Source: a virus. Taken from it: a DNA stretch of 37,388 bases. Where the stretch lies: positions 1-37,388 of IMG/VR virus record IMGVR_UViG_3300013131_000111. The stretch is one strand, 5' to 3'. Position numbers and translations under genes: made by a program. Positions 1-37,388 of this stretch are shown piece by piece. Within the stretch, counting starts at the first letter, position 1; each line of letters starts with the position of its first letter. A model generated the notes under the pieces. That model made no database searches. It was not told the origin of the DNA and saw only the letters and a program-made list of their open reading frames with translations.

Positions 1-186
1 GTAATGCTTTAGGTTCTGGTATAACACAACTTCAGCATCAGGAATATTCGTGAAGTTCGTAATCTCAGCACCAATATGTTTTTCTTCAAGAAGCTTCGAA
101 GCGCCGGACTTCCGTTGAGGAACCGGCTTCAATTCGGGCTTTTTCTTTTTAGTAGTAAGCTTTTTCAGCGCAGCAGATTTTGCCAT
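1..186 (-). CDS. Lys-rich hypothetical protein, N-terminal part, cut by window edge
   Basis: An ATG at 186 follows an AGGAGA ribosome binding site, and the frame stays open for 62 codons to base 1, so the C-terminus lies outside the window. The visible N-terminus is very basic (a run of KKLTTKKKK, then PELKPVPQRK), as in DNA- or RNA-binding tails, and continues into an ordinary globular-looking sequence. It is the first gene after the promoter at 207-235. No family is recognised and no function is proposed. Confidence 0.7.
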   Translation of the reverse strand, partial: MAKSAALKKLTTKKKKPELKPVPQRKSGASKLLEEKHIGAEITNFTNIPDAEVVLYQNLKHY

Positions 187-206
187 GAGAGGTCTCCTTT
201 AAGGGC

Positions 207-235
207 AGTATACACCATCACAGAAATGATGTCAA
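207..235 (-). promoter_or_regulatory. sigma70-type promoter, TTGACA-17-TATACT
   Basis: On the minus strand, -35 TTGACA is at 235-230 and -10 TATACT at 212-207, spacer 17. It overlaps the stop of the upstream glycosyltransferase gene and fires into the truncated Lys-rich gene. This is the clearest example of the early-promoter design repeated through the window. Confidence 0.8.
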
Positions 236-1126
236 CAGTTCTTTCCACTGCCACCGCCTATTTTCCCACGAATATGTCTCGTTGAGAAAGTCGACTCGAT
301 CTTCCGACATCTCGTTGCCATCTATTACGTCTTCGATAGCATCACGAAGATTCGCTTCAAACCGTGCCATATGGTGAGCATGATTCTCAGTATAACCATA
401 CATATAAGTGCATCCCATAGCAGTCTCTGGTAGGGCTGCGAGTGACGAATGAACACACACTAAACCTGCACACATAGCTTCAATCATCACTAGACAAGAG
501 GTTTCCTGCCAGATCGACGGATAGGCGAGAATGTGCGAACGCTTGAGCTCTTCACGGATTACATCATTTGATACTGATTTCGAATAATTAATGCCAGGAT
601 GCGCTCTCAATTGTTCGAATAGCTTTTCATACGGTTTATCACGTACATCCCATCCATAAAGATCGAAAGATGAGTATACATTCAGTTCGATCTTATCACC
701 GAATTCTTTGTATAGATTATCATAAACTGGATAAAGCAGCTCAAGCCCTCGATGAGGTGTTGAGAAGTACATAAGCCGGACTTTGTCCTGAGGCTTCGCG
801 TGTTTCTCAATTGGCTTGATAGCATTCTGTAGAACAATACCGGTGTCAAACGGAACACCTAGATAAGCGTTATACATCTGTTGTTGCCAATAGCTTACAA
901 ATACAAGCTTATCAAATCGTTTCCACCCGCCATTCTTTAGGTGCTGTACTTCAGGATCACCTGGAAGATCGTGCAGCACAAGTATTTTGCGCTTAGTGGA
1001 ATCAAGTTCACGCACTCGTGAATGAATGATTTGAAACGGCGAAAGCAACTCAGGCGGAAGGGAATTAATCCGATCCGCCATAAGTTCAGTTCCGCCTCGA
1101 GCGAAATTAGACAAAGACTGCTCCAT
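218..1126 (-). CDS. Family 4-type (GT-B) glycosyltransferase
   Basis: This 302-residue protein has the hallmarks of the GT1/GT4 glycosyltransferase group: an N-terminal SNFARGGTELM stretch, and a C-terminal nucleotide-sugar site with YPSIWQETSCLVMIEAM then CAGLVCVHSSLAALPET, where the Glu of E-A-M-C-A-G contacts the sugar nucleotide in this fold. It is somewhat short for a two-domain GT-B enzyme but both halves seem present. The start overlaps the end of the preceding gene by about 20 bp and no good ribosome binding site is visible. The acceptor (host surface glycan, modified phage DNA base or virion protein) cannot be told from sequence. Confidence 0.8.
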   Translation of the reverse strand: MEQSLSNFARGGTELMADRINSLPPELLSPFQIIHSRVRELDSTKRKILVLHDLPGDPEVQHLKNGGWKRFDKLVFVSYWQQQMYNAYLGVPFDTGIVLQNAIKPIEKHAKPQDKVRLMYFSTPHRGLELLYPVYDNLYKEFGDKIELNVYSSFDLYGWDVRDKPYEKLFEQLRAHPGINYSKSVSNDVIREELKRSHILAYPSIWQETSCLVMIEAMCAGLVCVHSSLAALPETAMGCTYMYGYTENHAHHMARFEANLRDAIEDVIDGNEMSEDRVDFLNETYSWENRRWQWKELLTSFL

Positions 1127-1364
1127 TTACGCGTTTAAGACTATCCCAACGGAATGATCGCCAGCCTTGATTGATAATGTCAAAGACTGCAACCACATCC
1201 GGATTCGGAGTCTTCTTTTGCACAACTTCTTCAAGGTCGACCTGCTTAGGAAGAGAATCTTCTTTGAGAGTGCAAGTCATAACTCGAATCGTCCCGTCTT
1301 TCTTTACGAATTCGACATCGACGATTTCATTACGCAATAAAATAAGAACGTCAGATTTTTCCAT
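1107..1364 (-). CDS. DUF2693-like small phage protein
   Basis: I place the start at the internal ATG at 1364 because GGAGG lies 7-8 nt upstream; the longer frame has no ribosome binding site and runs into glutaredoxin. The 85-residue product has the core VEFVKKDGTIRVMTCTL, which resembles the DUF2693 family found in T4-like phages (small SH3-like protein, role unknown). The tail mentions Asp/Val-rich and aromatic residues (QGWRSFRWDSLKRVN) common to that family. It overlaps glutaredoxin by 14 bp and the glycosyltransferase by 20 bp. Confidence 0.65.
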   Translation of the reverse strand: MEKSDVLILLRNEIVDVEFVKKDGTIRVMTCTLKEDSLPKQVDLEEVVQKKTPNPDVVAVFDIINQGWRSFRWDSLKRVNGAVFV

Positions 1365-1605
1365 CACCAAAACCTCCAGAGGTATTTTCAATTTCTGCAA
1401 GAAACGCGTCGTGGCCACCTATGTATTGGTCATGCCAAAAAATTTGAGGGATTTTTGTAGTGCCCGACGGTACCTTCGACTTCATTTCTTCATACACAGC
1501 CAGATCTTCTACATCTTTCCAAACGTGTTTCAGCCCACGGTCTTCTGCAAGCTTCTTTGCAGCTTTGCACCATTTGCACCACTCGGCGCCGTAGATGACG
1601 ATCAT
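1351..1605 (-). CDS. Glutaredoxin
   Basis: An 84-residue thiol-disulfide oxidoreductase of the thioredoxin fold. The redox motif C10-K-W-C13 follows the first beta strand, the cis-proline is P53 in TTKIPQIF, and the glutathione-binding Gly-Gly is in IGGHDAF. Glutaredoxins in T4-like phages donate electrons to ribonucleotide reductase; no reductase gene is in this window, so the partner is inferred. The start overlaps the upstream gene by 4 bp (ATGA), indicating translational coupling. Confidence 0.9.
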   Translation of the reverse strand: MIVIYGAEWCKWCKAAKKLAEDRGLKHVWKDVEDLAVYEEMKSKVPSGTTKIPQIFWHDQYIGGHDAFLAEIENTSGGFGDGKI

Positions 1606-1889
1606 TCGCCATCTGCCTTCTTTGCCGACTTATTCCAATCCTTCAGGCGAGCAACGTATTCACGACCGGACACTTTCACTTTGATGAAGCGCTTGTTCGT
1701 CTGCTCTTTGTTCGGATTTGCAATAGTCATAACAACATCTTTACCTTGCTTCAAGGCGCGAAGCTGATTTGCAAGACGATCGCTCGATTGCAAGTATTCG
1801 GTACGCATTGCATTACGCACTTTCTTATCCACGTTCGAATGGATACCTTGCGAAATAAAGCCCTTCGACTTACCACCTTTTTTACCCAC
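1602..1889 (-). CDS. Basic hypothetical protein, 95 aa
   Basis: A 95-residue basic protein beginning MGKKGGKSKGF, with a helix-prone middle (RTEYLQSSDRLANQLRAL) and a beta-rich end (RFIKVKVSGREYVARL). The basic composition suggests nucleic-acid or ribosome contact but no family is recognised. It overlaps glutaredoxin by 4 bp and the upstream gene by 8 bp, so it belongs to the same operon. Confidence 0.75.
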   Translation of the reverse strand: MGKKGGKSKGFISQGIHSNVDKKVRNAMRTEYLQSSDRLANQLRALKQGKDVVMTIANPNKEQTNKRFIKVKVSGREYVARLKDWNKSAKKADGE

Positions 1890-2139
1890 GGTCTTTCTCC
1901 TTCATTTCAAATTGAACGTCTTTACGCAAGAACCAGTACAACCAACTGGTCATGCAATGATCTTTATCCCAGAAAAATATCTTGTCGAGAAGCCAAACTA
2001 CATTCGGCTTTCTTGCTTTCTTTAAAGCGTAATTTCTTGCACTCAGTGTTTGATTACTTGATCCGCCAAGTATTACATTGAGCAGTACGGATATCGCTGT
2101 ACCTACTCTTGAAAAATATCTTATAACAAGATTTGTCAA
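1882..2139 (-). CDS. Small phage protein with HC motif; TTG start
   Basis: An 85-residue protein. The only usable start is TTG at 2139, with GGAG 7 nt upstream. The N-terminal ~25 residues are hydrophobic and probably membrane-associated, followed by LGGSSNQTLSARNYALKKA, an aromatic stretch (WLLDKIFFWDKDHC) and a charged end. The GGSxxQTxSAR and DHC signatures are shared, from memory, with a widespread small phage family of unknown function. Oddly, a consensus-like TTGACA overlaps the start, so a promoter here would begin transcription inside the gene. Confidence 0.65.
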   Translation of the reverse strand: MTNLVIRYFSRVGTAISVLLNVILGGSSNQTLSARNYALKKARKPNVVWLLDKIFFWDKDHCMTSWLYWFLRKDVQFEMKEKDRG

Positions 2140-2176
2140 ATGTCAACTCCATAATGAAACCACTATAGAATATATA

Positions 2177-2668
2177 TCAAATCTCTTCGTCGATAGACCG
2201 TCTCATTTCTTCTAGAAGATCATCGTAAGATTCAACCATCTTGATACTGTATCGATCACATACCATCTTTACGTTTCCGTAGCGGTAGAACTCTTTCGGG
2301 CAACATACGATCACATTAAACGGTCCGGGTCCTAAACCTCGACCAAAGATACCAAGTTCAAGAAGCGTAATAGGAGCCTTTGATTCCGCAGCAAAGTAGT
2401 ACACGAGCATGCTAGCATCTTCTTGTTGCTCGAGTTCCCAGTCGACTTGCTCATAGAACTGAGTGCCGGGTGTAGGGTCTTGAACCCAAGAAGAATCCCA
2501 ATCATCACGGCGAGGATTTACAAGAATCAAATCATCGTTATAATCTGATAGATCTTTCGACAATCTATCCTGCCAATTCTCAGCAGCGCCCATGTCAATC
2601 GATCCGCCGAGAAAGACTGAGAACTTTCCAGATGGAACCCAGTGTGGCGCCTTAATTACTTGAGTCAA
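2177..2668 (-). CDS. Nucleoside 2-deoxyribosyltransferase-like protein
   Basis: I choose TTG at 2668 (GGGAG 7 nt upstream) because the longer ATG start would overlap the preceding gene by about 100 bp; the product is then 163 residues. It shows the family signature in order: VFLGGSIDMG near the N-terminus, LVNPRRDDWD, the Glu/Asp-rich segment DWELEQQEDASMLVYYF and ITLLELG. In this family the Glu in the LLELG region is the expected catalytic nucleophile region. Members exchange bases on deoxynucleosides or degrade nucleotides. Specificity is not predictable; a phage role in nucleotide salvage is inferred. Confidence 0.7.
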   Translation of the reverse strand: MTQVIKAPHWVPSGKFSVFLGGSIDMGAAENWQDRLSKDLSDYNDDLILVNPRRDDWDSSWVQDPTPGTQFYEQVDWELEQQEDASMLVYYFAAESKAPITLLELGIFGRGLGPGPFNVIVCCPKEFYRYGNVKMVCDRYSIKMVESYDDLLEEMRRSIDEEI

Positions 2669-2975
2669 AGGTTTTCTCCCAACAATCTCGAATCCACTCA
2701 ATCTTCTTTTCAGTGGTCCAACCAGAAAGATAATCATTATCGCTGTCAAAAAGATCGAGAACTTCTTTTTCGCTCATCGTGATTGTATCGGTGATATTTT
2801 CTCCAACATGTAATTGAGAAAATTCTTTTACCTCGTTACAAGTAACACAGTCATGAGCCCAAGTAGCATCTACTGTAGCGTCCGTATTTAGTTCTTGAAG
2901 TTTATCTTTTGGCATAACGTACCGATGACGAAACGTTGAAACCGTCGTTACAACTATGTATTCATTATCACTCAT
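2652..2975 (-). CDS. Hypothetical protein, 107 aa, with a CVTC motif
   Basis: A 107-residue acidic protein with an N-terminal beta-strand pattern (EYIVVTTVSTFRHRYVMP), a central HDCVTCNEV containing a Cys-x-x-Cys pair, and a C-terminal amphipathic helix ending in WTTEKKIEWIRDCWEK. A similar layout occurs in uncharacterised proteins of T4-like phages. Its end overlaps the start of the deoxyribosyltransferase-like gene by 17 bp. No function is assigned. Confidence 0.7.
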   Translation of the reverse strand: MSDNEYIVVTTVSTFRHRYVMPKDKLQELNTDATVDATWAHDCVTCNEVKEFSQLHVGENITDTITMSEKEVLDLFDSDNDYLSGWTTEKKIEWIRDCWEKTFDSSN

Positions 2976-2996
2976 TTGATACCCATTTGTTAAGGT

Positions 2997-4244
2997 TCAG
3001 GCAGACTTAACCGCCTGAACACGTGCCTTAAACATACCGTCCTTGATCTTTGTCGTGTTCTTCTCGTCGTTTGGAAATACATCTGCAAACTTAACAGCAC
3101 GAACACTATCGAAAACCCACCGCACTTTCATCAGGTGCTCAGTCGGAGCATCCTCAGAACCCAGTCGGCCATTCTCATCACAAACACCAACAGCCCACAG
3201 CAGCAGTACAACCTCAGGATCACGAAAAGCATCCATGTCCTCGAACATGTGAACCCAAGTCTTCGGGTTCAGAGTGTCCAGCTTGTGCATATGCATATGG
3301 AACCGAGTAGTCTTCATCACTCGATCTCGCATCTTTGCGGGAACAGTCAGACGATTACAGAAGTCACGAGCAACTGCAACACCAGTCACCTCATGCCCGT
3401 AGTGCTTAGGCAGCTGATCACGTGGTGTCAGACCCTTACCGAAGTCATGTACCAGACATGCCAGTCGAGTCTCCAGGTCAAAGTTGCTCTCAGCAGCTTG
3501 AGTCAGAACCAGCATAGTGTGCTCGTACGCATCGCCCTCAGGGTGCCAACGCCGAGCCTCCAGTGCAGTCTTCAGTCGATAGACCTCAGGAAACAGAACA
3601 TGCAGAGCGTCGCACTCCAGCAGAGTATCGAAAAACAGTCGTGCATGATCCTCCATCAGAGCTCGACTCAGCTCCTTCCAAACGCGCTCAGCAGTCAGCT
3701 CGTTCAGAACACCCTTCTTTGCCATCTGAGAAACCAGAGCAGCAGTCTCAGGAGCAACTGTCCAGTCAGAACCGAAGCGAGCCCGAAAACGTGCCAGCCG
3801 CAGAACCCGAACCGGATCCTCGACAAAAGCATCAGAAGTGTGCCGCAGTACTTTGTTCTTCATATCTTCTTGACCACTGAAAGGGTCGACTATATTCATA
3901 ATGCGAGTCTCAGCATCGTCAAAGAACTCTATCGCCATCGCGTTAATCGTCAGATCGCGACGAGACAGATCCTCTTCGATCGTAACCTCGGGTCCAAACT
4001 CAACATCGAAACCGTGATAGCCTTTGCCAGACTTACGCTCTCGCCGTGCGAGAGCCCACTCGTCACCTTGATCGCTCAGATACACCGGAAACTCAGCGCC
4101 GACTTTGGTAAACGACTTGATGTAAAACGGAGGGTTCGCCATCAGCTCAGCCTCAGTTGCACCGGTGACAACCCAGTCAACATCCTGAGAGCGTACACCC
4201 ATCAGATAATCACGAACGTATCCGCCGACTTTGTAAAATCTCAT
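2997..4244 (-). CDS. cca: CCA-adding tRNA nucleotidyltransferase with HD domain
   Basis: A 415-residue class II CCA-adding enzyme that would build or repair the 3' CCA of tRNAs. The N-terminal nucleotidyltransferase core shows GGxVRD (residues 7-12), the metal-binding D-V-D (21-23) and RRDLTINAMA; the C-terminal half carries an HD phosphohydrolase motif in CLVHDFGKG, as in E. coli Cca. I use the second ATG (4244), which has AAGGTG 6 nt upstream; the first ATG coincides with the expected transcription start. It has its own promoter at 4269-4297. The tRNA array includes genes without an encoded CCA end (for example at 31675), which gives this enzyme an obvious job. Confidence 0.93.
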   Translation of the reverse strand: MRFYKVGGYVRDYLMGVRSQDVDWVVTGATEAELMANPPFYIKSFTKVGAEFPVYLSDQGDEWALARRERKSGKGYHGFDVEFGPEVTIEEDLSRRDLTINAMAIEFFDDAETRIMNIVDPFSGQEDMKNKVLRHTSDAFVEDPVRVLRLARFRARFGSDWTVAPETAALVSQMAKKGVLNELTAERVWKELSRALMEDHARLFFDTLLECDALHVLFPEVYRLKTALEARRWHPEGDAYEHTMLVLTQAAESNFDLETRLACLVHDFGKGLTPRDQLPKHYGHEVTGVAVARDFCNRLTVPAKMRDRVMKTTRFHMHMHKLDTLNPKTWVHMFEDMDAFRDPEVVLLLWAVGVCDENGRLGSEDAPTEHLMKVRWVFDSVRAVKFADVFPNDEKNTTKIKDGMFKARVQAVKSA

Positions 4245-4268
4245 GTTGTTCACCTTGTTCATAGATAT

Positions 4269-4297
4269 AGTCTACACTACATGCAGATAGATGTCAA
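4269..4297 (-). promoter_or_regulatory. sigma70-type promoter, TTGACA-17-TAGACT
   Basis: -35 TTGACA at 4297-4292 and -10 TAGACT at 4274-4269. The start point should fall about 7 bp downstream, at the first ATG of the CCA-adding enzyme gene, which supports the second ATG as the real start. Confidence 0.75.
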
Positions 4298-4303
4298 CAA
4301 CTA

Positions 4304-4501
4304 TTATTCAAATTCACAATGAAGTTCTTCTTCATAATAGTAACAGTCGTCAACATATTCGGGGTCGTAACCGTGTTCGATTGCTTGCTGAACATGATAT
4401 TGATGTCGTGCAAAATCGGCTTCAGCTTCAAGATGTGCTTGAAGTTCAGAATCTGCACAAGCCGACAAGAGTACGACCGAGATAAGAACGAGATATTTCA
4501 T
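4304..4501 (-). CDS. Small lipoprotein, 65 aa
   Basis: The ATG at 4501 has GGAG 8 nt upstream. The first 15 residues form a lipoprotein signal peptide (MKYLVLISVVLLSAC) with lipobox L-S-A-C and Cys15 as the acylated residue. The mature protein is only about 50 residues, acidic, with a His/Tyr-rich end (DDCYYYEEELHCEFE). Small phage lipoproteins often act at the envelope, for instance in superinfection exclusion or as spanins, but nothing here decides the role. Own promoter at 4525-4553. Confidence 0.75.
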   Translation of the reverse strand: MKYLVLISVVLLSACADSELQAHLEAEADFARHQYHVQQAIEHGYDPEYVDDCYYYEEELHCEFE

Positions 4502-4524
4502 GTTGAGCTCCTTGCTATATAGAT

Positions 4525-4553
4525 AGCTTATCATGTGCTGAAACTGATGTCAA
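4525..4553 (-). promoter_or_regulatory. sigma70-type promoter, TTGACA-17-TAAGCT
   Basis: -35 TTGACA at 4553-4548 and -10 TAAGCT at 4530-4525. It drives the small lipoprotein gene and reads on toward the CCA-adding enzyme. Confidence 0.7.
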
Positions 4554-4559
4554 CAGTTA

Positions 4560-4961
4560 TTATCGATGCAGGGACAATTTTTTGAGCTGCTCGAGGATTT
4601 CATCTGGAGTCAAGTCACAAGCAAAGACCCATGCACATGTTACTTCTGAAGTAAGAAACACCTTACCGTAGAAGTTACGCCACGGATACGTCGGGTCAAC
4701 AGTAACACCGACAGGATGAGGTGTACCCATTCCCATAGCTGCGATATCGCTGATCTGCTCAAGTGTAGCCTCAAGAACGAGAGTGCGTCCAAAAGAACGA
4801 TCTTCTTTCCATTCTTCGATATATGGCACATATTCATTCGGAGTTTTTGTGTTAACCCATTCATCGAAGTCTGCTTGAGCATGCATCGCTTGAGCCATAC
4901 CTTTACCAGGATTCAAGTCTTGCAGGTCTTCTCGCATAAGGCAATAGAGAGTTGGTGTCAT
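4560..4961 (-). CDS. PTH2-like peptidyl-tRNA hydrolase
   Basis: A 133-residue protein. The N-terminal segment LMREDLQDLNPGKGMAQAMHAQADF matches, by pattern, the Pth2 signature (Arg-Asp-Leu, then Gly-Lys-x-x-Ala-Gln-x-x-His-Ala), where the Lys and His lie at the active site. Pth2 enzymes free tRNA from prematurely released peptidyl-tRNA. The size fits the family (about 115-130 residues), although the C-terminal half (DPTYPWRNFYGKVFLTSE) is phage-specific. Next to a CCA-adding enzyme and with a large tRNA array in the genome, a tRNA-recycling role is plausible. It overlaps the upstream gene by 4 bp. Confidence 0.7.
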   Translation of the reverse strand: MTPTLYCLMREDLQDLNPGKGMAQAMHAQADFDEWVNTKTPNEYVPYIEEWKEDRSFGRTLVLEATLEQISDIAAMGMGTPHPVGVTVDPTYPWRNFYGKVFLTSEVTCAWVFACDLTPDEILEQLKKLSLHR

Positions 4962-5179
4962 TGTGTAAATGATCCTGTATTAGGTCTATGAGGGTGAGTA
5001 GAACTAGTTCTATTCGATTTCCAGTGTCCAAAGCCTGAGCTAGTAGTGCCATCATCCCAGGTTTCAACTGAATAGTATTTTTGTAACCATACAGTGTACC
5101 CGTCGTCAAGCTCAGTTGGGAGCAATGCGAAATAAGTTACAATGCGCTGTTCACCAGATTTTGTTGTCTTCCATTTCAT
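4958..5179 (-). CDS. Hypothetical protein, 73 aa
   Basis: The start is taken as ATG at 5179 (MKWKTTKSGEQRIVTYF); the longer TTG-initiated frame starts at the -35 box and is rejected. The product is aromatic-rich with a beta pattern (GYTVWLQKYYSVETWDDG) and ends in a low-complexity Ser/Thr/His tail. The -10 of the promoter at 5178-5206 touches the start codon, so a transcript from it would be leaderless or initiate inside the gene; readthrough from upstream may supply the full message. No family recognised. Confidence 0.6.
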   Translation of the reverse strand: MKWKTTKSGEQRIVTYFALLPTELDDGYTVWLQKYYSVETWDDGTTSSGFGHWKSNRTSSTHPHRPNTGSFTQ

Positions 5180-5206
5180 GATATATCTCTTTTTGCCGAA
5201 TGTCAA
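5178..5206 (-). promoter_or_regulatory. sigma70-type promoter overlapping a start codon
   Basis: -35 TTGACA at 5206-5201. At spacing 17 the -10 is TATCAT (5183-5178), which overlaps the ATG at 5179; at spacing 15 it is TATATC (5185-5180). Either way the transcript would begin at or just inside the 73-residue gene. Confidence 0.6.
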
Positions 5207-5209
5207 CAG

Positions 5210-5866
5210 TTAATCCCAAAGAGAGAAATAATATTCTGCAAAGAGACGAAGGCCGTTTTGGATTCGATCATAGTGAGCCTTCTGCCCCACGCGATCAACC
5301 TTGAATGTGTGGTTAGGACCTTCGTTCATACGATAGAGTTCACTATCTTCTTCCTTATCGAACTTCAAGTCAACTTCACCGGAGTAAAACTGTTCATCGC
5401 CTTTATCATCTTTGGTGCACTGCTCAAAGGCCCAAATCATTTCATCGAGAACCCATGCCCAACGAGCATGTAGAGTATTATCGTGATCAGGATCGTCTGT
5501 AACAGGATGCCGAAGATGCTCTGGAACATCGGCATTATCGACGTATGGCGATCCATGTTTCTTTTCTTTTAGTTTCAAGAGAATAGGATGAACGACAAGT
5601 GCAATCGTATGATCTGCACCCCATACGTCATAATCATCAATGCGGATTTTGATTTTACGTTCATTCTTGTCAAGATACTTGTTAATGGTTTTGTTCAAAA
5701 CATCCATCATAGCATCAGTGACTTTTGCGACTACGCGATCATACTGAGTGTAATCCGCCTCGCTGTAATCGTAGTTAAACTTACCGAAGCGCTTTGCAAA
5801 ATACCAATCCTGGAGTTTCAAAGGCCAGGCGATTCGATCACGATAGGGTCCTATACGAGCTTTCAT
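5210..5866 (-). CDS. Conserved-looking phage protein, 218 aa
   Basis: The start MKARIGPYRDR at 5866 is preferred over the ATG at 5881 because it has purine-rich sequence upstream. The protein is acidic, with IKIRIDDYDVWGADHTIALVV, a segment HGSPYVDNADVPEHLR, and WAWVLDEMIWAFEQC. Proteins with this pattern are common in large myoviruses (recalled, not searched) and remain uncharacterised. The gene abuts the 73-residue gene below it and lies 38 bp from the upstream gene. No catalytic motif is evident. Confidence 0.7.
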   Translation of the reverse strand: MKARIGPYRDRIAWPLKLQDWYFAKRFGKFNYDYSEADYTQYDRVVAKVTDAMMDVLNKTINKYLDKNERKIKIRIDDYDVWGADHTIALVVHPILLKLKEKKHGSPYVDNADVPEHLRHPVTDDPDHDNTLHARWAWVLDEMIWAFEQCTKDDKGDEQFYSGEVDLKFDKEEDSELYRMNEGPNHTFKVDRVGQKAHYDRIQNGLRLFAEYYFSLWD

Positions 5867-5904
5867 TCTTCTAGATTCCATACAATTGTGTCACAGCCTA
5901 TCAC

Positions 5905-6282
5905 TTAGCTGTAGTGAATGAGATTTATCAGCTTTGGTTGTACACCTTCAAGTAGGTGAACGTGGTCTGGATACAGTCTTGCAAACTGTTCTTTGTAGTC
6001 GAACCACTTACCAAACAATCCAACATCCTCAATCTCTTGATAGTTGTTCATATCGTCGCAATAACGGAAGTCGCCAGAATCATATAGTATGAGTCCAAGA
6101 ACCATATACTCACCCATCATAGCATCCATGATTGTTTCGATCTGACGGTCAGCAGGTTGCGGTTTACCCCAGCCAAACTCATCAGTGAGTGCTTCTTCGA
6201 TTTCTTCATATGCTTCATGAAAAGCATCATCCCAAGGAAGTTTCACACCATAGACGGTGTAGACATGCATGTTAATACCCAT
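5905..6282 (-). CDS. Hypothetical acidic protein, 125 aa
   Basis: The ATG at 6282 overlaps the upstream stop as TAATG, typical of coupled phage genes; an alternative ATG at 6270 (MHVYTVYGVKLPW) is equally possible. The product is strongly acidic and helix-rich (FHEAYEEIEEALTDEFGWG), with a Met-rich middle (TIMDAMMGEYMVLGLILYD). No family recognised. Confidence 0.65.
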   Translation of the reverse strand: MGINMHVYTVYGVKLPWDDAFHEAYEEIEEALTDEFGWGKPQPADRQIETIMDAMMGEYMVLGLILYDSGDFRYCDDMNNYQEIEDVGLFGKWFDYKEQFARLYPDHVHLLEGVQPKLINLIHYS

Positions 6283-6605
6283 TATTTTATGATCCAATCC
6301 ATATTCATCCAATCAGTATCTTCTGGCATCAGTTCAACGATATCACCATGTCGCTCTTGTAGCTGAGACCAAATATGTGCATTATTCATTCGAAGACAAT
6401 ATCCAGTCTTTCGGCACTCATAGCAAGATCCAGTTGAGCCATAGAACATAAACGCATGTTTAGTCTCTTCGACTCGAGTAATACCACTATTCATACGCCA
6501 AGAGTCACCGGTAGTGTAGCCACCAGACCAGCCAGCAAGAATGCGATAATGGGGATCGTCCCCTTTAATTTTGATTACGACCCAGTTATCAGGAGTGTAT
6601 GTCAT
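6282..6605 (-). CDS. Hypothetical protein, 107 aa, with Cys pair
   Basis: The product opens MTYTPDNWVVIKIKGDD and contains YRILAGWSGGYTTGDSWR followed by GSTGSCYECRKTGYCLR, where C-x-x-C and a third Cys could hold a metal. A similar small protein is seen in T4-like phages, function unknown. It overlaps the next gene upstream by 4 bp and couples to the downstream gene by TAATG. Confidence 0.7.
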   Translation of the reverse strand: MTYTPDNWVVIKIKGDDPHYRILAGWSGGYTTGDSWRMNSGITRVEETKHAFMFYGSTGSCYECRKTGYCLRMNNAHIWSQLQERHGDIVELMPEDTDWMNMDWIIK

Positions 6606-6802
6606 AGCCCTAATGCCTTCCTCATTTCATCTTGCGTGTCTTCTCGGCCAGCTCTGTATGCCATTCGGATCAACTCTGCAATTCTATTTGCAACACCTTC
6701 GTTTTGAGCCGGAAAGTTCCAATACTTCGATCTAACTCCCCAGCCGGTTCCGTGTTCAGACACATATGCTTCACACTCTAAAAATGGACTACGTTCGTTC
6801 AT
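6602..6802 (-). CDS. Hypothetical protein, 66 aa
   Basis: A 66-residue protein with a beta-like N-terminal half (FLECEAYVSEHGTGWGVRS) and an amphipathic helix (RIAELIRMAYRAGREDTQ). It overlaps both neighbours by 4 bp, inside the operon with the phosphoesterase gene. No family recognised. Confidence 0.65.
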   Translation of the reverse strand: MNERSPFLECEAYVSEHGTGWGVRSKYWNFPAQNEGVANRIAELIRMAYRAGREDTQDEMRKALGL

Positions 6803-7446
6803 AGTTCTACGTCCACATAGTCATGAATACCCAAGCAATGGAACATTGTACGGCCGTGCTTGTACTGCATCGTGTTGTGCCAGTGGCCGAAGTACCACTC
6901 ATCTGGTTGATGGATGTCGAGCATTGTGCTGAACGCCATTGCAGTCCGTGTAGGAATAGTTTTAGCATTTCCTTTGAACAAAGCGAGCCCAGTTTGAATG
7001 AACATAGCAGTGCTCACCTCTTGCGGACAGTCATGGGTAATCATGACTCGAGGCTTGACCTGCTCATATATGTCGATCATACGATAAAACTCTTCCATCG
7101 AGAGCTCCTCATCAGCCCACCATGAAACACCTTCTGTACGAAGTGCATGATCGATCGACCAAGCACCACCGATAAACATCACATCATTCTCGATGAAGCC
7201 GTCTTTAATCCAGCCCGCCATTTTTGCACAGCGAGCAGGATCATCATGATTGCCACGAATGAAGCGATGAGTTCCATCCCAGTGGAACTCATCTGCACGG
7301 TCGTGCCAGTAAGGACCAGCGAAGCCTACGCCAAAGTCACCGACTTGAATCGTACGTTCGCATCCGCCAAAGTTGATTCCATCCATTGCGGTTTGGTGAT
7401 AGAGTTCCCACTCGCCGTGGATGTCTCCAATGAGACGTGTTTTCAT
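6799..7446 (-). CDS. Calcineurin-like metallophosphoesterase
   Basis: A 215-residue protein with the full metallophosphoesterase motif set: G-D8-I-H10-G near the N-terminus, V-G-D-F-G, the R-G-N-H-D-D block, a His in MITHDCPQ, and the terminal G-H-W-H. These residues bind two metals and cleave phosphodiester or phosphoanhydride bonds. The substrate is unknown; relatives act on nucleotides, RNA ends or dinucleoside polyphosphates. It overlaps the HD-domain alarmone-hydrolase-like gene by 4 bp, so the two may work together on nucleotide signals (inference). A second, unrelated member lies at 16929-17489. Confidence 0.85.
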   Translation of the reverse strand: MKTRLIGDIHGEWELYHQTAMDGINFGGCERTIQVGDFGVGFAGPYWHDRADEFHWDGTHRFIRGNHDDPARCAKMAGWIKDGFIENDVMFIGGAWSIDHALRTEGVSWWADEELSMEEFYRMIDIYEQVKPRVMITHDCPQEVSTAMFIQTGLALFKGNAKTIPTRTAMAFSTMLDIHQPDEWYFGHWHNTMQYKHGRTMFHCLGIHDYVDVEL

Positions 7447-7898
7447 TTGTCGAGTTCCTTCAGTTTGAAACTGATTTCAAGATAGAACCGATGATACTTC
7501 TCCATCCGAGCAATGTCCTTTTCTGAGACACCTTTCAGACGGCGTACATCGGTGTTATGGCGAAGGTCGGCCAACTTTACTTTCATCGCATCGACGTTAG
7601 CAAAGACACCTTCTTTGTATTCATCGTAGGTCTGGCCTGGAACTTTCGTCAAAGCACGAATACCTTCGATGATGCGATCGGTCATACCGGCATCTCTTAG
7701 ATCTTTGTACGTGACATCAGTATCTTCGATGACGTCATGGCCGAGTGCGATGCACTGTAGCTCTTCGTCTTCAGACTTGATGTAGTGCATCACTTTGATC
7801 GGATGCAGGATATAAGGATTACCGCCACGATCAAACTGCCCATGATGAGCGTTGGTCGCGATGTGAAGCATCTTGCTGAGGAGTTCACCTTTTTTCAT
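7443..7898 (-). CDS. RelA/SpoT-type HD hydrolase (ppGpp hydrolase-like)
   Basis: The ATG at 7898 follows GGAG 8 nt upstream; the product is 151 residues. It carries the small alarmone hydrolase pattern: AHHGQFDRGGNPYILHP (residues 17-33), the H54-D55 pair in ALGHDVIEDT with E58-D59, and VKLADLRHNTD. This is the Mn-dependent HD fold that removes the 3' pyrophosphate from ppGpp in SpoT and Mesh1; no synthetase domain is present. Degrading (p)ppGpp would stop the stringent response from shutting down translation during infection, but it could also act on another nucleotide. Own promoter at 7923-7951. Confidence 0.85.
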   Translation of the reverse strand: MKKGELLSKMLHIATNAHHGQFDRGGNPYILHPIKVMHYIKSEDEELQCIALGHDVIEDTDVTYKDLRDAGMTDRIIEGIRALTKVPGQTYDEYKEGVFANVDAMKVKLADLRHNTDVRRLKGVSEKDIARMEKYHRFYLEISFKLKELDK

Positions 7899-7922
7899 AC
7901 TATAGTCTCCTTCCATGGTTTT

Positions 7923-7951
7923 ACTCTATACCATGAAGTTATAAATGTCAA
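7923..7951 (-). promoter_or_regulatory. sigma70-type promoter, TTGACA-17-TAGAGT
   Basis: -35 TTGACA at 7951-7946 and -10 TAGAGT at 7928-7923 (or TATAGA at spacing 15). It overlaps the last codons of the secreted nuclease gene and drives the HD hydrolase operon. Confidence 0.7.
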
Positions 7952-8706
7952 TCATAAATATTCGACCAATGCTCAGGATTTACGACTCCTTCAGAGTCTT
8001 CATCGAGCTGTGGAAAGATATTAAGCCCCGTGAGTTCTTCTACTCGATTCACGGTGGTAAGATACTTAGGCATATCTTTGACTGGAAGTTCAGCGTTTGG
8101 CATAAGATATGCAATGGTCGAGTCTGTTGCCTTATCATATACGACCTTCCAGAGGTACGTAGGAACACCTACTTTACCATCACCAATGGTCTTATAACCT
8201 TCTTCGTAGATCGTGCCAGATACTACATAGAGGTCACGATTCTCAAGCGCCCAGTTGCGCACCTTGAGTTCAAGCATCCGCCAGATACCACGATTGTTAT
8301 TTGGAACTTGCGGTACCATGTTTGAGAGGAAGAAGCTCTCACTCATAACTTCTTGGCTAGCTTTATTATTCGCGCCTGCTGACAAGTGTCCACGATCATA
8401 TGGCTCACCTGAGTAATCTTCAAGGCTTGCTGAGTGTTCTTTTGGAATTTGATAATCTGGCCGAAAATCGTCCCTGCGTTTAGCAACACCTGTAATATCT
8501 AAATTATCAAGATGTTCAACTACATACTCAGCGGTCTTTGTGTCATAGCGGTAATGAATTGCGTAGTTAGTATGGCATACATACTGAGTGTTTTCAGTAA
8601 TAGCCGAAATAGGAGCGCCGAAAATCACGTGCTGAGAACAGTTCTCATCAATAGGATTTGCGAAAGTAACAGATGGTATAAGAGCAAGAAGATAAAGTAA
8701 GCGCAT
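7948..8706 (-). CDS. Secreted DNA/RNA non-specific endonuclease (NUC1/EndA type)
   Basis: A 252-residue protein beginning with a Sec signal peptide (MRLLYLLALIPSVTFA, cleavage likely after Ala16), so the enzyme should reach the periplasm or outside. The catalytic D-R-G-H motif is in EPYDRGHLSAGANN, followed by SFFLSNMVPQ and NNNRGIW, in which Asn residues bind the Mg ion in this beta-beta-alpha-metal family. Four Cys are near the N-terminus. An exported nuclease in a phage could destroy incoming competitor DNA, digest extracellular DNA or feed nucleotides; none is shown here. Confidence 0.88.
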   Translation of the reverse strand: MRLLYLLALIPSVTFANPIDENCSQHVIFGAPISAITENTQYVCHTNYAIHYRYDTKTAEYVVEHLDNLDITGVAKRRDDFRPDYQIPKEHSASLEDYSGEPYDRGHLSAGANNKASQEVMSESFFLSNMVPQVPNNNRGIWRMLELKVRNWALENRDLYVVSGTIYEEGYKTIGDGKVGVPTYLWKVVYDKATDSTIAYLMPNAELPVKDMPKYLTTVNRVEELTGLNIFPQLDEDSEGVVNPEHWSNIYD

Positions 8707-8734
8707 GGATCCTCCATAATATTGTGCTTACTAT

Positions 8735-9016
8735 TTATTCCTCGCTCTTATAGAACAGATAGCTAGGATGCGTGCGGTTTTTCCACGCTTTATACTGTGA
8801 ATCCATAAAATTCACTTTAGCCACAATATAGCCATCGACGCATTCTTCTTTGTACCAGTCTCGAATGCGTCGATATTCGTCTGCAACTTGGTCAGCAGCC
8901 TCTTCAAGCGTGTTATCAACATGCCGACAGTCTCCGAGCACTCTGCAAAAATGCTGTTCAACAGTGATCTCGTCGTCTGGCCAGAAGGCAATATCCCAGC
9001 CTTTACCATTACACAT
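8735..9016 (-). CDS. Hypothetical protein, 93 aa
   Basis: The start is placed at ATG 9016 (MCNGKGWDIAFWPDD), which has AGGA 7 nt upstream and overlaps the upstream gene by 8 bp. The product is acidic with a helix-rich middle (EEAADQVADEYRRIRDWY) and ends in an aromatic segment. No family recognised. Confidence 0.65.
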   Translation of the reverse strand: MCNGKGWDIAFWPDDEITVEQHFCRVLGDCRHVDNTLEEAADQVADEYRRIRDWYKEECVDGYIVAKVNFMDSQYKAWKNRTHPSYLFYKSEE

Positions 9017-9200
9017 TATGCTTCCTGCCCGAAAGGTAAGATTGCATTTCAAGAGTAAGTTCACGAATTCTAGGTTTTACCGAAACATCGTTATCACGAA
9101 TGAGCTTTTTCATAAGATTAGCTCGCTCTCTTCGCATATCTCCGATTTTTGATCCAACCCAGAGACCATTTACTACCTCATAGTTCTTTTCGTCGATCAT
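9009..9200 (-). CDS. Hypothetical protein, 63 aa
   Basis: A basic 63-residue protein with a predicted amphipathic helix (DMRRERANLMKKLIRD) and a second helix near the end. It overlaps both neighbours by 4-8 bp, the arrangement of a coupled operon. No family recognised. Confidence 0.6.
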   Translation of the reverse strand: MIDEKNYEVVNGLWVGSKIGDMRRERANLMKKLIRDNDVSVKPRIRELTLEMQSYLSGRKHNV

Positions 9201-9451
9201 GCAACCACCTTATCAAGAATTTTACTCAAGTTCTCAAGTACCCACTCTTTTGCAACAATGAGTTGTGCAGCATCACCTTGTACTTCGGCATCTTTAAACT
9301 TTGCTGCAGTCAACACAATGTTATAGTCGGTTGGTAGGCCCGCATCAACTTCGTATACAAAGAAGTCTGATTCTTTTGGCCTACAATATCTATATAGATA
9401 AGTGAAGGCCATAAAGTCTTCGAGGATATCAGTTATCACGCTTTCATCCAT
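9197..9451 (-). CDS. Hypothetical protein, 84 aa
   Basis: An acidic, mostly helical 84-residue protein with DILEDFMAFTYLYRY near the N-terminus and LIVAKEWVLENLSKIL at the end. It overlaps the C-terminal RNA ligase fragment upstream by 16 bp. No family recognised. Confidence 0.6.
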   Translation of the reverse strand: MDESVITDILEDFMAFTYLYRYCRPKESDFFVYEVDAGLPTDYNIVLTAAKFKDAEVQGDAAQLIVAKEWVLENLSKILDKVVA

Positions 9452-9936
9452 TCCATTAGAGCTTCATACTTCGGCGTCGAGCCGATGTTCTTCTTGCAGT
9501 GATCGAGGAGCAGGTCCCGAAGAACACAACCGTCGATCAGCCGGAAGATGAAGCCGCCGTCGGCCTTGTTGATCAGGTTTGGCACCATCTCAAGCGCGAT
9601 GCGCTTCTTGTCAGCACCATAAATCGTCCGTGCCAGCAACTCTAGACCTTCCAGTCGACCTTCAGCATTGCGGAAAGCTTCCCAGAAAGCTGCTTCGACT
9701 GCATCAACACGAGCTAAGTCCGACGGATCGAGCATAGCCCGAGTGTCGTCGATCGTTTCGTTCAGAACGAGCTCAACGATGTTACGATCAACTCGGACGA
9801 TGTCCTTGGTCTTGTGGATCTGCACATACTCATCGGCTTTGACCTTGAGCATGTGCCCGTCTGCAAACCGAATGATGATACCCTCTTCACCGCGAAGAGC
9901 CTTTACTTTTTCAAGAAGAGCTTCAATTTTCGTCAT
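9436..9936 (-). CDS. rnlA: RNA ligase 1, C-terminal half of a split gene
   Basis: A 166-residue product that continues where the gene at 10673-11329 stops. It holds nucleotidyltransferase motif IV (GEEGIIIRF) and motif V (MLKVKADEYVQIHKTKD) and then the all-helical C-terminal domain typical of T4 RNA ligase 1. The two fragments total 384 residues, close to the 374 of T4 RnlA. It has its own ATG with AAGAGA upstream and its own promoter, so it can be made separately. Whether the halves assemble into an active ligase is unknown. The plus-strand endonuclease gene at 10000-10713 lies between the halves. Confidence 0.8.
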   Translation of the reverse strand: MTKIEALLEKVKALRGEEGIIIRFADGHMLKVKADEYVQIHKTKDIVRVDRNIVELVLNETIDDTRAMLDPSDLARVDAVEAAFWEAFRNAEGRLEGLELLARTIYGADKKRIALEMVPNLINKADGGFIFRLIDGCVLRDLLLDHCKKNIGSTPKYEALMEWMKA

Positions 9937-9962
9937 CGTTGTCTCTTTTCACATGGTCTCGA

Positions 9963-9970
9963 TATAAATA
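9963..9970 (+). promoter_or_regulatory. T4-type late promoter octamer TATAAATA
   Basis: TATAAATA on the plus strand 30 bp before the ATG of the GIY-YIG gene, exactly the -10 element used by T4 late sigma gp55, which needs no -35. The same octamer precedes the other two homing endonuclease genes. Confidence 0.65.
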
Positions 9971-9998
9971 GACTATACTGATCGTTGGAGGATGTCAA
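9970..9998 (-). promoter_or_regulatory. sigma70-type promoter for the RNA ligase C-half
   Basis: -35 TTGACA at 9998-9993; -10 TAGTCT at 9975-9970 (spacing 17) or TATAGT at 9977-9972 (spacing 15). It overlaps the divergent late promoter and the ribosome binding site of the GIY-YIG gene, so the two directions may interfere. Confidence 0.6.
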
Positions 9999-9999
9999 C

Positions 10000-10713
10000 A
10001 TGTTTTTGCTGTACAAGACAACAAATTTGCTGAATGGTAAAGTGTACGTTGGTATTCATGAGTGTGGCGATACATGTCGACATCTTGTAGATTCTAAGTG
10101 TACGTACTTTGGGTCTGGCTCAGCCATTGGGCGGGCGCTGAAGAAGTACGGAAAGGAAAACTTTATACGAGAAACTTTAGCGGAATTTTCTACAGAGGCA
10201 CAAGTTCTCGCAGAAGAAGCACGTATCGTCGACAAAGCTTGGGTGAAGTCTTCTAATAACTACAACATGGCACTCGGAGGAGGTAAGCCGCCAAACCAAT
10301 CTGGCTTTAAGATGTCACAGAAAGCTAAAGAGAAGATCAGTGAAGCATCTAAGCAAAGATCACAAAGTTTGTCATATACAGCCAAGAAGACTATGGATGC
10401 TAGGGTTTCAACGGGTGGTTGGACTTCAGAAGAAATATCTAAAAGAGTCCAGACAAGAAGAACAACTGTTGGGTACTCGAGCGACATGACTGCATGTAAC
10501 ACCCAAGAATCTATAGCTAAACGTGTAGCTACTAAGAAGGCAAATGGTTACAAACAAGATGTATCTTACTTGCACTCAGAAGATGTTACTTTCCGCAAAA
10601 CAAGAACCAGGATCATCAACCAGATGAAGAAAGGCAAGACCTTCAATGAAGAGGTCTTGCTTAAGTACAACATTACTTCAGAAGATACTCAAGGTATTCT
10701 TCTACCGAGTTGA
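10000..10713 (+). CDS. GIY-YIG homing endonuclease inserted in the RNA ligase gene
   Basis: I place the start at ATG 10000, preceded by GGAGG at 9987-9991; a TTG at 9985 would lie on the ribosome binding site. The 237-residue protein opens with the GIY-YIG catalytic fold (LLYKTTNLLNGKVYVGIH, then GSGSAIGRALKKYGKENF and NMALGGGKPP), followed by a basic, Lys/Arg/Thr-rich DNA-binding region with modular repeats. It resembles T4 Seg proteins. It is the only plus-strand gene in the first 24 kb, is bracketed by the two halves of RNA ligase 1 and overlaps the end of the N-terminal half by 41 bp antisense. Confidence 0.85.
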   Translation: MFLLYKTTNLLNGKVYVGIHECGDTCRHLVDSKCTYFGSGSAIGRALKKYGKENFIRETLAEFSTEAQVLAEEARIVDKAWVKSSNNYNMALGGGKPPNQSGFKMSQKAKEKISEASKQRSQSLSYTAKKTMDARVSTGGWTSEEISKRVQTRRTTVGYSSDMTACNTQESIAKRVATKKANGYKQDVSYLHSEDVTFRKTRTRIINQMKKGKTFNEEVLLKYNITSEDTQGILLPS

Positions 10714-11329
10714 ATGTACGAACCAACTCAAAAGGTGCATCCCACTGACGCAAGCTACGGTACTCACCAGACACAGTCTCACGTATTGCAGTCAGGATCA
10801 ACTTGGCTTCGGTATATTCGACAACAATCTTGTTGGTCGGAGCAACATACTCGAAGATCGGTGTGAAGCCATCAATCATCATGTCCTCGAGCCAGTCATA
10901 CTGGCCAGGATCAAGAAGCTTCTCGGCTTCCATCGCGATGTCGGTCACACCCATCTTCGTAGCAAGACGAACCATGCCGTGCATACGAACCGGGCGAATC
11001 ATCGAACCGTCGAGCTTGTCCATCACAATGTGAGCACGAGTCAAGTCCAGTCGATGCGACTGGGTTTCTTCTTTCTCGTTTATGTTGAAGAACTTGTGGA
11101 ACGGACGAGACATGATGTTGCCTTCAGTGTCGAAGATCAGGCCGCGGCATTCACGACGAATGGCACCCATCACATCGTCAGGACCTTCCATCTTGAAAGT
11201 ATCAGGCATAGCGACGAGATAGTTGATCACCGTACCAAACTCACGTTCAGCAACAACGAACTCGTCACGACTAGCGATTGCCGGAAGAACGTCATTGATC
11301 GTACGAATTTCAGGGAACTGGTAGTGCAT
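10673..11329 (-). CDS. rnlA: RNA ligase 1, N-terminal half of a split gene
   Basis: A 218-residue fragment holding the first part of a T4 Rnl1-type ligase: the ECRGLIFD and RPFHKFFN segments, adenylation motif I with Lys105 in DKLDGSM (T4 uses Lys99), and motif III in PIFEYVAP. It stops with TAA just before the position where motif IV should follow; motifs IV and V are in the separate gene at 9436-9936. Rnl1 reseals tRNAs cut in the anticodon loop by host anticodon nucleases. Promoter at 11354-11382. The split falls inside the catalytic domain, so function depends on the halves meeting. Confidence 0.85.
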   Translation of the reverse strand: MHYQFPEIRTINDVLPAIASRDEFVVAEREFGTVINYLVAMPDTFKMEGPDDVMGAIRRECRGLIFDTEGNIMSRPFHKFFNINEKEETQSHRLDLTRAHIVMDKLDGSMIRPVRMHGMVRLATKMGVTDIAMEAEKLLDPGQYDWLEDMMIDGFTPIFEYVAPTNKIVVEYTEAKLILTAIRETVSGEYRSLRQWDAPFELVRTFNSVEEYLEYLLK

Positions 11330-11353
11330 AATGTACCTCTCTGTTACTCGATA

Positions 11354-11382
11354 GATATAAGTAATCTACTCGGGAATGTCAA
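11354..11382 (-). promoter_or_regulatory. sigma70-type promoter, TTGACA-17-TATATC
   Basis: -35 TTGACA at 11382-11377 and -10 TATATC at 11359-11354. It drives the RNA ligase N-half. Confidence 0.75.
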
Positions 11383-11398
11383 CCAGCAAAATGCAGAT

Positions 11399-11521
11399 TT
11401 ATGCGTTATCTGCGTACCAGACGATGAACTTCCACGAAGCAGCTTCGATCGCCTTGCCGAGGGCATAGAGCCCGCCGAACATGATGACGTTGGGGAGGAC
11501 GTAGTAGATGATGGTTTCCAT
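11399..11521 (-). CDS. Small membrane protein, 40 aa
   Basis: A short frame found by translating the gap: ATG at 11521 with AGGTG upstream, stop TAA. The product (METIIYYVLPNVIMF then GGLYALGKAIEAASW) has one hydrophobic segment across residues 4-24 followed by an amphipathic end. It starts one base after the stop of the 55-residue gene at 11523-11690, so the pair forms an operon. Function unknown. Confidence 0.6.
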   Translation of the reverse strand: METIIYYVLPNVIMFGGLYALGKAIEAASWKFIVWYADNA

Positions 11522-11522
11522 A

Positions 11523-11690
11523 TCACACCTGATAATCTTGGGGTTCAGAGTTTTTCATACGTTCGAGAAGAGGCTTGAGTTCAGCTCGACGAACTGCGTA
11601 TTGCGCGATGCCGAGCTGATTACCTTCCGAGTCGAGCCACAGCGCAGTCCAGAGACGAAGGCTACGATCGTACCAGTGTTCGATTTTCAT
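11523..11690 (-). CDS. Hypothetical protein, 55 aa
   Basis: ATG at 11690 preceded by AAGGA 8 nt upstream, 55 codons. The product begins MKIEHWYDRSLRLWTALW and has a beta-strand then helix pattern (GIAQYAVRRAELKPLLERM). It directly follows the promoter and inverted repeat at 11685-11744; the right-hand repeat arm in the message covers the start codon. No family recognised. Confidence 0.6.
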   Translation of the reverse strand: MKIEHWYDRSLRLWTALWLDSEGNQLGIAQYAVRRAELKPLLERMKNSEPQDYQV

Positions 11691-11744
11691 GCCGGATTCC
11701 TTCTCTTACTCGATAGATATAAGCAATCCGGCATGAAATGTCAA
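11685..11744 (-). promoter_or_regulatory. Promoter embedded in a perfect 14-bp inverted repeat
   Basis: -35 TTGACA at 11744-11739 and -10 TATATC at 11721-11716 (spacer 17). A perfect 14-bp inverted repeat has one arm at 11725-11738, filling the spacer, and the other at 11685-11698, covering the start codon of the 55-residue gene, so the -10 and start point sit in the 26-bp loop. This looks like an operator or a DNA cruciform around the start site; a similar arrangement is at 21189-21238. Confidence 0.65.
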
Positions 11745-11809
11745 CCAGCTAAACCAACAAAAATGATGCCCGCGGCTAAAATAATCACAAGAAGCGTAAA
11801 GGCATCCAT
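11741..11809 (-). CDS. Candidate 22-aa membrane peptide
   Basis: The ATG at 11809 lies 2 nt after the DNA ligase stop, with GGGAAGA upstream. The 22 codons encode one hydrophobic helix (MDAFTLLVIILAAGIIFVG). The stop overlaps the TTGACA of the next promoter. Composition and tight spacing argue that it is translated, but the length leaves room for chance. Confidence 0.4.
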   Translation of the reverse strand: MDAFTLLVIILAAGIIFVGLAG

Positions 11810-11811
11810 GA

Positions 11812-12936
11812 TCAGTCTTCCCTCTTACCTTTGCCCCAGTCGATCACAACCGGGAACCGCGGAACACCATCCGGTGTCGGAGTGAAGTAACGCAGAGTGA
11901 CCCAATCAGGCTTCTCTTGCTTTTTCCACATCACGGCGAGGGTATCCATATCACCACGAACACCAGCTTGGAAGGTCTTCTCAGAGTTGAGACGAAGAAC
12001 GAAGTGCTTCACGCAACCCTGCCAGTTGCCTTGACCTTCGAGAACCTCGACGACTTCAAACTCGTCAGTCAAGAACTCCTTACGCTTGAGCAGGTTCTTC
12101 GTACGTTTGTTCTCGTACGGCTTGTCGATACGAACCATTTGGCCTTCGTATCCATGCTCAAGGTAGCCTTCATACAGAGAGTCAAGCCCCGTGCGAGTGG
12201 GCACGTGCACCGTGGGTACGATCCGCACGTACTCGAGAGGAGCTTCATAGCGAAGCAGCTCACGTTTGCTGAAAGGAAGATCGGGTTGATCGAGAACGAT
12301 CACATCGTACACATGGTACTGAACAAGTTCTTTCGACTTCACAAGATCTTCTGCTTTCGGCTTGGTCTTGCGGACCATAGAGGTGATCGAGTTGAAGTCA
12401 TCTTTGAGCTCATGATTGTAGAGCTCACCGTCAAGGATCATGTTCGGATGCTTCTCAAAGAAAGGTTGTAGGGACTCCCAGATATGAGGCACCGCAACGA
12501 TCTCTTTGCCGGACCGAGTCCACAACCCATCTTTGCGAGCGATGCACCGGATGCCATCGAGCTTCGGCTGAGCATACACATTACCAGCGGCGAAGTTCAC
12601 TTCAACATCTTCGAACTTCTCAGCCAGCATGGGCTTGAACTTGTCGAAGGTGTCAACGTTTTTCAAGTCAGAGAAGTATCCACGGTCTTTCTTCTTCTGC
12701 ACTTCAGACTGCATCTCAGACGTTGCTTGCTCTTCCAAAGAAGTCTCATTCGAGCGACCGACGTTCTTTTGCTCGACGAAGGTCCATTCGGAAGTCACTT
12801 TCTTCCCGTCTTCGAGACCAGCGATCGAACGAAGACCCCAGCGAGTCCCGTCAGTGCCAGTCTCAGCGTACCACACTCGAACCTTCCCTTTGGAATCGAG
12901 CTTGTAGAGGGTTTCACTAGTGAGTACAGTTTTCAT
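11812..12936 (-). CDS. ATP-dependent DNA ligase with WGR-like N-terminus
   Basis: A 374-residue ligase. Residues ~10-52 resemble a WGR domain (VRVWYAETGTDGTRWGLRS). The adenylation domain begins with PMLAEKF; motif I has Lys125 in AQPKLDGIR, followed by MILDGELY (motif III), HVYDVIVLD, YEGQMVRI (motif IV) and NLLKRKEF (motif V), then an OB-fold domain with DEFEVVEVLEG and VTLRYF. It seals nicks in phage DNA. The start has GGAG 5 nt before ATG and lies 1 nt after the peptidase gene. Confidence 0.92.
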   Translation of the reverse strand: MKTVLTSETLYKLDSKGKVRVWYAETGTDGTRWGLRSIAGLEDGKKVTSEWTFVEQKNVGRSNETSLEEQATSEMQSEVQKKKDRGYFSDLKNVDTFDKFKPMLAEKFEDVEVNFAAGNVYAQPKLDGIRCIARKDGLWTRSGKEIVAVPHIWESLQPFFEKHPNMILDGELYNHELKDDFNSITSMVRKTKPKAEDLVKSKELVQYHVYDVIVLDQPDLPFSKRELLRYEAPLEYVRIVPTVHVPTRTGLDSLYEGYLEHGYEGQMVRIDKPYENKRTKNLLKRKEFLTDEFEVVEVLEGQGNWQGCVKHFVLRLNSEKTFQAGVRGDMDTLAVMWKKQEKPDWVTLRYFTPTPDGVPRFPVVIDWGKGKRED

Positions 12937-12937
12937 A

Positions 12938-13471
12938 TTATCTCCAGAAGTTGATCAGTTTGGTCCAGAACGATTCTTTGATGCCACGAGCTTCCTTCCA
13001 CTTCTTCATCATGGAGTAGGACACTTCTCGAGCTTCGACTTCCCACGGGAAGTTTCTGTATTGGTTATAAGTCGGTTTAGTCAAGATGTCAACAGAATAG
13101 TGTACACCTCGATAGATTTCGCTTCCATCATGAAGACGCTGAAAGTCTCCACGTACTTCTTGCATCACATGAGTCATCTCATGAAAGATCACCTCGAGAA
13201 TCTTGTTCATCGGAACACCGCGAGAAATTTTGATGACGAATCTCAAAGGCTTGAGTTTGCCACGATCATCGTAGAACTGAGTTTTACAGTAACCACTGGT
13301 GAGTCCGAATCCATTAACGGATTCAACTTCATATGGAAACTTGACATATACCGTGTAGTCGTACTTGTCAAGTTTGTGTTCCTTGATGTAGAACTCAAAC
13401 GCTTCATGGATAGTAGTCCACGCTTCTTCAGCGAAGAAAATTTTTGCGCCAAGATGTAGACGCACTTTCAT
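12938..13471 (-). CDS. HExxH zinc metallopeptidase-like protein
   Basis: A 177-residue protein with the zincin motif H97-E-M-T-H101 in VIFHEMTHVMQEV, and a downstream acidic candidate third ligand in PWEVEAREVSY. This resembles SprT/peptidase-like proteins found in phages; the substrate is unknown. The C-terminal 20 residues are basic and aromatic. It overlaps the Toprim gene by 4 bp and sits next to DNA ligase, so a DNA-repair role such as processing protein-DNA adducts (as SprT/Spartan proteins do) is possible but unproven. Confidence 0.7.
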   Translation of the reverse strand: MKVRLHLGAKIFFAEEAWTTIHEAFEFYIKEHKLDKYDYTVYVKFPYEVESVNGFGLTSGYCKTQFYDDRGKLKPLRFVIKISRGVPMNKILEVIFHEMTHVMQEVRGDFQRLHDGSEIYRGVHYSVDILTKPTYNQYRNFPWEVEAREVSYSMMKKWKEARGIKESFWTKLINFWR

Positions 13472-13992
13472 GAGTAGTTCCTCACGAAATTAGTGACATA
13501 TTCGTCAGAAGCTTCACCCATGTCCTTGCCGTCTTCCATCACGTGATGACTTGTACCACACTTAGCAAGCTTACGACCAGCACGGTCATTATCGCATACG
13601 GCCACAACAGGGCGAGTACGTCTCGCCAGCCAAAGCCATCGAGCAAGAGAATCATCAACGTCGTTGCTAAGGGTAGCGACAGCACTGTACCCAAGAGAAG
13701 TAAGTCGAGCAGCATCGAAGACACCTTCCGTTACAAAGAGAGTGTTTGAGAAAGACCATGACTCGAGACCCCAGACGCCGACGACTTTAGCCTTGCGCCA
13801 TGTGAAGTAACGAGAGTCACGAGGATGATTGTCTCTCTTCTTGTCAGCAGCATGACGATACTGCTGAAAGCCGACCATTTGGCCAGAGAGATTCCAGAGA
13901 GGAAACGTTGCGACACCTTCGTCTTCGTCAACCCAAGCCGTGTGCACGCTCAGATCGAAGTGTCTGGACTTGAGATTTTCGAGGACGGTCAT
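13468..13992 (-). CDS. Toprim-domain protein (DnaG-primase-like)
   Basis: The ATG at 13992 has AGGTG upstream; the ATG at 14010 lies in the expected leader. The 174-residue product has a Toprim fold: catalytic Glu in LFVTEGVFDAARL, the D-x-D pair in VVAVCDNDRAGRKLA, and an acidic DGKDMGEASDEY segment. The N-terminal half resembles the primase segment that precedes Toprim (ATFPLWNLSGQMVGFQQYR). No zinc finger or helicase domain is present, so it may be a stand-alone or divergent primase or recombination-associated Toprim protein. Confidence 0.75.
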   Translation of the reverse strand: MTVLENLKSRHFDLSVHTAWVDEDEGVATFPLWNLSGQMVGFQQYRHAADKKRDNHPRDSRYFTWRKAKVVGVWGLESWSFSNTLFVTEGVFDAARLTSLGYSAVATLSNDVDDSLARWLWLARRTRPVVAVCDNDRAGRKLAKCGTSHHVMEDGKDMGEASDEYVTNFVRNYS

Positions 13993-14016
13993 GGTATCAC
14001 CTTTGCTCACTGATCA

Positions 14017-14045
14017 GGTATAAGCAATCGACAAGAGAATGTCAA
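14017..14045 (-). promoter_or_regulatory. sigma70-type promoter, TTGACA-17-TATACC
   Basis: -35 TTGACA at 14045-14040 and -10 TATACC at 14022-14017. It drives the Toprim, peptidase and DNA ligase genes. TTGCT/AGCAA arms flank the -10, a weaker version of the dyads at 11685 and 21189. Confidence 0.7.
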
Positions 14046-14048
14046 CTG

Positions 14049-14489
14049 TTATTCTGCAGCTTCCATCAGATCTTTCACTGGAACAAACTTACCTTCGCGG
14101 AAGATGTGAGTGATCTTGTTCAGGCCTTGCTCGGCCACTTGCCTAATGCTAGCAGACCACACTTTTTTGATGGTGCCATCCATCTGCTTCTCTTTGCGTT
14201 CAACCGCAACTCTTCCGAGGATGCCGCCGTAAGTAAACCCAGCGACCACTCGATACTTCCCGGCCCGGCTTCCCGTCACTTGAACAAGATCGCCGACCTT
14301 CAGCACTTGGGCCTTGTTGAGCCACTCACCTGTCTTGTCGAGAAGTTGCTTACGGTCTTTGTAAGCAGCACGATTTCGAGCCTCATCTTCCAGCTCGAAG
14401 ACTCGAAGCTTTGAAGTCAGATCTTTCATCGTCTCAGCGTGTCGCTTCTTCTCAGCGGCGATGGCGTCTTTGAGTTGCTGCTTGTTCAT
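14049..14489 (-). CDS. Coiled-coil protein with KOW-like segment, 146 aa
   Basis: The start is set at ATG 14489, two bases before the stop of the 54-residue gene upstream; a longer frame exists but overlaps that gene. The first ~65 residues are charged and helical (KKRHAETMKDLTSKLRVFE), typical of a coiled coil, followed by a beta-rich part with LKVGDLVQVTGSRAGKYRVV, which resembles a KOW/SH3-like nucleic-acid-binding strand pair. No enzyme motif is seen. Confidence 0.65.
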   Translation of the reverse strand: MNKQQLKDAIAAEKKRHAETMKDLTSKLRVFELEDEARNRAAYKDRKQLLDKTGEWLNKAQVLKVGDLVQVTGSRAGKYRVVAGFTYGGILGRVAVERKEKQMDGTIKKVWSASIRQVAEQGLNKITHIFREGKFVPVKDLMEAAE

Positions 14490-14490
14490 A

Positions 14491-14655
14491 TCACTGTACC
14501 TCGCCGAACGGCACGTCAACAGGCCAAGGTTCCCAGCAATACGCCGGATAGCCATACTTCTGGTCCCACTCACTCATGAGTTTACCGTGATCGGTATAAA
14601 CGGCATGAAGTTCCCATTTACCGTTTACCATCTTAAAAACTGGAAAGCACATCAT
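14491..14655 (-). CDS. Hypothetical protein, 54 aa
   Basis: A short frame recovered from the gap. ATG-ATG at 14655/14652 overlaps the upstream stop as ATGATG, with GAGG just before; the second ATG has the better spacing. The product is aromatic (MVNGKWELHAVYTD, YPAYCWEPWPVDVPF) and resembles small Trp/Pro-rich phage proteins. No family recognised. Confidence 0.6.
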   Translation of the reverse strand: MMCFPVFKMVNGKWELHAVYTDHGKLMSEWDQKYGYPAYCWEPWPVDVPFGEVQ

Positions 14656-14906
14656 TTCCTCGCAAGTGCTAGAGAAGATCCATCTTTGAAGAACATCTTG
14701 AGACCAGACATGGTCTGGAACTCATCATCTCGCATGTCGTACTCGAACTTCCATTCGTTTATCAATGCTTCCCATGCACCAGAGAAGGGAAAGTCATGGA
14801 GTTTGAAATGAGTGAACTGCGCGAGTTCAGCAATTCCAACTTTATTGAGAGCATTGAGAGGCCGGGTTGTAGAGACTTTGAAGACTTCAGACAGACGAAC
14901 TTTCAT
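14652..14906 (-). CDS. Hypothetical protein, 84 aa
   Basis: ATG at 14906 with AAGGAG upstream. The 84-residue protein opens MKVRLSEVFKVSTTRPLN and includes HDFPFSGAWEALINEW. Its end overlaps the 54-residue gene by 4 bp. No family recognised. Confidence 0.65.
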   Translation of the reverse strand: MKVRLSEVFKVSTTRPLNALNKVGIAELAQFTHFKLHDFPFSGAWEALINEWKFEYDMRDDEFQTMSGLKMFFKDGSSLALARK

Positions 14907-14916
14907 GATGAACTCC

Positions 14917-15045
14917 TTAGATCAGGCCAGTGACAACTTCGAGAACAACGCGGTTGATTGCCGCAGTCAGAGGATCGTAGATAGACGCAAGATGAGCGCA
15001 GTAGCACACGATGGCGGTGTTGAGGACGATCATGAAGGTTTTCAT
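14917..15045 (-). CDS. Small membrane protein, 42 aa
   Basis: A 42-codon frame directly downstream of a promoter; ATG at 15045 is preceded by AGGTG. The product has a hydrophobic N-terminal segment (MKTFMIVLNTAIVCYCAHLA) that could span the membrane or act as a signal peptide, and a second hydrophobic stretch near the end. It heads a four-gene operon. Function unknown. Confidence 0.55.
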   Translation of the reverse strand: MKTFMIVLNTAIVCYCAHLASIYDPLTAAINRVVLEVVTGLI

Positions 15046-15074
15046 TGTGTCACCTATTGTTGCCTTATAGATAT

Positions 15075-15103
15075 GTTCTATACAGTTCTTCAGGTGATGT
15101 CAA
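15075..15103 (-). promoter_or_regulatory. sigma70-type promoter, TTGACA-15/17
   Basis: -35 TTGACA at 15103-15098; -10 TATAGA at 15082-15077 (spacer 15) or TAGAAC at 15080-15075 (spacer 17). It lies immediately after the terminator at 15105-15132 and starts the operon 15045-14049. Confidence 0.65.
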
Positions 15104-15104
15104 C

Positions 15105-15132
15105 AAAAAAAGAGCGCTTCGGCGCTCTTTTT
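15105..15132 (-). terminator. Rho-independent terminator after the SPFH gene
   Basis: A 7-bp stem (15111-15117 with 15122-15128) closed by a 4-nt loop, followed on the minus strand by seven T. A matching run lies on the other side, so it could act in both directions. It separates the SPFH gene from the next promoter. Confidence 0.85.
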
Positions 15133-15152
15133 CTGCACTTTTTTCATGTGCC

Positions 15153-16016
15153 TTACTTTTGTGCCATGTCCATGAATGGAACAGTCGAACCCGGGATCAT
15201 AGTCGTCGGAAGCTTACCGTCCCAGCGCTCAGCTTGAGTCAGTGCGATCAGGCCGGCGTTGTCACGAAGAGCGTCAGCTTTTGCTCGGATCGCAGCAGCT
15301 TCAGCATCACCACGAAGACGAGTTGCTTCAGCCGCAGCTTTTGCCTGAGCCAGTTGAGCGTCAGCTTGCGCTTGTGCTTGAGTCACGACGATCTCAGCCT
15401 GAACCTTTTCACGCTCAGCGTTCTGACGAACCTTTGCGACTTCGACTTCAGCCTTCATACGATCAGCAACAGCCTCGACATAGTCTTCGGAGAACTTTGC
15501 GCCTTCGACCTGCACCGACTCGATGATCACGGGACCAACGACACTCGACTGAAGAGCGGTTTGGATCTCAGCCGAGATACGTTCCCACTCGTTGATCGCA
15601 GTCGCAGCGGTGAACTTACCGAAGACGTTCTTCGATGCTTCAAGCGCTTGACGATCGAGCAGTCGAGCCAAAAGGCCGTCTTCACCGCCGTACTCGCTAT
15701 AGACTTTCTCGACCTGATCAGGCGGAAGACGATAGTTGACCGAGACAGTCAGGGTCGCTCGCTGTTGGTCTTTCGAGAACACGATCATGTCTTCATAGAC
15801 GCGAGCGTTCGAACGAACCGAGATCTCTTTGATCGAGTCGACGATCGGAAGCTTGAAGCCGAGCCCGGGTTCAGCCGTGCCAACGACTGCGCCGTTGCGC
15901 AGGATAACGCCGCGATCACCTGAGTCGATCGTATAGAAGGAACCACCAACGATGGTGAGAGCGAAGAGGCCGATGACAACTGCGGTGCTGCCGGCGATAA
16001 TGGTACGTGCGTTCAT
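15153..16016 (-). CDS. SPFH/band-7 (prohibitin-like, HflC-like) membrane protein
   Basis: The start is ATG 16016 with AAGGAA upstream (287 residues); an ATG at 16085 would add an unlikely basic extension. A single N-terminal membrane helix (TIIAGSTAVVIGLFALTIV) is followed by the band-7 domain (SGDRGVILRNGAVVG, EPGLGFKLPIVDSI, VSVNYRLPP) and a long Ala/Glu/Gln-rich coiled coil (VVTQAQAQADAQLAQA). SPFH proteins assemble into ring-shaped membrane scaffolds and modulate proteases such as FtsH. In a phage this could control FtsH or mark membrane sites (inference). It is followed by a strong terminator. Confidence 0.85.
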   Translation of the reverse strand: MNARTIIAGSTAVVIGLFALTIVGGSFYTIDSGDRGVILRNGAVVGTAEPGLGFKLPIVDSIKEISVRSNARVYEDMIVFSKDQQRATLTVSVNYRLPPDQVEKVYSEYGGEDGLLARLLDRQALEASKNVFGKFTAATAINEWERISAEIQTALQSSVVGPVIIESVQVEGAKFSEDYVEAVADRMKAEVEVAKVRQNAEREKVQAEIVVTQAQAQADAQLAQAKAAAEATRLRGDAEAAAIRAKADALRDNAGLIALTQAERWDGKLPTTMIPGSTVPFMDMAQK

Positions 16017-16077
16017 GATCTTTTCCTTGGGTTTTTCAAAAGTAGAAGTACGTTGAGGGCGACGATCGAATGGTGAC

Positions 16078-16221
16078 TTAATCATTTTCGTCGATCACCG
16101 TTTCATTACCGTCTTTGTCGACTTCATAGCGATAGCTACGAATCTTTACACGAGTCAGAAGGGCATAGACGCCCACGCCGATAAGCGCAGCGACAACACA
16201 CATTCCGATAAAGGTTACCAT
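16078..16221 (-). CDS. Small single-pass membrane protein, 47 aa
   Basis: ATG at 16221 with GGAG 6 nt upstream, lying within the end of the preceding gene. The product has one helix (FIGMCVVAALIGVGVYALL) followed by a basic turn (TRVKIRSYRYEV) and an acidic tail, suggesting N-out/C-in orientation. It sits directly before the SPFH gene and may be a partner of it. Too short to assign to a family. Confidence 0.6.
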   Translation of the reverse strand: MVTFIGMCVVAALIGVGVYALLTRVKIRSYRYEVDKDGNETVIDEND

Positions 16222-16223
16222 GT

Positions 16224-16496
16224 TCAACTCCAATCCATTTCGATTTCACGAGACTCTTGCCCGGATTTCAGCACTTCTCCGCTGAGACAAATGGAACCCG
16301 GGCCTTTCCACGTCCAGTTCATTCCGGTACGCCATGTGTTCTTCACAGCCATACCGTTATCACGAAAGTCGCCGATGCAGAGACCATATGCGTAGTAGCT
16401 TGCGTCGACGAGAGGAACGATGACTCCGGCTTCCATGTCTTTGATGACAGAGTTGCGAAGGTTAACTCGTTCTTCCATCGTGAGAGTCTTGTTCAT
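16224..16496 (-). CDS. Hypothetical protein, 90 aa
   Basis: The start is set at ATG 16496 (MNKTLTMEERVNLRNSVI), preceded by GAGGAA and just after the promoter at 16523-16550. The product has a helical N-terminus and a Gly/Trp-rich C-terminal half (WRTGMNWTWKGPGSICL). No family recognised. Confidence 0.65.
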   Translation of the reverse strand: MNKTLTMEERVNLRNSVIKDMEAGVIVPLVDASYYAYGLCIGDFRDNGMAVKNTWRTGMNWTWKGPGSICLSGEVLKSGQESREIEMDWS

Positions 16497-16522
16497 CTGT
16501 TCCTCTTCTTCCTTACAAGATA

Positions 16523-16550
16523 GATATAATCTATCCTTCAGGAATGTCAA
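16523..16550 (-). promoter_or_regulatory. sigma70-type promoter, TTGACA-16-TATATC
   Basis: -35 TTGACA at 16550-16545 and -10 TATATC at 16528-16523. It overlaps the last codons of the next gene and drives the 90-residue, 47-residue and SPFH genes as one unit ending at the terminator. Confidence 0.7.
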
Positions 16551-16929
16551 CCACTTTTTTGTTGCGAAACGAAATTTTTCCTGCCCATGCTGCAGCGCAG
16601 TAGAACGTATCACCTACTTCGAGCTGGAACCCATTGAACTGAAACCGCTTGATCACACGATCTCCGTTCCAGCATGCGTACTCTGGAATGTCAATGTAGC
16701 CATGAGCTTTCAGCAATCGACGAACTTCATCGAACGCAGGATGATCCTTGAAAGCAGCTATGGTGCCATAGTGACCTTCGAACTCGTAACGGATCAAGCA
16801 ATCTGTTACGAGTTCATCGGGAATCACCACTTTGGGATTCTCGATAGGCGGCTTTGGTGTGTGTTCAGAGAGGACGCGATCAGCGATCTCTTCTAACAGA
16901 TGGGCTGGAAGTACGTTGTTCCACGACAT
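16531..16929 (-). CDS. Hypothetical protein, 132 aa
   Basis: ATG at 16929 overlaps the phosphoesterase stop as TGATG. The 132-residue product has a helical N-terminal third (LLEEIADRVLSEHT), a middle RYEFEGHYGTIAAFKDHPAFDEV, and an Ala/aromatic-rich end (TFYCAAAWAGKISFR). No family recognised. Confidence 0.65.
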   Translation of the reverse strand: MSWNNVLPAHLLEEIADRVLSEHTPKPPIENPKVVIPDELVTDCLIRYEFEGHYGTIAAFKDHPAFDEVRRLLKAHGYIDIPEYACWNGDRVIKRFQFNGFQLEVGDTFYCAAAWAGKISFRNKKVVDIPEG

Positions 16930-17489
16930 CAGTCAGCGAACTCCTTGAGAAGTACCTTTGCCTGTGCGGTGATGTCCTCAAAGGCAATAGGTGTATAGTT
17001 GATCACCTCAACCGAGACGTTGATGTAACGACCAACTGGTGTTGGGTTACCATGGATATGCCCATGGATGTTGCAGAAGAAGTTTTTGCTTCCCGGAGCA
17101 CCGACCTCATGTTGCGAAGGATGAAGCGGGATATGAGAAATATGGATCTTTTCGTCACGGAACTTACGCTCAAGATACACTTCCTTGAAAAATCCACCGC
17201 TCGACAAATAGCGAATATCGTCGTGGTTACCAACAATCAATCGCTTACTACCGTTGAGCTTTGGCCACATCTTCGCAAAACGATCTTTGTCGCCAAACAT
17301 GACGTCACCGAGATGATAAACCTTATCACCGTTCTTTACAACAGAGTTCCAGTTCTCAACCATGCACTCGTCCATCTCATCAACATTTGCAAACCCTGGA
17401 CGAACTTTGAGTCCAGTGCGAGAGTCGATAAAGTTCAAGATGTTTGCATGACCGAAGTGAGTGTCACTGATTAGCCAAATATTACTCAT
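16929..17489 (-). CDS. Calcineurin-like metallophosphoesterase (YfcE/MJ0936-like)
   Basis: The start is ATG 17489 with AAAGGA upstream; 186 residues. Metal-binding motifs are all present: ISDTHFGHANIL at the N-terminus, YHLGDVMFGD, LIVGNHDD, HISHIP and IHGHIHG. The layout matches compact phage phosphoesterases of the YfcE type that hydrolyse phosphodiesters in vitro; the natural substrate is unknown. A stable hairpin (17508-17531) precedes the ribosome binding site, so expression may be uncoupled from the genes upstream. Confidence 0.85.
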   Translation of the reverse strand: MSNIWLISDTHFGHANILNFIDSRTGLKVRPGFANVDEMDECMVENWNSVVKNGDKVYHLGDVMFGDKDRFAKMWPKLNGSKRLIVGNHDDIRYLSSGGFFKEVYLERKFRDEKIHISHIPLHPSQHEVGAPGSKNFFCNIHGHIHGNPTPVGRYINVSVEVINYTPIAFEDITAQAKVLLKEFAD

Positions 17490-17507
17490 ATTATATTCCT
17501 TTGAGAA

Positions 17508-17531
17508 GAGGTGGAGCCGAAGCTCCACCTC
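17508..17531 (-). promoter_or_regulatory. 10-bp hairpin with UUCG loop before the phosphoesterase
   Basis: Perfect 10-bp stem (17508-17517 with 17522-17531) and, in the minus-strand RNA, a C(UUCG)G tetraloop. There is no T-run after it in this direction, so it looks more like an RNA processing or attenuation element than a terminator; on the plus strand a T-run does follow. It overlaps the stop codon of the 39-residue gene. Confidence 0.6.
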
Positions 17532-17649
17532 ATTTTTGTTTTAGACGATCGCAAAGTTCCAATTGTTTGCTCAACTGGTTTCGAAGATCGTTTGCTTTCC
17601 ATACTGCAGCCATCCACTCTACATATTCTTTCGAGCGAGTATCCATCAT
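17530..17649 (-). CDS. Hypothetical helical peptide, 39 aa
   Basis: ATG at 17649 overlaps the nadV stop (ATGATG), with AAGGTG just before. The 39 codons encode a charged helix (RSKEYVEWMAAVWKANDL then LSKQLELCDRLKQK). Its stop lies in the downstream hairpin. The coupling to nadV suggests it is real; function unknown. Confidence 0.5.
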   Translation of the reverse strand: MMDTRSKEYVEWMAAVWKANDLRNQLSKQLELCDRLKQK

Positions 17650-19073
17650 ACACCTTCCTTTGCACGTTCACGAATAGTTGCGAAGTCGTCTTCGATCAAA
17701 ATAATACCGTTGTGGTATACTTTACGAAGAAGGTTCTTTGCTGCGAACTCCCAGACGTAGTCTTCTGGTACAGTATGAATGTACGGGTTTACACCAAAGC
17801 CAGCCTCTTTCACGAGAGCCAAACGACCCTCTTTCGACTTCTTACCGTGGTCAGTGATTGGATCTTTCGAGAATCCTTTCCATTCGCCGTTAGCGCCTTT
17901 GATCGCCGAAGCTTTCATAGCATACTTAAGAGTATCACGGTTCCAAGCCTGCAGAAGACCACCACCCATACCGAATGCAATGTTATCGGCAGAAATGTTT
18001 TTCGCGATCATATTTTCCAGAATAATGGGCAACGACTTCTCGTTAATACCATCACCCTGAATTACACGAATGTAAGGAGGAAGAACTTTGAAACCCTTAC
18101 TGTTCACGGTGTAACCAAACTTCTCCATCAAGATCTCGATGATTTCGACTGGAACAGTCTCAGGGTCACCAGAGTCAGGGCGTACCACCAAGGTGCCGCC
18201 AGAAGCAATAATCTTATCTTTCAGAGCAGTACCCCAAAGATCTGAACATGCTTTGTAGATGTCGAAGCTGTCAGATACGCAAGCATAAAGTTTACCTTCA
18301 CCTGCGAACTGATTAATCATGTTGTCGTAAGCTTTCACTTCGTCTTCTCGACCCCAAGAAGTGATCGTCGAGTGTTCAGAAGCAGGAATCGAAAAGCCAA
18401 CGACTTCATCAGTGTTGTAGTATTCCATAACCCCGACAAGTGCTTCAGCCGTGTCAGTGCCCCAGAAGTTCACGAGGTGAGCCATACCACCAAGGATTGC
18501 GGTCTCACTTGAAGAAGCACCACGAGCACCGAAGTCATGCAACTTAAAGTTGATCTGAGCTTCTACCGGAACGTCAGACGTTTTCAATAGAGCAGCTTTG
18601 ATGATCTTCTTCATCTTACGTGACTTAGTCGCAACAGTCGAAGGGTACCAGACACCGCGCAGAAGTGCAGTCTCGAGGTATGAGGTCAGCCACCACAGGC
18701 GAGGATCAGTGTTCACCACCTGCACCTGAACGTTGTGAGTCGGCATAACCGTACCTTCAGGAACAGCTTCGATTTCAACAGGAAGCATGCCATCATATTC
18801 GTTGACGATAACTTCCCAGCCTTCACGGTTGAAAGGTAGACCGTGTGCAGTTACGATCTTCTCAGCACGGTCGACGTCCTCCATCGTGATAGGAGTCGTC
18901 ATGTAGTCTTTCATGAAAGCCTGAAGACCGAAAAAGACCGATTCATCTTCGCCACCACGAGATTCGATGTACGAAGACACATGAGTCGTGCCGGCAGGAT
19001 ACTGCACCCACTGTGAAAATTTGTAGCTGTCAGTGCGGATAATTGCGGAGATTAGATTTAGTACGTTTTTCAT
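17646..19073 (-). CDS. nadV: Nicotinamide phosphoribosyltransferase
   Basis: A 475-residue NAMPT, which joins nicotinamide to PRPP to give NMN. Diagnostic segments appear in order: TDSYKFSQWVQYPAG, FFGLQAF, FKLHDFGARGASS, the active-site His in SIPASEHSTITSWG, VRPDSGDP (PRPP phosphate region), VIQGDGINEKS and FGMGGGLLQ. The length equals that of bacterial and phage NadV. The NMN adenylyltransferase gene lies immediately upstream, giving a two-step route from nicotinamide to NAD+. The ribosome binding site sits in a small hairpin touching the start codon (19074-19090). Confidence 0.95.
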   Translation of the reverse strand: MKNVLNLISAIIRTDSYKFSQWVQYPAGTTHVSSYIESRGGEDESVFFGLQAFMKDYMTTPITMEDVDRAEKIVTAHGLPFNREGWEVIVNEYDGMLPVEIEAVPEGTVMPTHNVQVQVVNTDPRLWWLTSYLETALLRGVWYPSTVATKSRKMKKIIKAALLKTSDVPVEAQINFKLHDFGARGASSSETAILGGMAHLVNFWGTDTAEALVGVMEYYNTDEVVGFSIPASEHSTITSWGREDEVKAYDNMINQFAGEGKLYACVSDSFDIYKACSDLWGTALKDKIIASGGTLVVRPDSGDPETVPVEIIEILMEKFGYTVNSKGFKVLPPYIRVIQGDGINEKSLPIILENMIAKNISADNIAFGMGGGLLQAWNRDTLKYAMKASAIKGANGEWKGFSKDPITDHGKKSKEGRLALVKEAGFGVNPYIHTVPEDYVWEFAAKNLLRKVYHNGIILIEDDFATIRERAKEGV

Positions 19074-19090
19074 AATAGAGCTCCTCTATT
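19074..19090 (-). promoter_or_regulatory. Hairpin enclosing the nadV ribosome binding site
   Basis: A 7-bp inverted repeat (19074-19080 with 19084-19090) folds the GAGGAG of the nadV leader into a stem ending directly at the AUG. Such a structure could limit initiation until ribosomes translating upstream open it. Two further small stems lie between it and the nadM stop. Confidence 0.5.
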
Positions 19091-19134
19091 GTTAGGTTGA
19101 TGCCAACTCTCTCTGAGCTGGGCTTTATCGGTTA

Positions 19135-20148
19135 TTAGCCGATATTGATAAAGTTGTCGATGATGTGGAAGTGATCCTCAAACATTTTTTCTTGTTTGAC
19201 CTTGTTAAAGGGCACCCAGAACGCTTTAGCTGCATCATCAGAACCTTTCACTTTCGGCAGTTCGCCGACACCAAGATCGATCAAGAACGCTTGAGTGATA
19301 GTGCGGCCACGAGAAGAACGATTCGGAGCATCGAAGGTCTTAGACTCTTTGATAGAACCCTTCAGAACAGGAAGGGGAACCTTGATCTTGGTTTCTTCCT
19401 TGAGCTCACGGATAGCACCATCGAGCATTGTCTCTTCTTGGTTCAAGAACCCGCCCGGAAGAGCCCAAAGCCCTTTGCCCGGCATGTCACCGCGCTCGAC
19501 AAGAAGGATGTGACCCGATTGTACAACGACCGCGTCGACAGTCATGAACGTCGGAGGGAATGGCGCAGCTTTCCAAGCCTCCTTGTACTTCTTGACCATT
19601 TGGTATTCGTTGTACAGAGTATCCCAGTAGCCACCGATCTTTCCACCTGCGATGATGACTCTGTTCATTGCATCACGTGCAGCGTCAGGCATATTGTCAA
19701 GAGCCGCGAAGTCGCAGTTGCCGAACAGGCAGTTACGAATGTCGGTCGCGTTGATACCACCAACGTCTGCGACTTCCACGTGGTTCTTCCAACGCGGGAA
19801 GATTTCCAAGTAGTAGCTGGTGCTATCCTTCGAGTGACCGATCAGACCGATGTCTTCAGCATCAGGCACAGTGGATTCAACGATTCGCATAATCGCATTG
19901 ATCCACTTGTTATCATCATACGGGTAGTCAGAGACTGGAACGACTTTTACACGATCAGTCGGGAACACCGCTTCGATCATCGCCTTGCGTTCTTGGAATG
20001 TAAAAGGATTTCGAATGTTGCGAGCTGCGAAACTGGAACCGACGACTACGACGACTTCCTTTGCTTGCTCAAGCGCGGCTTCGATAACCGCTTTGTGTCC
20101 ATTGTGGAAGGGCTGGAACCGCCCGATAAAAACGAGTGCGTCACGCAT
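19135..20148 (-). CDS. nadM: Bifunctional NMN adenylyltransferase / Nudix hydrolase
   Basis: The start is ATG 20148 with GGAG 7 nt upstream; 337 residues. The N-terminal domain is a NadM-type nucleotidyltransferase (FIGRFQPFHNGHKAVI, VVVVGSSFAARNIRNPF, IGLIGHSKDS, GGINATDIRN). The C-terminal domain (from about residue 200) is Nudix, with the box GGFLNQEETMLDGAIRE then LKEETKI. The adenylyltransferase makes NAD+ from NMN and ATP; Nudix partners of this type are linked to ADP-ribose hydrolysis. It is transcribed with nadV. Confidence 0.93.
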   Translation of the reverse strand: MRDALVFIGRFQPFHNGHKAVIEAALEQAKEVVVVVGSSFAARNIRNPFTFQERKAMIEAVFPTDRVKVVPVSDYPYDDNKWINAIMRIVESTVPDAEDIGLIGHSKDSTSYYLEIFPRWKNHVEVADVGGINATDIRNCLFGNCDFAALDNMPDAARDAMNRVIIAGGKIGGYWDTLYNEYQMVKKYKEAWKAAPFPPTFMTVDAVVVQSGHILLVERGDMPGKGLWALPGGFLNQEETMLDGAIRELKEETKIKVPLPVLKGSIKESKTFDAPNRSSRGRTITQAFLIDLGVGELPKVKGSDDAAKAFWVPFNKVKQEKMFEDHFHIIDNFINIG

Positions 20149-20171
20149 GCAAAAACTCCTTTTGCTACTAT

Positions 20172-20194
20172 GTAGGAGCCTCACTGGCTCCTAC
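20172..20194 (-). promoter_or_regulatory. 9-bp hairpin in the nadM leader
   Basis: Arms 20172-20180 and 20186-20194 pair perfectly around a 5-nt loop, about 20 nt before the nadM ribosome binding site and just after the predicted transcription start. It may protect the 5' end of the message. Confidence 0.55.
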
Positions 20195-20197
20195 TTC

Positions 20198-20227
20198 TAT
20201 TTATATCACAAGTTAATCAGATGTCAA
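20198..20227 (-). promoter_or_regulatory. nadM-nadV promoter, TTGACA-16-TATAAA, containing TATAAATA
   Basis: -35 TTGACA at 20227-20222 and -10 TATAAA at 20205-20200; the -10 extends to the T4 late octamer TATAAATA (20205-20198), so the same site could serve both host and late sigma factors. Confidence 0.7.
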
Positions 20228-20389
20228 CTTATTTTTCATTCCGGCTCCATAACCAACATCATATGCAGCCTCTAGCCACCGAGTAATAATCTCAATGTTA
20301 TCACCTTGGTAATCATTCAGATCTTCGTACAGCCGCTCGAGACGGCTGCTAAAGACTTCTGTCTCGTTTAACCACTCTTCAAAGGTCAC
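20213..20389 (-). CDS. Hypothetical protein, 58 aa, GTG start
   Basis: GTG at 20389 overlaps the kinase stop (GTGA), with AAGGGA upstream. The 58-residue acidic, helical product (MTFEEWLNETEVFSSRLE, IITRWLEAAYDVGYGAG) ends at 20213. Its last codons contain the -35 box of the nadM promoter. No family recognised. Confidence 0.6.
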   Translation of the reverse strand: MTFEEWLNETEVFSSRLERLYEDLNDYQGDNIEIITRWLEAAYDVGYGAGMKNKLTSD

Positions 20390-20913
20390 TGCTTAATTCC
20401 CTTTTCGGCGATGGTATTACCAAAAAGATCGACGATGAGAATGTAGTCGAAGCCTTCATCAAGTTCAGGCTCAACATAAGAGTCAGCCATCGCTTTGATG
20501 ATGTGATGAGGGATCGTCTTACCTTCGCGAAAAAGAAGACGAATTTCAAGTTCGGCCCACTCTTCAGGGGTGCGAGGAGGAGCGATGCATCGACAAGACT
20601 TGCGATACGCCTTTGGGAACTTTGATAAGATGCCTCGCCGCTTCTTTGGCGACATGTTTGTCTGATCCCAGTAGACGTTAACACCAGCTGAAACAATCGC
20701 GTTCAGCACATCATTCATGTGCTTTGTAGCTGCTGCAATATTATCTTGAAACACATCGTTGTACGTAAGACCAAGTTCTTTAGCTTTGTCTTCGATGTAG
20801 TTATCAGTGCTGTAGACGAATACGTCACCGCCGAACTCAGGATCATCAACAAACGACAAGAAAGTCGACTTACCAGAACCCGGGAGTCCAACAAGAACTT
20901 CAACCTTAGACAT
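20386..20913 (-). CDS. P-loop polynucleotide 5'-kinase-like protein
   Basis: The start is ATG 20913 (GGAAG 6 nt upstream; 8-bp overlap with the upstream gene). The 175-residue protein has a Walker A motif G-L-P-G-S-G-K-S-T (residues 9-17), then YSTDNYIEDKA and VNVYWDQTNMSPKKRR, a pattern of the kinase half of T4 polynucleotide kinase and related AAA_33 proteins. No phosphatase domain is fused. With RNA ligase 1 in the same region it would complete 5'-end phosphorylation for RNA repair, but other small-molecule or tRNA kinases share this fold. Confidence 0.7.
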   Translation of the reverse strand: MSKVEVLVGLPGSGKSTFLSFVDDPEFGGDVFVYSTDNYIEDKAKELGLTYNDVFQDNIAAATKHMNDVLNAIVSAGVNVYWDQTNMSPKKRRGILSKFPKAYRKSCRCIAPPRTPEEWAELEIRLLFREGKTIPHHIIKAMADSYVEPELDEGFDYILIVDLFGNTIAEKGIKQ

Positions 20914-21184
20914 ATTCATCTTCCACTTCATCCTTGAAGACTTCGGTGAAGACCGCTTCGCCGTACTCACCAGTTGTGTACAGACCCAGTTCCCAGAACC
21001 GAGCCATAAGTTTCGCATCAGCTTCGTTCTTGATATACATCGTATTCACGAGTTCACCGTTCGGAAGACCCGAGACACTCGAGAAGAAGTCAACGACGTA
21101 GATCGTCTTGATGATAGAGCCGTCGAAGTCGCCGTAGCAAACATCGACATCAACTTCTTCAGGGGTCACGATCGCGATAGCCAT
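20906..21184 (-). CDS. Hypothetical protein, 92 aa
   Basis: ATG at 21184 with GGAG 6 nt upstream, just after the dyad promoter. The acidic 92-residue product starts MAIAIVTPEEVDVDVCYGD and ends EVFKDEVEDEYV. It overlaps the kinase gene by 8 bp, so the two are cotranslated. No family recognised. Confidence 0.65.
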   Translation of the reverse strand: MAIAIVTPEEVDVDVCYGDFDGSIIKTIYVVDFFSSVSGLPNGELVNTMYIKNEADAKLMARFWELGLYTTGEYGEAVFTEVFKDEVEDEYV

Positions 21185-21188
21185 GTTG

Positions 21189-21238
21189 TTCTCCGTTGCT
21201 TACTAGTTAGATATAAGCAACGGAGAAGCAAATGTCAA
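21189..21238 (-). promoter_or_regulatory. Promoter flanked by a perfect 14-bp inverted repeat
   Basis: -35 TTGACA at 21238-21233 and -10 TATATC at 21215-21210 (spacer 17). Inverted-repeat arms at 21214-21227 and 21189-21202 are separated by 11 bp; one arm covers the spacer and touches the -10, the other contains the GGAG ribosome binding site of the 92-residue gene. The layout matches that at 11685-11744 and suggests an operator. Confidence 0.7.
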
Positions 21239-21927
21239 CCTTTTTCTTGAGTTTCTTGCACTTTTTTTCGCGAAGATTTCTTTAGGCTTGTCATAACTAC
21301 AGGTTCAGCTTCTTCGATATCGTTAGCTTCCTGCGCAGCTTTTTCTGCTTCCATCTTTGCTTTCTTTGCTTCAAGACGCTTGATTACTTCGTCGCCATCC
21401 ATCCAAAGATCTTTGTTGTTCAACATAAGCCTGATTTCTTCTTCAGTCAAGAAGTCTTCATAGATGTCACGCAGAAGCTTCTCTGACCAAACACGCTCAT
21501 GCTGCAATTGGTCAAGCATCTCGCCTCCTTTACCCATAACACCACCAGAATAGTTATGGAACATAAACATCGAGTGTTCAGATACTTCAAACTGATCAGC
21601 ACAAAGGAAGATCATAGTTGCAGCAGACATACAAGCACCTTCAACTGATACTATCACGGTCGCATCGGTTTCAGAGAGTACTCGCATGAATTGAATCGCA
21701 GTGAACAGATCACCGCCATATGAGTTAATGAACAGACGAATTACGTCTGTTGCGCCCGAATGTCGAATCGTATCAAACCACTCAATATATTCATCGGCTG
21801 ATTCGATGTTACCGCAAAGATAAAATTCGTGGATATTAACAACAGCTCTCGATGTATAACGATCCTGCTGTTTGTTCTTTTGCTGGAACAAATCCATGAT
21901 GTCGATCTGTTTCATTTTCTTTTGCAT
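21235..21927 (-). CDS. ClpP-like serine protease
   Basis: A 230-residue protein with the ClpP/crotonase-like fold. FINSYGGDLFTAIQF matches the oxyanion-hole loop, Ser101 in VEGACMSAATM the nucleophile, and His124 in MFMFHNYSGG the general base; an Asp is available in KDLWMDGDE. The last ~45 residues are charged low-complexity sequence (KKAKMEAEKAAQEAND). Phage ClpP-like proteins often act as prohead proteases, but those lie with capsid genes; here the neighbours are NAD and RNA-repair genes. ATG 21927 has AGGAG upstream. Confidence 0.8.
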   Translation of the reverse strand: MQKKMKQIDIMDLFQQKNKQQDRYTSRAVVNIHEFYLCGNIESADEYIEWFDTIRHSGATDVIRLFINSYGGDLFTAIQFMRVLSETDATVIVSVEGACMSAATMIFLCADQFEVSEHSMFMFHNYSGGVMGKGGEMLDQLQHERVWSEKLLRDIYEDFLTEEEIRLMLNNKDLWMDGDEVIKRLEAKKAKMEAEKAAQEANDIEEAEPVVMTSLKKSSRKKVQETQEKG

Positions 21928-21943
21928 TATCGCTCCTTTTTTG

Positions 21944-21971
21944 TTGACGTTCTTTGTAGTCTAAGTATAAT
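21944..21971 (+). promoter_or_regulatory. Isolated plus-strand promoter-like sequence
   Basis: TTGACG (21944-21949) and a perfect TATAAT (21966-21971) with spacer 16 on the plus strand, between clpP-like and macro-like genes, both on the minus strand. It would transcribe antisense to the macro-like gene. No plus-strand gene follows, and no better clpP promoter was found on the minus strand, so its meaning is open. Confidence 0.4.
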
Positions 21972-22026
21972 AGCTTTAAGGCTATCAAATGTAATAGATT
22001 TGAGATTGAACCATTAATAGTTCAAT

Positions 22027-22380
22027 TTAGAGATTAAACCATTCCTTCGTAAACAGAACATTCGACGGTACGTCGAACTGCTTAAGCAGAGAGTAAATCT
22101 GCTCACGAGAGTATCCAGCCAAGCCGGTACCGATAGGAGTGAGCATGAAAATATCTTCAGGGTGTTCTTTTGCATAATCGATGAAGTCAGCTAAGTGCCG
22201 ACCGATTGCATCGAGGGTAAGGACGTTGAGAAGATAATCTTTGGTTGGAACTGCATACGAGTTCCCTTGGCGACCAATGCCTTCGCCATATTGCGCGCCA
22301 TAGTGCGTTAACGCATGGAGTGCTGCACCTTTGCCGTGGCGGCCAGCAAGGTTACTCCCGAAGACGAAGACGTTCGCCAT
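22027..22380 (-). CDS. Macro-like (A1S_2505-type) protein
   Basis: A 117-residue protein opening VFVFGSNLAGRHGKGAALHA, followed by GRQGNSYAVPTKD and IFMLTPIGTGLAGYSREQI. This Gly-rich pattern resembles, from memory, the A1S_2505-type phage family with a macro-like fold, which suggests binding of ADP-ribose or a related nucleotide. With nadV and nadM nearby it may handle NAD-derived metabolites or ADP-ribosylated targets (inference). It overlaps the next gene upstream by 29 bp. Confidence 0.65.
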   Translation of the reverse strand: MANVFVFGSNLAGRHGKGAALHALTHYGAQYGEGIGRQGNSYAVPTKDYLLNVLTLDAIGRHLADFIDYAKEHPEDIFMLTPIGTGLAGYSREQIYSLLKQFDVPSNVLFTKEWFNL

Positions 22381-22594
22381 ATTCTTTCACTACCTCATCA
22401 GCAAATTCAATCACATCAAACGGCACCTTTATGCCAATCACTTGATGTTCCCAGAAGCCCACTGAGCCTCTCAATATGTATATCTTTGGCTTTTTAGAAA
22501 AGAAAAAACGACTCCACACTGAGATTCTCTCCTCGATACGAAGAGTGAACTCATGAGAGCCGTGATAGGTCGTGTGAACTAATCTGTACTTCAT
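22352..22594 (-). CDS. Hypothetical basic protein, 80 aa
   Basis: An 80-residue protein with a beta-rich N-terminus (KYRLVHTTYHGSHEFTLRI), aromatic basic middle (WSRFFFSKKPKIYIL) and helical end. The -10 of its promoter ends only 5-6 nt before the ATG, so the transcript should be nearly leaderless; no ribosome binding site is visible. No family recognised. Confidence 0.6.
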   Translation of the reverse strand: MKYRLVHTTYHGSHEFTLRIEERISVWSRFFFSKKPKIYILRGSVGFWEHQVIGIKVPFDVIEFADEVVKEYGERLRLRE

Positions 22595-22599
22595 AGAGA

Positions 22600-22630
22600 T
22601 ATTTATATATCAGTTATGAAGGGATGTCAA
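22600..22630 (-). promoter_or_regulatory. sigma70-type promoter, TTGACA-17-TATAAA, containing TATAAATA
   Basis: -35 TTGACA at 22630-22625 and -10 TATAAA at 22607-22602, extended to the late octamer TATAAATA (22607-22600). It lies 6 bp before the 80-residue gene. Confidence 0.65.
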
Positions 22631-22995
22631 CCCTGTTCGATACGGTCCATCTCTGCTTTGCGCTCCTCAAGCCAAGCGTCAGCCTCTTTTTCGTCGAGGA
22701 AGTAACCACTCCAATGATTGGCTTCATTAATGTTTCCTTCATCAATCATATTACCATCGTCAAGATAATACTCGTCGATATGATCTTCCATGCTTGGAAC
22801 AAGACCTTCAACTACTTTTAGCACGCGGCCGACGATCGTGTATTCAGTCTTTGTTTGAGCACGAAGCGGCTGATCATATCGAAACCACTCTATACCGTTT
22901 TGGTCTTTAAAGTAGATCTTCTTACGATGAAAAGCATTGTTATCCTCTTCAACGTAATAAACTTTTGTACCGATTTCAAGCCGTTCATTAATCAT
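22627..22995 (-). CDS. Hypothetical acidic protein, 122 aa
   Basis: A 122-residue acidic protein with beta-rich start (LEIGTKVYYVEEDNNAFHR), EYTIVGRVLKVVEG, and a helical end (DEKEADAWLEERKAEMD). It overlaps the upstream gene by 8 bp and its stop is next to the following TTGACA box. No family recognised. Confidence 0.65.
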   Translation of the reverse strand: MINERLEIGTKVYYVEEDNNAFHRKKIYFKDQNGIEWFRYDQPLRAQTKTEYTIVGRVLKVVEGLVPSMEDHIDEYYLDDGNMIDEGNINEANHWSGYFLDEKEADAWLEERKAEMDRIEQG

Positions 22996-23236
22996 CTGTT
23001 ATCCTTATCCATTGTACATCGTCAAGGTAATCAAGATAGATGTTAGGATCATTCTCTTTTCCATACGCCATCACAATCGGCCCATCCATCGAGGGGCCAA
23101 CAAAGATAGTATGAAAAATAAGATCTTCTGCTTTCTCAAGGTCCTTGAATATGTATTCCAATTCAGGAAACACATACTCGAGTGTTTCTTCTACTTGAGG
23201 AGCACGATCAGACACCCAGACAATCGGAAATTTCAT
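22988..23236 (-). CDS. Hypothetical acidic protein, 82 aa
   Basis: An 82-residue acidic protein (MKFPIVWVSDRAPQVEET, ELEYIFKDLEKAEDLIF, IYLDYLDDVQWIRI), first gene after the promoter at 23315-23343. No family recognised. Confidence 0.6.
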   Translation of the reverse strand: MKFPIVWVSDRAPQVEETLEYVFPELEYIFKDLEKAEDLIFHTIFVGPSMDGPIVMAYGKENDPNIYLDYLDDVQWIRITDD

Positions 23237-23265
23237 ATCTCACCTATTTTTCTGTAGTTAGCCAT

Positions 23266-23424
23266 TCAGGTACTATCTCTTTTTCCATCAAAAATTACTG
23301 AAGTACTTGGTCTAACAATACCACAAGTTTTACAATATGTCAATATAACTTTGAAGCGAAAGTCGTCTTCAATGAAGAGTTCCTTCCGCTCCAGATCTAC
23401 GTTATGACAACATCTTCCCGCCAT
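23266..23424 (-). CDS. Small Cys-rich protein, 52 aa
   Basis: A 52-codon frame with AAGGAG before ATG 23424. The product carries CCHN near its start and C-x-x-C in YCKTCGIVRPS, a possible zinc-ribbon arrangement. Its start overlaps the preceding stop as TAATG. The promoter at 23315-23343 lies inside its coding sequence. No family recognised. Confidence 0.55.
   Translation of the reverse strand: MAGRCCHNVDLERKELFIEDDFRFKVILTYCKTCGIVRPSTSVIFDGKRDST
23315..23343 (-). promoter_or_regulatory. sigma70-type promoter inside a gene, TTGACA-17-TATTGT
   Basis: -35 TTGACA at 23343-23338 and -10 TATTGT at 23320-23315, inside the 52-residue Cys-rich gene, firing into the 82- and 122-residue genes. Confidence 0.6.
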
Positions 23425-23492
23425 TAGAACTCCTTCGTCATAGGGTTCTGAATCACAGTGTAGTCCTTTGCAAGAAGCTGATTCGTGCTCAC
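23424..23492 (-). CDS. Candidate 22-aa peptide, GTG start
   Basis: GTG at 23492 shares its first base with the TAG of the upstream gene and its TAA overlaps the next ATG (TAATG); AAAGG lies 8 nt upstream. The coupled junctions on both sides are the only reasons to believe in this 22-residue frame (MSTNQLLAKDYTVIQNPM). Confidence 0.3.
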   Translation of the reverse strand: MSTNQLLAKDYTVIQNPMTKEF

Positions 23493-23773
23493 TACATTAC
23501 CTTTCCATCTTGATCGAGATGCTTTTCGATCTTGGGTCGACCAAGCCAAGTCTGCAGAGTTTCTTGGTACTCTTCATGAGACTTGATAGTTGCAATCATG
23601 CCATAGAAGTGGCCCACGCTCAGAACCTTTGAACCTTTGTAGACGAAGTGATTGCCGAAGCGATCCTCGAGGAAGTTCATGTGGGTGTATCCAAAGGTGT
23701 TCTGAAAGGTACGAGACTTCACGCACTTAACAAACACATACATACGTTCACCAATGGTTCCGACGTGTTTCAT
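23492..23773 (-). CDS. Hypothetical protein, 93 aa, OB-like pattern
   Basis: A 93-residue protein with TIGERMYVFVKCVKSR, a Phe/Tyr-rich centre (TFGYTHMNFLEDRFGNHFVY) split by turns, and GMIATIKSHEEYQETLQTW near the end. This beta pattern resembles a small nucleic-acid-binding domain seen in other phage proteins, but I cannot name the family. Preceded by its own promoter. Confidence 0.6.
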   Translation of the reverse strand: MKHVGTIGERMYVFVKCVKSRTFQNTFGYTHMNFLEDRFGNHFVYKGSKVLSVGHFYGMIATIKSHEEYQETLQTWLGRPKIEKHLDQDGKVM

Positions 23774-23799
23774 TTCGCATATCCGTTGCTTACCAGTTA

Positions 23800-23828
23800 G
23801 ATATAAGTCATAGTCTCTCGAATGTCAA
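23800..23828 (-). promoter_or_regulatory. sigma70-type promoter, TTGACA-17-TATATC
   Basis: -35 TTGACA at 23828-23823 and -10 TATATC at 23805-23800, directly after the terminator at 23840-23866. Confidence 0.75.
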
Positions 23829-23839
23829 CCGGTAAAATG

Positions 23840-23866
23840 AAAAAAGTGCCCCGAAGGACACTTTTT
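23840..23866 (-). terminator. Rho-independent terminator with UUCG loop
   Basis: In the minus-strand RNA a 6-bp stem (one G-U) closes a C(UUCG)G tetraloop and is followed by six U. It ends the RNase H-like transcription unit. Confidence 0.85.
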
Positions 23867-23886
23867 CTTACATGGGTACTTTAAGA

Positions 23887-24372
23887 TTACGCGTGGTCCT
23901 TCAGACCACGACCGTGAGCAACACCGTCTGCACCGAAGGATGCAGCCCAGCTCTCTGGCTTCAGCTTTGGTTCAATACCGGTCATACCGAGAACATAACC
24001 AGCGGCTTCGTTCGCAGCACAGTTTGAACCGAACTTTGGGTCGGTGTTAATATCGAGATGAATCTCTACATCGAACTCGTCGATGAAAGGTGCAAGCTGA
24101 CTGTACAGCGCGCAGACCTTTGAAACCTCGTTCATCATACGCATCTTCGGACGATTCTTCTTCAAGTCGTAGTCAGGTTCGTGGTCGACGTGGCTGAAGA
24201 TACGGCAGCCATTCTTACCGTTCATATGAACAATAGCTACTGTTGCGTATCGAGCATGCCAGCGTTCGTCCTTGCGGTAACGAACAGAGTCACATCCGAG
24301 ATAGATCTTTGTTTCTTGGCCCAACGTGATGAGCAAGTTAACTATTTCTTCTACTTGTGATTGAGTAAACAT
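23887..24372 (-). CDS. RNase H-like (YkuK/DUF458-like) protein
   Basis: The start is ATG 24372 with GGAG 6 nt upstream; 161 residues. The pattern TKIYLGCDSVRYRKD places Asp28 at the end of the first strand, followed by a Glu/Asp in RMMNEVSKVC and D-x-N in IHLDINTDPKFGS, and a His in DGVAHGRGL. These fit an RNase H-fold nuclease of the DUF458/YkuK type; activity is not established for the family. Single-gene unit with a near-perfect promoter and its own terminator. Confidence 0.7.
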   Translation of the reverse strand: MFTQSQVEEIVNLLITLGQETKIYLGCDSVRYRKDERWHARYATVAIVHMNGKNGCRIFSHVDHEPDYDLKKNRPKMRMMNEVSKVCALYSQLAPFIDEFDVEIHLDINTDPKFGSNCAANEAAGYVLGMTGIEPKLKPESWAASFGADGVAHGRGLKDHA

Positions 24373-24401
24373 TTCTAACTCCATTATGTACCCATGCTTC
24401 C

Positions 24402-24429
24402 ATTATATCTATATATCAGAAAATGTCAA
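24402..24429 (-). promoter_or_regulatory. Near-consensus sigma70 promoter, TTGACA-16-TATAAT
   Basis: -35 TTGACA at 24429-24424 and a perfect -10 TATAAT at 24407-24402: the strongest match in the window. It is back-to-back with the late promoter at 24434 that fires the other way. Confidence 0.85.
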
Positions 24430-24433
24430 CTGC

Positions 24434-24441
24434 TATAAATA
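24434..24441 (+). promoter_or_regulatory. T4-type late promoter TATAAATA for the curli-cyclase island
   Basis: TATAAATA on the plus strand 23 bp before the first ATG of the island, with no -35 box, as for gp55-dependent late promoters. It implies late expression of the curli-cyclase genes. Confidence 0.65.
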
Positions 24442-24463
24442 CTAAGTCAAAGAGGAGAGTGGT

Positions 24464-24742
24464 ATGGATTTTCTTAGCTTAGTATCTGATGTAGGATTTC
24501 CGATTGCGGCTTCTCTGGCTGGTGGGTTCTTTGTTTTTCTAACGCTTCGGTTTATTCTTGATGGCGTGTTAGGCAGCATCAAAACCCAACGCGGGTTTGT
24601 AATGGCTCTGAATAATCGCGTAAAGACTATGAACAACGAATTAGTTCGAATCGATGTTTTAATTTGTAATGCGTTCGGTGTAAGACCTGACCTTGATCGC
24701 ATTGCTCGTGCAGATGGTCAGGCTGATGCAAGGAAAGACTGA
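24464..24742 (+). CDS. Small membrane protein with GFPI motif (copy 1)
   Basis: ATG 24464 follows GAGGAG. The 92-residue protein has an N-terminal helix (DVGFPIAASLAGGFFVFLT) and a heptad-like cytoplasmic part (KTMNNELVRIDVLICNAF). The VGFPIA start recalls the small YvrJ family. The next gene has the same design (NQYGFPIIAAFGLGYF, RMLDNDLIRLRAKLDMI), so the two are probably tandem paralogs and may form a hetero-oligomer. First gene of the late island; role unknown. Confidence 0.65.
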   Translation: MDFLSLVSDVGFPIAASLAGGFFVFLTLRFILDGVLGSIKTQRGFVMALNNRVKTMNNELVRIDVLICNAFGVRPDLDRIARADGQADARKD

Positions 24743-25044
24743 TGCAAGAAATAGCTAACGCGATTAATCAATACGGCTTTCCTATCATTGCTGCGTTTGG
24801 TTTAGGCTACTTCATTTACTATATTTGGACATGGGTGACTGAACAAGTAGATCCTATCGTAAATGAATCCCATATGACTCTGATTGGTTTGATTGATCGT
24901 ATTCGAATGCTAGACAATGATTTGATTCGTCTGCGGGCAAAGTTGGATATGATTCTACAGGAACAGGAAAGAGATAAACATGAGGCTGCTGCTACCAATA
25001 ATACTAATGACGACAACTCCGGCAATCGCTCAGGAGGCGTATAA
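24742..25044 (+). CDS. Small membrane protein with GFPI motif (copy 2)
   Basis: The ATG overlaps the end of copy 1 by one base (TGATG). The 100-residue protein has one helix (YGFPIIAAFGLGYFIYYIW) and a charged coiled coil, ending in an Asn/Asp-rich tail that overlaps the csgF-like gene by 65 bp; the last part may be compressed overlap coding. Paralog of the preceding gene. Confidence 0.6.
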   Translation: MQEIANAINQYGFPIIAAFGLGYFIYYIWTWVTEQVDPIVNESHMTLIGLIDRIRMLDNDLIRLRAKLDMILQEQERDKHEAAATNNTNDDNSGNRSGGV

Positions 25045-25417
25045 CTTCTCGAATCCTTCCTTTTCTGGACAAGGGTTTTCTCAGCATATTCTTACACTCG
25101 AACAGATGACTCAAAAGAATGAGCAGGCAATCGATGAACGTGAGAGAGCATTAGCTGAAGAAATTGAACGTGAGCTTCGAAACTCAAATCTAAATAAGTT
25201 CTTAAACAACGTCGAAGCAAGAATTTACGCCGAGATGTCGAAGCAGCTTGTCGATGCTATCTTTGGAGACAATCCAAGCGCCTCTGGTACAATTGAACTT
25301 GGAGGCAATACTATAGAATACTACAATGATGGTGTAGATGTTTATCTCACAATCACTGACCAGAATGGTAATTCAACAGAAATAGTTGTACCTTATGGAA
25401 CGTTAGGAATCGGATGA
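24980..25417 (+). CDS. csgF: CsgF-like curli assembly protein
   Basis: A 145-residue protein with a signal peptide (MRLLLPIILMTTTPAIAQ). The mature N-terminus YNFSNPSFSGQGFSQHIL matches the CsgF region that plugs into the CsgG pore (Asn-Pro-x-Phe motif), and the C-terminal part QLVDAIFGDNPSASGTIEL followed by VYLTITDQNGNSTEIVV matches the family's beta-rich end. CsgF lies on the outer face of the CsgG channel and helps anchor nucleation. The gene order csgF then csgG, with a 4-bp overlap, supports the call. Confidence 0.85.
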   Translation: MRLLLPIILMTTTPAIAQEAYNFSNPSFSGQGFSQHILTLEQMTQKNEQAIDERERALAEEIERELRNSNLNKFLNNVEARIYAEMSKQLVDAIFGDNPSASGTIELGGNTIEYYNDGVDVYLTITDQNGNSTEIVVPYGTLGIG

Positions 25418-26142
25418 TGAAATACCTTGTCATTCCACTTATGGTTGCTGGATGTGTAAATACGGCTGCAGTTCAAGAAGATCCTGAACTCGTAACGCCT
25501 ACACAAAGCTACGAAGTGCCTGCACCACGCAGTGGAAAGATTGTGGTTGGTGTATACGGCTTTGCTGATATGACTGGTCAGAGAACAGGTACAACTTTAT
25601 CATCTGCTGTAACACAAGGCGCAGAGAACTATCTTATCACTGGACTCAAAGATTTCGATAATGGTGAATGGTTTCGTGTTGTTGATAGAAAAGCAATCGA
25701 TAATTTAATCAAAGAGCGACAAATCATTAAGTCAGCGAATCCTAGCTTCACCGACGCAGATATGCCAACAATGCTTTATGCCGGCATACTCATTGAAGGC
25801 GGAATTGTGGGGTATGACACAAACGTTGTATCTGGTGGAGATGGTGTTCGGATATTTGGTATAGGAGCAAGCGGGAAATATTCGAAACATGTTGTTACGA
25901 TATCGCTTAGAGCAGTATCAGTCGCAACAACAGAAGTTTTAGCGAGTGTATTAGTGCAAAAAACAATAGTGAGTAAATCGGAAAACACTACAGTTGTTGC
26001 ATTCTTTGATCAAGACACTCAAACCATTGAAATGGAATCGGGATCAAATTATAATGAACCCTCAAATTATGCTGTACAATCAGCGATTGAGAAGGGTATA
26101 TATGAATTAGTTATAGAGGGAAAAAGGCAAAAAATCTGGTAA
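25414..26142 (+). CDS. csgG: CsgG-like curli secretion channel lipoprotein
   Basis: A 242-residue outer-membrane lipoprotein with lipobox V-A-G-C (Cys14). The CsgG family blocks are all visible: PAPRSGKIVVGVYGFADMTGQ, FRVVDRKAIDNLIKERQI, ILIEGGIVGYDTNVVSGG, VRIFGIGASGKY and ISLRAVSVATTEVLASV. CsgG forms a nine-membered pore that exports curlin subunits. The tail GIYELVIEG fits the family end. AGGA precedes the ATG. csgG and csgF have been reported in some marine myoviruses; the curlin and cyclase neighbours here are unusual. Confidence 0.92.
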   Translation: MMKYLVIPLMVAGCVNTAAVQEDPELVTPTQSYEVPAPRSGKIVVGVYGFADMTGQRTGTTLSSAVTQGAENYLITGLKDFDNGEWFRVVDRKAIDNLIKERQIIKSANPSFTDADMPTMLYAGILIEGGIVGYDTNVVSGGDGVRIFGIGASGKYSKHVVTISLRAVSVATTEVLASVLVQKTIVSKSENTTVVAFFDQDTQTIEMESGSNYNEPSNYAVQSAIEKGIYELVIEGKRQKIW

Positions 26143-26151
26143 AGGAAAAAG

Positions 26152-26832
26152 ATGAAACATTTAGCTATTACAGCAGTGCTTGTAATGGTGCCTACTATAA
26201 CATTTGCAGATCAGTCTGTGTATATTGACCAGGCAGGTGAAAATTTAAACGCTACTATTATCCAAAAATTGGGTGATAACAACACGATCGGTGATATCAC
26301 TGCCACCGACAAATACTTCTATCTCGACGGTGATGACATGACACTCACCTTCGGAATGGAAGGTGATGCAAACAAATTAATCGGTTCGATCTCTGGTGAT
26401 ACCTTAGATTTTACTTTGTCACAAATTGGTGATAACAACCTATTTGAGATTTATGCTACGCTTTCATCAAGCAGTTCTTTGTTGTGGAATATTATTGGAA
26501 GCGCGAATGAAGTGTACCTCAACATGGGCCAAGTAGTAAGCGCTGAATATACAACGCTTGATTACAACATAACCGGCAATGACAATATCTTCAATATTGG
26601 TATTGATGCCGATGGGGCTACTCATACTGTTGAGTTAACCGGTAATAGTAATGAATATACAATTACTCAAACTGGGTACGGGAGTTCATTAGAAGGTCAC
26701 CTCATCACTGTCGATGCTACTGGCAACTTCAATAGTGTAACTATTCTGCAAGAAACTACAACTGCGCAATCGATCGTTAATATGGTGACCAATGGCTCGA
26801 ATCAGGTTATTAGCATTACTCAGTCTGATTAA
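26152..26832 (+). CDS. Curlin-repeat-like secreted protein
   Basis: ATG 26152 with AAGGAA upstream; 226 residues. A signal peptide (MKHLAITAVLVMVPTITFA) is followed by repeated units built on Asn/Gln/Gly, such as DQAGENLNATIIQKLGDNN, LSQIGDNNLFEI, NITGNDNIFNIG, VELTGNSNEYTITQTG and VDATGNFNSVTILQE. This is the spacing of curlin repeats in CsgA/CsgB, which form amyloid beta-helices. The repeats are irregular, so it may be a nucleator or virion/surface fibre subunit rather than a CsgA ortholog. It is the natural candidate substrate of the CsgG/CsgF pore next to it. Confidence 0.75.
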   Translation: MKHLAITAVLVMVPTITFADQSVYIDQAGENLNATIIQKLGDNNTIGDITATDKYFYLDGDDMTLTFGMEGDANKLIGSISGDTLDFTLSQIGDNNLFEIYATLSSSSSLLWNIIGSANEVYLNMGQVVSAEYTTLDYNITGNDNIFNIGIDADGATHTVELTGNSNEYTITQTGYGSSLEGHLITVDATGNFNSVTILQETTTAQSIVNMVTNGSNQVISITQSD

Positions 26833-27838
26833 TCTGATTGCTGCACCATCGATAGCTGGCATTGGAGAAATAACTGAGTATAGTGGAACTGGGATGGTCG
26901 CGCGCTCTGAAGAAGAGATTAACGCCGACCTCTCATTGCCTATTGAAATGAACGATTATATCCAGACTGCCAAAGGTGTTATTGGTATTACCTTTGATGA
27001 TGAGACACAAATAAAAGTATCAGAACACTCTGAACTAACTATCGACGATTTTGTATATGACCCGAATACAAGTCAAGGGTCTCTTGGCCTCAAGGTTGCG
27101 ATGGGTACCGTGAAATATGCTTCAGGAAATATTGCTCACTCGGATCCAGACAGCGTTGATATTGAAACTCCTTCAGCCACAATTGCTGTTCGTGGCACAG
27201 CATTCACTATGACGGTTGATGAACTCGGTAAATCACTTATAATACTTGTTCCGAATATAGACGGATCTGTCGGTTCAATCGAAGTTTCAAACGATGTCGG
27301 GTTCGTTGTGCTAAACCGAGCATTTGAATCTGTTCGTGTTAGCTCTCGAGATTCTGCTCCATCAAAACCAGTTATAGTTTCTATTGATGAAAGCAATATC
27401 GACAACTATATGATTATTAGTCCACCGAAAGAAGTAAAGGATAAGATTATCAGAGAAGCAAAGAGTAGCAATCCTCTCGACGAAAACGAATTAGATGTTG
27501 ACTTACTTAAAGCAGATTTTCTTGATACTCGAGATCTTGAATTTAACGAGCTCGATGTCACCTATCTCGATGAAGTTATCTTCGAAGACCTTTTAAGATC
27601 TACGGATGCATCTGCTACCGACGGCGTAGTTCCTGGCCAGAATTCAGTAACTGGTGTTATAACAATTAAACAAGATCCTTATGTTGAAGTAATAAGAATG
27701 AATTCAAAGGGTACATTTGGTATTAAGTTTGTAGAAGAGACCGGTATAAACACGACTGCAACACAAGGCGAAATAACGATAAATATTATTACTCTCGATG
27801 GGCAATCAAGCAATTTTATAAGGTTAATACAACAATGA
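26792..27838 (+). CDS. FecR-domain exported protein
   Basis: A 348-residue protein beginning with a signal peptide (IRLLALLSLINLIAAPSIA). Residues ~50-160 form a FecR domain: NDYIQTAKGVIGITFDDET, a beta-rich run with MGTVKYASGNIAH and the hallmark TPSATIAVRGTAFTMTV. The remainder is acidic and beta/alpha mixed, ending with a short beta-rich domain. FecR domains sense or scaffold at the envelope; stand-alone exported FecR proteins are often encoded next to CHASE2 cyclases, as here. It overlaps the curlin-like gene by 41 bp and the cyclase by 4 bp. Confidence 0.85.
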   Translation: MARIRLLALLSLINLIAAPSIAGIGEITEYSGTGMVARSEEEINADLSLPIEMNDYIQTAKGVIGITFDDETQIKVSEHSELTIDDFVYDPNTSQGSLGLKVAMGTVKYASGNIAHSDPDSVDIETPSATIAVRGTAFTMTVDELGKSLIILVPNIDGSVGSIEVSNDVGFVVLNRAFESVRVSSRDSAPSKPVIVSIDESNIDNYMIISPPKEVKDKIIREAKSSNPLDENELDVDLLKADFLDTRDLEFNELDVTYLDEVIFEDLLRSTDASATDGVVPGQNSVTGVITIKQDPYVEVIRMNSKGTFGIKFVEETGINTTATQGEITINIITLDGQSSNFIRLIQQ

Positions 27839-29835
27839 AAATATTATTATCGCCGATGTGGGCAATCATTACAACCGCCGCTTTGACTTGGTTGACTCTA
27901 TCAAATCCTACATTTCTACAAAACGTCGAACTAAAACTCTTTGATCAGATGATTATTCAAGAGCCAATCAAAAACACCGACGCAGTTCTTGTCGATATAT
28001 CAGAAAAGACACTTGACAAATACGGGCAGTTTCCGTTCCCACGTGACACATACGCAGATATCATTACGCGATTAAGAGAATCAAACGCCGGTGTAATCGT
28101 ACTTAACCTATCTTTCCCTGAAGAAGATAGAACTGGCAAAGATAGTAAATTCATCGAGGTACTTCCTCAGGGTGTAATACTTGCACACTTTCCATCTGAG
28201 AAGACTGAAGGAAGAGCTGCATATGCTACGGGCATCGCAGAGGTCGGCGTTCCTGCTTCTAACTTTGTGCCTCGATATAAAGGCATAGCTGCGAACCTTC
28301 CACAATACGAATCAGCTGCTTCTGGCATCGGTATCGCAAACACTTTACCGGAAATAGACGGTGTTGTTCGTCGGCTTCCTATGATATCTGCAGTCGACGA
28401 TAAACTATATCCTTCAATTGTTCTTGAAATATTTAAAGCTTACGCTGGTACTAACACGTATCAGATCAAGTCTTCTGATTTTGGTGTTGAGGCTGTTCGA
28501 GTAAAAGGATTTGATGCCATTAAAACTGACCAGTTATCTCGTATCTGGATCAATCCAAACTTTACGTTCCAACGATATGACGCTGCTGATAACTTTCCAG
28601 ATCTTATGGGTGCTACAGTCTTTATCGGTGTAACGGCTGAAGGTATATCCAATCCGGTTCCAACTGCAGCCGGAGCGTCATACGGTCATGATGTAGTAGC
28701 AAAAGCTTTTGCATCAGTAACAAGTGGTTACAACATTGTAACACCAATGGAAAGTGAACTATATAAGTTAGCTGCTATCATTGGTCTCGGGCTTGTGATC
28801 GTGTTAAGTAGTTATATAAGATTCGGCTGGGCACTTCCGATTATTCTTGTGATTGGTGCAATTGCCTATCCATTCTATCTGTTTGCTACTAGCTCGATTC
28901 TCATCAACACTGCAATTCCTGCACTTATGTCGATTCTTGTCTTTGCTCATGTATACGGTGTAAAGTATGGCCAAGAATACTTCGCGAAGATGCAAATCAA
29001 GAAACAGTTTGGTACTTACCTATCTCCAGCAATGGTTGAAAAACTACAAAAGAATCCTGATCTACTTAAGCTCGGTGGCGAGACTCGCGAACTCTCGATT
29101 ATGTTTACAGACGTTCGTGGATTTACGACGATCTCTGAACATTACGGCGAAAACGTACAAGGGTTAACTCAAATCATGAATCGTTATATGACAGCCATGA
29201 CTGCTAAGATTCTTGAGAATGAAGGTACTCTTGACAAATACATCGGCGACGCACAGATGGCGTTTTGGAATGCTCCACTTGACGACTCTCAACATGCAAA
29301 GAACGCAGTAAGAACTGCGCTTGCTATGCTCGAAGACTTGGAGAAGTTCAATGAAGAAATTGCTCAAGAAGGCGTGCCGGCTTTTGGAATGGGACTTGGG
29401 ATTAATACTGCTCATGTGGTTGTGGGCAATATGGGTTCTTCTCAGCGTTTTGATTATACTTGCTTAGGCGACGGTGTTAACCTTGCTTCTCGTCTCGAAG
29501 GGCAGTCAAAACCATATGGCGTAAAGATGATTCTTGGTCCTGTGACTGCTGAACAGGTGAGAGACGAATTTGACGTATGCGAACTAGATTGTATAGCTGT
29601 GAAGGGTAAGACAGTTGGTGCAAAGATCTACACCATCCATAAGCAAACGGATGAACACAAAGCCTTCTTAAGAAGCTACTATGATGGCGATTGGGCTACT
29701 GCTATATATCGCTTAGAAAAGGCACGAGCAATATCGCCGGGTCTTAGCACATATTACGATGCAATGTACGATCGTATTCAAAGCGGCAAAGCTCCAGCAA
29801 ATTGGGATGGTACTTACCGCTCAAACTCAAAGTAA
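27835..29835 (+). CDS. CHASE2-domain class III nucleotidyl (adenylate) cyclase
   Basis: A 666-residue membrane cyclase. One helix at residues ~8-24 is followed by a periplasmic CHASE2 sensor (ILVDISEKTLDKYGQ-like start, FIGVTAEG near the end), three helices at ~312-375, and a C-terminal class III catalytic domain. Metal-binding Asp426 (IMFTDVRGF) and Asp472 (KYIGDAQMAFW), plus Asn549 and Arg553 in GDGVNLASRLE, are intact; Lys468 and Thr542 are the adenine-selecting pair of class IIIb, so ATP to cAMP is expected. The last ~50 residues look like a TPR-type helix pair. It would turn an envelope signal into a second messenger. Confidence 0.9.
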   Translation: MKILLSPMWAIITTAALTWLTLSNPTFLQNVELKLFDQMIIQEPIKNTDAVLVDISEKTLDKYGQFPFPRDTYADIITRLRESNAGVIVLNLSFPEEDRTGKDSKFIEVLPQGVILAHFPSEKTEGRAAYATGIAEVGVPASNFVPRYKGIAANLPQYESAASGIGIANTLPEIDGVVRRLPMISAVDDKLYPSIVLEIFKAYAGTNTYQIKSSDFGVEAVRVKGFDAIKTDQLSRIWINPNFTFQRYDAADNFPDLMGATVFIGVTAEGISNPVPTAAGASYGHDVVAKAFASVTSGYNIVTPMESELYKLAAIIGLGLVIVLSSYIRFGWALPIILVIGAIAYPFYLFATSSILINTAIPALMSILVFAHVYGVKYGQEYFAKMQIKKQFGTYLSPAMVEKLQKNPDLLKLGGETRELSIMFTDVRGFTTISEHYGENVQGLTQIMNRYMTAMTAKILENEGTLDKYIGDAQMAFWNAPLDDSQHAKNAVRTALAMLEDLEKFNEEIAQEGVPAFGMGLGINTAHVVVGNMGSSQRFDYTCLGDGVNLASRLEGQSKPYGVKMILGPVTAEQVRDEFDVCELDCIAVKGKTVGAKIYTIHKQTDEHKAFLRSYYDGDWATAIYRLEKARAISPGLSTYYDAMYDRIQSGKAPANWDGTYRSNSK

Positions 29836-29845
29836 CGGAAACAAC

Positions 29846-30166
29846 ATGTCAGAAGATATAAAAATTGACGAATGCGAAGTGGTGGATGAAAAGTTGAATA
29901 TGAAAGAAAAACAACTGAAAATTGAAAACGCTGACAAGAGAGAAGATGCTCAGCGCAGAATGGCTTGGTTTGCTCTTTTTGGGATGTTATTATATCCTAT
30001 ATCAGTTGTAATCGCAGCGTGCTATGACCTAGATCACGCTGCTACAGTTCTAGGTGATATTGCTCCAACTTACTTCGTATCAGTCGCAGCGATCGTAGCA
30101 GCATTTTACGGTGCACAAGCGTATAATACCGTTAAGGTGAATTCGAAGCCATCAGATGGTAATTAA
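29846..30166 (+). CDS. Two-helix membrane protein, holin-like
   Basis: The start is ATG 29846 (GGAA upstream); 106 residues. A charged N-terminal coiled coil (MKEKQLKIENADKREDAQR) leads to two helices (WFALFGMLLYPISVVIAAC and YFVSVAAIVAAFYGAQAY) with a short tail. Size and topology are compatible with a holin or holin accessory, but nothing proves it. Last gene of the late island; its end overlaps the convergent minus-strand gene by 35 bp. Confidence 0.6.
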   Translation: MSEDIKIDECEVVDEKLNMKEKQLKIENADKREDAQRRMAWFALFGMLLYPISVVIAACYDLDHAATVLGDIAPTYFVSVAAIVAAFYGAQAYNTVKVNSKPSDGN

Positions 30167-30371
30167 GAACAAAGTTCTCTACTAACAATTTAGTTAATGC
30201 AGCAAGAGCTATAGTTTGGCGATCAGCCGGATTATGGCTCTTCATCATTTCAATTACTTGCTCTGCCATCTTACGATATGCATCTTCTTCTTTAATAGGA
30301 ATCATTCCCCAATCAATAGGATCACCATTCTCTATTTCGTGCGCAAGCTCGACTAACTGATCAATATTCAT
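30132..30371 (-). CDS. Hypothetical protein, 79 aa
   Basis: A 79-residue acidic protein (MNIDQLVELAHEIENGDP then IDWGMIPIKEEDAYRKM) with helical character throughout. A similar protein with IDWGM occurs in T4-like phages (recalled). It overlaps the next gene upstream by 4 bp and the plus-strand gene tail-to-tail. Confidence 0.65.
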   Translation of the reverse strand: MNIDQLVELAHEIENGDPIDWGMIPIKEEDAYRKMAEQVIEMMKSHNPADRQTIALAALTKLLVENFVLNYHLMASNSP

Positions 30372-30517
30372 GCTGTGTAATACGAAGTATGACCGGTTTT
30401 GTTCAACTCTTCAAATTTAACAAGCTTTCCGTCTTCATAGTATTCCCACAAATGTTCGATACCATCGACAAATGCTTCTTCTTTTTCCTCAAGCTTTTCT
30501 TTTACTTCTTCCGACAT
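30368..30517 (-). CDS. Hypothetical protein, 49 aa
   Basis: A short frame downstream of the tRNA array: ATG 30517 with AGAGGA upstream. The product is a charged helix (MSEEVKEKLEEKEEAFVDG) with an aromatic middle (EHLWEYYEDGKLVKFEEL). Coupled to the 79-residue gene by ATGA. Function unknown. Confidence 0.6.
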   Translation of the reverse strand: MSEEVKEKLEEKEEAFVDGIEHLWEYYEDGKLVKFEELNKTGHTSYYTA

Positions 30518-30541
30518 GATTTCCTCTATTGAAACTACAAA

Positions 30542-30568
30542 GCGGCCAGAGACAAACTCTAGCCGCTA
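30542..30568 (-). terminator. 11-bp hairpin after the tRNA array
   Basis: Arms 30542-30552 and 30558-30568 pair over 11 positions (one G-U in RNA) around a 5-nt loop, followed by UUUG. It separates tRNA-Thr from the 49-residue gene and may end or process the tRNA transcript. Confidence 0.6.
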
Positions 30569-30573
30569 CGATT

Positions 30574-30647
30574 GGTGCTGAAGGAGAGAATCGAACTCTC
30601 ATCGATGGGATACGAAGCCATTGTAATACCACTATACTACGTCAGCA
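30574..30647 (-). tRNA. tRNA-Thr (anticodon CGT)
   Basis: Cloverleaf with CCA encoded. Acceptor pairs 6 of 7 (6-67 mismatch), T-arm perfect 5 bp. Loop TTCGTAT gives CGT, reading ACG; the stem closes with a C-C mismatch at 31-39. Confidence 0.8.
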
Positions 30648-30653
30648 TGAATT

Positions 30654-30728
30654 GGTGCTGCAAGAGGGAATCGAACCCCCGACCTGATGCTTACAAGGCA
30701 ACTGCTCTACCGACTGAGCTACTACAGC
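30654..30728 (-). tRNA. tRNA-Thr (anticodon TGT)
   Basis: Full cloverleaf with CCA encoded; loop CTTGTAA gives TGT, reading ACA. Confidence 0.9.
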
Positions 30729-30735
30729 GTTATTT

Positions 30736-30808
30736 TGGAGCGGGTAGCCAGAATCGAACTGGTCTCCTACAGCTTGGAAGGCTGCCTGGCTACCATAGCC
30801 TTACCCGC
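30736..30808 (-). tRNA. tRNA-Gly (anticodon TCC)
   Basis: Full cloverleaf with CCA encoded; acceptor 7 bp perfect; loop CTTCCAA gives TCC, reading GGA. A TATAAATA box ends 9 bp upstream. Confidence 0.9.
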
Positions 30809-30816
30809 GTTATTCT

Positions 30817-30824
30817 TATTTATA
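30817..30824 (-). promoter_or_regulatory. T4-type late promoter octamer before tRNA-Gly
   Basis: TATAAATA on the minus strand, so the last three tRNAs could also be made late in infection. Confidence 0.55.
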
Positions 30825-30990
30825 CTTCTCGCTCCGACCAGTCCATTTAGAGTTTGGACAAACTTGGGGCTAAAAAGCCACTCCACCACCTGCTTTTACG
30901 AAAGCAGGAAAATTCGTCAGGATCGTTTTGTCCGCTAAGACATCGAATATTATTTAGCGTTTTTGTTTGCTGAACCGATCCTATCTCTTA
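30825..30990 (-). ncRNA. Candidate structured RNA between endonuclease and tRNA-Gly
   Basis: No reading frame is supported. In the minus-strand RNA there are several stems: CGCTAA/TTAGCG, GGATCG/CGATCC, an 8-bp hairpin CCTGCTTT/AAAGCAGG with CGTA loop, GGCT/AGCC and GTCC/GGAC. A promoter (30996-31024) inside the endonuclease 3' end fires directly into it. It could be a small RNA or a processed leader of the tRNAs. Confidence 0.4.
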
Positions 30991-31616
30991 CGACTTTTAT
31001 ACCATCCTTCTGGTATAATGTCAACATCTTTTTTGATCTTCTTGTTCTCTTTACCGTCCGTTATCCACATCGTGCCGAACTGAGAATTTGAAGAACCAAC
31101 ATTCTTTGACTTACGCAACTTTTGTATCGTATCTTCTGAATGCTTCTTTCCTGTAAAGCCTCTACTGTTTTTGCCACCTAGAGAAGAATGAATTTTTCTT
31201 TTAGTTACAAAGTCATCATCTGTTTCCATAAGTCTTTTTATAACTCGTGCAGCTGCAGCAGATGCCTTTTTAGAAAAATTTGGATCTAACCTTCTTTGTT
31301 CATCTAAAGATACAGACTTTCCACTCATGTTCAGATAACCAAATCCACCATTACCTCCTGGGCAAAGGTTGTAAGTGTCTTCTCTTAAGCAGAACTCTTC
31401 TGTTACCAACAGAGCTTCTTTAGCATTCATATCAGCTTCATTATCAAACTGGAAGAGAATTTCTTTCGTAAAGTTCTCGATTCCATGTTTGTTTTGAGCA
31501 GATTTTAGATGTTTACCAGAACCCATGTAACCATCATTCAAGTCTTTGGTCTGATGTTTTCCAATATAGATCTCGCCATTGATTAGGTTAGTGATCTTGT
31601 AGATTGTGTAGAACAT
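30981..31616 (-). CDS. GIY-YIG homing endonuclease (Seg-like)
   Basis: A 211-residue free-standing endonuclease: the GIY-YIG domain TIYKITNLINGEIYIGKH then GYMGSGKHLKSAQNKHG and YNLCPGGNGGFG, followed by a basic C-terminal DNA-binding region with HSEDTIQKLRKSK, the NUMOD-type repeat. It sits between tRNA-Gly and tRNA-Pro, as T4 seg genes sit among tRNAs. It has its own TATAAATA box (31649-31656). About 35% of the sequence layout parallels the second GIY-YIG protein at 10000-10713, judged only by shared motifs. Confidence 0.85.
   Translation of the reverse strand: MFYTIYKITNLINGEIYIGKHQTKDLNDGYMGSGKHLKSAQNKHGIENFTKEILFQFDNEADMNAKEALLVTEEFCLREDTYNLCPGGNGGFGYLNMSGKSVSLDEQRRLDPNFSKKASAAAARVIKRLMETDDDFVTKRKIHSSLGGKNSRGFTGKKHSEDTIQKLRKSKNVGSSNSQFGTMWITDGKENKKIKKDVDIIPEGWYKSRKR
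30996..31024 (-). promoter_or_regulatory. sigma70-type promoter inside the endonuclease gene, TTGACA-17-TATAAA
   Basis: -35 TTGACA at 31024-31019 and -10 TATAAA at 31001-30996, in the last codons of the GIY-YIG gene. It drives the structured RNA and tRNAs Gly, Thr, Thr. Confidence 0.75.
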
Positions 31617-31648
31617 TGTTTGTACTCATAGTTTTATGCCTTCGCTAC

Positions 31649-31656
31649 TATTTATA
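31649..31656 (-). promoter_or_regulatory. T4-type late promoter octamer before the GIY-YIG gene
   Basis: TATAAATA on the minus strand 32 bp before the endonuclease ATG. Confidence 0.65.
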
Positions 31657-31674
31657 CAAACAATGTTCTCTGTG

Positions 31675-31748
31675 TCCGGATGGTGGGACTCGAACTCACG
31701 ACCTACGGTACCCAAAACCGTCGCGCTACCAGACTGCGCTACACCCGG
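31675..31748 (-). tRNA. tRNA-Pro (anticodon TGG), no CCA encoded
   Basis: Acceptor 7 bp with the C1-G72 pair typical of tRNA-Pro, A73, then CAC instead of CCA. Loop TTTGGGT gives TGG. The missing CCA requires a CCA-adding enzyme. Confidence 0.85.
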
Positions 31749-31866
31749 ATTATTCTTTGACGTACTCTCCCGTCTGAGTCACCTGGTGCCATCAGGTCAG
31801 AGTCAGTATAATCACCCAAACTAGTAATAGTCTTGCAGGGTTTTGGCGTATCTGACTACGCATATT
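31749..31866 (-). other. Gap of 118 bp with a 5-bp hairpin
   Basis: Between tRNA-Pro and tRNA-Trp no frame or tRNA is seen; ACCTG/CAGGT arms at 31781-31785 and 31793-31797 form a hairpin. Possibly a tRNA remnant or processing signal. Confidence 0.35.
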
Positions 31867-31941
31867 TGGCAGGGGCCGTGGGAATTGAACCCACTTCTCA
31901 AGGTTTTGGAGACCTGCGGATTACCACTTTCCTTGACCCCT
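31867..31941 (-). tRNA. tRNA-Trp (anticodon CCA), first copy
   Basis: CCA encoded; A1-T72 and G73 as in tRNA-Trp; loop CTCCAAA gives CCA. A second, different tRNA-Trp lies at 35532-35606. Confidence 0.85.
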
Positions 31942-31949
31942 ATAATCTT

Positions 31950-32024
<75 letters not shown>

Positions 32025-32429
32025 ATAAACTATTTGTCCATTGTACACCCGCAACGGACTAACGACTTGATAGGGTGACCCTCAGACTGAGTAGTTGAAC
32101 TTCTGACATCTTTTAATGTTCAACTTCTACGTGCCAACTCGTCTTCTCATGGTGTCGTCTTAACTTTATTCTCTGTTTTCAACGATACACCACCAAAGCG
32201 CTTGAAGCCCGAAGAGGTGGCAACAGCTACTATGTCTACCCGCTTACATCTTTCGAATGGTGCACGTAGTGTATCTATGAAAACAGAGTACTCGTTATAA
32301 CACTATTTATATTCGGGTCTTACGGGTTTGTCCCTGCCCGATAATCAACTGGAACTTCTACCTTCATGATCTCGGATCGTCGTGGTTTTCTTGTTCCTTA
32401 CTATTACAATCTATACTATTCTACAGGAA
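32025..32429 (-). ncRNA. 400-bp non-coding stretch with long-range stems; candidate RNA
   Basis: No supported frame longer than 15 codons. The minus-strand RNA can fold 32288-32278 onto 32181-32171 (11 bp) and 32274-32269 onto 32190-32185 (6 bp), closing a 118-nt domain, followed by a 7-bp hairpin (GTTGAAC/GTTCAAC) and an 8-bp hairpin (GTCCGTTG with CAATGGAC). A sigma70-type promoter lies at its upstream end and a TATAAATA box (32304-32311) lies just before the 118-nt domain. No known RNA family was recognised. Confidence 0.5.
32304..32311 (-). promoter_or_regulatory. T4-type late promoter octamer before the structured RNA
   Basis: TATAAATA on the minus strand, 16 bp before the first stem of the 118-nt domain. 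Confidence 0.55.
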
Positions 32430-32435
32430 TGTCAA
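32408..32435 (-). promoter_or_regulatory. sigma70-type promoter, TTGACA-16-TAGATT
   Basis: -35 TTGACA at 32435-32430 and -10 TAGATT at 32413-32408; reads into the non-coding stretch and tRNAs Asn, Trp, Pro. Confidence 0.65.
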
Positions 32436-32659
32436 CTACTATTTTTAGTTTTTCGCACTTTTTTCTTTTGATCTTGCATGAGGTGTAAATGCTTTTGATA
32501 CAAGTGTTCTTCTTCTTGTTCTTCGCGAGTCTCGCGAATCGCTTTAATTGTTTTGATCAATTTACGATGCGCTCGAGCGACGAGTGATCGTTGGAATCGA
32601 TCTTTACGAGAAGGTTTTTCGAAATGGATTTCTACGTCTTCAGTAGTTACTTCAGTCAT
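32432..32659 (-). CDS. Hypothetical basic helical protein, 75 aa
   Basis: ATG 32659 is preceded by GAGGTGA. The protein is very charged: an acidic start (TEVTTEDVEIHFEKPS), then a long basic helix (RFQRSLVARAHRKLIKTIK) and Glu/Lys-rich coiled coil. It lies between tRNA-Ser and the non-coding RNA region. Function unknown; the composition suggests RNA contact. Confidence 0.65.
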   Translation of the reverse strand: MTEVTTEDVEIHFEKPSRKDRFQRSLVARAHRKLIKTIKAIRETREEQEEEHLYQKHLHLMQDQKKKVRKTKNSS

Positions 32660-32682
32660 AACATCACCTCATTGTTGTTATA

Positions 32683-32770
32683 TGGCGGATGGAGGAGGAA
32701 TCGAACCCCATAGGTTTCCCTATGAACCGCTTTCCAGGCGGCCTCCCGCGCCAGCTAGGAGACTCCATCC
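32683..32770 (-). tRNA. tRNA-Ser (anticodon GGA)
   Basis: Type II tRNA with long variable arm (ATAGG/CCTAT), G73, CCA encoded; loop CTGGAAA gives GGA. Confidence 0.9.
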
Positions 32771-32794
32771 ATACTTTGAGGTTTGCTATATTTA

Positions 32795-32882
32795 TGGCAG
32801 AAGGTAGAAGCATCGAACTTCTGACGAATTAACGTCACCCGGGCTTTCGAGACCCGTTGAGGAGCCAACCTCGGTACCTTCC
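32795..32882 (-). tRNA. tRNA-Ser (anticodon CGA)
   Basis: Type II with variable arm TGACG/CGTCA, G73, CCA encoded; loop CTCGAAA gives CGA. Confidence 0.9.
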
Positions 32883-32886
32883 ATAT

Positions 32887-32976
32887 TGGCGGATACGGCA
32901 GGATTTGAACCTGCGGACCCCTTTCGGGATCGACGGTTTAGCAAACCGCTGGTTTAAGCCACTCACCCACGTATCC
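32887..32976 (-). tRNA. tRNA-Ser (anticodon GCT)
   Basis: Type II with long variable arm, acceptor 7 bp perfect, G73, CCA encoded; loop TTGCTAA gives GCT. Confidence 0.9.
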
Positions 32977-32980
32977 AATA

Positions 32981-33343
32981 TTATCCAGCAGATCGAGTAA
33001 TGAAGTTCAATCTGATCTTTTCTGGGCTAAAGTACTTAGCGATAAGTTCTTCTGCAATCTTTACGTCAACAGTCTTGCACGAGAAGATGTCAATATATGC
33101 ATCACCATTTGAGTCAACAAGATGCCCAGAGATATTGCTTGTCTCGATCATCTGAATAAAGCTGATACCAGCCTTGTCAGGTGCATGTGTAGCAAAATGC
33201 TCGATCATTGGTTCGCCATATGCAATCATATCGATCGCTGGCACCAACTCTTTAATGAAGTTGTAAACGTTTTCTTTGCTTGTAATTTTGTCAATGTCAC
33301 ATGCGGCGCAGTCGAACATTGCGTGATAGCCCCAATAAGCCAT
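32981..33343 (-). CDS. speD: S-adenosylmethionine decarboxylase-like (SpeD) proenzyme
   Basis: The start is ATG 33343 (GGAGG 5 nt upstream); 120 residues. The pattern fits the short bacterial/phage SpeD class: WGYHAMFDCAACD at the N-terminus, IAYGEPMIEHFATH, and QMIETSNISGHLVDS followed by AYIDIFSCK. Ser69 after Glu67-Thr68 is the probable self-cleavage site that becomes the pyruvoyl cofactor, and Cys89 matches the conserved Cys. Classic SpeD makes decarboxylated AdoMet for spermidine; some homologs have changed to ornithine or arginine decarboxylases, so substrate is open. It lies alone among tRNAs. Confidence 0.8.
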   Translation of the reverse strand: MAYWGYHAMFDCAACDIDKITSKENVYNFIKELVPAIDMIAYGEPMIEHFATHAPDKAGISFIQMIETSNISGHLVDSNGDAYIDIFSCKTVDVKIAEELIAKYFSPEKIRLNFITRSAG

Positions 33344-33361
33344 AGTATCCTCCATTATTGT

Positions 33362-33438
33362 TGGTGCCCTTGGTGAGACTCGAACTCACACTTTCCGGAG
33401 TTTGAAGCCGGTGACTCTACCAATTGGCCTACAAGGGC
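33362..33438 (-). tRNA. tRNA-Leu-like (anticodon CAA) with short variable arm
   Basis: Acceptor GCCCTTG/CAAGGGC perfect, A73, CCA encoded, 5-nt variable loop. With a 7-nt loop TTCAAAC the anticodon is CAA (reads UUG, Leu) and the stem closes with C31-T39. If the loop is read as 9 nt the triplet would be TCA. It shares its D-arm with the tRNA at 33741. Confidence 0.6.
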
Positions 33439-33439
33439 G

Positions 33440-33715
33440 TTATCTACGATTGTCTTTCAGTTGCTCGAGAACTCGTTTCGCCTTTTCACGAAACGCTGCA
33501 TCAGTAACGGTATCAGAGTCAACGTCATTGCGAAGAGTGTACTTGATGCCTTCGTACCGATACAGCGCTTCTTCCATCGCCGAAGCATGAAACTGAATCC
33601 GCTCAACTGTTGCTTTGAGCATCGAGAAATCGTACGTTTCTAACATCTTTCGAATAGTATCAAGTTCGGAACAAATGTAACGGTTCACATCAATTGTGTA
33701 CGGTACTTTCGACAT
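33440..33715 (-). CDS. Hypothetical helical protein, 91 aa
   Basis: The start is ATG 33715 with GAGG upstream; the longer frame runs into tRNA. The 91-residue product is helical (DTIRKMLETYDFSMLKATV, HASAMEEALYRYEGIKY) and ends just 2 bp before tRNA-Leu. No family recognised. Confidence 0.65.
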   Translation of the reverse strand: MSKVPYTIDVNRYICSELDTIRKMLETYDFSMLKATVERIQFHASAMEEALYRYEGIKYTLRNDVDSDTVTDAAFREKAKRVLEQLKDNRR

Positions 33716-33740
33716 CTCATCCTCATTTTGATTTTGAATT

Positions 33741-33816
33741 GGTGCGGATAGAGGGACTCGAACCCCCAACATGCGCGTTCTAAGCGCGCCGACTCTACCA
33801 ATTGGCCTATATCCGC
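33741..33816 (-). tRNA. tRNA-Leu-like (anticodon TAG) with short variable arm
   Basis: Acceptor 7 bp, A73, CCA encoded. Stem GCGCG/CGCGC and loop CTTAGAA clearly give TAG (reads CUA, Leu), but the variable loop has only 5 nt, whereas bacterial tRNA-Leu has a long arm. Confidence 0.75.
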
Positions 33817-33921
33817 GATATCTGGTCGGTTTTAAGTTATCCGAAAACTATCAACCCATACTATGCCCAAGCAGCTTGGAAGCCGGCTATCTATTCTCTG
33901 GTTGTCCGAACATTCGATCTT
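33817..33921 (-). other. Gap of 105 bp, nothing recognised
   Basis: Between tRNA-Leu and tRNA-Val; no frame. A GGCTTCCAAGCTGCTTGG stretch recalls an anticodon arm but no cloverleaf forms. Confidence 0.3.
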
Positions 33922-33997
33922 TGGTGCGGAATGAGAGGGTCGAACTCCCGACATCTTCGGTGTAAACGAAGCGCTACTACCACTGAGCTAATTCCGC
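33922..33997 (-). tRNA. tRNA-Val (anticodon TAC)
   Basis: Regular cloverleaf with perfect acceptor and CCA; loop TTTACAC gives TAC, reading GUA. Its 5' 10 nt overlap the end of the gene at 33988-34161. Confidence 0.9.
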
Positions 33998-34161
33998 TTA
34001 AGTTTATTCCTCAAGTCATTCAGACTTGTTTCTCTTTGCTGTGCTTCTACGTTAACCTTTGGTTCTTCGACATCATTATGAATGACTGCATTACCTTCAA
34101 TTCGGCTTCGCAACTCAGCAATTCGTTTACGTAAAGAAGCAATTTCAGTTTGAAAATCCAT
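33988..34161 (-). CDS. Hypothetical coiled-coil protein, 57 aa
   Basis: ATG 34161 with GGAG 5 nt upstream; 57 codons. The first half is a heptad-like helix (EIASLRKRIAELRSRIEG). The last codons and TAG lie inside the 5' end of tRNA-Val, so the message and tRNA cannot both be kept intact after processing. Function unknown. Confidence 0.6.
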   Translation of the reverse strand: MDFQTEIASLRKRIAELRSRIEGNAVIHNDVEEPKVNVEAQQRETSLNDLRNKLKRN

Positions 34162-34175
34162 TGCATCTCCAATTT

Positions 34176-34249
34176 TGGCGACCTATGAGGGACTCGAACC
34201 CTCTTCACCCGGTGGACAGCCGAGCGTAATACCCATATACGAATAGGCC
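34176..34249 (-). tRNA. tRNA-Asp (anticodon GTC)
   Basis: CCA encoded, G73; loop CTGTCCA gives GTC. Confidence 0.9.
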
Positions 34250-34260
34250 AATTCTTGTTT

Positions 34261-34289
34261 AATCTATACTATCTACTTGGTAGTGTCAA
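34261..34289 (-). promoter_or_regulatory. sigma70-type promoter, TTGACA-17-TAGATT
   Basis: -35 TTGACA at 34289-34284 and -10 TAGATT at 34266-34261; starts 12 bp before tRNA-Asp. Confidence 0.7.
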
Positions 34290-34533
34290 CTACTTTTTTC
34301 AAGTAGTCGTAAGTTTCTTCATAAGTCTTAAAGACCTTCGTTCCATGCTTGCTCATGACTCTCACTGACGATCCAAAGCATTGAACACGTCCAAAACCTG
34401 GGTACCTACCGTTGCCAAGGAATCGAGAGTTCCATCGGGTACGGCGACGTACAGGATCATGAAACAGATGAGGTATGCTAAGAATAGTGCTGCAATTTGC
34501 ATAGAACTCTTCTTTCTCTTGAATTGTTTTCAT
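34273..34533 (-). CDS. Hypothetical phage protein, 86 aa
   Basis: The start is ATG 34533; the longer frame is tRNA sequence. The product contains DPVRRRTRWNSRFLGNGRY then PGFGRVQCFGSSVRVMS and KTYEETYDYLKK, a pattern recalled from uncharacterised T4-like phage proteins. Basic middle and acidic end; no ribosome binding site is obvious. Located between tRNA-Gly and tRNA-Asp. Confidence 0.65.
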   Translation of the reverse strand: MKTIQEKEEFYANCSTILSIPHLFHDPVRRRTRWNSRFLGNGRYPGFGRVQCFGSSVRVMSKHGTKVFKTYEETYDYLKKVVDTTK

Positions 34534-34544
34534 ATTATACTTTC

Positions 34545-34619
34545 TGGAGCGGAGAATGGGGATCGAACCCACGACCATCTCGTTGGCAACGAGAAGCTCT
34601 ACCACTGAGCTACCTCCGC
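34545..34619 (-). tRNA. tRNA-Gly (anticodon GCC)
   Basis: Regular cloverleaf, CCA encoded; loop TTGCCAA gives GCC. Confidence 0.92.
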
Positions 34620-34625
34620 GTTATT

Positions 34626-34664
34626 TGGTGGACCCTAGCGGGATCGAACCGCTAACTCCTAATT
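34626..34664 (-). pseudogene. 3' half of a split tRNA-Ala (positions 37-76)
   Basis: The sequence starts at AA then TTAGG (3' side of the anticodon stem), a 4-nt variable loop, a perfect T-arm and acceptor strand AGGGTCC with A73 and CCA. The acceptor pairs with the 5' half at 35287-35322 over all 7 positions, including G3-T70, the alanine identity pair. The halves are separated by the HNH element and a complete tRNA-Ala. Confidence 0.85.
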
Positions 34665-35240
34665 TATGGTGGAGGATAAGGGAGTCGAACCCTTGACTCT
34701 GCCTTGCAAGGGCAGCGTGTTCCCACTAGCACCAATCCCCCATTTGTCTTTTACTAATTCCTCAATCAAAGGAACTACTTCATTTGACCATTTACTATGA
34801 ACCATTTCGTGATGATTTGGACATAAGGGTATCAAATTTTTTGGTTCATTATTGTAATGATTTTCATCAATGTGATGAACCGCAACTACTTTATCAAATC
34901 CACAAATTGCACATTCACATTTCCAATTTTGAAATGCTATAGTTCTGTAGTGTGTAGCATTATCCTTCCACCATTCTTGCCTATTGTTTGCGCAAGACCT
35001 AGAGCAATAATACTTATCTTTCTGAGGATGAAGTTTTTCTCGTTCTGTTACTAAAAACTTATTAGAACAACATAAACATTCAACTTCAAATTCCTTTAAT
35101 TCACCAAACTGACTAATAGTTCCTTGCGCTTTATTCCAATTATCCCTTTTAGGATTATGTTCACACCAACGACTATGATTAGCCTTTTCCGAAGTAGTTG
35201 AGAAATTAAACTCTATTTTGCAATGTTTGCATTTCCACAT
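34659..35240 (-). CDS. HNH homing endonuclease running into a tRNA-Ala gene
   Basis: ATG 35240 with AGGAGG 8 nt upstream and TATAAATA at 35264. The 193-residue protein has zinc-finger-like Cys pairs (C4/C7, LCCSNKF, CAICGFD) and the HNH core VVAVHHIDENHYNNEPKN then LIPLCPNHHEMVHS. The last 25 or so codons coincide base for base with the complete tRNA-Ala at 34667-34741, and the stop lies in the split tRNA's 3' half, so the original C-terminus was probably replaced. It is the mobile part of the insertion into tRNA-Ala. Confidence 0.85.
   Translation of the reverse strand: MWKCKHCKIEFNFSTTSEKANHSRWCEHNPKRDNWNKAQGTISQFGELKEFEVECLCCSNKFLVTEREKLHPQKDKYYCSRSCANNRQEWWKDNATHYRTIAFQNWKCECAICGFDKVVAVHHIDENHYNNEPKNLIPLCPNHHEMVHSKWSNEVVPLIEELVKDKWGIGASGNTLPLQGRVKGSTPLSSTIN
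34667..34741 (-). tRNA. tRNA-Ala (anticodon TGC), complete, carried by the HNH element
   Basis: Acceptor GGGGGAT/ATCCTCC with G3-T70, A73 and CCA; loop CTTGCAA gives TGC. Its D-arm differs from that of the split tRNA-Ala, so it is not a copy of it. It lies entirely in the reading frame of the HNH gene. Confidence 0.88.
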
Positions 35241-35263
35241 TCGAATTACCTCCTATTATGGAG

Positions 35264-35271
35264 TATTTATA
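35264..35271 (-). promoter_or_regulatory. T4-type late promoter octamer before the HNH gene
   Basis: TATAAATA on the minus strand, 24 bp before the HNH ATG and only 16 bp after the split point of tRNA-Ala. Confidence 0.65.
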
Positions 35272-35286
35272 ATTCGCATATTTTCA

Positions 35287-35322
35287 GCAAATCAGGCGCT
35301 CTCCCAACTGAGCTAAGAGCCC
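35287..35322 (-). pseudogene. 5' half of a split tRNA-Ala (positions 1-36)
   Basis: Exactly 36 nt: acceptor GGGCTCT, D-arm GCTC/GAGC, anticodon stem CCTGA and loop TTTGC, ending with the anticodon TGC. Its missing half is at 34626-34664. Confidence 0.85.
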
Positions 35323-35356
35323 GAAACTATCTAGAGGGGACCTATTCCTCTAGCAG

Positions 35357-35426
35357 GTAGATGATGCGTGATCGCCTCAACGAGTCAGGTCGAGAACTCT
35401 CAGCAGTGATCAGTGGGATCATCTAC
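35357..35426 (-). ncRNA. 9-bp inverted repeat closing a 70-nt structure
   Basis: Arms 35357-35365 and 35418-35426 are perfect complements. A second stem, TAGAGG/CCTCTA, lies just below it. The gap 35323-35431 holds no gene. Candidate small RNA or a tRNA-processing structure upstream of tRNA-Ala 5' half. Confidence 0.4.
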
Positions 35427-35431
35427 AATAT

Positions 35432-35524
35432 TGGCAGAGAGCGGGTGGTATCGAACCCCAACCGGGTACTAGCCGGTCCACTAGTTTTCAAGACTAGGCT
35501 GCAGACCTCTGCAGATCACTCTCC
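35432..35524 (-). tRNA. tRNA-Ser (anticodon TGA)
   Basis: Type II with long variable arm, G73, CCA encoded; loop CTTGAAA gives TGA. The fourth tRNA-Ser of the array. Confidence 0.88.
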
Positions 35525-35531
35525 ATGGAAT

Positions 35532-35606
35532 TGGCACCAGTGGAAGGAATCGAACCCTCTACGCGCGGTTTTGGAGACCGCCGCTCTACCACTGAGCTAC
35601 ACCGAT
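35532..35606 (-). tRNA. tRNA-Trp (anticodon CCA), second copy
   Basis: A1-T72, G73, CCA encoded; stem GCGGT/ACCGC with loop CTCCAAA. Differs from the first tRNA-Trp in the D-arm and stems. Confidence 0.88.
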
Positions 35607-35674
35607 ATAAAATTTCAGCCGGTGAATTCTTTTGTACGTGCGGCCGGATCCGTCACAATTTCTGACTAAAGACA

Positions 35675-35747
35675 AAACTGTAATAGGGATCGAACCCATA
35701 TCTCCCCGCCGTTCCGCAAGGCGTGCTATCCATTGCACCATACAGTC
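35675..35747 (-). tRNA. tRNA-like, probable Arg (GCG), irregular
   Basis: Acceptor GACTGTA/TACAGTT, D-arm GTGC/GCAC and T-arm are good, but the 3' end lacks CCA, position 73 is T, and the anticodon arm has only a 4-bp stem CGCC/GGCG around a 9-nt loop TTGCGGAAC. U33 rules suggest GCG. May be a decaying gene. Confidence 0.5.
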
Positions 35748-35962
35748 TACTAGTTCGCTTTCTCGGCAAAGACTGCTACTGTAGTTCTCTAGTCAAGGCA
35801 ATTGCCGCTGCCTATATAAATTCCTGGGCATCTCGCAATTGGGACTCTTACCCCTGCATCCAAGCTATGACTCAGACCGTGTTTCCCGATACGCCGAGTA
35901 GCCCTGTGGCGTATGTAGTGTTCTCATTGTAGTAGATGTCGACCTCTTCTACAACGTTTTAT
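35748..35962 (-). ncRNA. 215-bp gap with hairpins; candidate RNA
   Basis: No frame or tRNA. A 7-bp hairpin (35889-35895 with 35908-35914), a 6-bp hairpin (35927-35932 with 35949-35954) and the 10-bp palindrome GGCAATTGCC lie here in the minus-strand RNA. Possibly a small RNA or degraded tRNA genes. Confidence 0.35.
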
Positions 35963-36035
35963 TGGTGCTCCTGGAATGAGTCGAACATTCGTAAGCAGGC
36001 TTCGTAGACCCGCCACCGGATCCGCCGGCAGAAGC
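35963..36035 (-). tRNA. tRNA-Arg (anticodon ACG)
   Basis: Acceptor GCTTCTG/CAGGAGC, A73, CCA encoded; loop CTACGAA gives ACG. Wobble reading of CGC/CGA would require host TadA to make inosine. Confidence 0.82.
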
Positions 36036-36036
36036 G

Positions 36037-36342
36037 TTATGGCATATAAAGACCTTCGATCTGTGGATCAACAATCATTTCAGGCATGTCATCAATCCAA
36101 ACATCGATATTAATCTTGTGAACGTGAAGCATAAAGTCTCGTTTAGGGCGTAGGCCTGTTCCGAAGCAATTCTCAGCACCGATGATACGACCAATAGTAT
36201 ACTTGGGATCATCCATGTGTTGAATGCCACGAGCAGATACACAGTAAACTTTATGTCCACGGTCAAGAGCTTGTTGTGCGAACCAATTCCACAACAGTGG
36301 ATCTTTGGTGTAGGTGTCATCGTAGTCAATCGAGATATTCAT
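36037..36342 (-). CDS. HAD-like phosphatase, 101 aa
   Basis: The start is ATG 36342 with GGAG 6 nt upstream. The N-terminus ISIDYDDTYTKDP has the HAD nucleophile pattern D-x-D-x-T, followed by VYCVSARGIQH (motif II Ser) and a C-terminal IDVWIDDMPEMIVDP (motif IV Asp pair). It is short, with no visible cap, and resembles the T4-like phage phosphatase-like proteins. The substrate is unknown; an RNA 3'-phosphatase partner for the 5'-kinase is a speculative option. Own promoter. Confidence 0.75.
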   Translation of the reverse strand: MNISIDYDDTYTKDPLLWNWFAQQALDRGHKVYCVSARGIQHMDDPKYTIGRIIGAENCFGTGLRPKRDFMLHVHKINIDVWIDDMPEMIVDPQIEGLYMP

Positions 36343-36361
36343 CTTTTTCTCCTCTACACCA

Positions 36362-36390
36362 TCATAATCTAAACTGTTCCACATGTCAAC
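36362..36390 (-). promoter_or_regulatory. sigma70-type promoter, TTGACA-17-TATGAT
   Basis: -35 TTGACA at 36390-36385 and -10 TATGAT at 36367-36362; drives the HAD-like gene and tRNA-Arg. Confidence 0.75.
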
Positions 36391-36398
36391 CTCTAAAT

Positions 36399-36471
36399 GG
36401 TGCTGCTAGAAAGAATCGAACTTTCTTCTCATCCGTACCAAGGACGTATAATACCAGTATACTATAGCAGC
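36399..36471 (-). tRNA. tRNA-Thr (anticodon GGT)
   Basis: Perfect acceptor, CCA encoded; stem CGTCC/GGATG, loop TTGGTAC gives GGT. Third tRNA-Thr. Confidence 0.88.
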
Positions 36472-36476
36472 GTTAT

Positions 36477-36550
36477 TGGTGTTCCCACCAGGAATCGAGC
36501 CTGGGCCTTCTCCGTGTCGAGGAGATGAGCTTCCATTACACCATGGGAAC
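36477..36550 (-). tRNA. tRNA-Val (anticodon GAC) with C33
   Basis: Acceptor GTTCCCA/TGGGAAC perfect, A73, CCA encoded, stem TCTCC/GGAGA perfect. Loop TCGACAC gives GAC with C at position 33, where U is nearly universal. Confidence 0.75.
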
Positions 36551-36555
36551 ATTGT

Positions 36556-36629
36556 TGGTGCGGCCACCGGGAATCGAACCCGGTTCTCAAGCTTGAGAGG
36601 CCGGCGACCATCGCCAAGTAGTCCTACGC
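36556..36629 (-). tRNA. Probable tRNA-Glu (anticodon CTC) with broken acceptor stem
   Basis: D-arm, anticodon arm and T-arm resemble the tRNA-Glu at 36634, and loop CTCTCAA gives CTC. The 3' acceptor strand TGGCCGC with A73-CCA finds only about three partners in the 5' sequence, so the gene may be defective. The 5' end is uncertain by a few bases. Confidence 0.55.
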
Positions 36630-36633
36630 GAGT

Positions 36634-36710
36634 TGGTACAGCGTACGGGTATCGAACCCGTCATCTCCGAATTGAAAGTACGGCGACCACCCCATCTAGT
36701 CCGACGCTGC
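36634..36710 (-). tRNA. tRNA-Glu (anticodon TTC)
   Basis: Acceptor GCAGCGT/ACGCTGT, A73, CCA encoded; loop CTTTCAA gives TTC. Confidence 0.88.
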
Positions 36711-36769
36711 ATAAATTTCAGGGGCATGATTGCTTTGAAATGCCGAAGCCCAGCGGCATTGGGGTTTAT

Positions 36770-36853
36770 TGGTGGGAGTGAAGGGAATCGAACCCAACAT
36801 GCGTTACCGCGACAGATTTACAGTCTGCTGCCTCACCTTGAGGCGTCACTCCC
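36770..36853 (-). tRNA. tRNA-Tyr (anticodon GTA)
   Basis: Type II bacterial tRNA-Tyr with long variable arm, perfect acceptor, A73, CCA encoded; loop CTGTAAA gives GTA. A 6-bp hairpin (ATGCCG/CGGCAT) lies between it and tRNA-Glu. Confidence 0.9.
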
Positions 36854-36858
36854 AAACT

Positions 36859-36929
36859 TGGTAGCGCCAGATGGACTCGAACCATCCCTACGGGCTTATG
36901 AGACCCATGTCAGCACCTGCTGTGTCGCC
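36859..36929 (-). tRNA. tRNA-Met-like (anticodon CAT) with truncated D-arm
   Basis: Only 71 nt including CCA. The region 8-26 has 15 nt instead of about 19; the D-loop lacks the usual AG...GG. Acceptor pairs 6 of 7; loop CTCATAA gives CAT. Could be elongator Met or Ile2; not an initiator type. Confidence 0.65.
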
Positions 36930-36935
36930 ATAATT

Positions 36936-37009
36936 TGGTGTTCCTACAAGGTAACGATCCTTGGTCTCTCGCTTATCAGGCGAACGCTCTACCTTTGAGC
37001 TATAGGAAC
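36936..37009 (-). tRNA. tRNA-Ile (anticodon GAT)
   Basis: Acceptor perfect, CCA encoded; stem TTCGC/GCGAG, loop CTGATAA gives GAT. T-loop ATCGTTA departs from the usual TTCGA start. Confidence 0.85.
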
Positions 37010-37020
37010 ATGTTAATCTA

Positions 37021-37049
37021 ACACTATACTAATTGAAGACGAATGTCAA
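37021..37049 (-). promoter_or_regulatory. sigma70-type promoter inside the tRNA array
   Basis: -35 TTGACA at 37049-37044; -10 TATAGT at 37028-37023 (spacer 15) or TAGTGT at 37026-37021 (spacer 17). Starts 12 bp before tRNA-Ile. Confidence 0.65.
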
Positions 37050-37073
37050 CAACTATTTTCATAGTACTTAATT

Positions 37074-37149
37074 TGGTGCACTTGGAGAGAATCGAACTCC
37101 CGACACCAGGATCTTCAATCCCGTGCTCTACCGTCTGAGCTACAAGTGC
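37074..37149 (-). tRNA. tRNA-Phe (anticodon GAA)
   Basis: Perfect acceptor, CCA encoded; loop TTGAAGA gives GAA. Confidence 0.9.
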
Positions 37150-37154
37150 GTTAT

Positions 37155-37228
37155 TGGTCAGGATGGCGGGAATCGAACCCACGCCGGAAGCTTCCAAGGC
37201 CGCCACGCTACCACTACGCTACATCCTG
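37155..37228 (-). tRNA. tRNA-Pro (anticodon TGG), second copy
   Basis: C1-G72 as in tRNA-Pro, A73, CCA encoded; loop CTTGGAA gives TGG. Different in sequence from the copy at 31675. Confidence 0.85.
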
Positions 37229-37303
37229 TTTATGAGTTTGGCTCTACCTCCTCGTAGGCGACTTAGCTACACTTCAAGTTTGCAGTACCGTGAATGTGTT
37301 TTG

Positions 37304-37383
37304 CTCGGTCGGCTGGGATCGAACCAGCGCCATATTGGGTCTCCGGTTAACAGCCGGGCGCATTACCACTCTGCCACGACCGA
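37304..37383 (-). tRNA. tRNA-Asn-like (anticodon GTT), enlarged variable loop, no CCA
   Basis: Acceptor TCGGTCG/CGACCGA perfect, G73, then CAA instead of CCA. Anticodon arm CCGG/CCGG with CTGTTAA gives GTT, but the variable region is about 13 nt instead of 5. Second tRNA-Asn of the array. Confidence 0.65.
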
Positions 37384-37388
37384 GCAAA

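Follow-up and report, generated by a model that had tools for sequence, protein, structure and literature searches.

A phage RNA ligase 1 gene in two pieces, probably divided by a Seg-like GIY-YIG endonuclease gene on the opposite strand

How does an RNA ligase come to be encoded in two pieces, and can the pieces still act as one enzyme? The question is raised by a stretch of 37,388 nucleotides of viral DNA (IMG/VR record IMGVR_UViG_3300013131_000111, positions 1 to 37,388; hereafter the window), for which an earlier note had claimed that the gene for RNA ligase 1 is divided by a GIY-YIG gene on the opposite strand. Analysis of the open reading frames and of their Pfam and PHROG matches supported this claim. 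On the minus strand, a 218-residue N-half (10673-11329) and a 166-residue C-half (9436-9936) both resemble RnlA; between them, on the plus strand, lies the gene of a free-standing Seg-like GIY-YIG homing endonuclease of 237 residues (10000-10713). The N-half matches Pfam RNA_lig_T4_1 (E=7e-21) and positions 47-204 of PHROG 562 (RnlA; E=5e-44). It contains the nucleotidyltransferase motifs I (KLDGS), III and IIIa, and its end corresponds to residue 218 of the intact protein. The C-half starts at about residue 209 and comprises the junction helix, motifs IV (EG) and V (KxK) and the C-terminal domain. It matches PHROG 562 at positions 215-371 (of 377; E=1e-19), which indicates an Rnl1-type C-terminal domain, and T4_Rnl1_C at E=2e-4, under the Pfam curated cut-off. 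For both halves, the best solved match by sequence is T4 Rnl1, with the N-half aligning to chain residues 52-193 and the C-half to 218-297. Given the PHROG 562 matches and the T4 Rnl1 alignments, the two halves tile one RnlA. The alignment to T4 Rnl1, which the earlier note had proposed as a check, thus assigned both fragments to RnlA and neither to another protein, and it agreed with the invariant residues in placing motifs I and III in one gene and IV and V in the other. The summed halves amount to 384 residues, versus 374-376 in the closest intact relatives. As for an intact second rnlA, which by the same note would refute its claim if the fragments had decayed, none is present in the 37,388 nt of the window or in a 195-kb relative.

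The intact relatives that the earlier note had suggested looking for were found in IMG/VR. In phages L001/L018 and L019/L020, the whole of RnlA is encoded by one ORF, 374 or 376 codons long, with no endonuclease gene, and the small ORFs flanking it are those that flank the split gene in the window. The downstream one, a conserved ORF of 84 residues (9197-9451, minus strand), aligns with its counterparts in L001 and L019 (dN/dS 0.07 versus L019) and thereby identifies the window locus as that of the intact relatives. L001/L018 are 82% and 84% identical to the window in the two halves. Given that these close relatives possess an uninterrupted rnlA in the same neighbourhood and lack the insert, the split is a derived insertion. 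Two IMG/VR profile scans, one with the whole protein and one with the C-half, yielded 80 loci each (160 in total, many on the same contigs). None of the 160 loci had this split, and the exceptions to an uninterrupted gene were contig-end truncations and the frameshifted L226. All of the 60 best phage records encode rnlA in a single piece, and no relative was found in the bacterial genome collection. The window is therefore the sole example of such a split found in the IMG/VR scans and the 60 best phage records. The rnlA of L226 (2466-3480) is frameshifted and gapped at about residues 84-103, due to either decay or a sequencing error.

Where the gene was broken could be located on a model of the intact protein. 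The L001 model (pLDDT 94) has T4 Rnl1 as its top structural match, and the junction corresponds to a helix at residues 212-220, between the sheet of motif IIIa and the strand of motif IV. The C-half modelled alone with AF2 (pLDDT 93) keeps this helix at residues 4-12, together with the strands of motifs IV and V. As the N-half reaches the equivalent of residue 218, ending cleanly within the linker helix, and the C-half begins at about 209, each half has its own version of the helix. The similar stretch that the earlier note had seen at the junction (EYLEYLLK / EALLEKVKAL) is accordingly one structural helix present twice, once per half. At the DNA level there is no target-site duplication at the junction: the helix-coding stretches are identical at about 10 of 30 nt by hand count. 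The linker helix region is among the least conserved parts of RnlA in 44 relatives, so that the insert occupies a tolerant site. Around the junction, DNA identity between the window and L001 falls to 0.27-0.57, which resembles a conversion tract. The intact relatives also diverge from one another there, so that the local divergence alone is no proof of co-conversion; no close donor was found, and we do not claim a co-conversion tract from an identifiable donor. In intact L001 itself, positions 6550-6740 (rnlA codons ~190-245) have a GC3 of 0.36 versus 0.65 elsewhere, as if replaced by recombination.

The C-half was further claimed to have gained an ATG, a ribosome-binding site and a promoter, and motif search and reading of the sequence located candidates for all three. 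A predicted promoter of the phage early type (TTGACA, 15 nt, TATAGT; 9970-9998, minus strand) lies inside the endonuclease leader, about 36 nt before the C-half ATG (9936-9934), and is followed by a purine-rich putative ribosome-binding stretch, AAAAGAGAC (9941-9949, minus strand). The phage's own promoter motif TTGACAT...TATANT has 25 matches in the window versus 4.3 expected, and the form with a 15-nt spacer is also found at 37021-37049, upstream of tRNA genes. Owing to this spacer of 15 nt, the C-half promoter was missed by a generic sigma-70 scan. The N-half is preceded by the original rnlA promoter, TTGACAT...TTATATC (11354-11382, minus strand), which the alignment with L001 and L019 showed to be common to the intact relatives. 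On the plus strand, a T4-type late promoter, TATAAATA (9963-9970), ends 29 nt before the ATG of the endonuclease; this motif occurs 8 times in the window versus 0.96 expected. It lies within 60 nt upstream of the gene in 18 of 59 endonuclease relatives, versus 0.8 expected from a mononucleotide-shuffle control. Many GIY-YIG genes (L031, L033, L043, L049, L052, L055 and others) have the motif at most 60 nt from the ATG, and in several of them it stands only a few bases before the ATG, which predicts near-leaderless late transcripts.

The endonuclease itself has a full-length open frame with a GIY-YIG catalytic domain. It matches PHROG 314 (homing endonuclease) at E=5e-31 and SegE_GIY-YIG at E=2.5e-4, slightly under the Pfam cut-off. 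Judged by the Shine-Dalgarno sequence GGAGG at 9987-9991, its start is likely the ATG at 10000 rather than the TTG at 9985. At the other end, its frame and that of the N-half meet tail to tail and share 41 bp (10673-10713). A relative of this endonuclease in L026 (4001-5735) meets an intact rnlA tail to tail, with 35 bp common to both frames; this endonuclease family thus occurs beside rnlA in the same orientation. A second GIY-YIG gene in the window (30981-31616) is 38% identical to the rnlA-splitting endonuclease over 94 residues, too little for a recent copy, and this candidate was rejected.

These features enable us to propose a putative mechanism, in which we have considerable confidence. 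A free-standing Seg-like GIY-YIG gene would have entered rnlA on the opposite strand, in the variable linker helix between motifs IIIa and IV, leaving two genes. The old rnlA promoter would still serve the N-half, and for the C-half a new phage-type promoter, with a ribosome site and an ATG, would be provided by the short divergent stretch in which the endonuclease gene also has its start. The two polypeptides would then join non-covalently into one RNA ligase 1. Given that the active site is incomplete in either half alone, such an assembly is most likely. We infer that the endonuclease caused the split and is a cutter of intact rnlA.

None of the 30 residues that are invariant among the 44 intact relatives has been lost: the N-half accounts for 20 of them, with KxDGS among these, and the C-half for the other 10, with EG and KxK. 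Motifs I, III, IIIa, IV and V are found across both halves jointly. Compared with L001, the N-half has a dN/dS of 0.108 and the C-half one of 0.123; between two intact C-halves the value is 0.118, and the C-half has no surplus of amino-acid changes on the window's side. The kept catalytic and invariant residues, the constraint on both halves and the break in a tolerant linker favour an assembly of the halves, which together would probably act as an RNA ligase. A recent knock-out, by which the endonuclease would have disabled rnlA, leaving two dead remnants in a phage that copes without the enzyme, would be consistent with the dispensability of T4-type rnlA in hosts without anticodon nucleases. 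Moreover, as a single example was found, the split could be recent, possibly too young for visible decay, and most of the constraint measured here could stem from the time of the intact gene. Against it, both halves are open with the full set of invariant residues, their dN/dS has the low level seen between intact genes, a promoter motif, a ribosome site and an ATG are in place for the C-half, and the N-half ends cleanly inside the linker helix. We thus regard a knock-out as unlikely.

The order of events might also be the reverse, with rnlA split earlier by another event and the endonuclease settling in the gap afterwards. Event order is unreadable from one genome, and the same kind of doubt has been raised for gene 43, for which a split followed later by the endonuclease was proposed in phages 25 and 44RR (PMC2988022). 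However, no split rnlA free of an endonuclease was seen among the IMG/VR profile-scan loci. In addition, 41 bp of the endonuclease frame belong also to the N-half, and the leader of the endonuclease contains the C-half promoter, both of which suggest a single event. A split before the endonuclease therefore seems very improbable. Hardly credible is a removal of the interruption, by which a group I/II intron (in RNA) or an intein (in protein) carrying the endonuclease would be spliced out to restore an intact ligase: phage endonucleases are often located in introns and inteins, and the rnlA of L012, L272 and L273 is broken by split inteins, but an intron around the endonuclease was rejected by an Rfam scan of 9300-11400 (E<=5) with only chance-level matches to unrelated RNA families, an intein was rejected as neither the N-half nor the C-half matches a Hint/intein domain, the insert is nearly filled by the antisense endonuclease frame, and the product of the N and C ORFs joined as they are would be too long by about 10 residues, the linker helix being in both halves.

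The split inteins of the other phages mark a different way of breaking the same gene. In L012/L013, L272 and L273, rnlA is fractured exactly at motif I, between the G and the S of K-x-D-G-S. Of the 155 positions of Intein_splicing, those up to about 91-93 close the N part and those from about 120 to 155 open the C part, with HN directly before the S. A Vsr-like endonuclease gene is located between the parts. In the related phage L012 (5965-8634; also L013, L268 and L269), the gene is split between KMDG and S and the endonuclease is on the opposite strand. In the more distant L272 (2404-4939) and L273 (3020-4945; L274 is the same), the break is at the same motif I site and the endonuclease is on the same strand, truncated-looking in L273. 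With three other phage lineages having a split intein at this catalytic motif, rnlA is a repeated target. The gap to the C part of L012 contains TATAAATA pointing outward for the endonuclease and TTGACA-N17-TATGGT pointing inward for the C part. Given the weak statistical support for these motifs in L012 alone, this likeness to the layout of the window is only a lead.

The earlier note had mentioned genes split by endonucleases in nrdA and DNA polymerase, and both cases are documented. The pieces of NrdA of Aeromonas phage Aeh1 (mobE insertion) reassemble into a working enzyme, those of the phage 25 DNA polymerase (gene 43/gp43; seg43) can work, with reassembly reported, and T4 genes 39/60 (mobA) are a further gene in pieces (PMC2988022). 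As in these three cases, the window has a free-standing endonuclease gene between halves that each have a putative start of their own, a whole gene in relatives, and neither intron nor intein. It differs from them in the gene, which is RNA ligase 1, and in the endonuclease, which is of the GIY-YIG type whereas those of mobE and mobA are HNH, and which is antisense with a late promoter and a leader holding the promoter of the downstream half. Reassembly, reported for NrdA and gp43, is probable for the halves in the window. Compared to T4 RNA ligase 1 (Rnl1, gp63), the window product has the same motifs and two-domain plan and the T4 enzyme as top structural match, but it is encoded by two genes with a break at about T4 residues 193-217. 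The endonuclease resembles T4 SegA-G in a GIY-YIG domain that fits the SegE model, in being free-standing by its likely target gene and in the TATAAATA late promoter upstream; unlike SegA-G, which lie between genes, it sits within a coding region. Dassa et al. in 2009 reportedly described fractured genes that combine split inteins with a free-standing endonuclease, and that paper and Friedrich 2007 are said to be the two founding papers. Like such fractured genes, the window gene consists of two parts on either side of an endonuclease gene, but its halves have no intein parts. Where the split-intein rnlA is broken at motif I and accompanied by a Vsr-like endonuclease, the window gene is broken at the linker and has a GIY-YIG endonuclease.

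In the literature searched, the term 'split RNA ligase' occurs in no paper, and nothing relevant was found in titles, abstracts and passages on rnlA together with homing endonucleases or on RNA ligase together with split inteins. Within that literature, the principle of genes in pieces made by endonucleases is already known, and no earlier report was found for RNA ligase. The case differs from the known ones in its antisense endonuclease, in a predicted promoter within the insert that would serve the downstream half, and in the junction helix that both halves retain. More speculatively, the insert might be a portable gene-splitting cassette, consisting of an antisense endonuclease whose leader would supply both its own late promoter and, for the downstream half, an early promoter and a start. 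We consider this reading doubtful; if it is true, a host gene could survive cutting without an intron or intein.

The surroundings of the split gene bear on what the ligase might do. Besides 25 tRNAs, the window encodes a CCA-adding enzyme and a polynucleotide-kinase-like protein, a setting that fits the use of the ligase in tRNA repair. Judged by its family, the ligase probably mends cleaved tRNAs and may also take part in tail-fibre attachment, as T4 gp63 does. The 25 predicted tRNA genes form a cluster at 30573-37383, among which are the second GIY-YIG gene, with TATAAATA upstream, and an HNH endonuclease ORF (34659-35240), whose 3' end overlaps a predicted tRNA-Ala (34667-34741). Elsewhere in the window, a nicotinamide phosphoribosyltransferase gene adjoins an NMN adenylyltransferase/Nudix-type gene (17646-20184), forming a phage NAD salvage pair. 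A DNA/RNA non-specific endonuclease (7948-8706; Endonuclease_NS, 2e-48) has a signal-peptide-like start, which is unusual beside repair genes.

In summary, the insertion of a Seg-like homing endonuclease gene probably made a two-piece RNA ligase in this phage. RNA ligase 1, which repairs nucleic acids and serves as a reagent in the laboratory, would then be one of very few phage enzymes known to be cut in two by a selfish endonuclease yet apparently retained. Together with the split-intein forms, rnlA has been fractured by at least two different routes. The position of the split, in the linker helix, also hints at where a two-piece, switchable RNA ligase could naturally be divided.

Follow-up and report, generated by a model that had tools for sequence, protein, structure and literature searches.

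A phage operon that joins curli secretion genes to a FecR protein and a CHASE2-cyclase, and its type I secretion counterpart

Why marine phages carry a curli operon is a standing puzzle, for which sibling capture, defence against superinfection, uptake of nutrients and the timing of lysis have all been proposed. We analyzed one such operon in a linear virus record of 37.4 kb, the whole stretch of which is called the window here. The operon is already known, and the window provides a further example of a published gene set. The record has the features of a T4-type phage: its T4-type gene set includes a gp63-type RNA ligase, a DNA ligase, a primase fragment, a ClpP-like protease and a tRNA nucleotidyltransferase. 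It also holds 25 tRNA genes and a nicotinamide phosphoribosyltransferase, the best named match of which (60%) was from a Phaeobacter phage. Most genes of the window lie on the minus strand, and the main exception is the operon, which runs on the plus strand from 24464 to 29835.

The order of the genes is TMa, TMb, CsgF, CsgG, a curlin-repeat protein, a FecR protein, a CHASE2-cyclase and a small protein with two TM segments. The last of these (29846 to 30166, plus strand) starts 10 bp after the cyclase gene, has a 58% homologue in the viral contig L165 and is probably the end of the operon. An earlier note on this DNA had placed the operon at 24434 to 29835. The operon was found there, but the title and description of that note omitted the two small membrane-protein genes (24464 to 25044), and the operon probably reaches 30166. 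Overlaps of 4 to 41 bp between consecutive genes had also been described; these were observed for CsgF/CsgG (4 bp), curlin/FecR (41 bp) and FecR/cyclase (4 bp), but CsgG and the curlin-repeat gene are separated by a 9-bp gap. The CsgF, CsgG, FecR, CHASE2 and Guanylate_cyc domains that had been named were all detected in the Pfam search of the operon genes above the gathering score of each family, which was used as the cut-off.

CsgF (24980 to 25417, plus strand) has a signal peptide and matched PF10614 with E=1.9e-17; no match to CsgF was obtained among PDB sequences. CsgG, the outer-membrane secretion pore lipoprotein (25414 to 26142, plus strand), matched its Pfam family with E=2.8e-43, and solved CsgG matched its residues 5-242 with E=2e-38. 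The constriction loop of CsgG is shorter in the window than in E. coli and most relatives. In a survey of this loop, the shortened form was found in 15 of 141 viral sequences, which belong to the lineage of the window. The viral loop mostly equals the alphaproteobacterial length, and an altered CsgG pore was thus rejected as a phage speciality.

The curlin-repeat protein (26152 to 26832, plus strand) carries a signal peptide and is the candidate fibre subunit. Taken alone, it matched Curlin_rpt with E=0.0013, just under the gathering score. The assignment proposed in the earlier note is nevertheless sound, because Curlin_rpt was matched by 34 of 54 viral orthologues (best 5e-11), NCBIfam CsgA matched the protein at 9e-5, six curlin repeat motifs were observed against 0.76 in shuffled sequences with none of 5000 shuffles reaching six, and the AlphaFold model (pLDDT 89, pTM 0.83) was repetitive and almost all-strand. 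Searching PDB folds with this model gave nothing significant. The protein may form an amyloid-like fibre. The operon thereby contains the CsgG pore, CsgF and the curlin-repeat substrate by which a type VIII (curli) secretion system is recognized. CsgE, CsgC and CsgD were absent among the operon genes in the Pfam search, and PMC9599517 reports the same absence for pelagiphages and Alphaproteobacteria.

The FecR protein (26792 to 27838, plus strand) is built like its viral relatives, with a signal peptide, a FecR domain (about residues 23-196; Pfam E=2.4e-8), a linker and a C-terminal beta domain (residues 289-347). The last strand of the viral FecR proteins resembles a curlin strand, I-x-I-x-Q. 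A strict curlin-like motif was present in 64 of 118 viral FecR tails; of 3145 control windows, 74 had it. Residue Q347 hardly varies. This conserved curlin-like end of the viral FecR proteins is new in the present work. In the predicted model, the FecR domain resembles FecR/PupR signalling domains (E 8e-5). A weak likeness to 5ix9, the surface-anchoring domain of an antifreeze adhesin, was also obtained (E 0.014, rmsd 1.2; profile E 0.05) and is suggestive only. The 5ix9 domain anchors a LapA-like adhesin. A role of the window protein as an anti-sigma regulator of the FecIRA type was rejected, because it has an N-terminal signal peptide and lacks an anti-sigma domain, the FecR domain alone being common to both. 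Neither a sigma factor nor a TonB receptor was matched among the operon genes.

The CHASE2-cyclase (27835 to 29835, plus strand) was assigned as a class III adenylyl cyclase of the IIIb type from its Pfam matches (CHASE2 1.3e-35, Guanylate_cyc 3e-18), from solved cyclases such as 1wc1 and from a residue survey. The claim that all its catalytic residues are present was borne out: the two metal Asp (D426 and D472), the base-binding Lys and Thr (K468 and T542) and the transition-state Asn and Arg (N549 and R553) were all found, with the T and N identical to those of CyaC (1wc1). In 93 viral cyclases, D, K, D and R were kept wherever the region was complete. A separate cyclase search yielded 50 distinct cyclases longer than 590 aa, mostly from a type I secretion context and with a few beside curli genes, and all 50 keep D, K, D, S, N and R. 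The phage cyclase would be expected to produce cAMP.

The first two genes of the operon encode the paralogues TMa (24464 to 24742, plus strand; 92 aa, phrog_18771) and TMb (24742 to 25044, plus strand; 100 aa), each with one N-terminal hydrophobic stretch. TMa consists of one N-terminal TM helix and a soluble C-terminal part ending in DARKD, and TMb contains the motif IDRIRMLDND. TMa is 90% identical to its counterpart in L005, where CsgG is 61% identical. The pair is sometimes on the opposite strand, beside the cyclase. According to PMC9599517, a 'histidine kinase' gene precedes csgF in the pelagiphage module. Judging from position and shortness, this gene is probably the TM pair. A histidine kinase identity was rejected for TMa and TMb, because they have only 92 and 100 aa, no kinase domain was matched and TMa has no His; we suggest dropping this name for the genes that precede csgF.

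Among 50,697 named phages, TMa matched only six HTVC008M/Melnitz records, and the named phages with TMa/TMb were the same as those carrying csgG, apart from one unverified fragment of 1.5 kb. Of the named phages, Mosig is the nearest relative when SSB proteins are compared, and neither TMa nor TMb had a match in it. Viral loci anchored on the TM pair and extending at least 9 kb after it contained the cyclase in 34 of 34 cases and csg genes in 32 of 34. TMa and TMb are thus fixed, co-inherited partners of the module, which is also new in the present work.

A T4-type late promoter box, TATAAATA, is located at 24434 to 24441 on the plus strand. This box had been pointed out before and proved to be real: eight copies were observed in the window against 0.96 expected, and of 124 viral loci, 47 have a copy no more than 150 nt ahead of the operon, against 2.8 expected. 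The enrichment suggests that the operon is expressed late. The segment is that of a genuine phage, with phage genes around the operon. In L165, homologues of the DNA ligase and the metallophosphatase of the window lie 2-4 kb ahead of the equivalent operon, and a homologue of the small downstream gene immediately follows the cyclase. An assembly join is unlikely, because L165 thus pairs window-type phage genes with the equivalent operon.

At least 579 relatives of the window CsgG were found among viral contigs. A gene neighbourhood survey, which the earlier note had proposed, was run on the 46 viral loci that were anchored on CsgG and extended downstream by more than 7.5 kb. FecR and curlin genes were present in all 46 and the cyclase in 45. 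As had been claimed, a candidate substrate and a cyclase do share the operon with the exporter.

The two TM-anchored loci without csg genes led us to a second cassette, in which the exporter is of type I. Its order is FecR-adhesin, TolC, ABC membrane part, HlyD, cyclase, TMa and TMb. The arrangement is tight in several loci, and in L304, L300 and L320 the genes from the FecR-adhesin through TMb share a strand and are separated by small gaps or overlap slightly. The components matched profiles of the TolC family (TIGR01844, 1e-28), the LssB-type ABC exporter part (TIGR03375, 7e-21) and the HlyD type (TIGR01843, 1e-48). The cyclase search gave 79 loci, and wherever a locus extended more than 8.5 kb ahead of the cyclase it contained the type I cassette, one curli locus excepted. 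Here the FecR domain forms the N-terminus of adhesins of 1005-1696 aa, to which the window FecR domain is 35-38% identical (E 1e-25 to 1e-30). Of the adhesins scanned, four contain cadherin domains and two contain RTX repeats (one with both), and that of L320 has neither.

CsgG had no match in two records with the type I cassette (148 kb and 138 kb). In L283 and L319, the curli and type I gene sets lie side by side. Models of the T4 portal, gp23 and terminase gave no match in the type I contigs, and sampled regions of these contigs encode phage protease, HNH nuclease and DNA ligase families. No description of a type I cassette with FecR, cyclase and TM pair was found in the literature searched, and tblastn with the cyclase and the HlyD protein detected no such cassette in named phages. 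Neither exporter exchange nor the curlin-like FecR tail was found in the available text of PMC9599517. The exporter is swapped between phages, CsgGF and curlin in one form and a type I exporter with a FecR-headed adhesin in the other, while the signalling parts are kept; this too is new in the present work. What we consider worth adding to the known picture of this operon is its type I counterpart, together with the tail of FecR and the fixed TM pair.

The type I counterpart narrows the choice of roles for the curli operon, because surface-adhesin export, FecR, the cyclase and the two membrane proteins are conserved across both cassettes. FecR, the CHASE2-cyclase, TMa and TMb are kept while exporter and substrate change, and the constant theme is therefore that an adhesive polymer is displayed at the surface, with cAMP as the readout. 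We lean towards the reading that the module serves late display of a surface adhesin, read out through cAMP, by way of an exchangeable exporter. The idea put forward in the earlier note, that an amyloid-like protein is exported to the surface and that this export is coupled to cAMP, is hence kept as the best reading. It starts from what was directly seen, namely gene content, order, homology, intact catalytic residues, promoter enrichment and the exporter swap.

In detail, the T4-type late promoter would drive synthesis of phage CsgG and CsgF, which would form an outer-membrane pore through which the curlin-repeat protein reaches the surface of the infected cell and builds an amyloid-like fibre. 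The FecR protein would enter the periplasm, where its FecR domain may stay at the exporter as an anchor or retention domain, and its curlin-like C-terminus may join the fibre. The CHASE2 domain of the cyclase in the inner membrane would then sense the loading state of FecR, and the cyclase would make cAMP, with TMa and TMb as putative small inner-membrane partners of this FecR/CHASE2 sensor. The likely benefit to the phage would be aggregation or superinfection exclusion: infected cells may be clumped or coated, so that neighbouring hosts are captured or other phages excluded. Two contacts can now be named for testing, that of FecR with CHASE2 and that of the FecR tail with the fibre. Against the display reading, no clumping was observed by the authors who described Melnitz (PMC9004378), CsgE, CsgC and CsgD are missing from the operon, and the curlin model has no significant PDB match.

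More tentatively, the FecR anchor, the CHASE2 adenylyl cyclase and the TM pair could together be an exchangeable adhesin control unit that is plugged into type VIII or type I secretion. FecR would act in it as a retention or loading sensor coupling export to cAMP, in a cAMP counterpart of LapA/LapD control.

The cAMP made by the CHASE2-cyclase might instead be the main product, reprogramming host metabolism late in infection, with the exported protein as a mere sensor arm. The active site conserved in all complete viral cyclases fits this idea, as do FecR genes that adjoin two alphaproteobacterial CHASE2 cyclases (L245 and L246) with no curli genes in the fetched stretch, and the clusters of CHASE2 cyclases with FecR-domain proteins reported in Campylobacterota (PMC9239204). 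However, the export genes are conserved as well as the cyclase, and the recruitment of two unrelated exporters would be needless for a pure sensor arm; we regard this explanation as unlikely.

We consider it quite unlikely that CsgGF has taken on a new role in lysis timing, as a gated pore or pinholin tuned by FecR and the cyclase and with TMa/TMb as holin-like proteins. A pinholin or secretin role was proposed for Melnitz (PMC9004378), the operon has a late promoter box, and the N-terminus of TMb weakly matches a holin family (7 of 9 members, best 1e-4). This match spans only 19 residues of the window TMb, however, and a curlin substrate lies downstream in all 46 loci. The operon contains no endolysin. 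Other phages pair FecR, the cyclase and TMa/TMb with type I secretion and an adhesin in place of CsgGF, which a lysis-pore model leaves unexplained, and the suggestion of lysis timing in the earlier note is disfavoured on this ground. An open CsgG pore that admits larger nutrients or cofactors, with the fibre genes secondary, is very unlikely: it was suggested in PMC7029224 and PMC9599517 and would suit an operon without the CsgE gate gene and the shorter loop of the window lineage, but CsgF and curlin are conserved alongside the pore and the type I exporter is not a passive pore. Since FecR, the cyclase and the TM pair accompany two unrelated exporters of adhesive surface proteins, surface display is favoured over a lysis or uptake pore.

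The observation in the earlier note is thus confirmed and its interpretation partly supported, and the novelty of the complete system did not stand. Pelagimyophages were reported to carry csgF/csgG, with 'sibling capture' put forward (PMC7029224), and PMC9599517 (2022) gives a complete T8SS module of pelagiphages as HK-CsgF-CsgG-CsgA/B-FecR-(CsgA/B)-AC. Pelagibacter phage HTVC008M (KC465899) has TMa, TMb, CsgF, CsgG, curlin, FecR and cyclase in the order of the window, with 41% identity in CsgG and 38% in the cyclase. It differs from the window by a second curlin gene between FecR and cyclase and by a GC content of 0.33 in the compared stretch, against 0.45 in the tRNA-rich window. Methylophilales phage Melnitz (MZ577097) has the same components and order, also with a second curlin gene, and the T/N of the window cyclase at the base and transition-state positions is D/S in its cyclase. 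The one-curlin layout of the window is shared by L005 and L006, its closest relatives by CsgG.

The closest cellular CsgG found, with about 40-46% identity, was that of Sphingomonadales curli operons (L090, L092 and L116), which consist of CsgF, CsgG and curlins; FecR, the cyclase and the TM pair are missing from the fetched stretch. That a phage directly copied a bacterial operon already equipped with FecR and cyclase is not supported, as the nearest bacterial curli loci have neither in that stretch. Given this layout, the phage module seems to have been put together from three sources: a curli core, a pair of FecR and CHASE2-cyclase, and membrane proteins specific to phages. The bacteria with the nearest curli loci have CHASE2-cyclases elsewhere, two of them adjoining a FecR gene. 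By sequence identity rather than by a tree, the module appears consistent with the alphaproteobacterial origin given in PMC9599517. Compared with type I adhesins of the LapA/MpAFP type, sister phages put the window-type FecR domain atop an adhesin that is accompanied by TolC, HlyD and an LssB-type ABC part, whereas the window exports through CsgGF and has FecR as a separate protein.

The base-binding and transition-state positions of the window cyclase, T542 and N549, are replaced by D and S, respectively, in 50 of the 93 viral cyclases, and the two changes occur together. Homology to the cyclase was also found in stand-alone proteins of 100-133 aa encoded 5' of csgF in seven of the compared loci (L011, L021, L033, L049, L052, L067, and L078), where it corresponds to the C-terminus of that enzyme, past its catalytic core.

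The window encodes a DNA/RNA non-specific endonuclease with a signal peptide on the minus strand (7948-8706; Pfam, 2e-48). A relative of this endonuclease (45%) lies in the curli operon of locus L219, where it is flanked by the genes for the FecR protein and the cyclase. Also on the minus strand, nicotinamide phosphoribosyltransferase and an adjoining protein, which reads like a fusion of NMN adenylyltransferase and Nudix, are encoded at 17646-20184, and the pair reads like NAD salvage genes. Three genes resembling homing endonucleases, GIY-YIG or HNH by eye, were located at 9985-10713, 30981-31616, and 34659-35240, each preceded at a short distance by a TATAAATA box on the same strand as the gene. 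The array of 25 tRNAs includes a tRNA-like gene on the minus strand (35674-35748) with a reported four-base anticodon (gaac).

One CsgG-bearing record, OR851715.1 (L004), is labelled 'Salmonella phage'. It is an unverified short assembly fragment of 1.5 kb, and it probably did not derive from the named Salmonella phage.

In two phage contigs, L283 and L319, a cyclase gene directly adjoins a divergent curli operon that encodes a 739-aa FecR protein, and a second cyclase is also present. In L283, type I secretion genes adjoin this operon together with the first cyclase gene. The ABC protein is just ~250 aa long in the phage type I secretion cassettes of L212/L257/L274, L263, L285, L300, L304, and L320. 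No ATPase domain was found in the ABC protein of the L212 cassette; its match to the ABC exporter type LssB (TIGR03375) was limited to a portion of the membrane domain.
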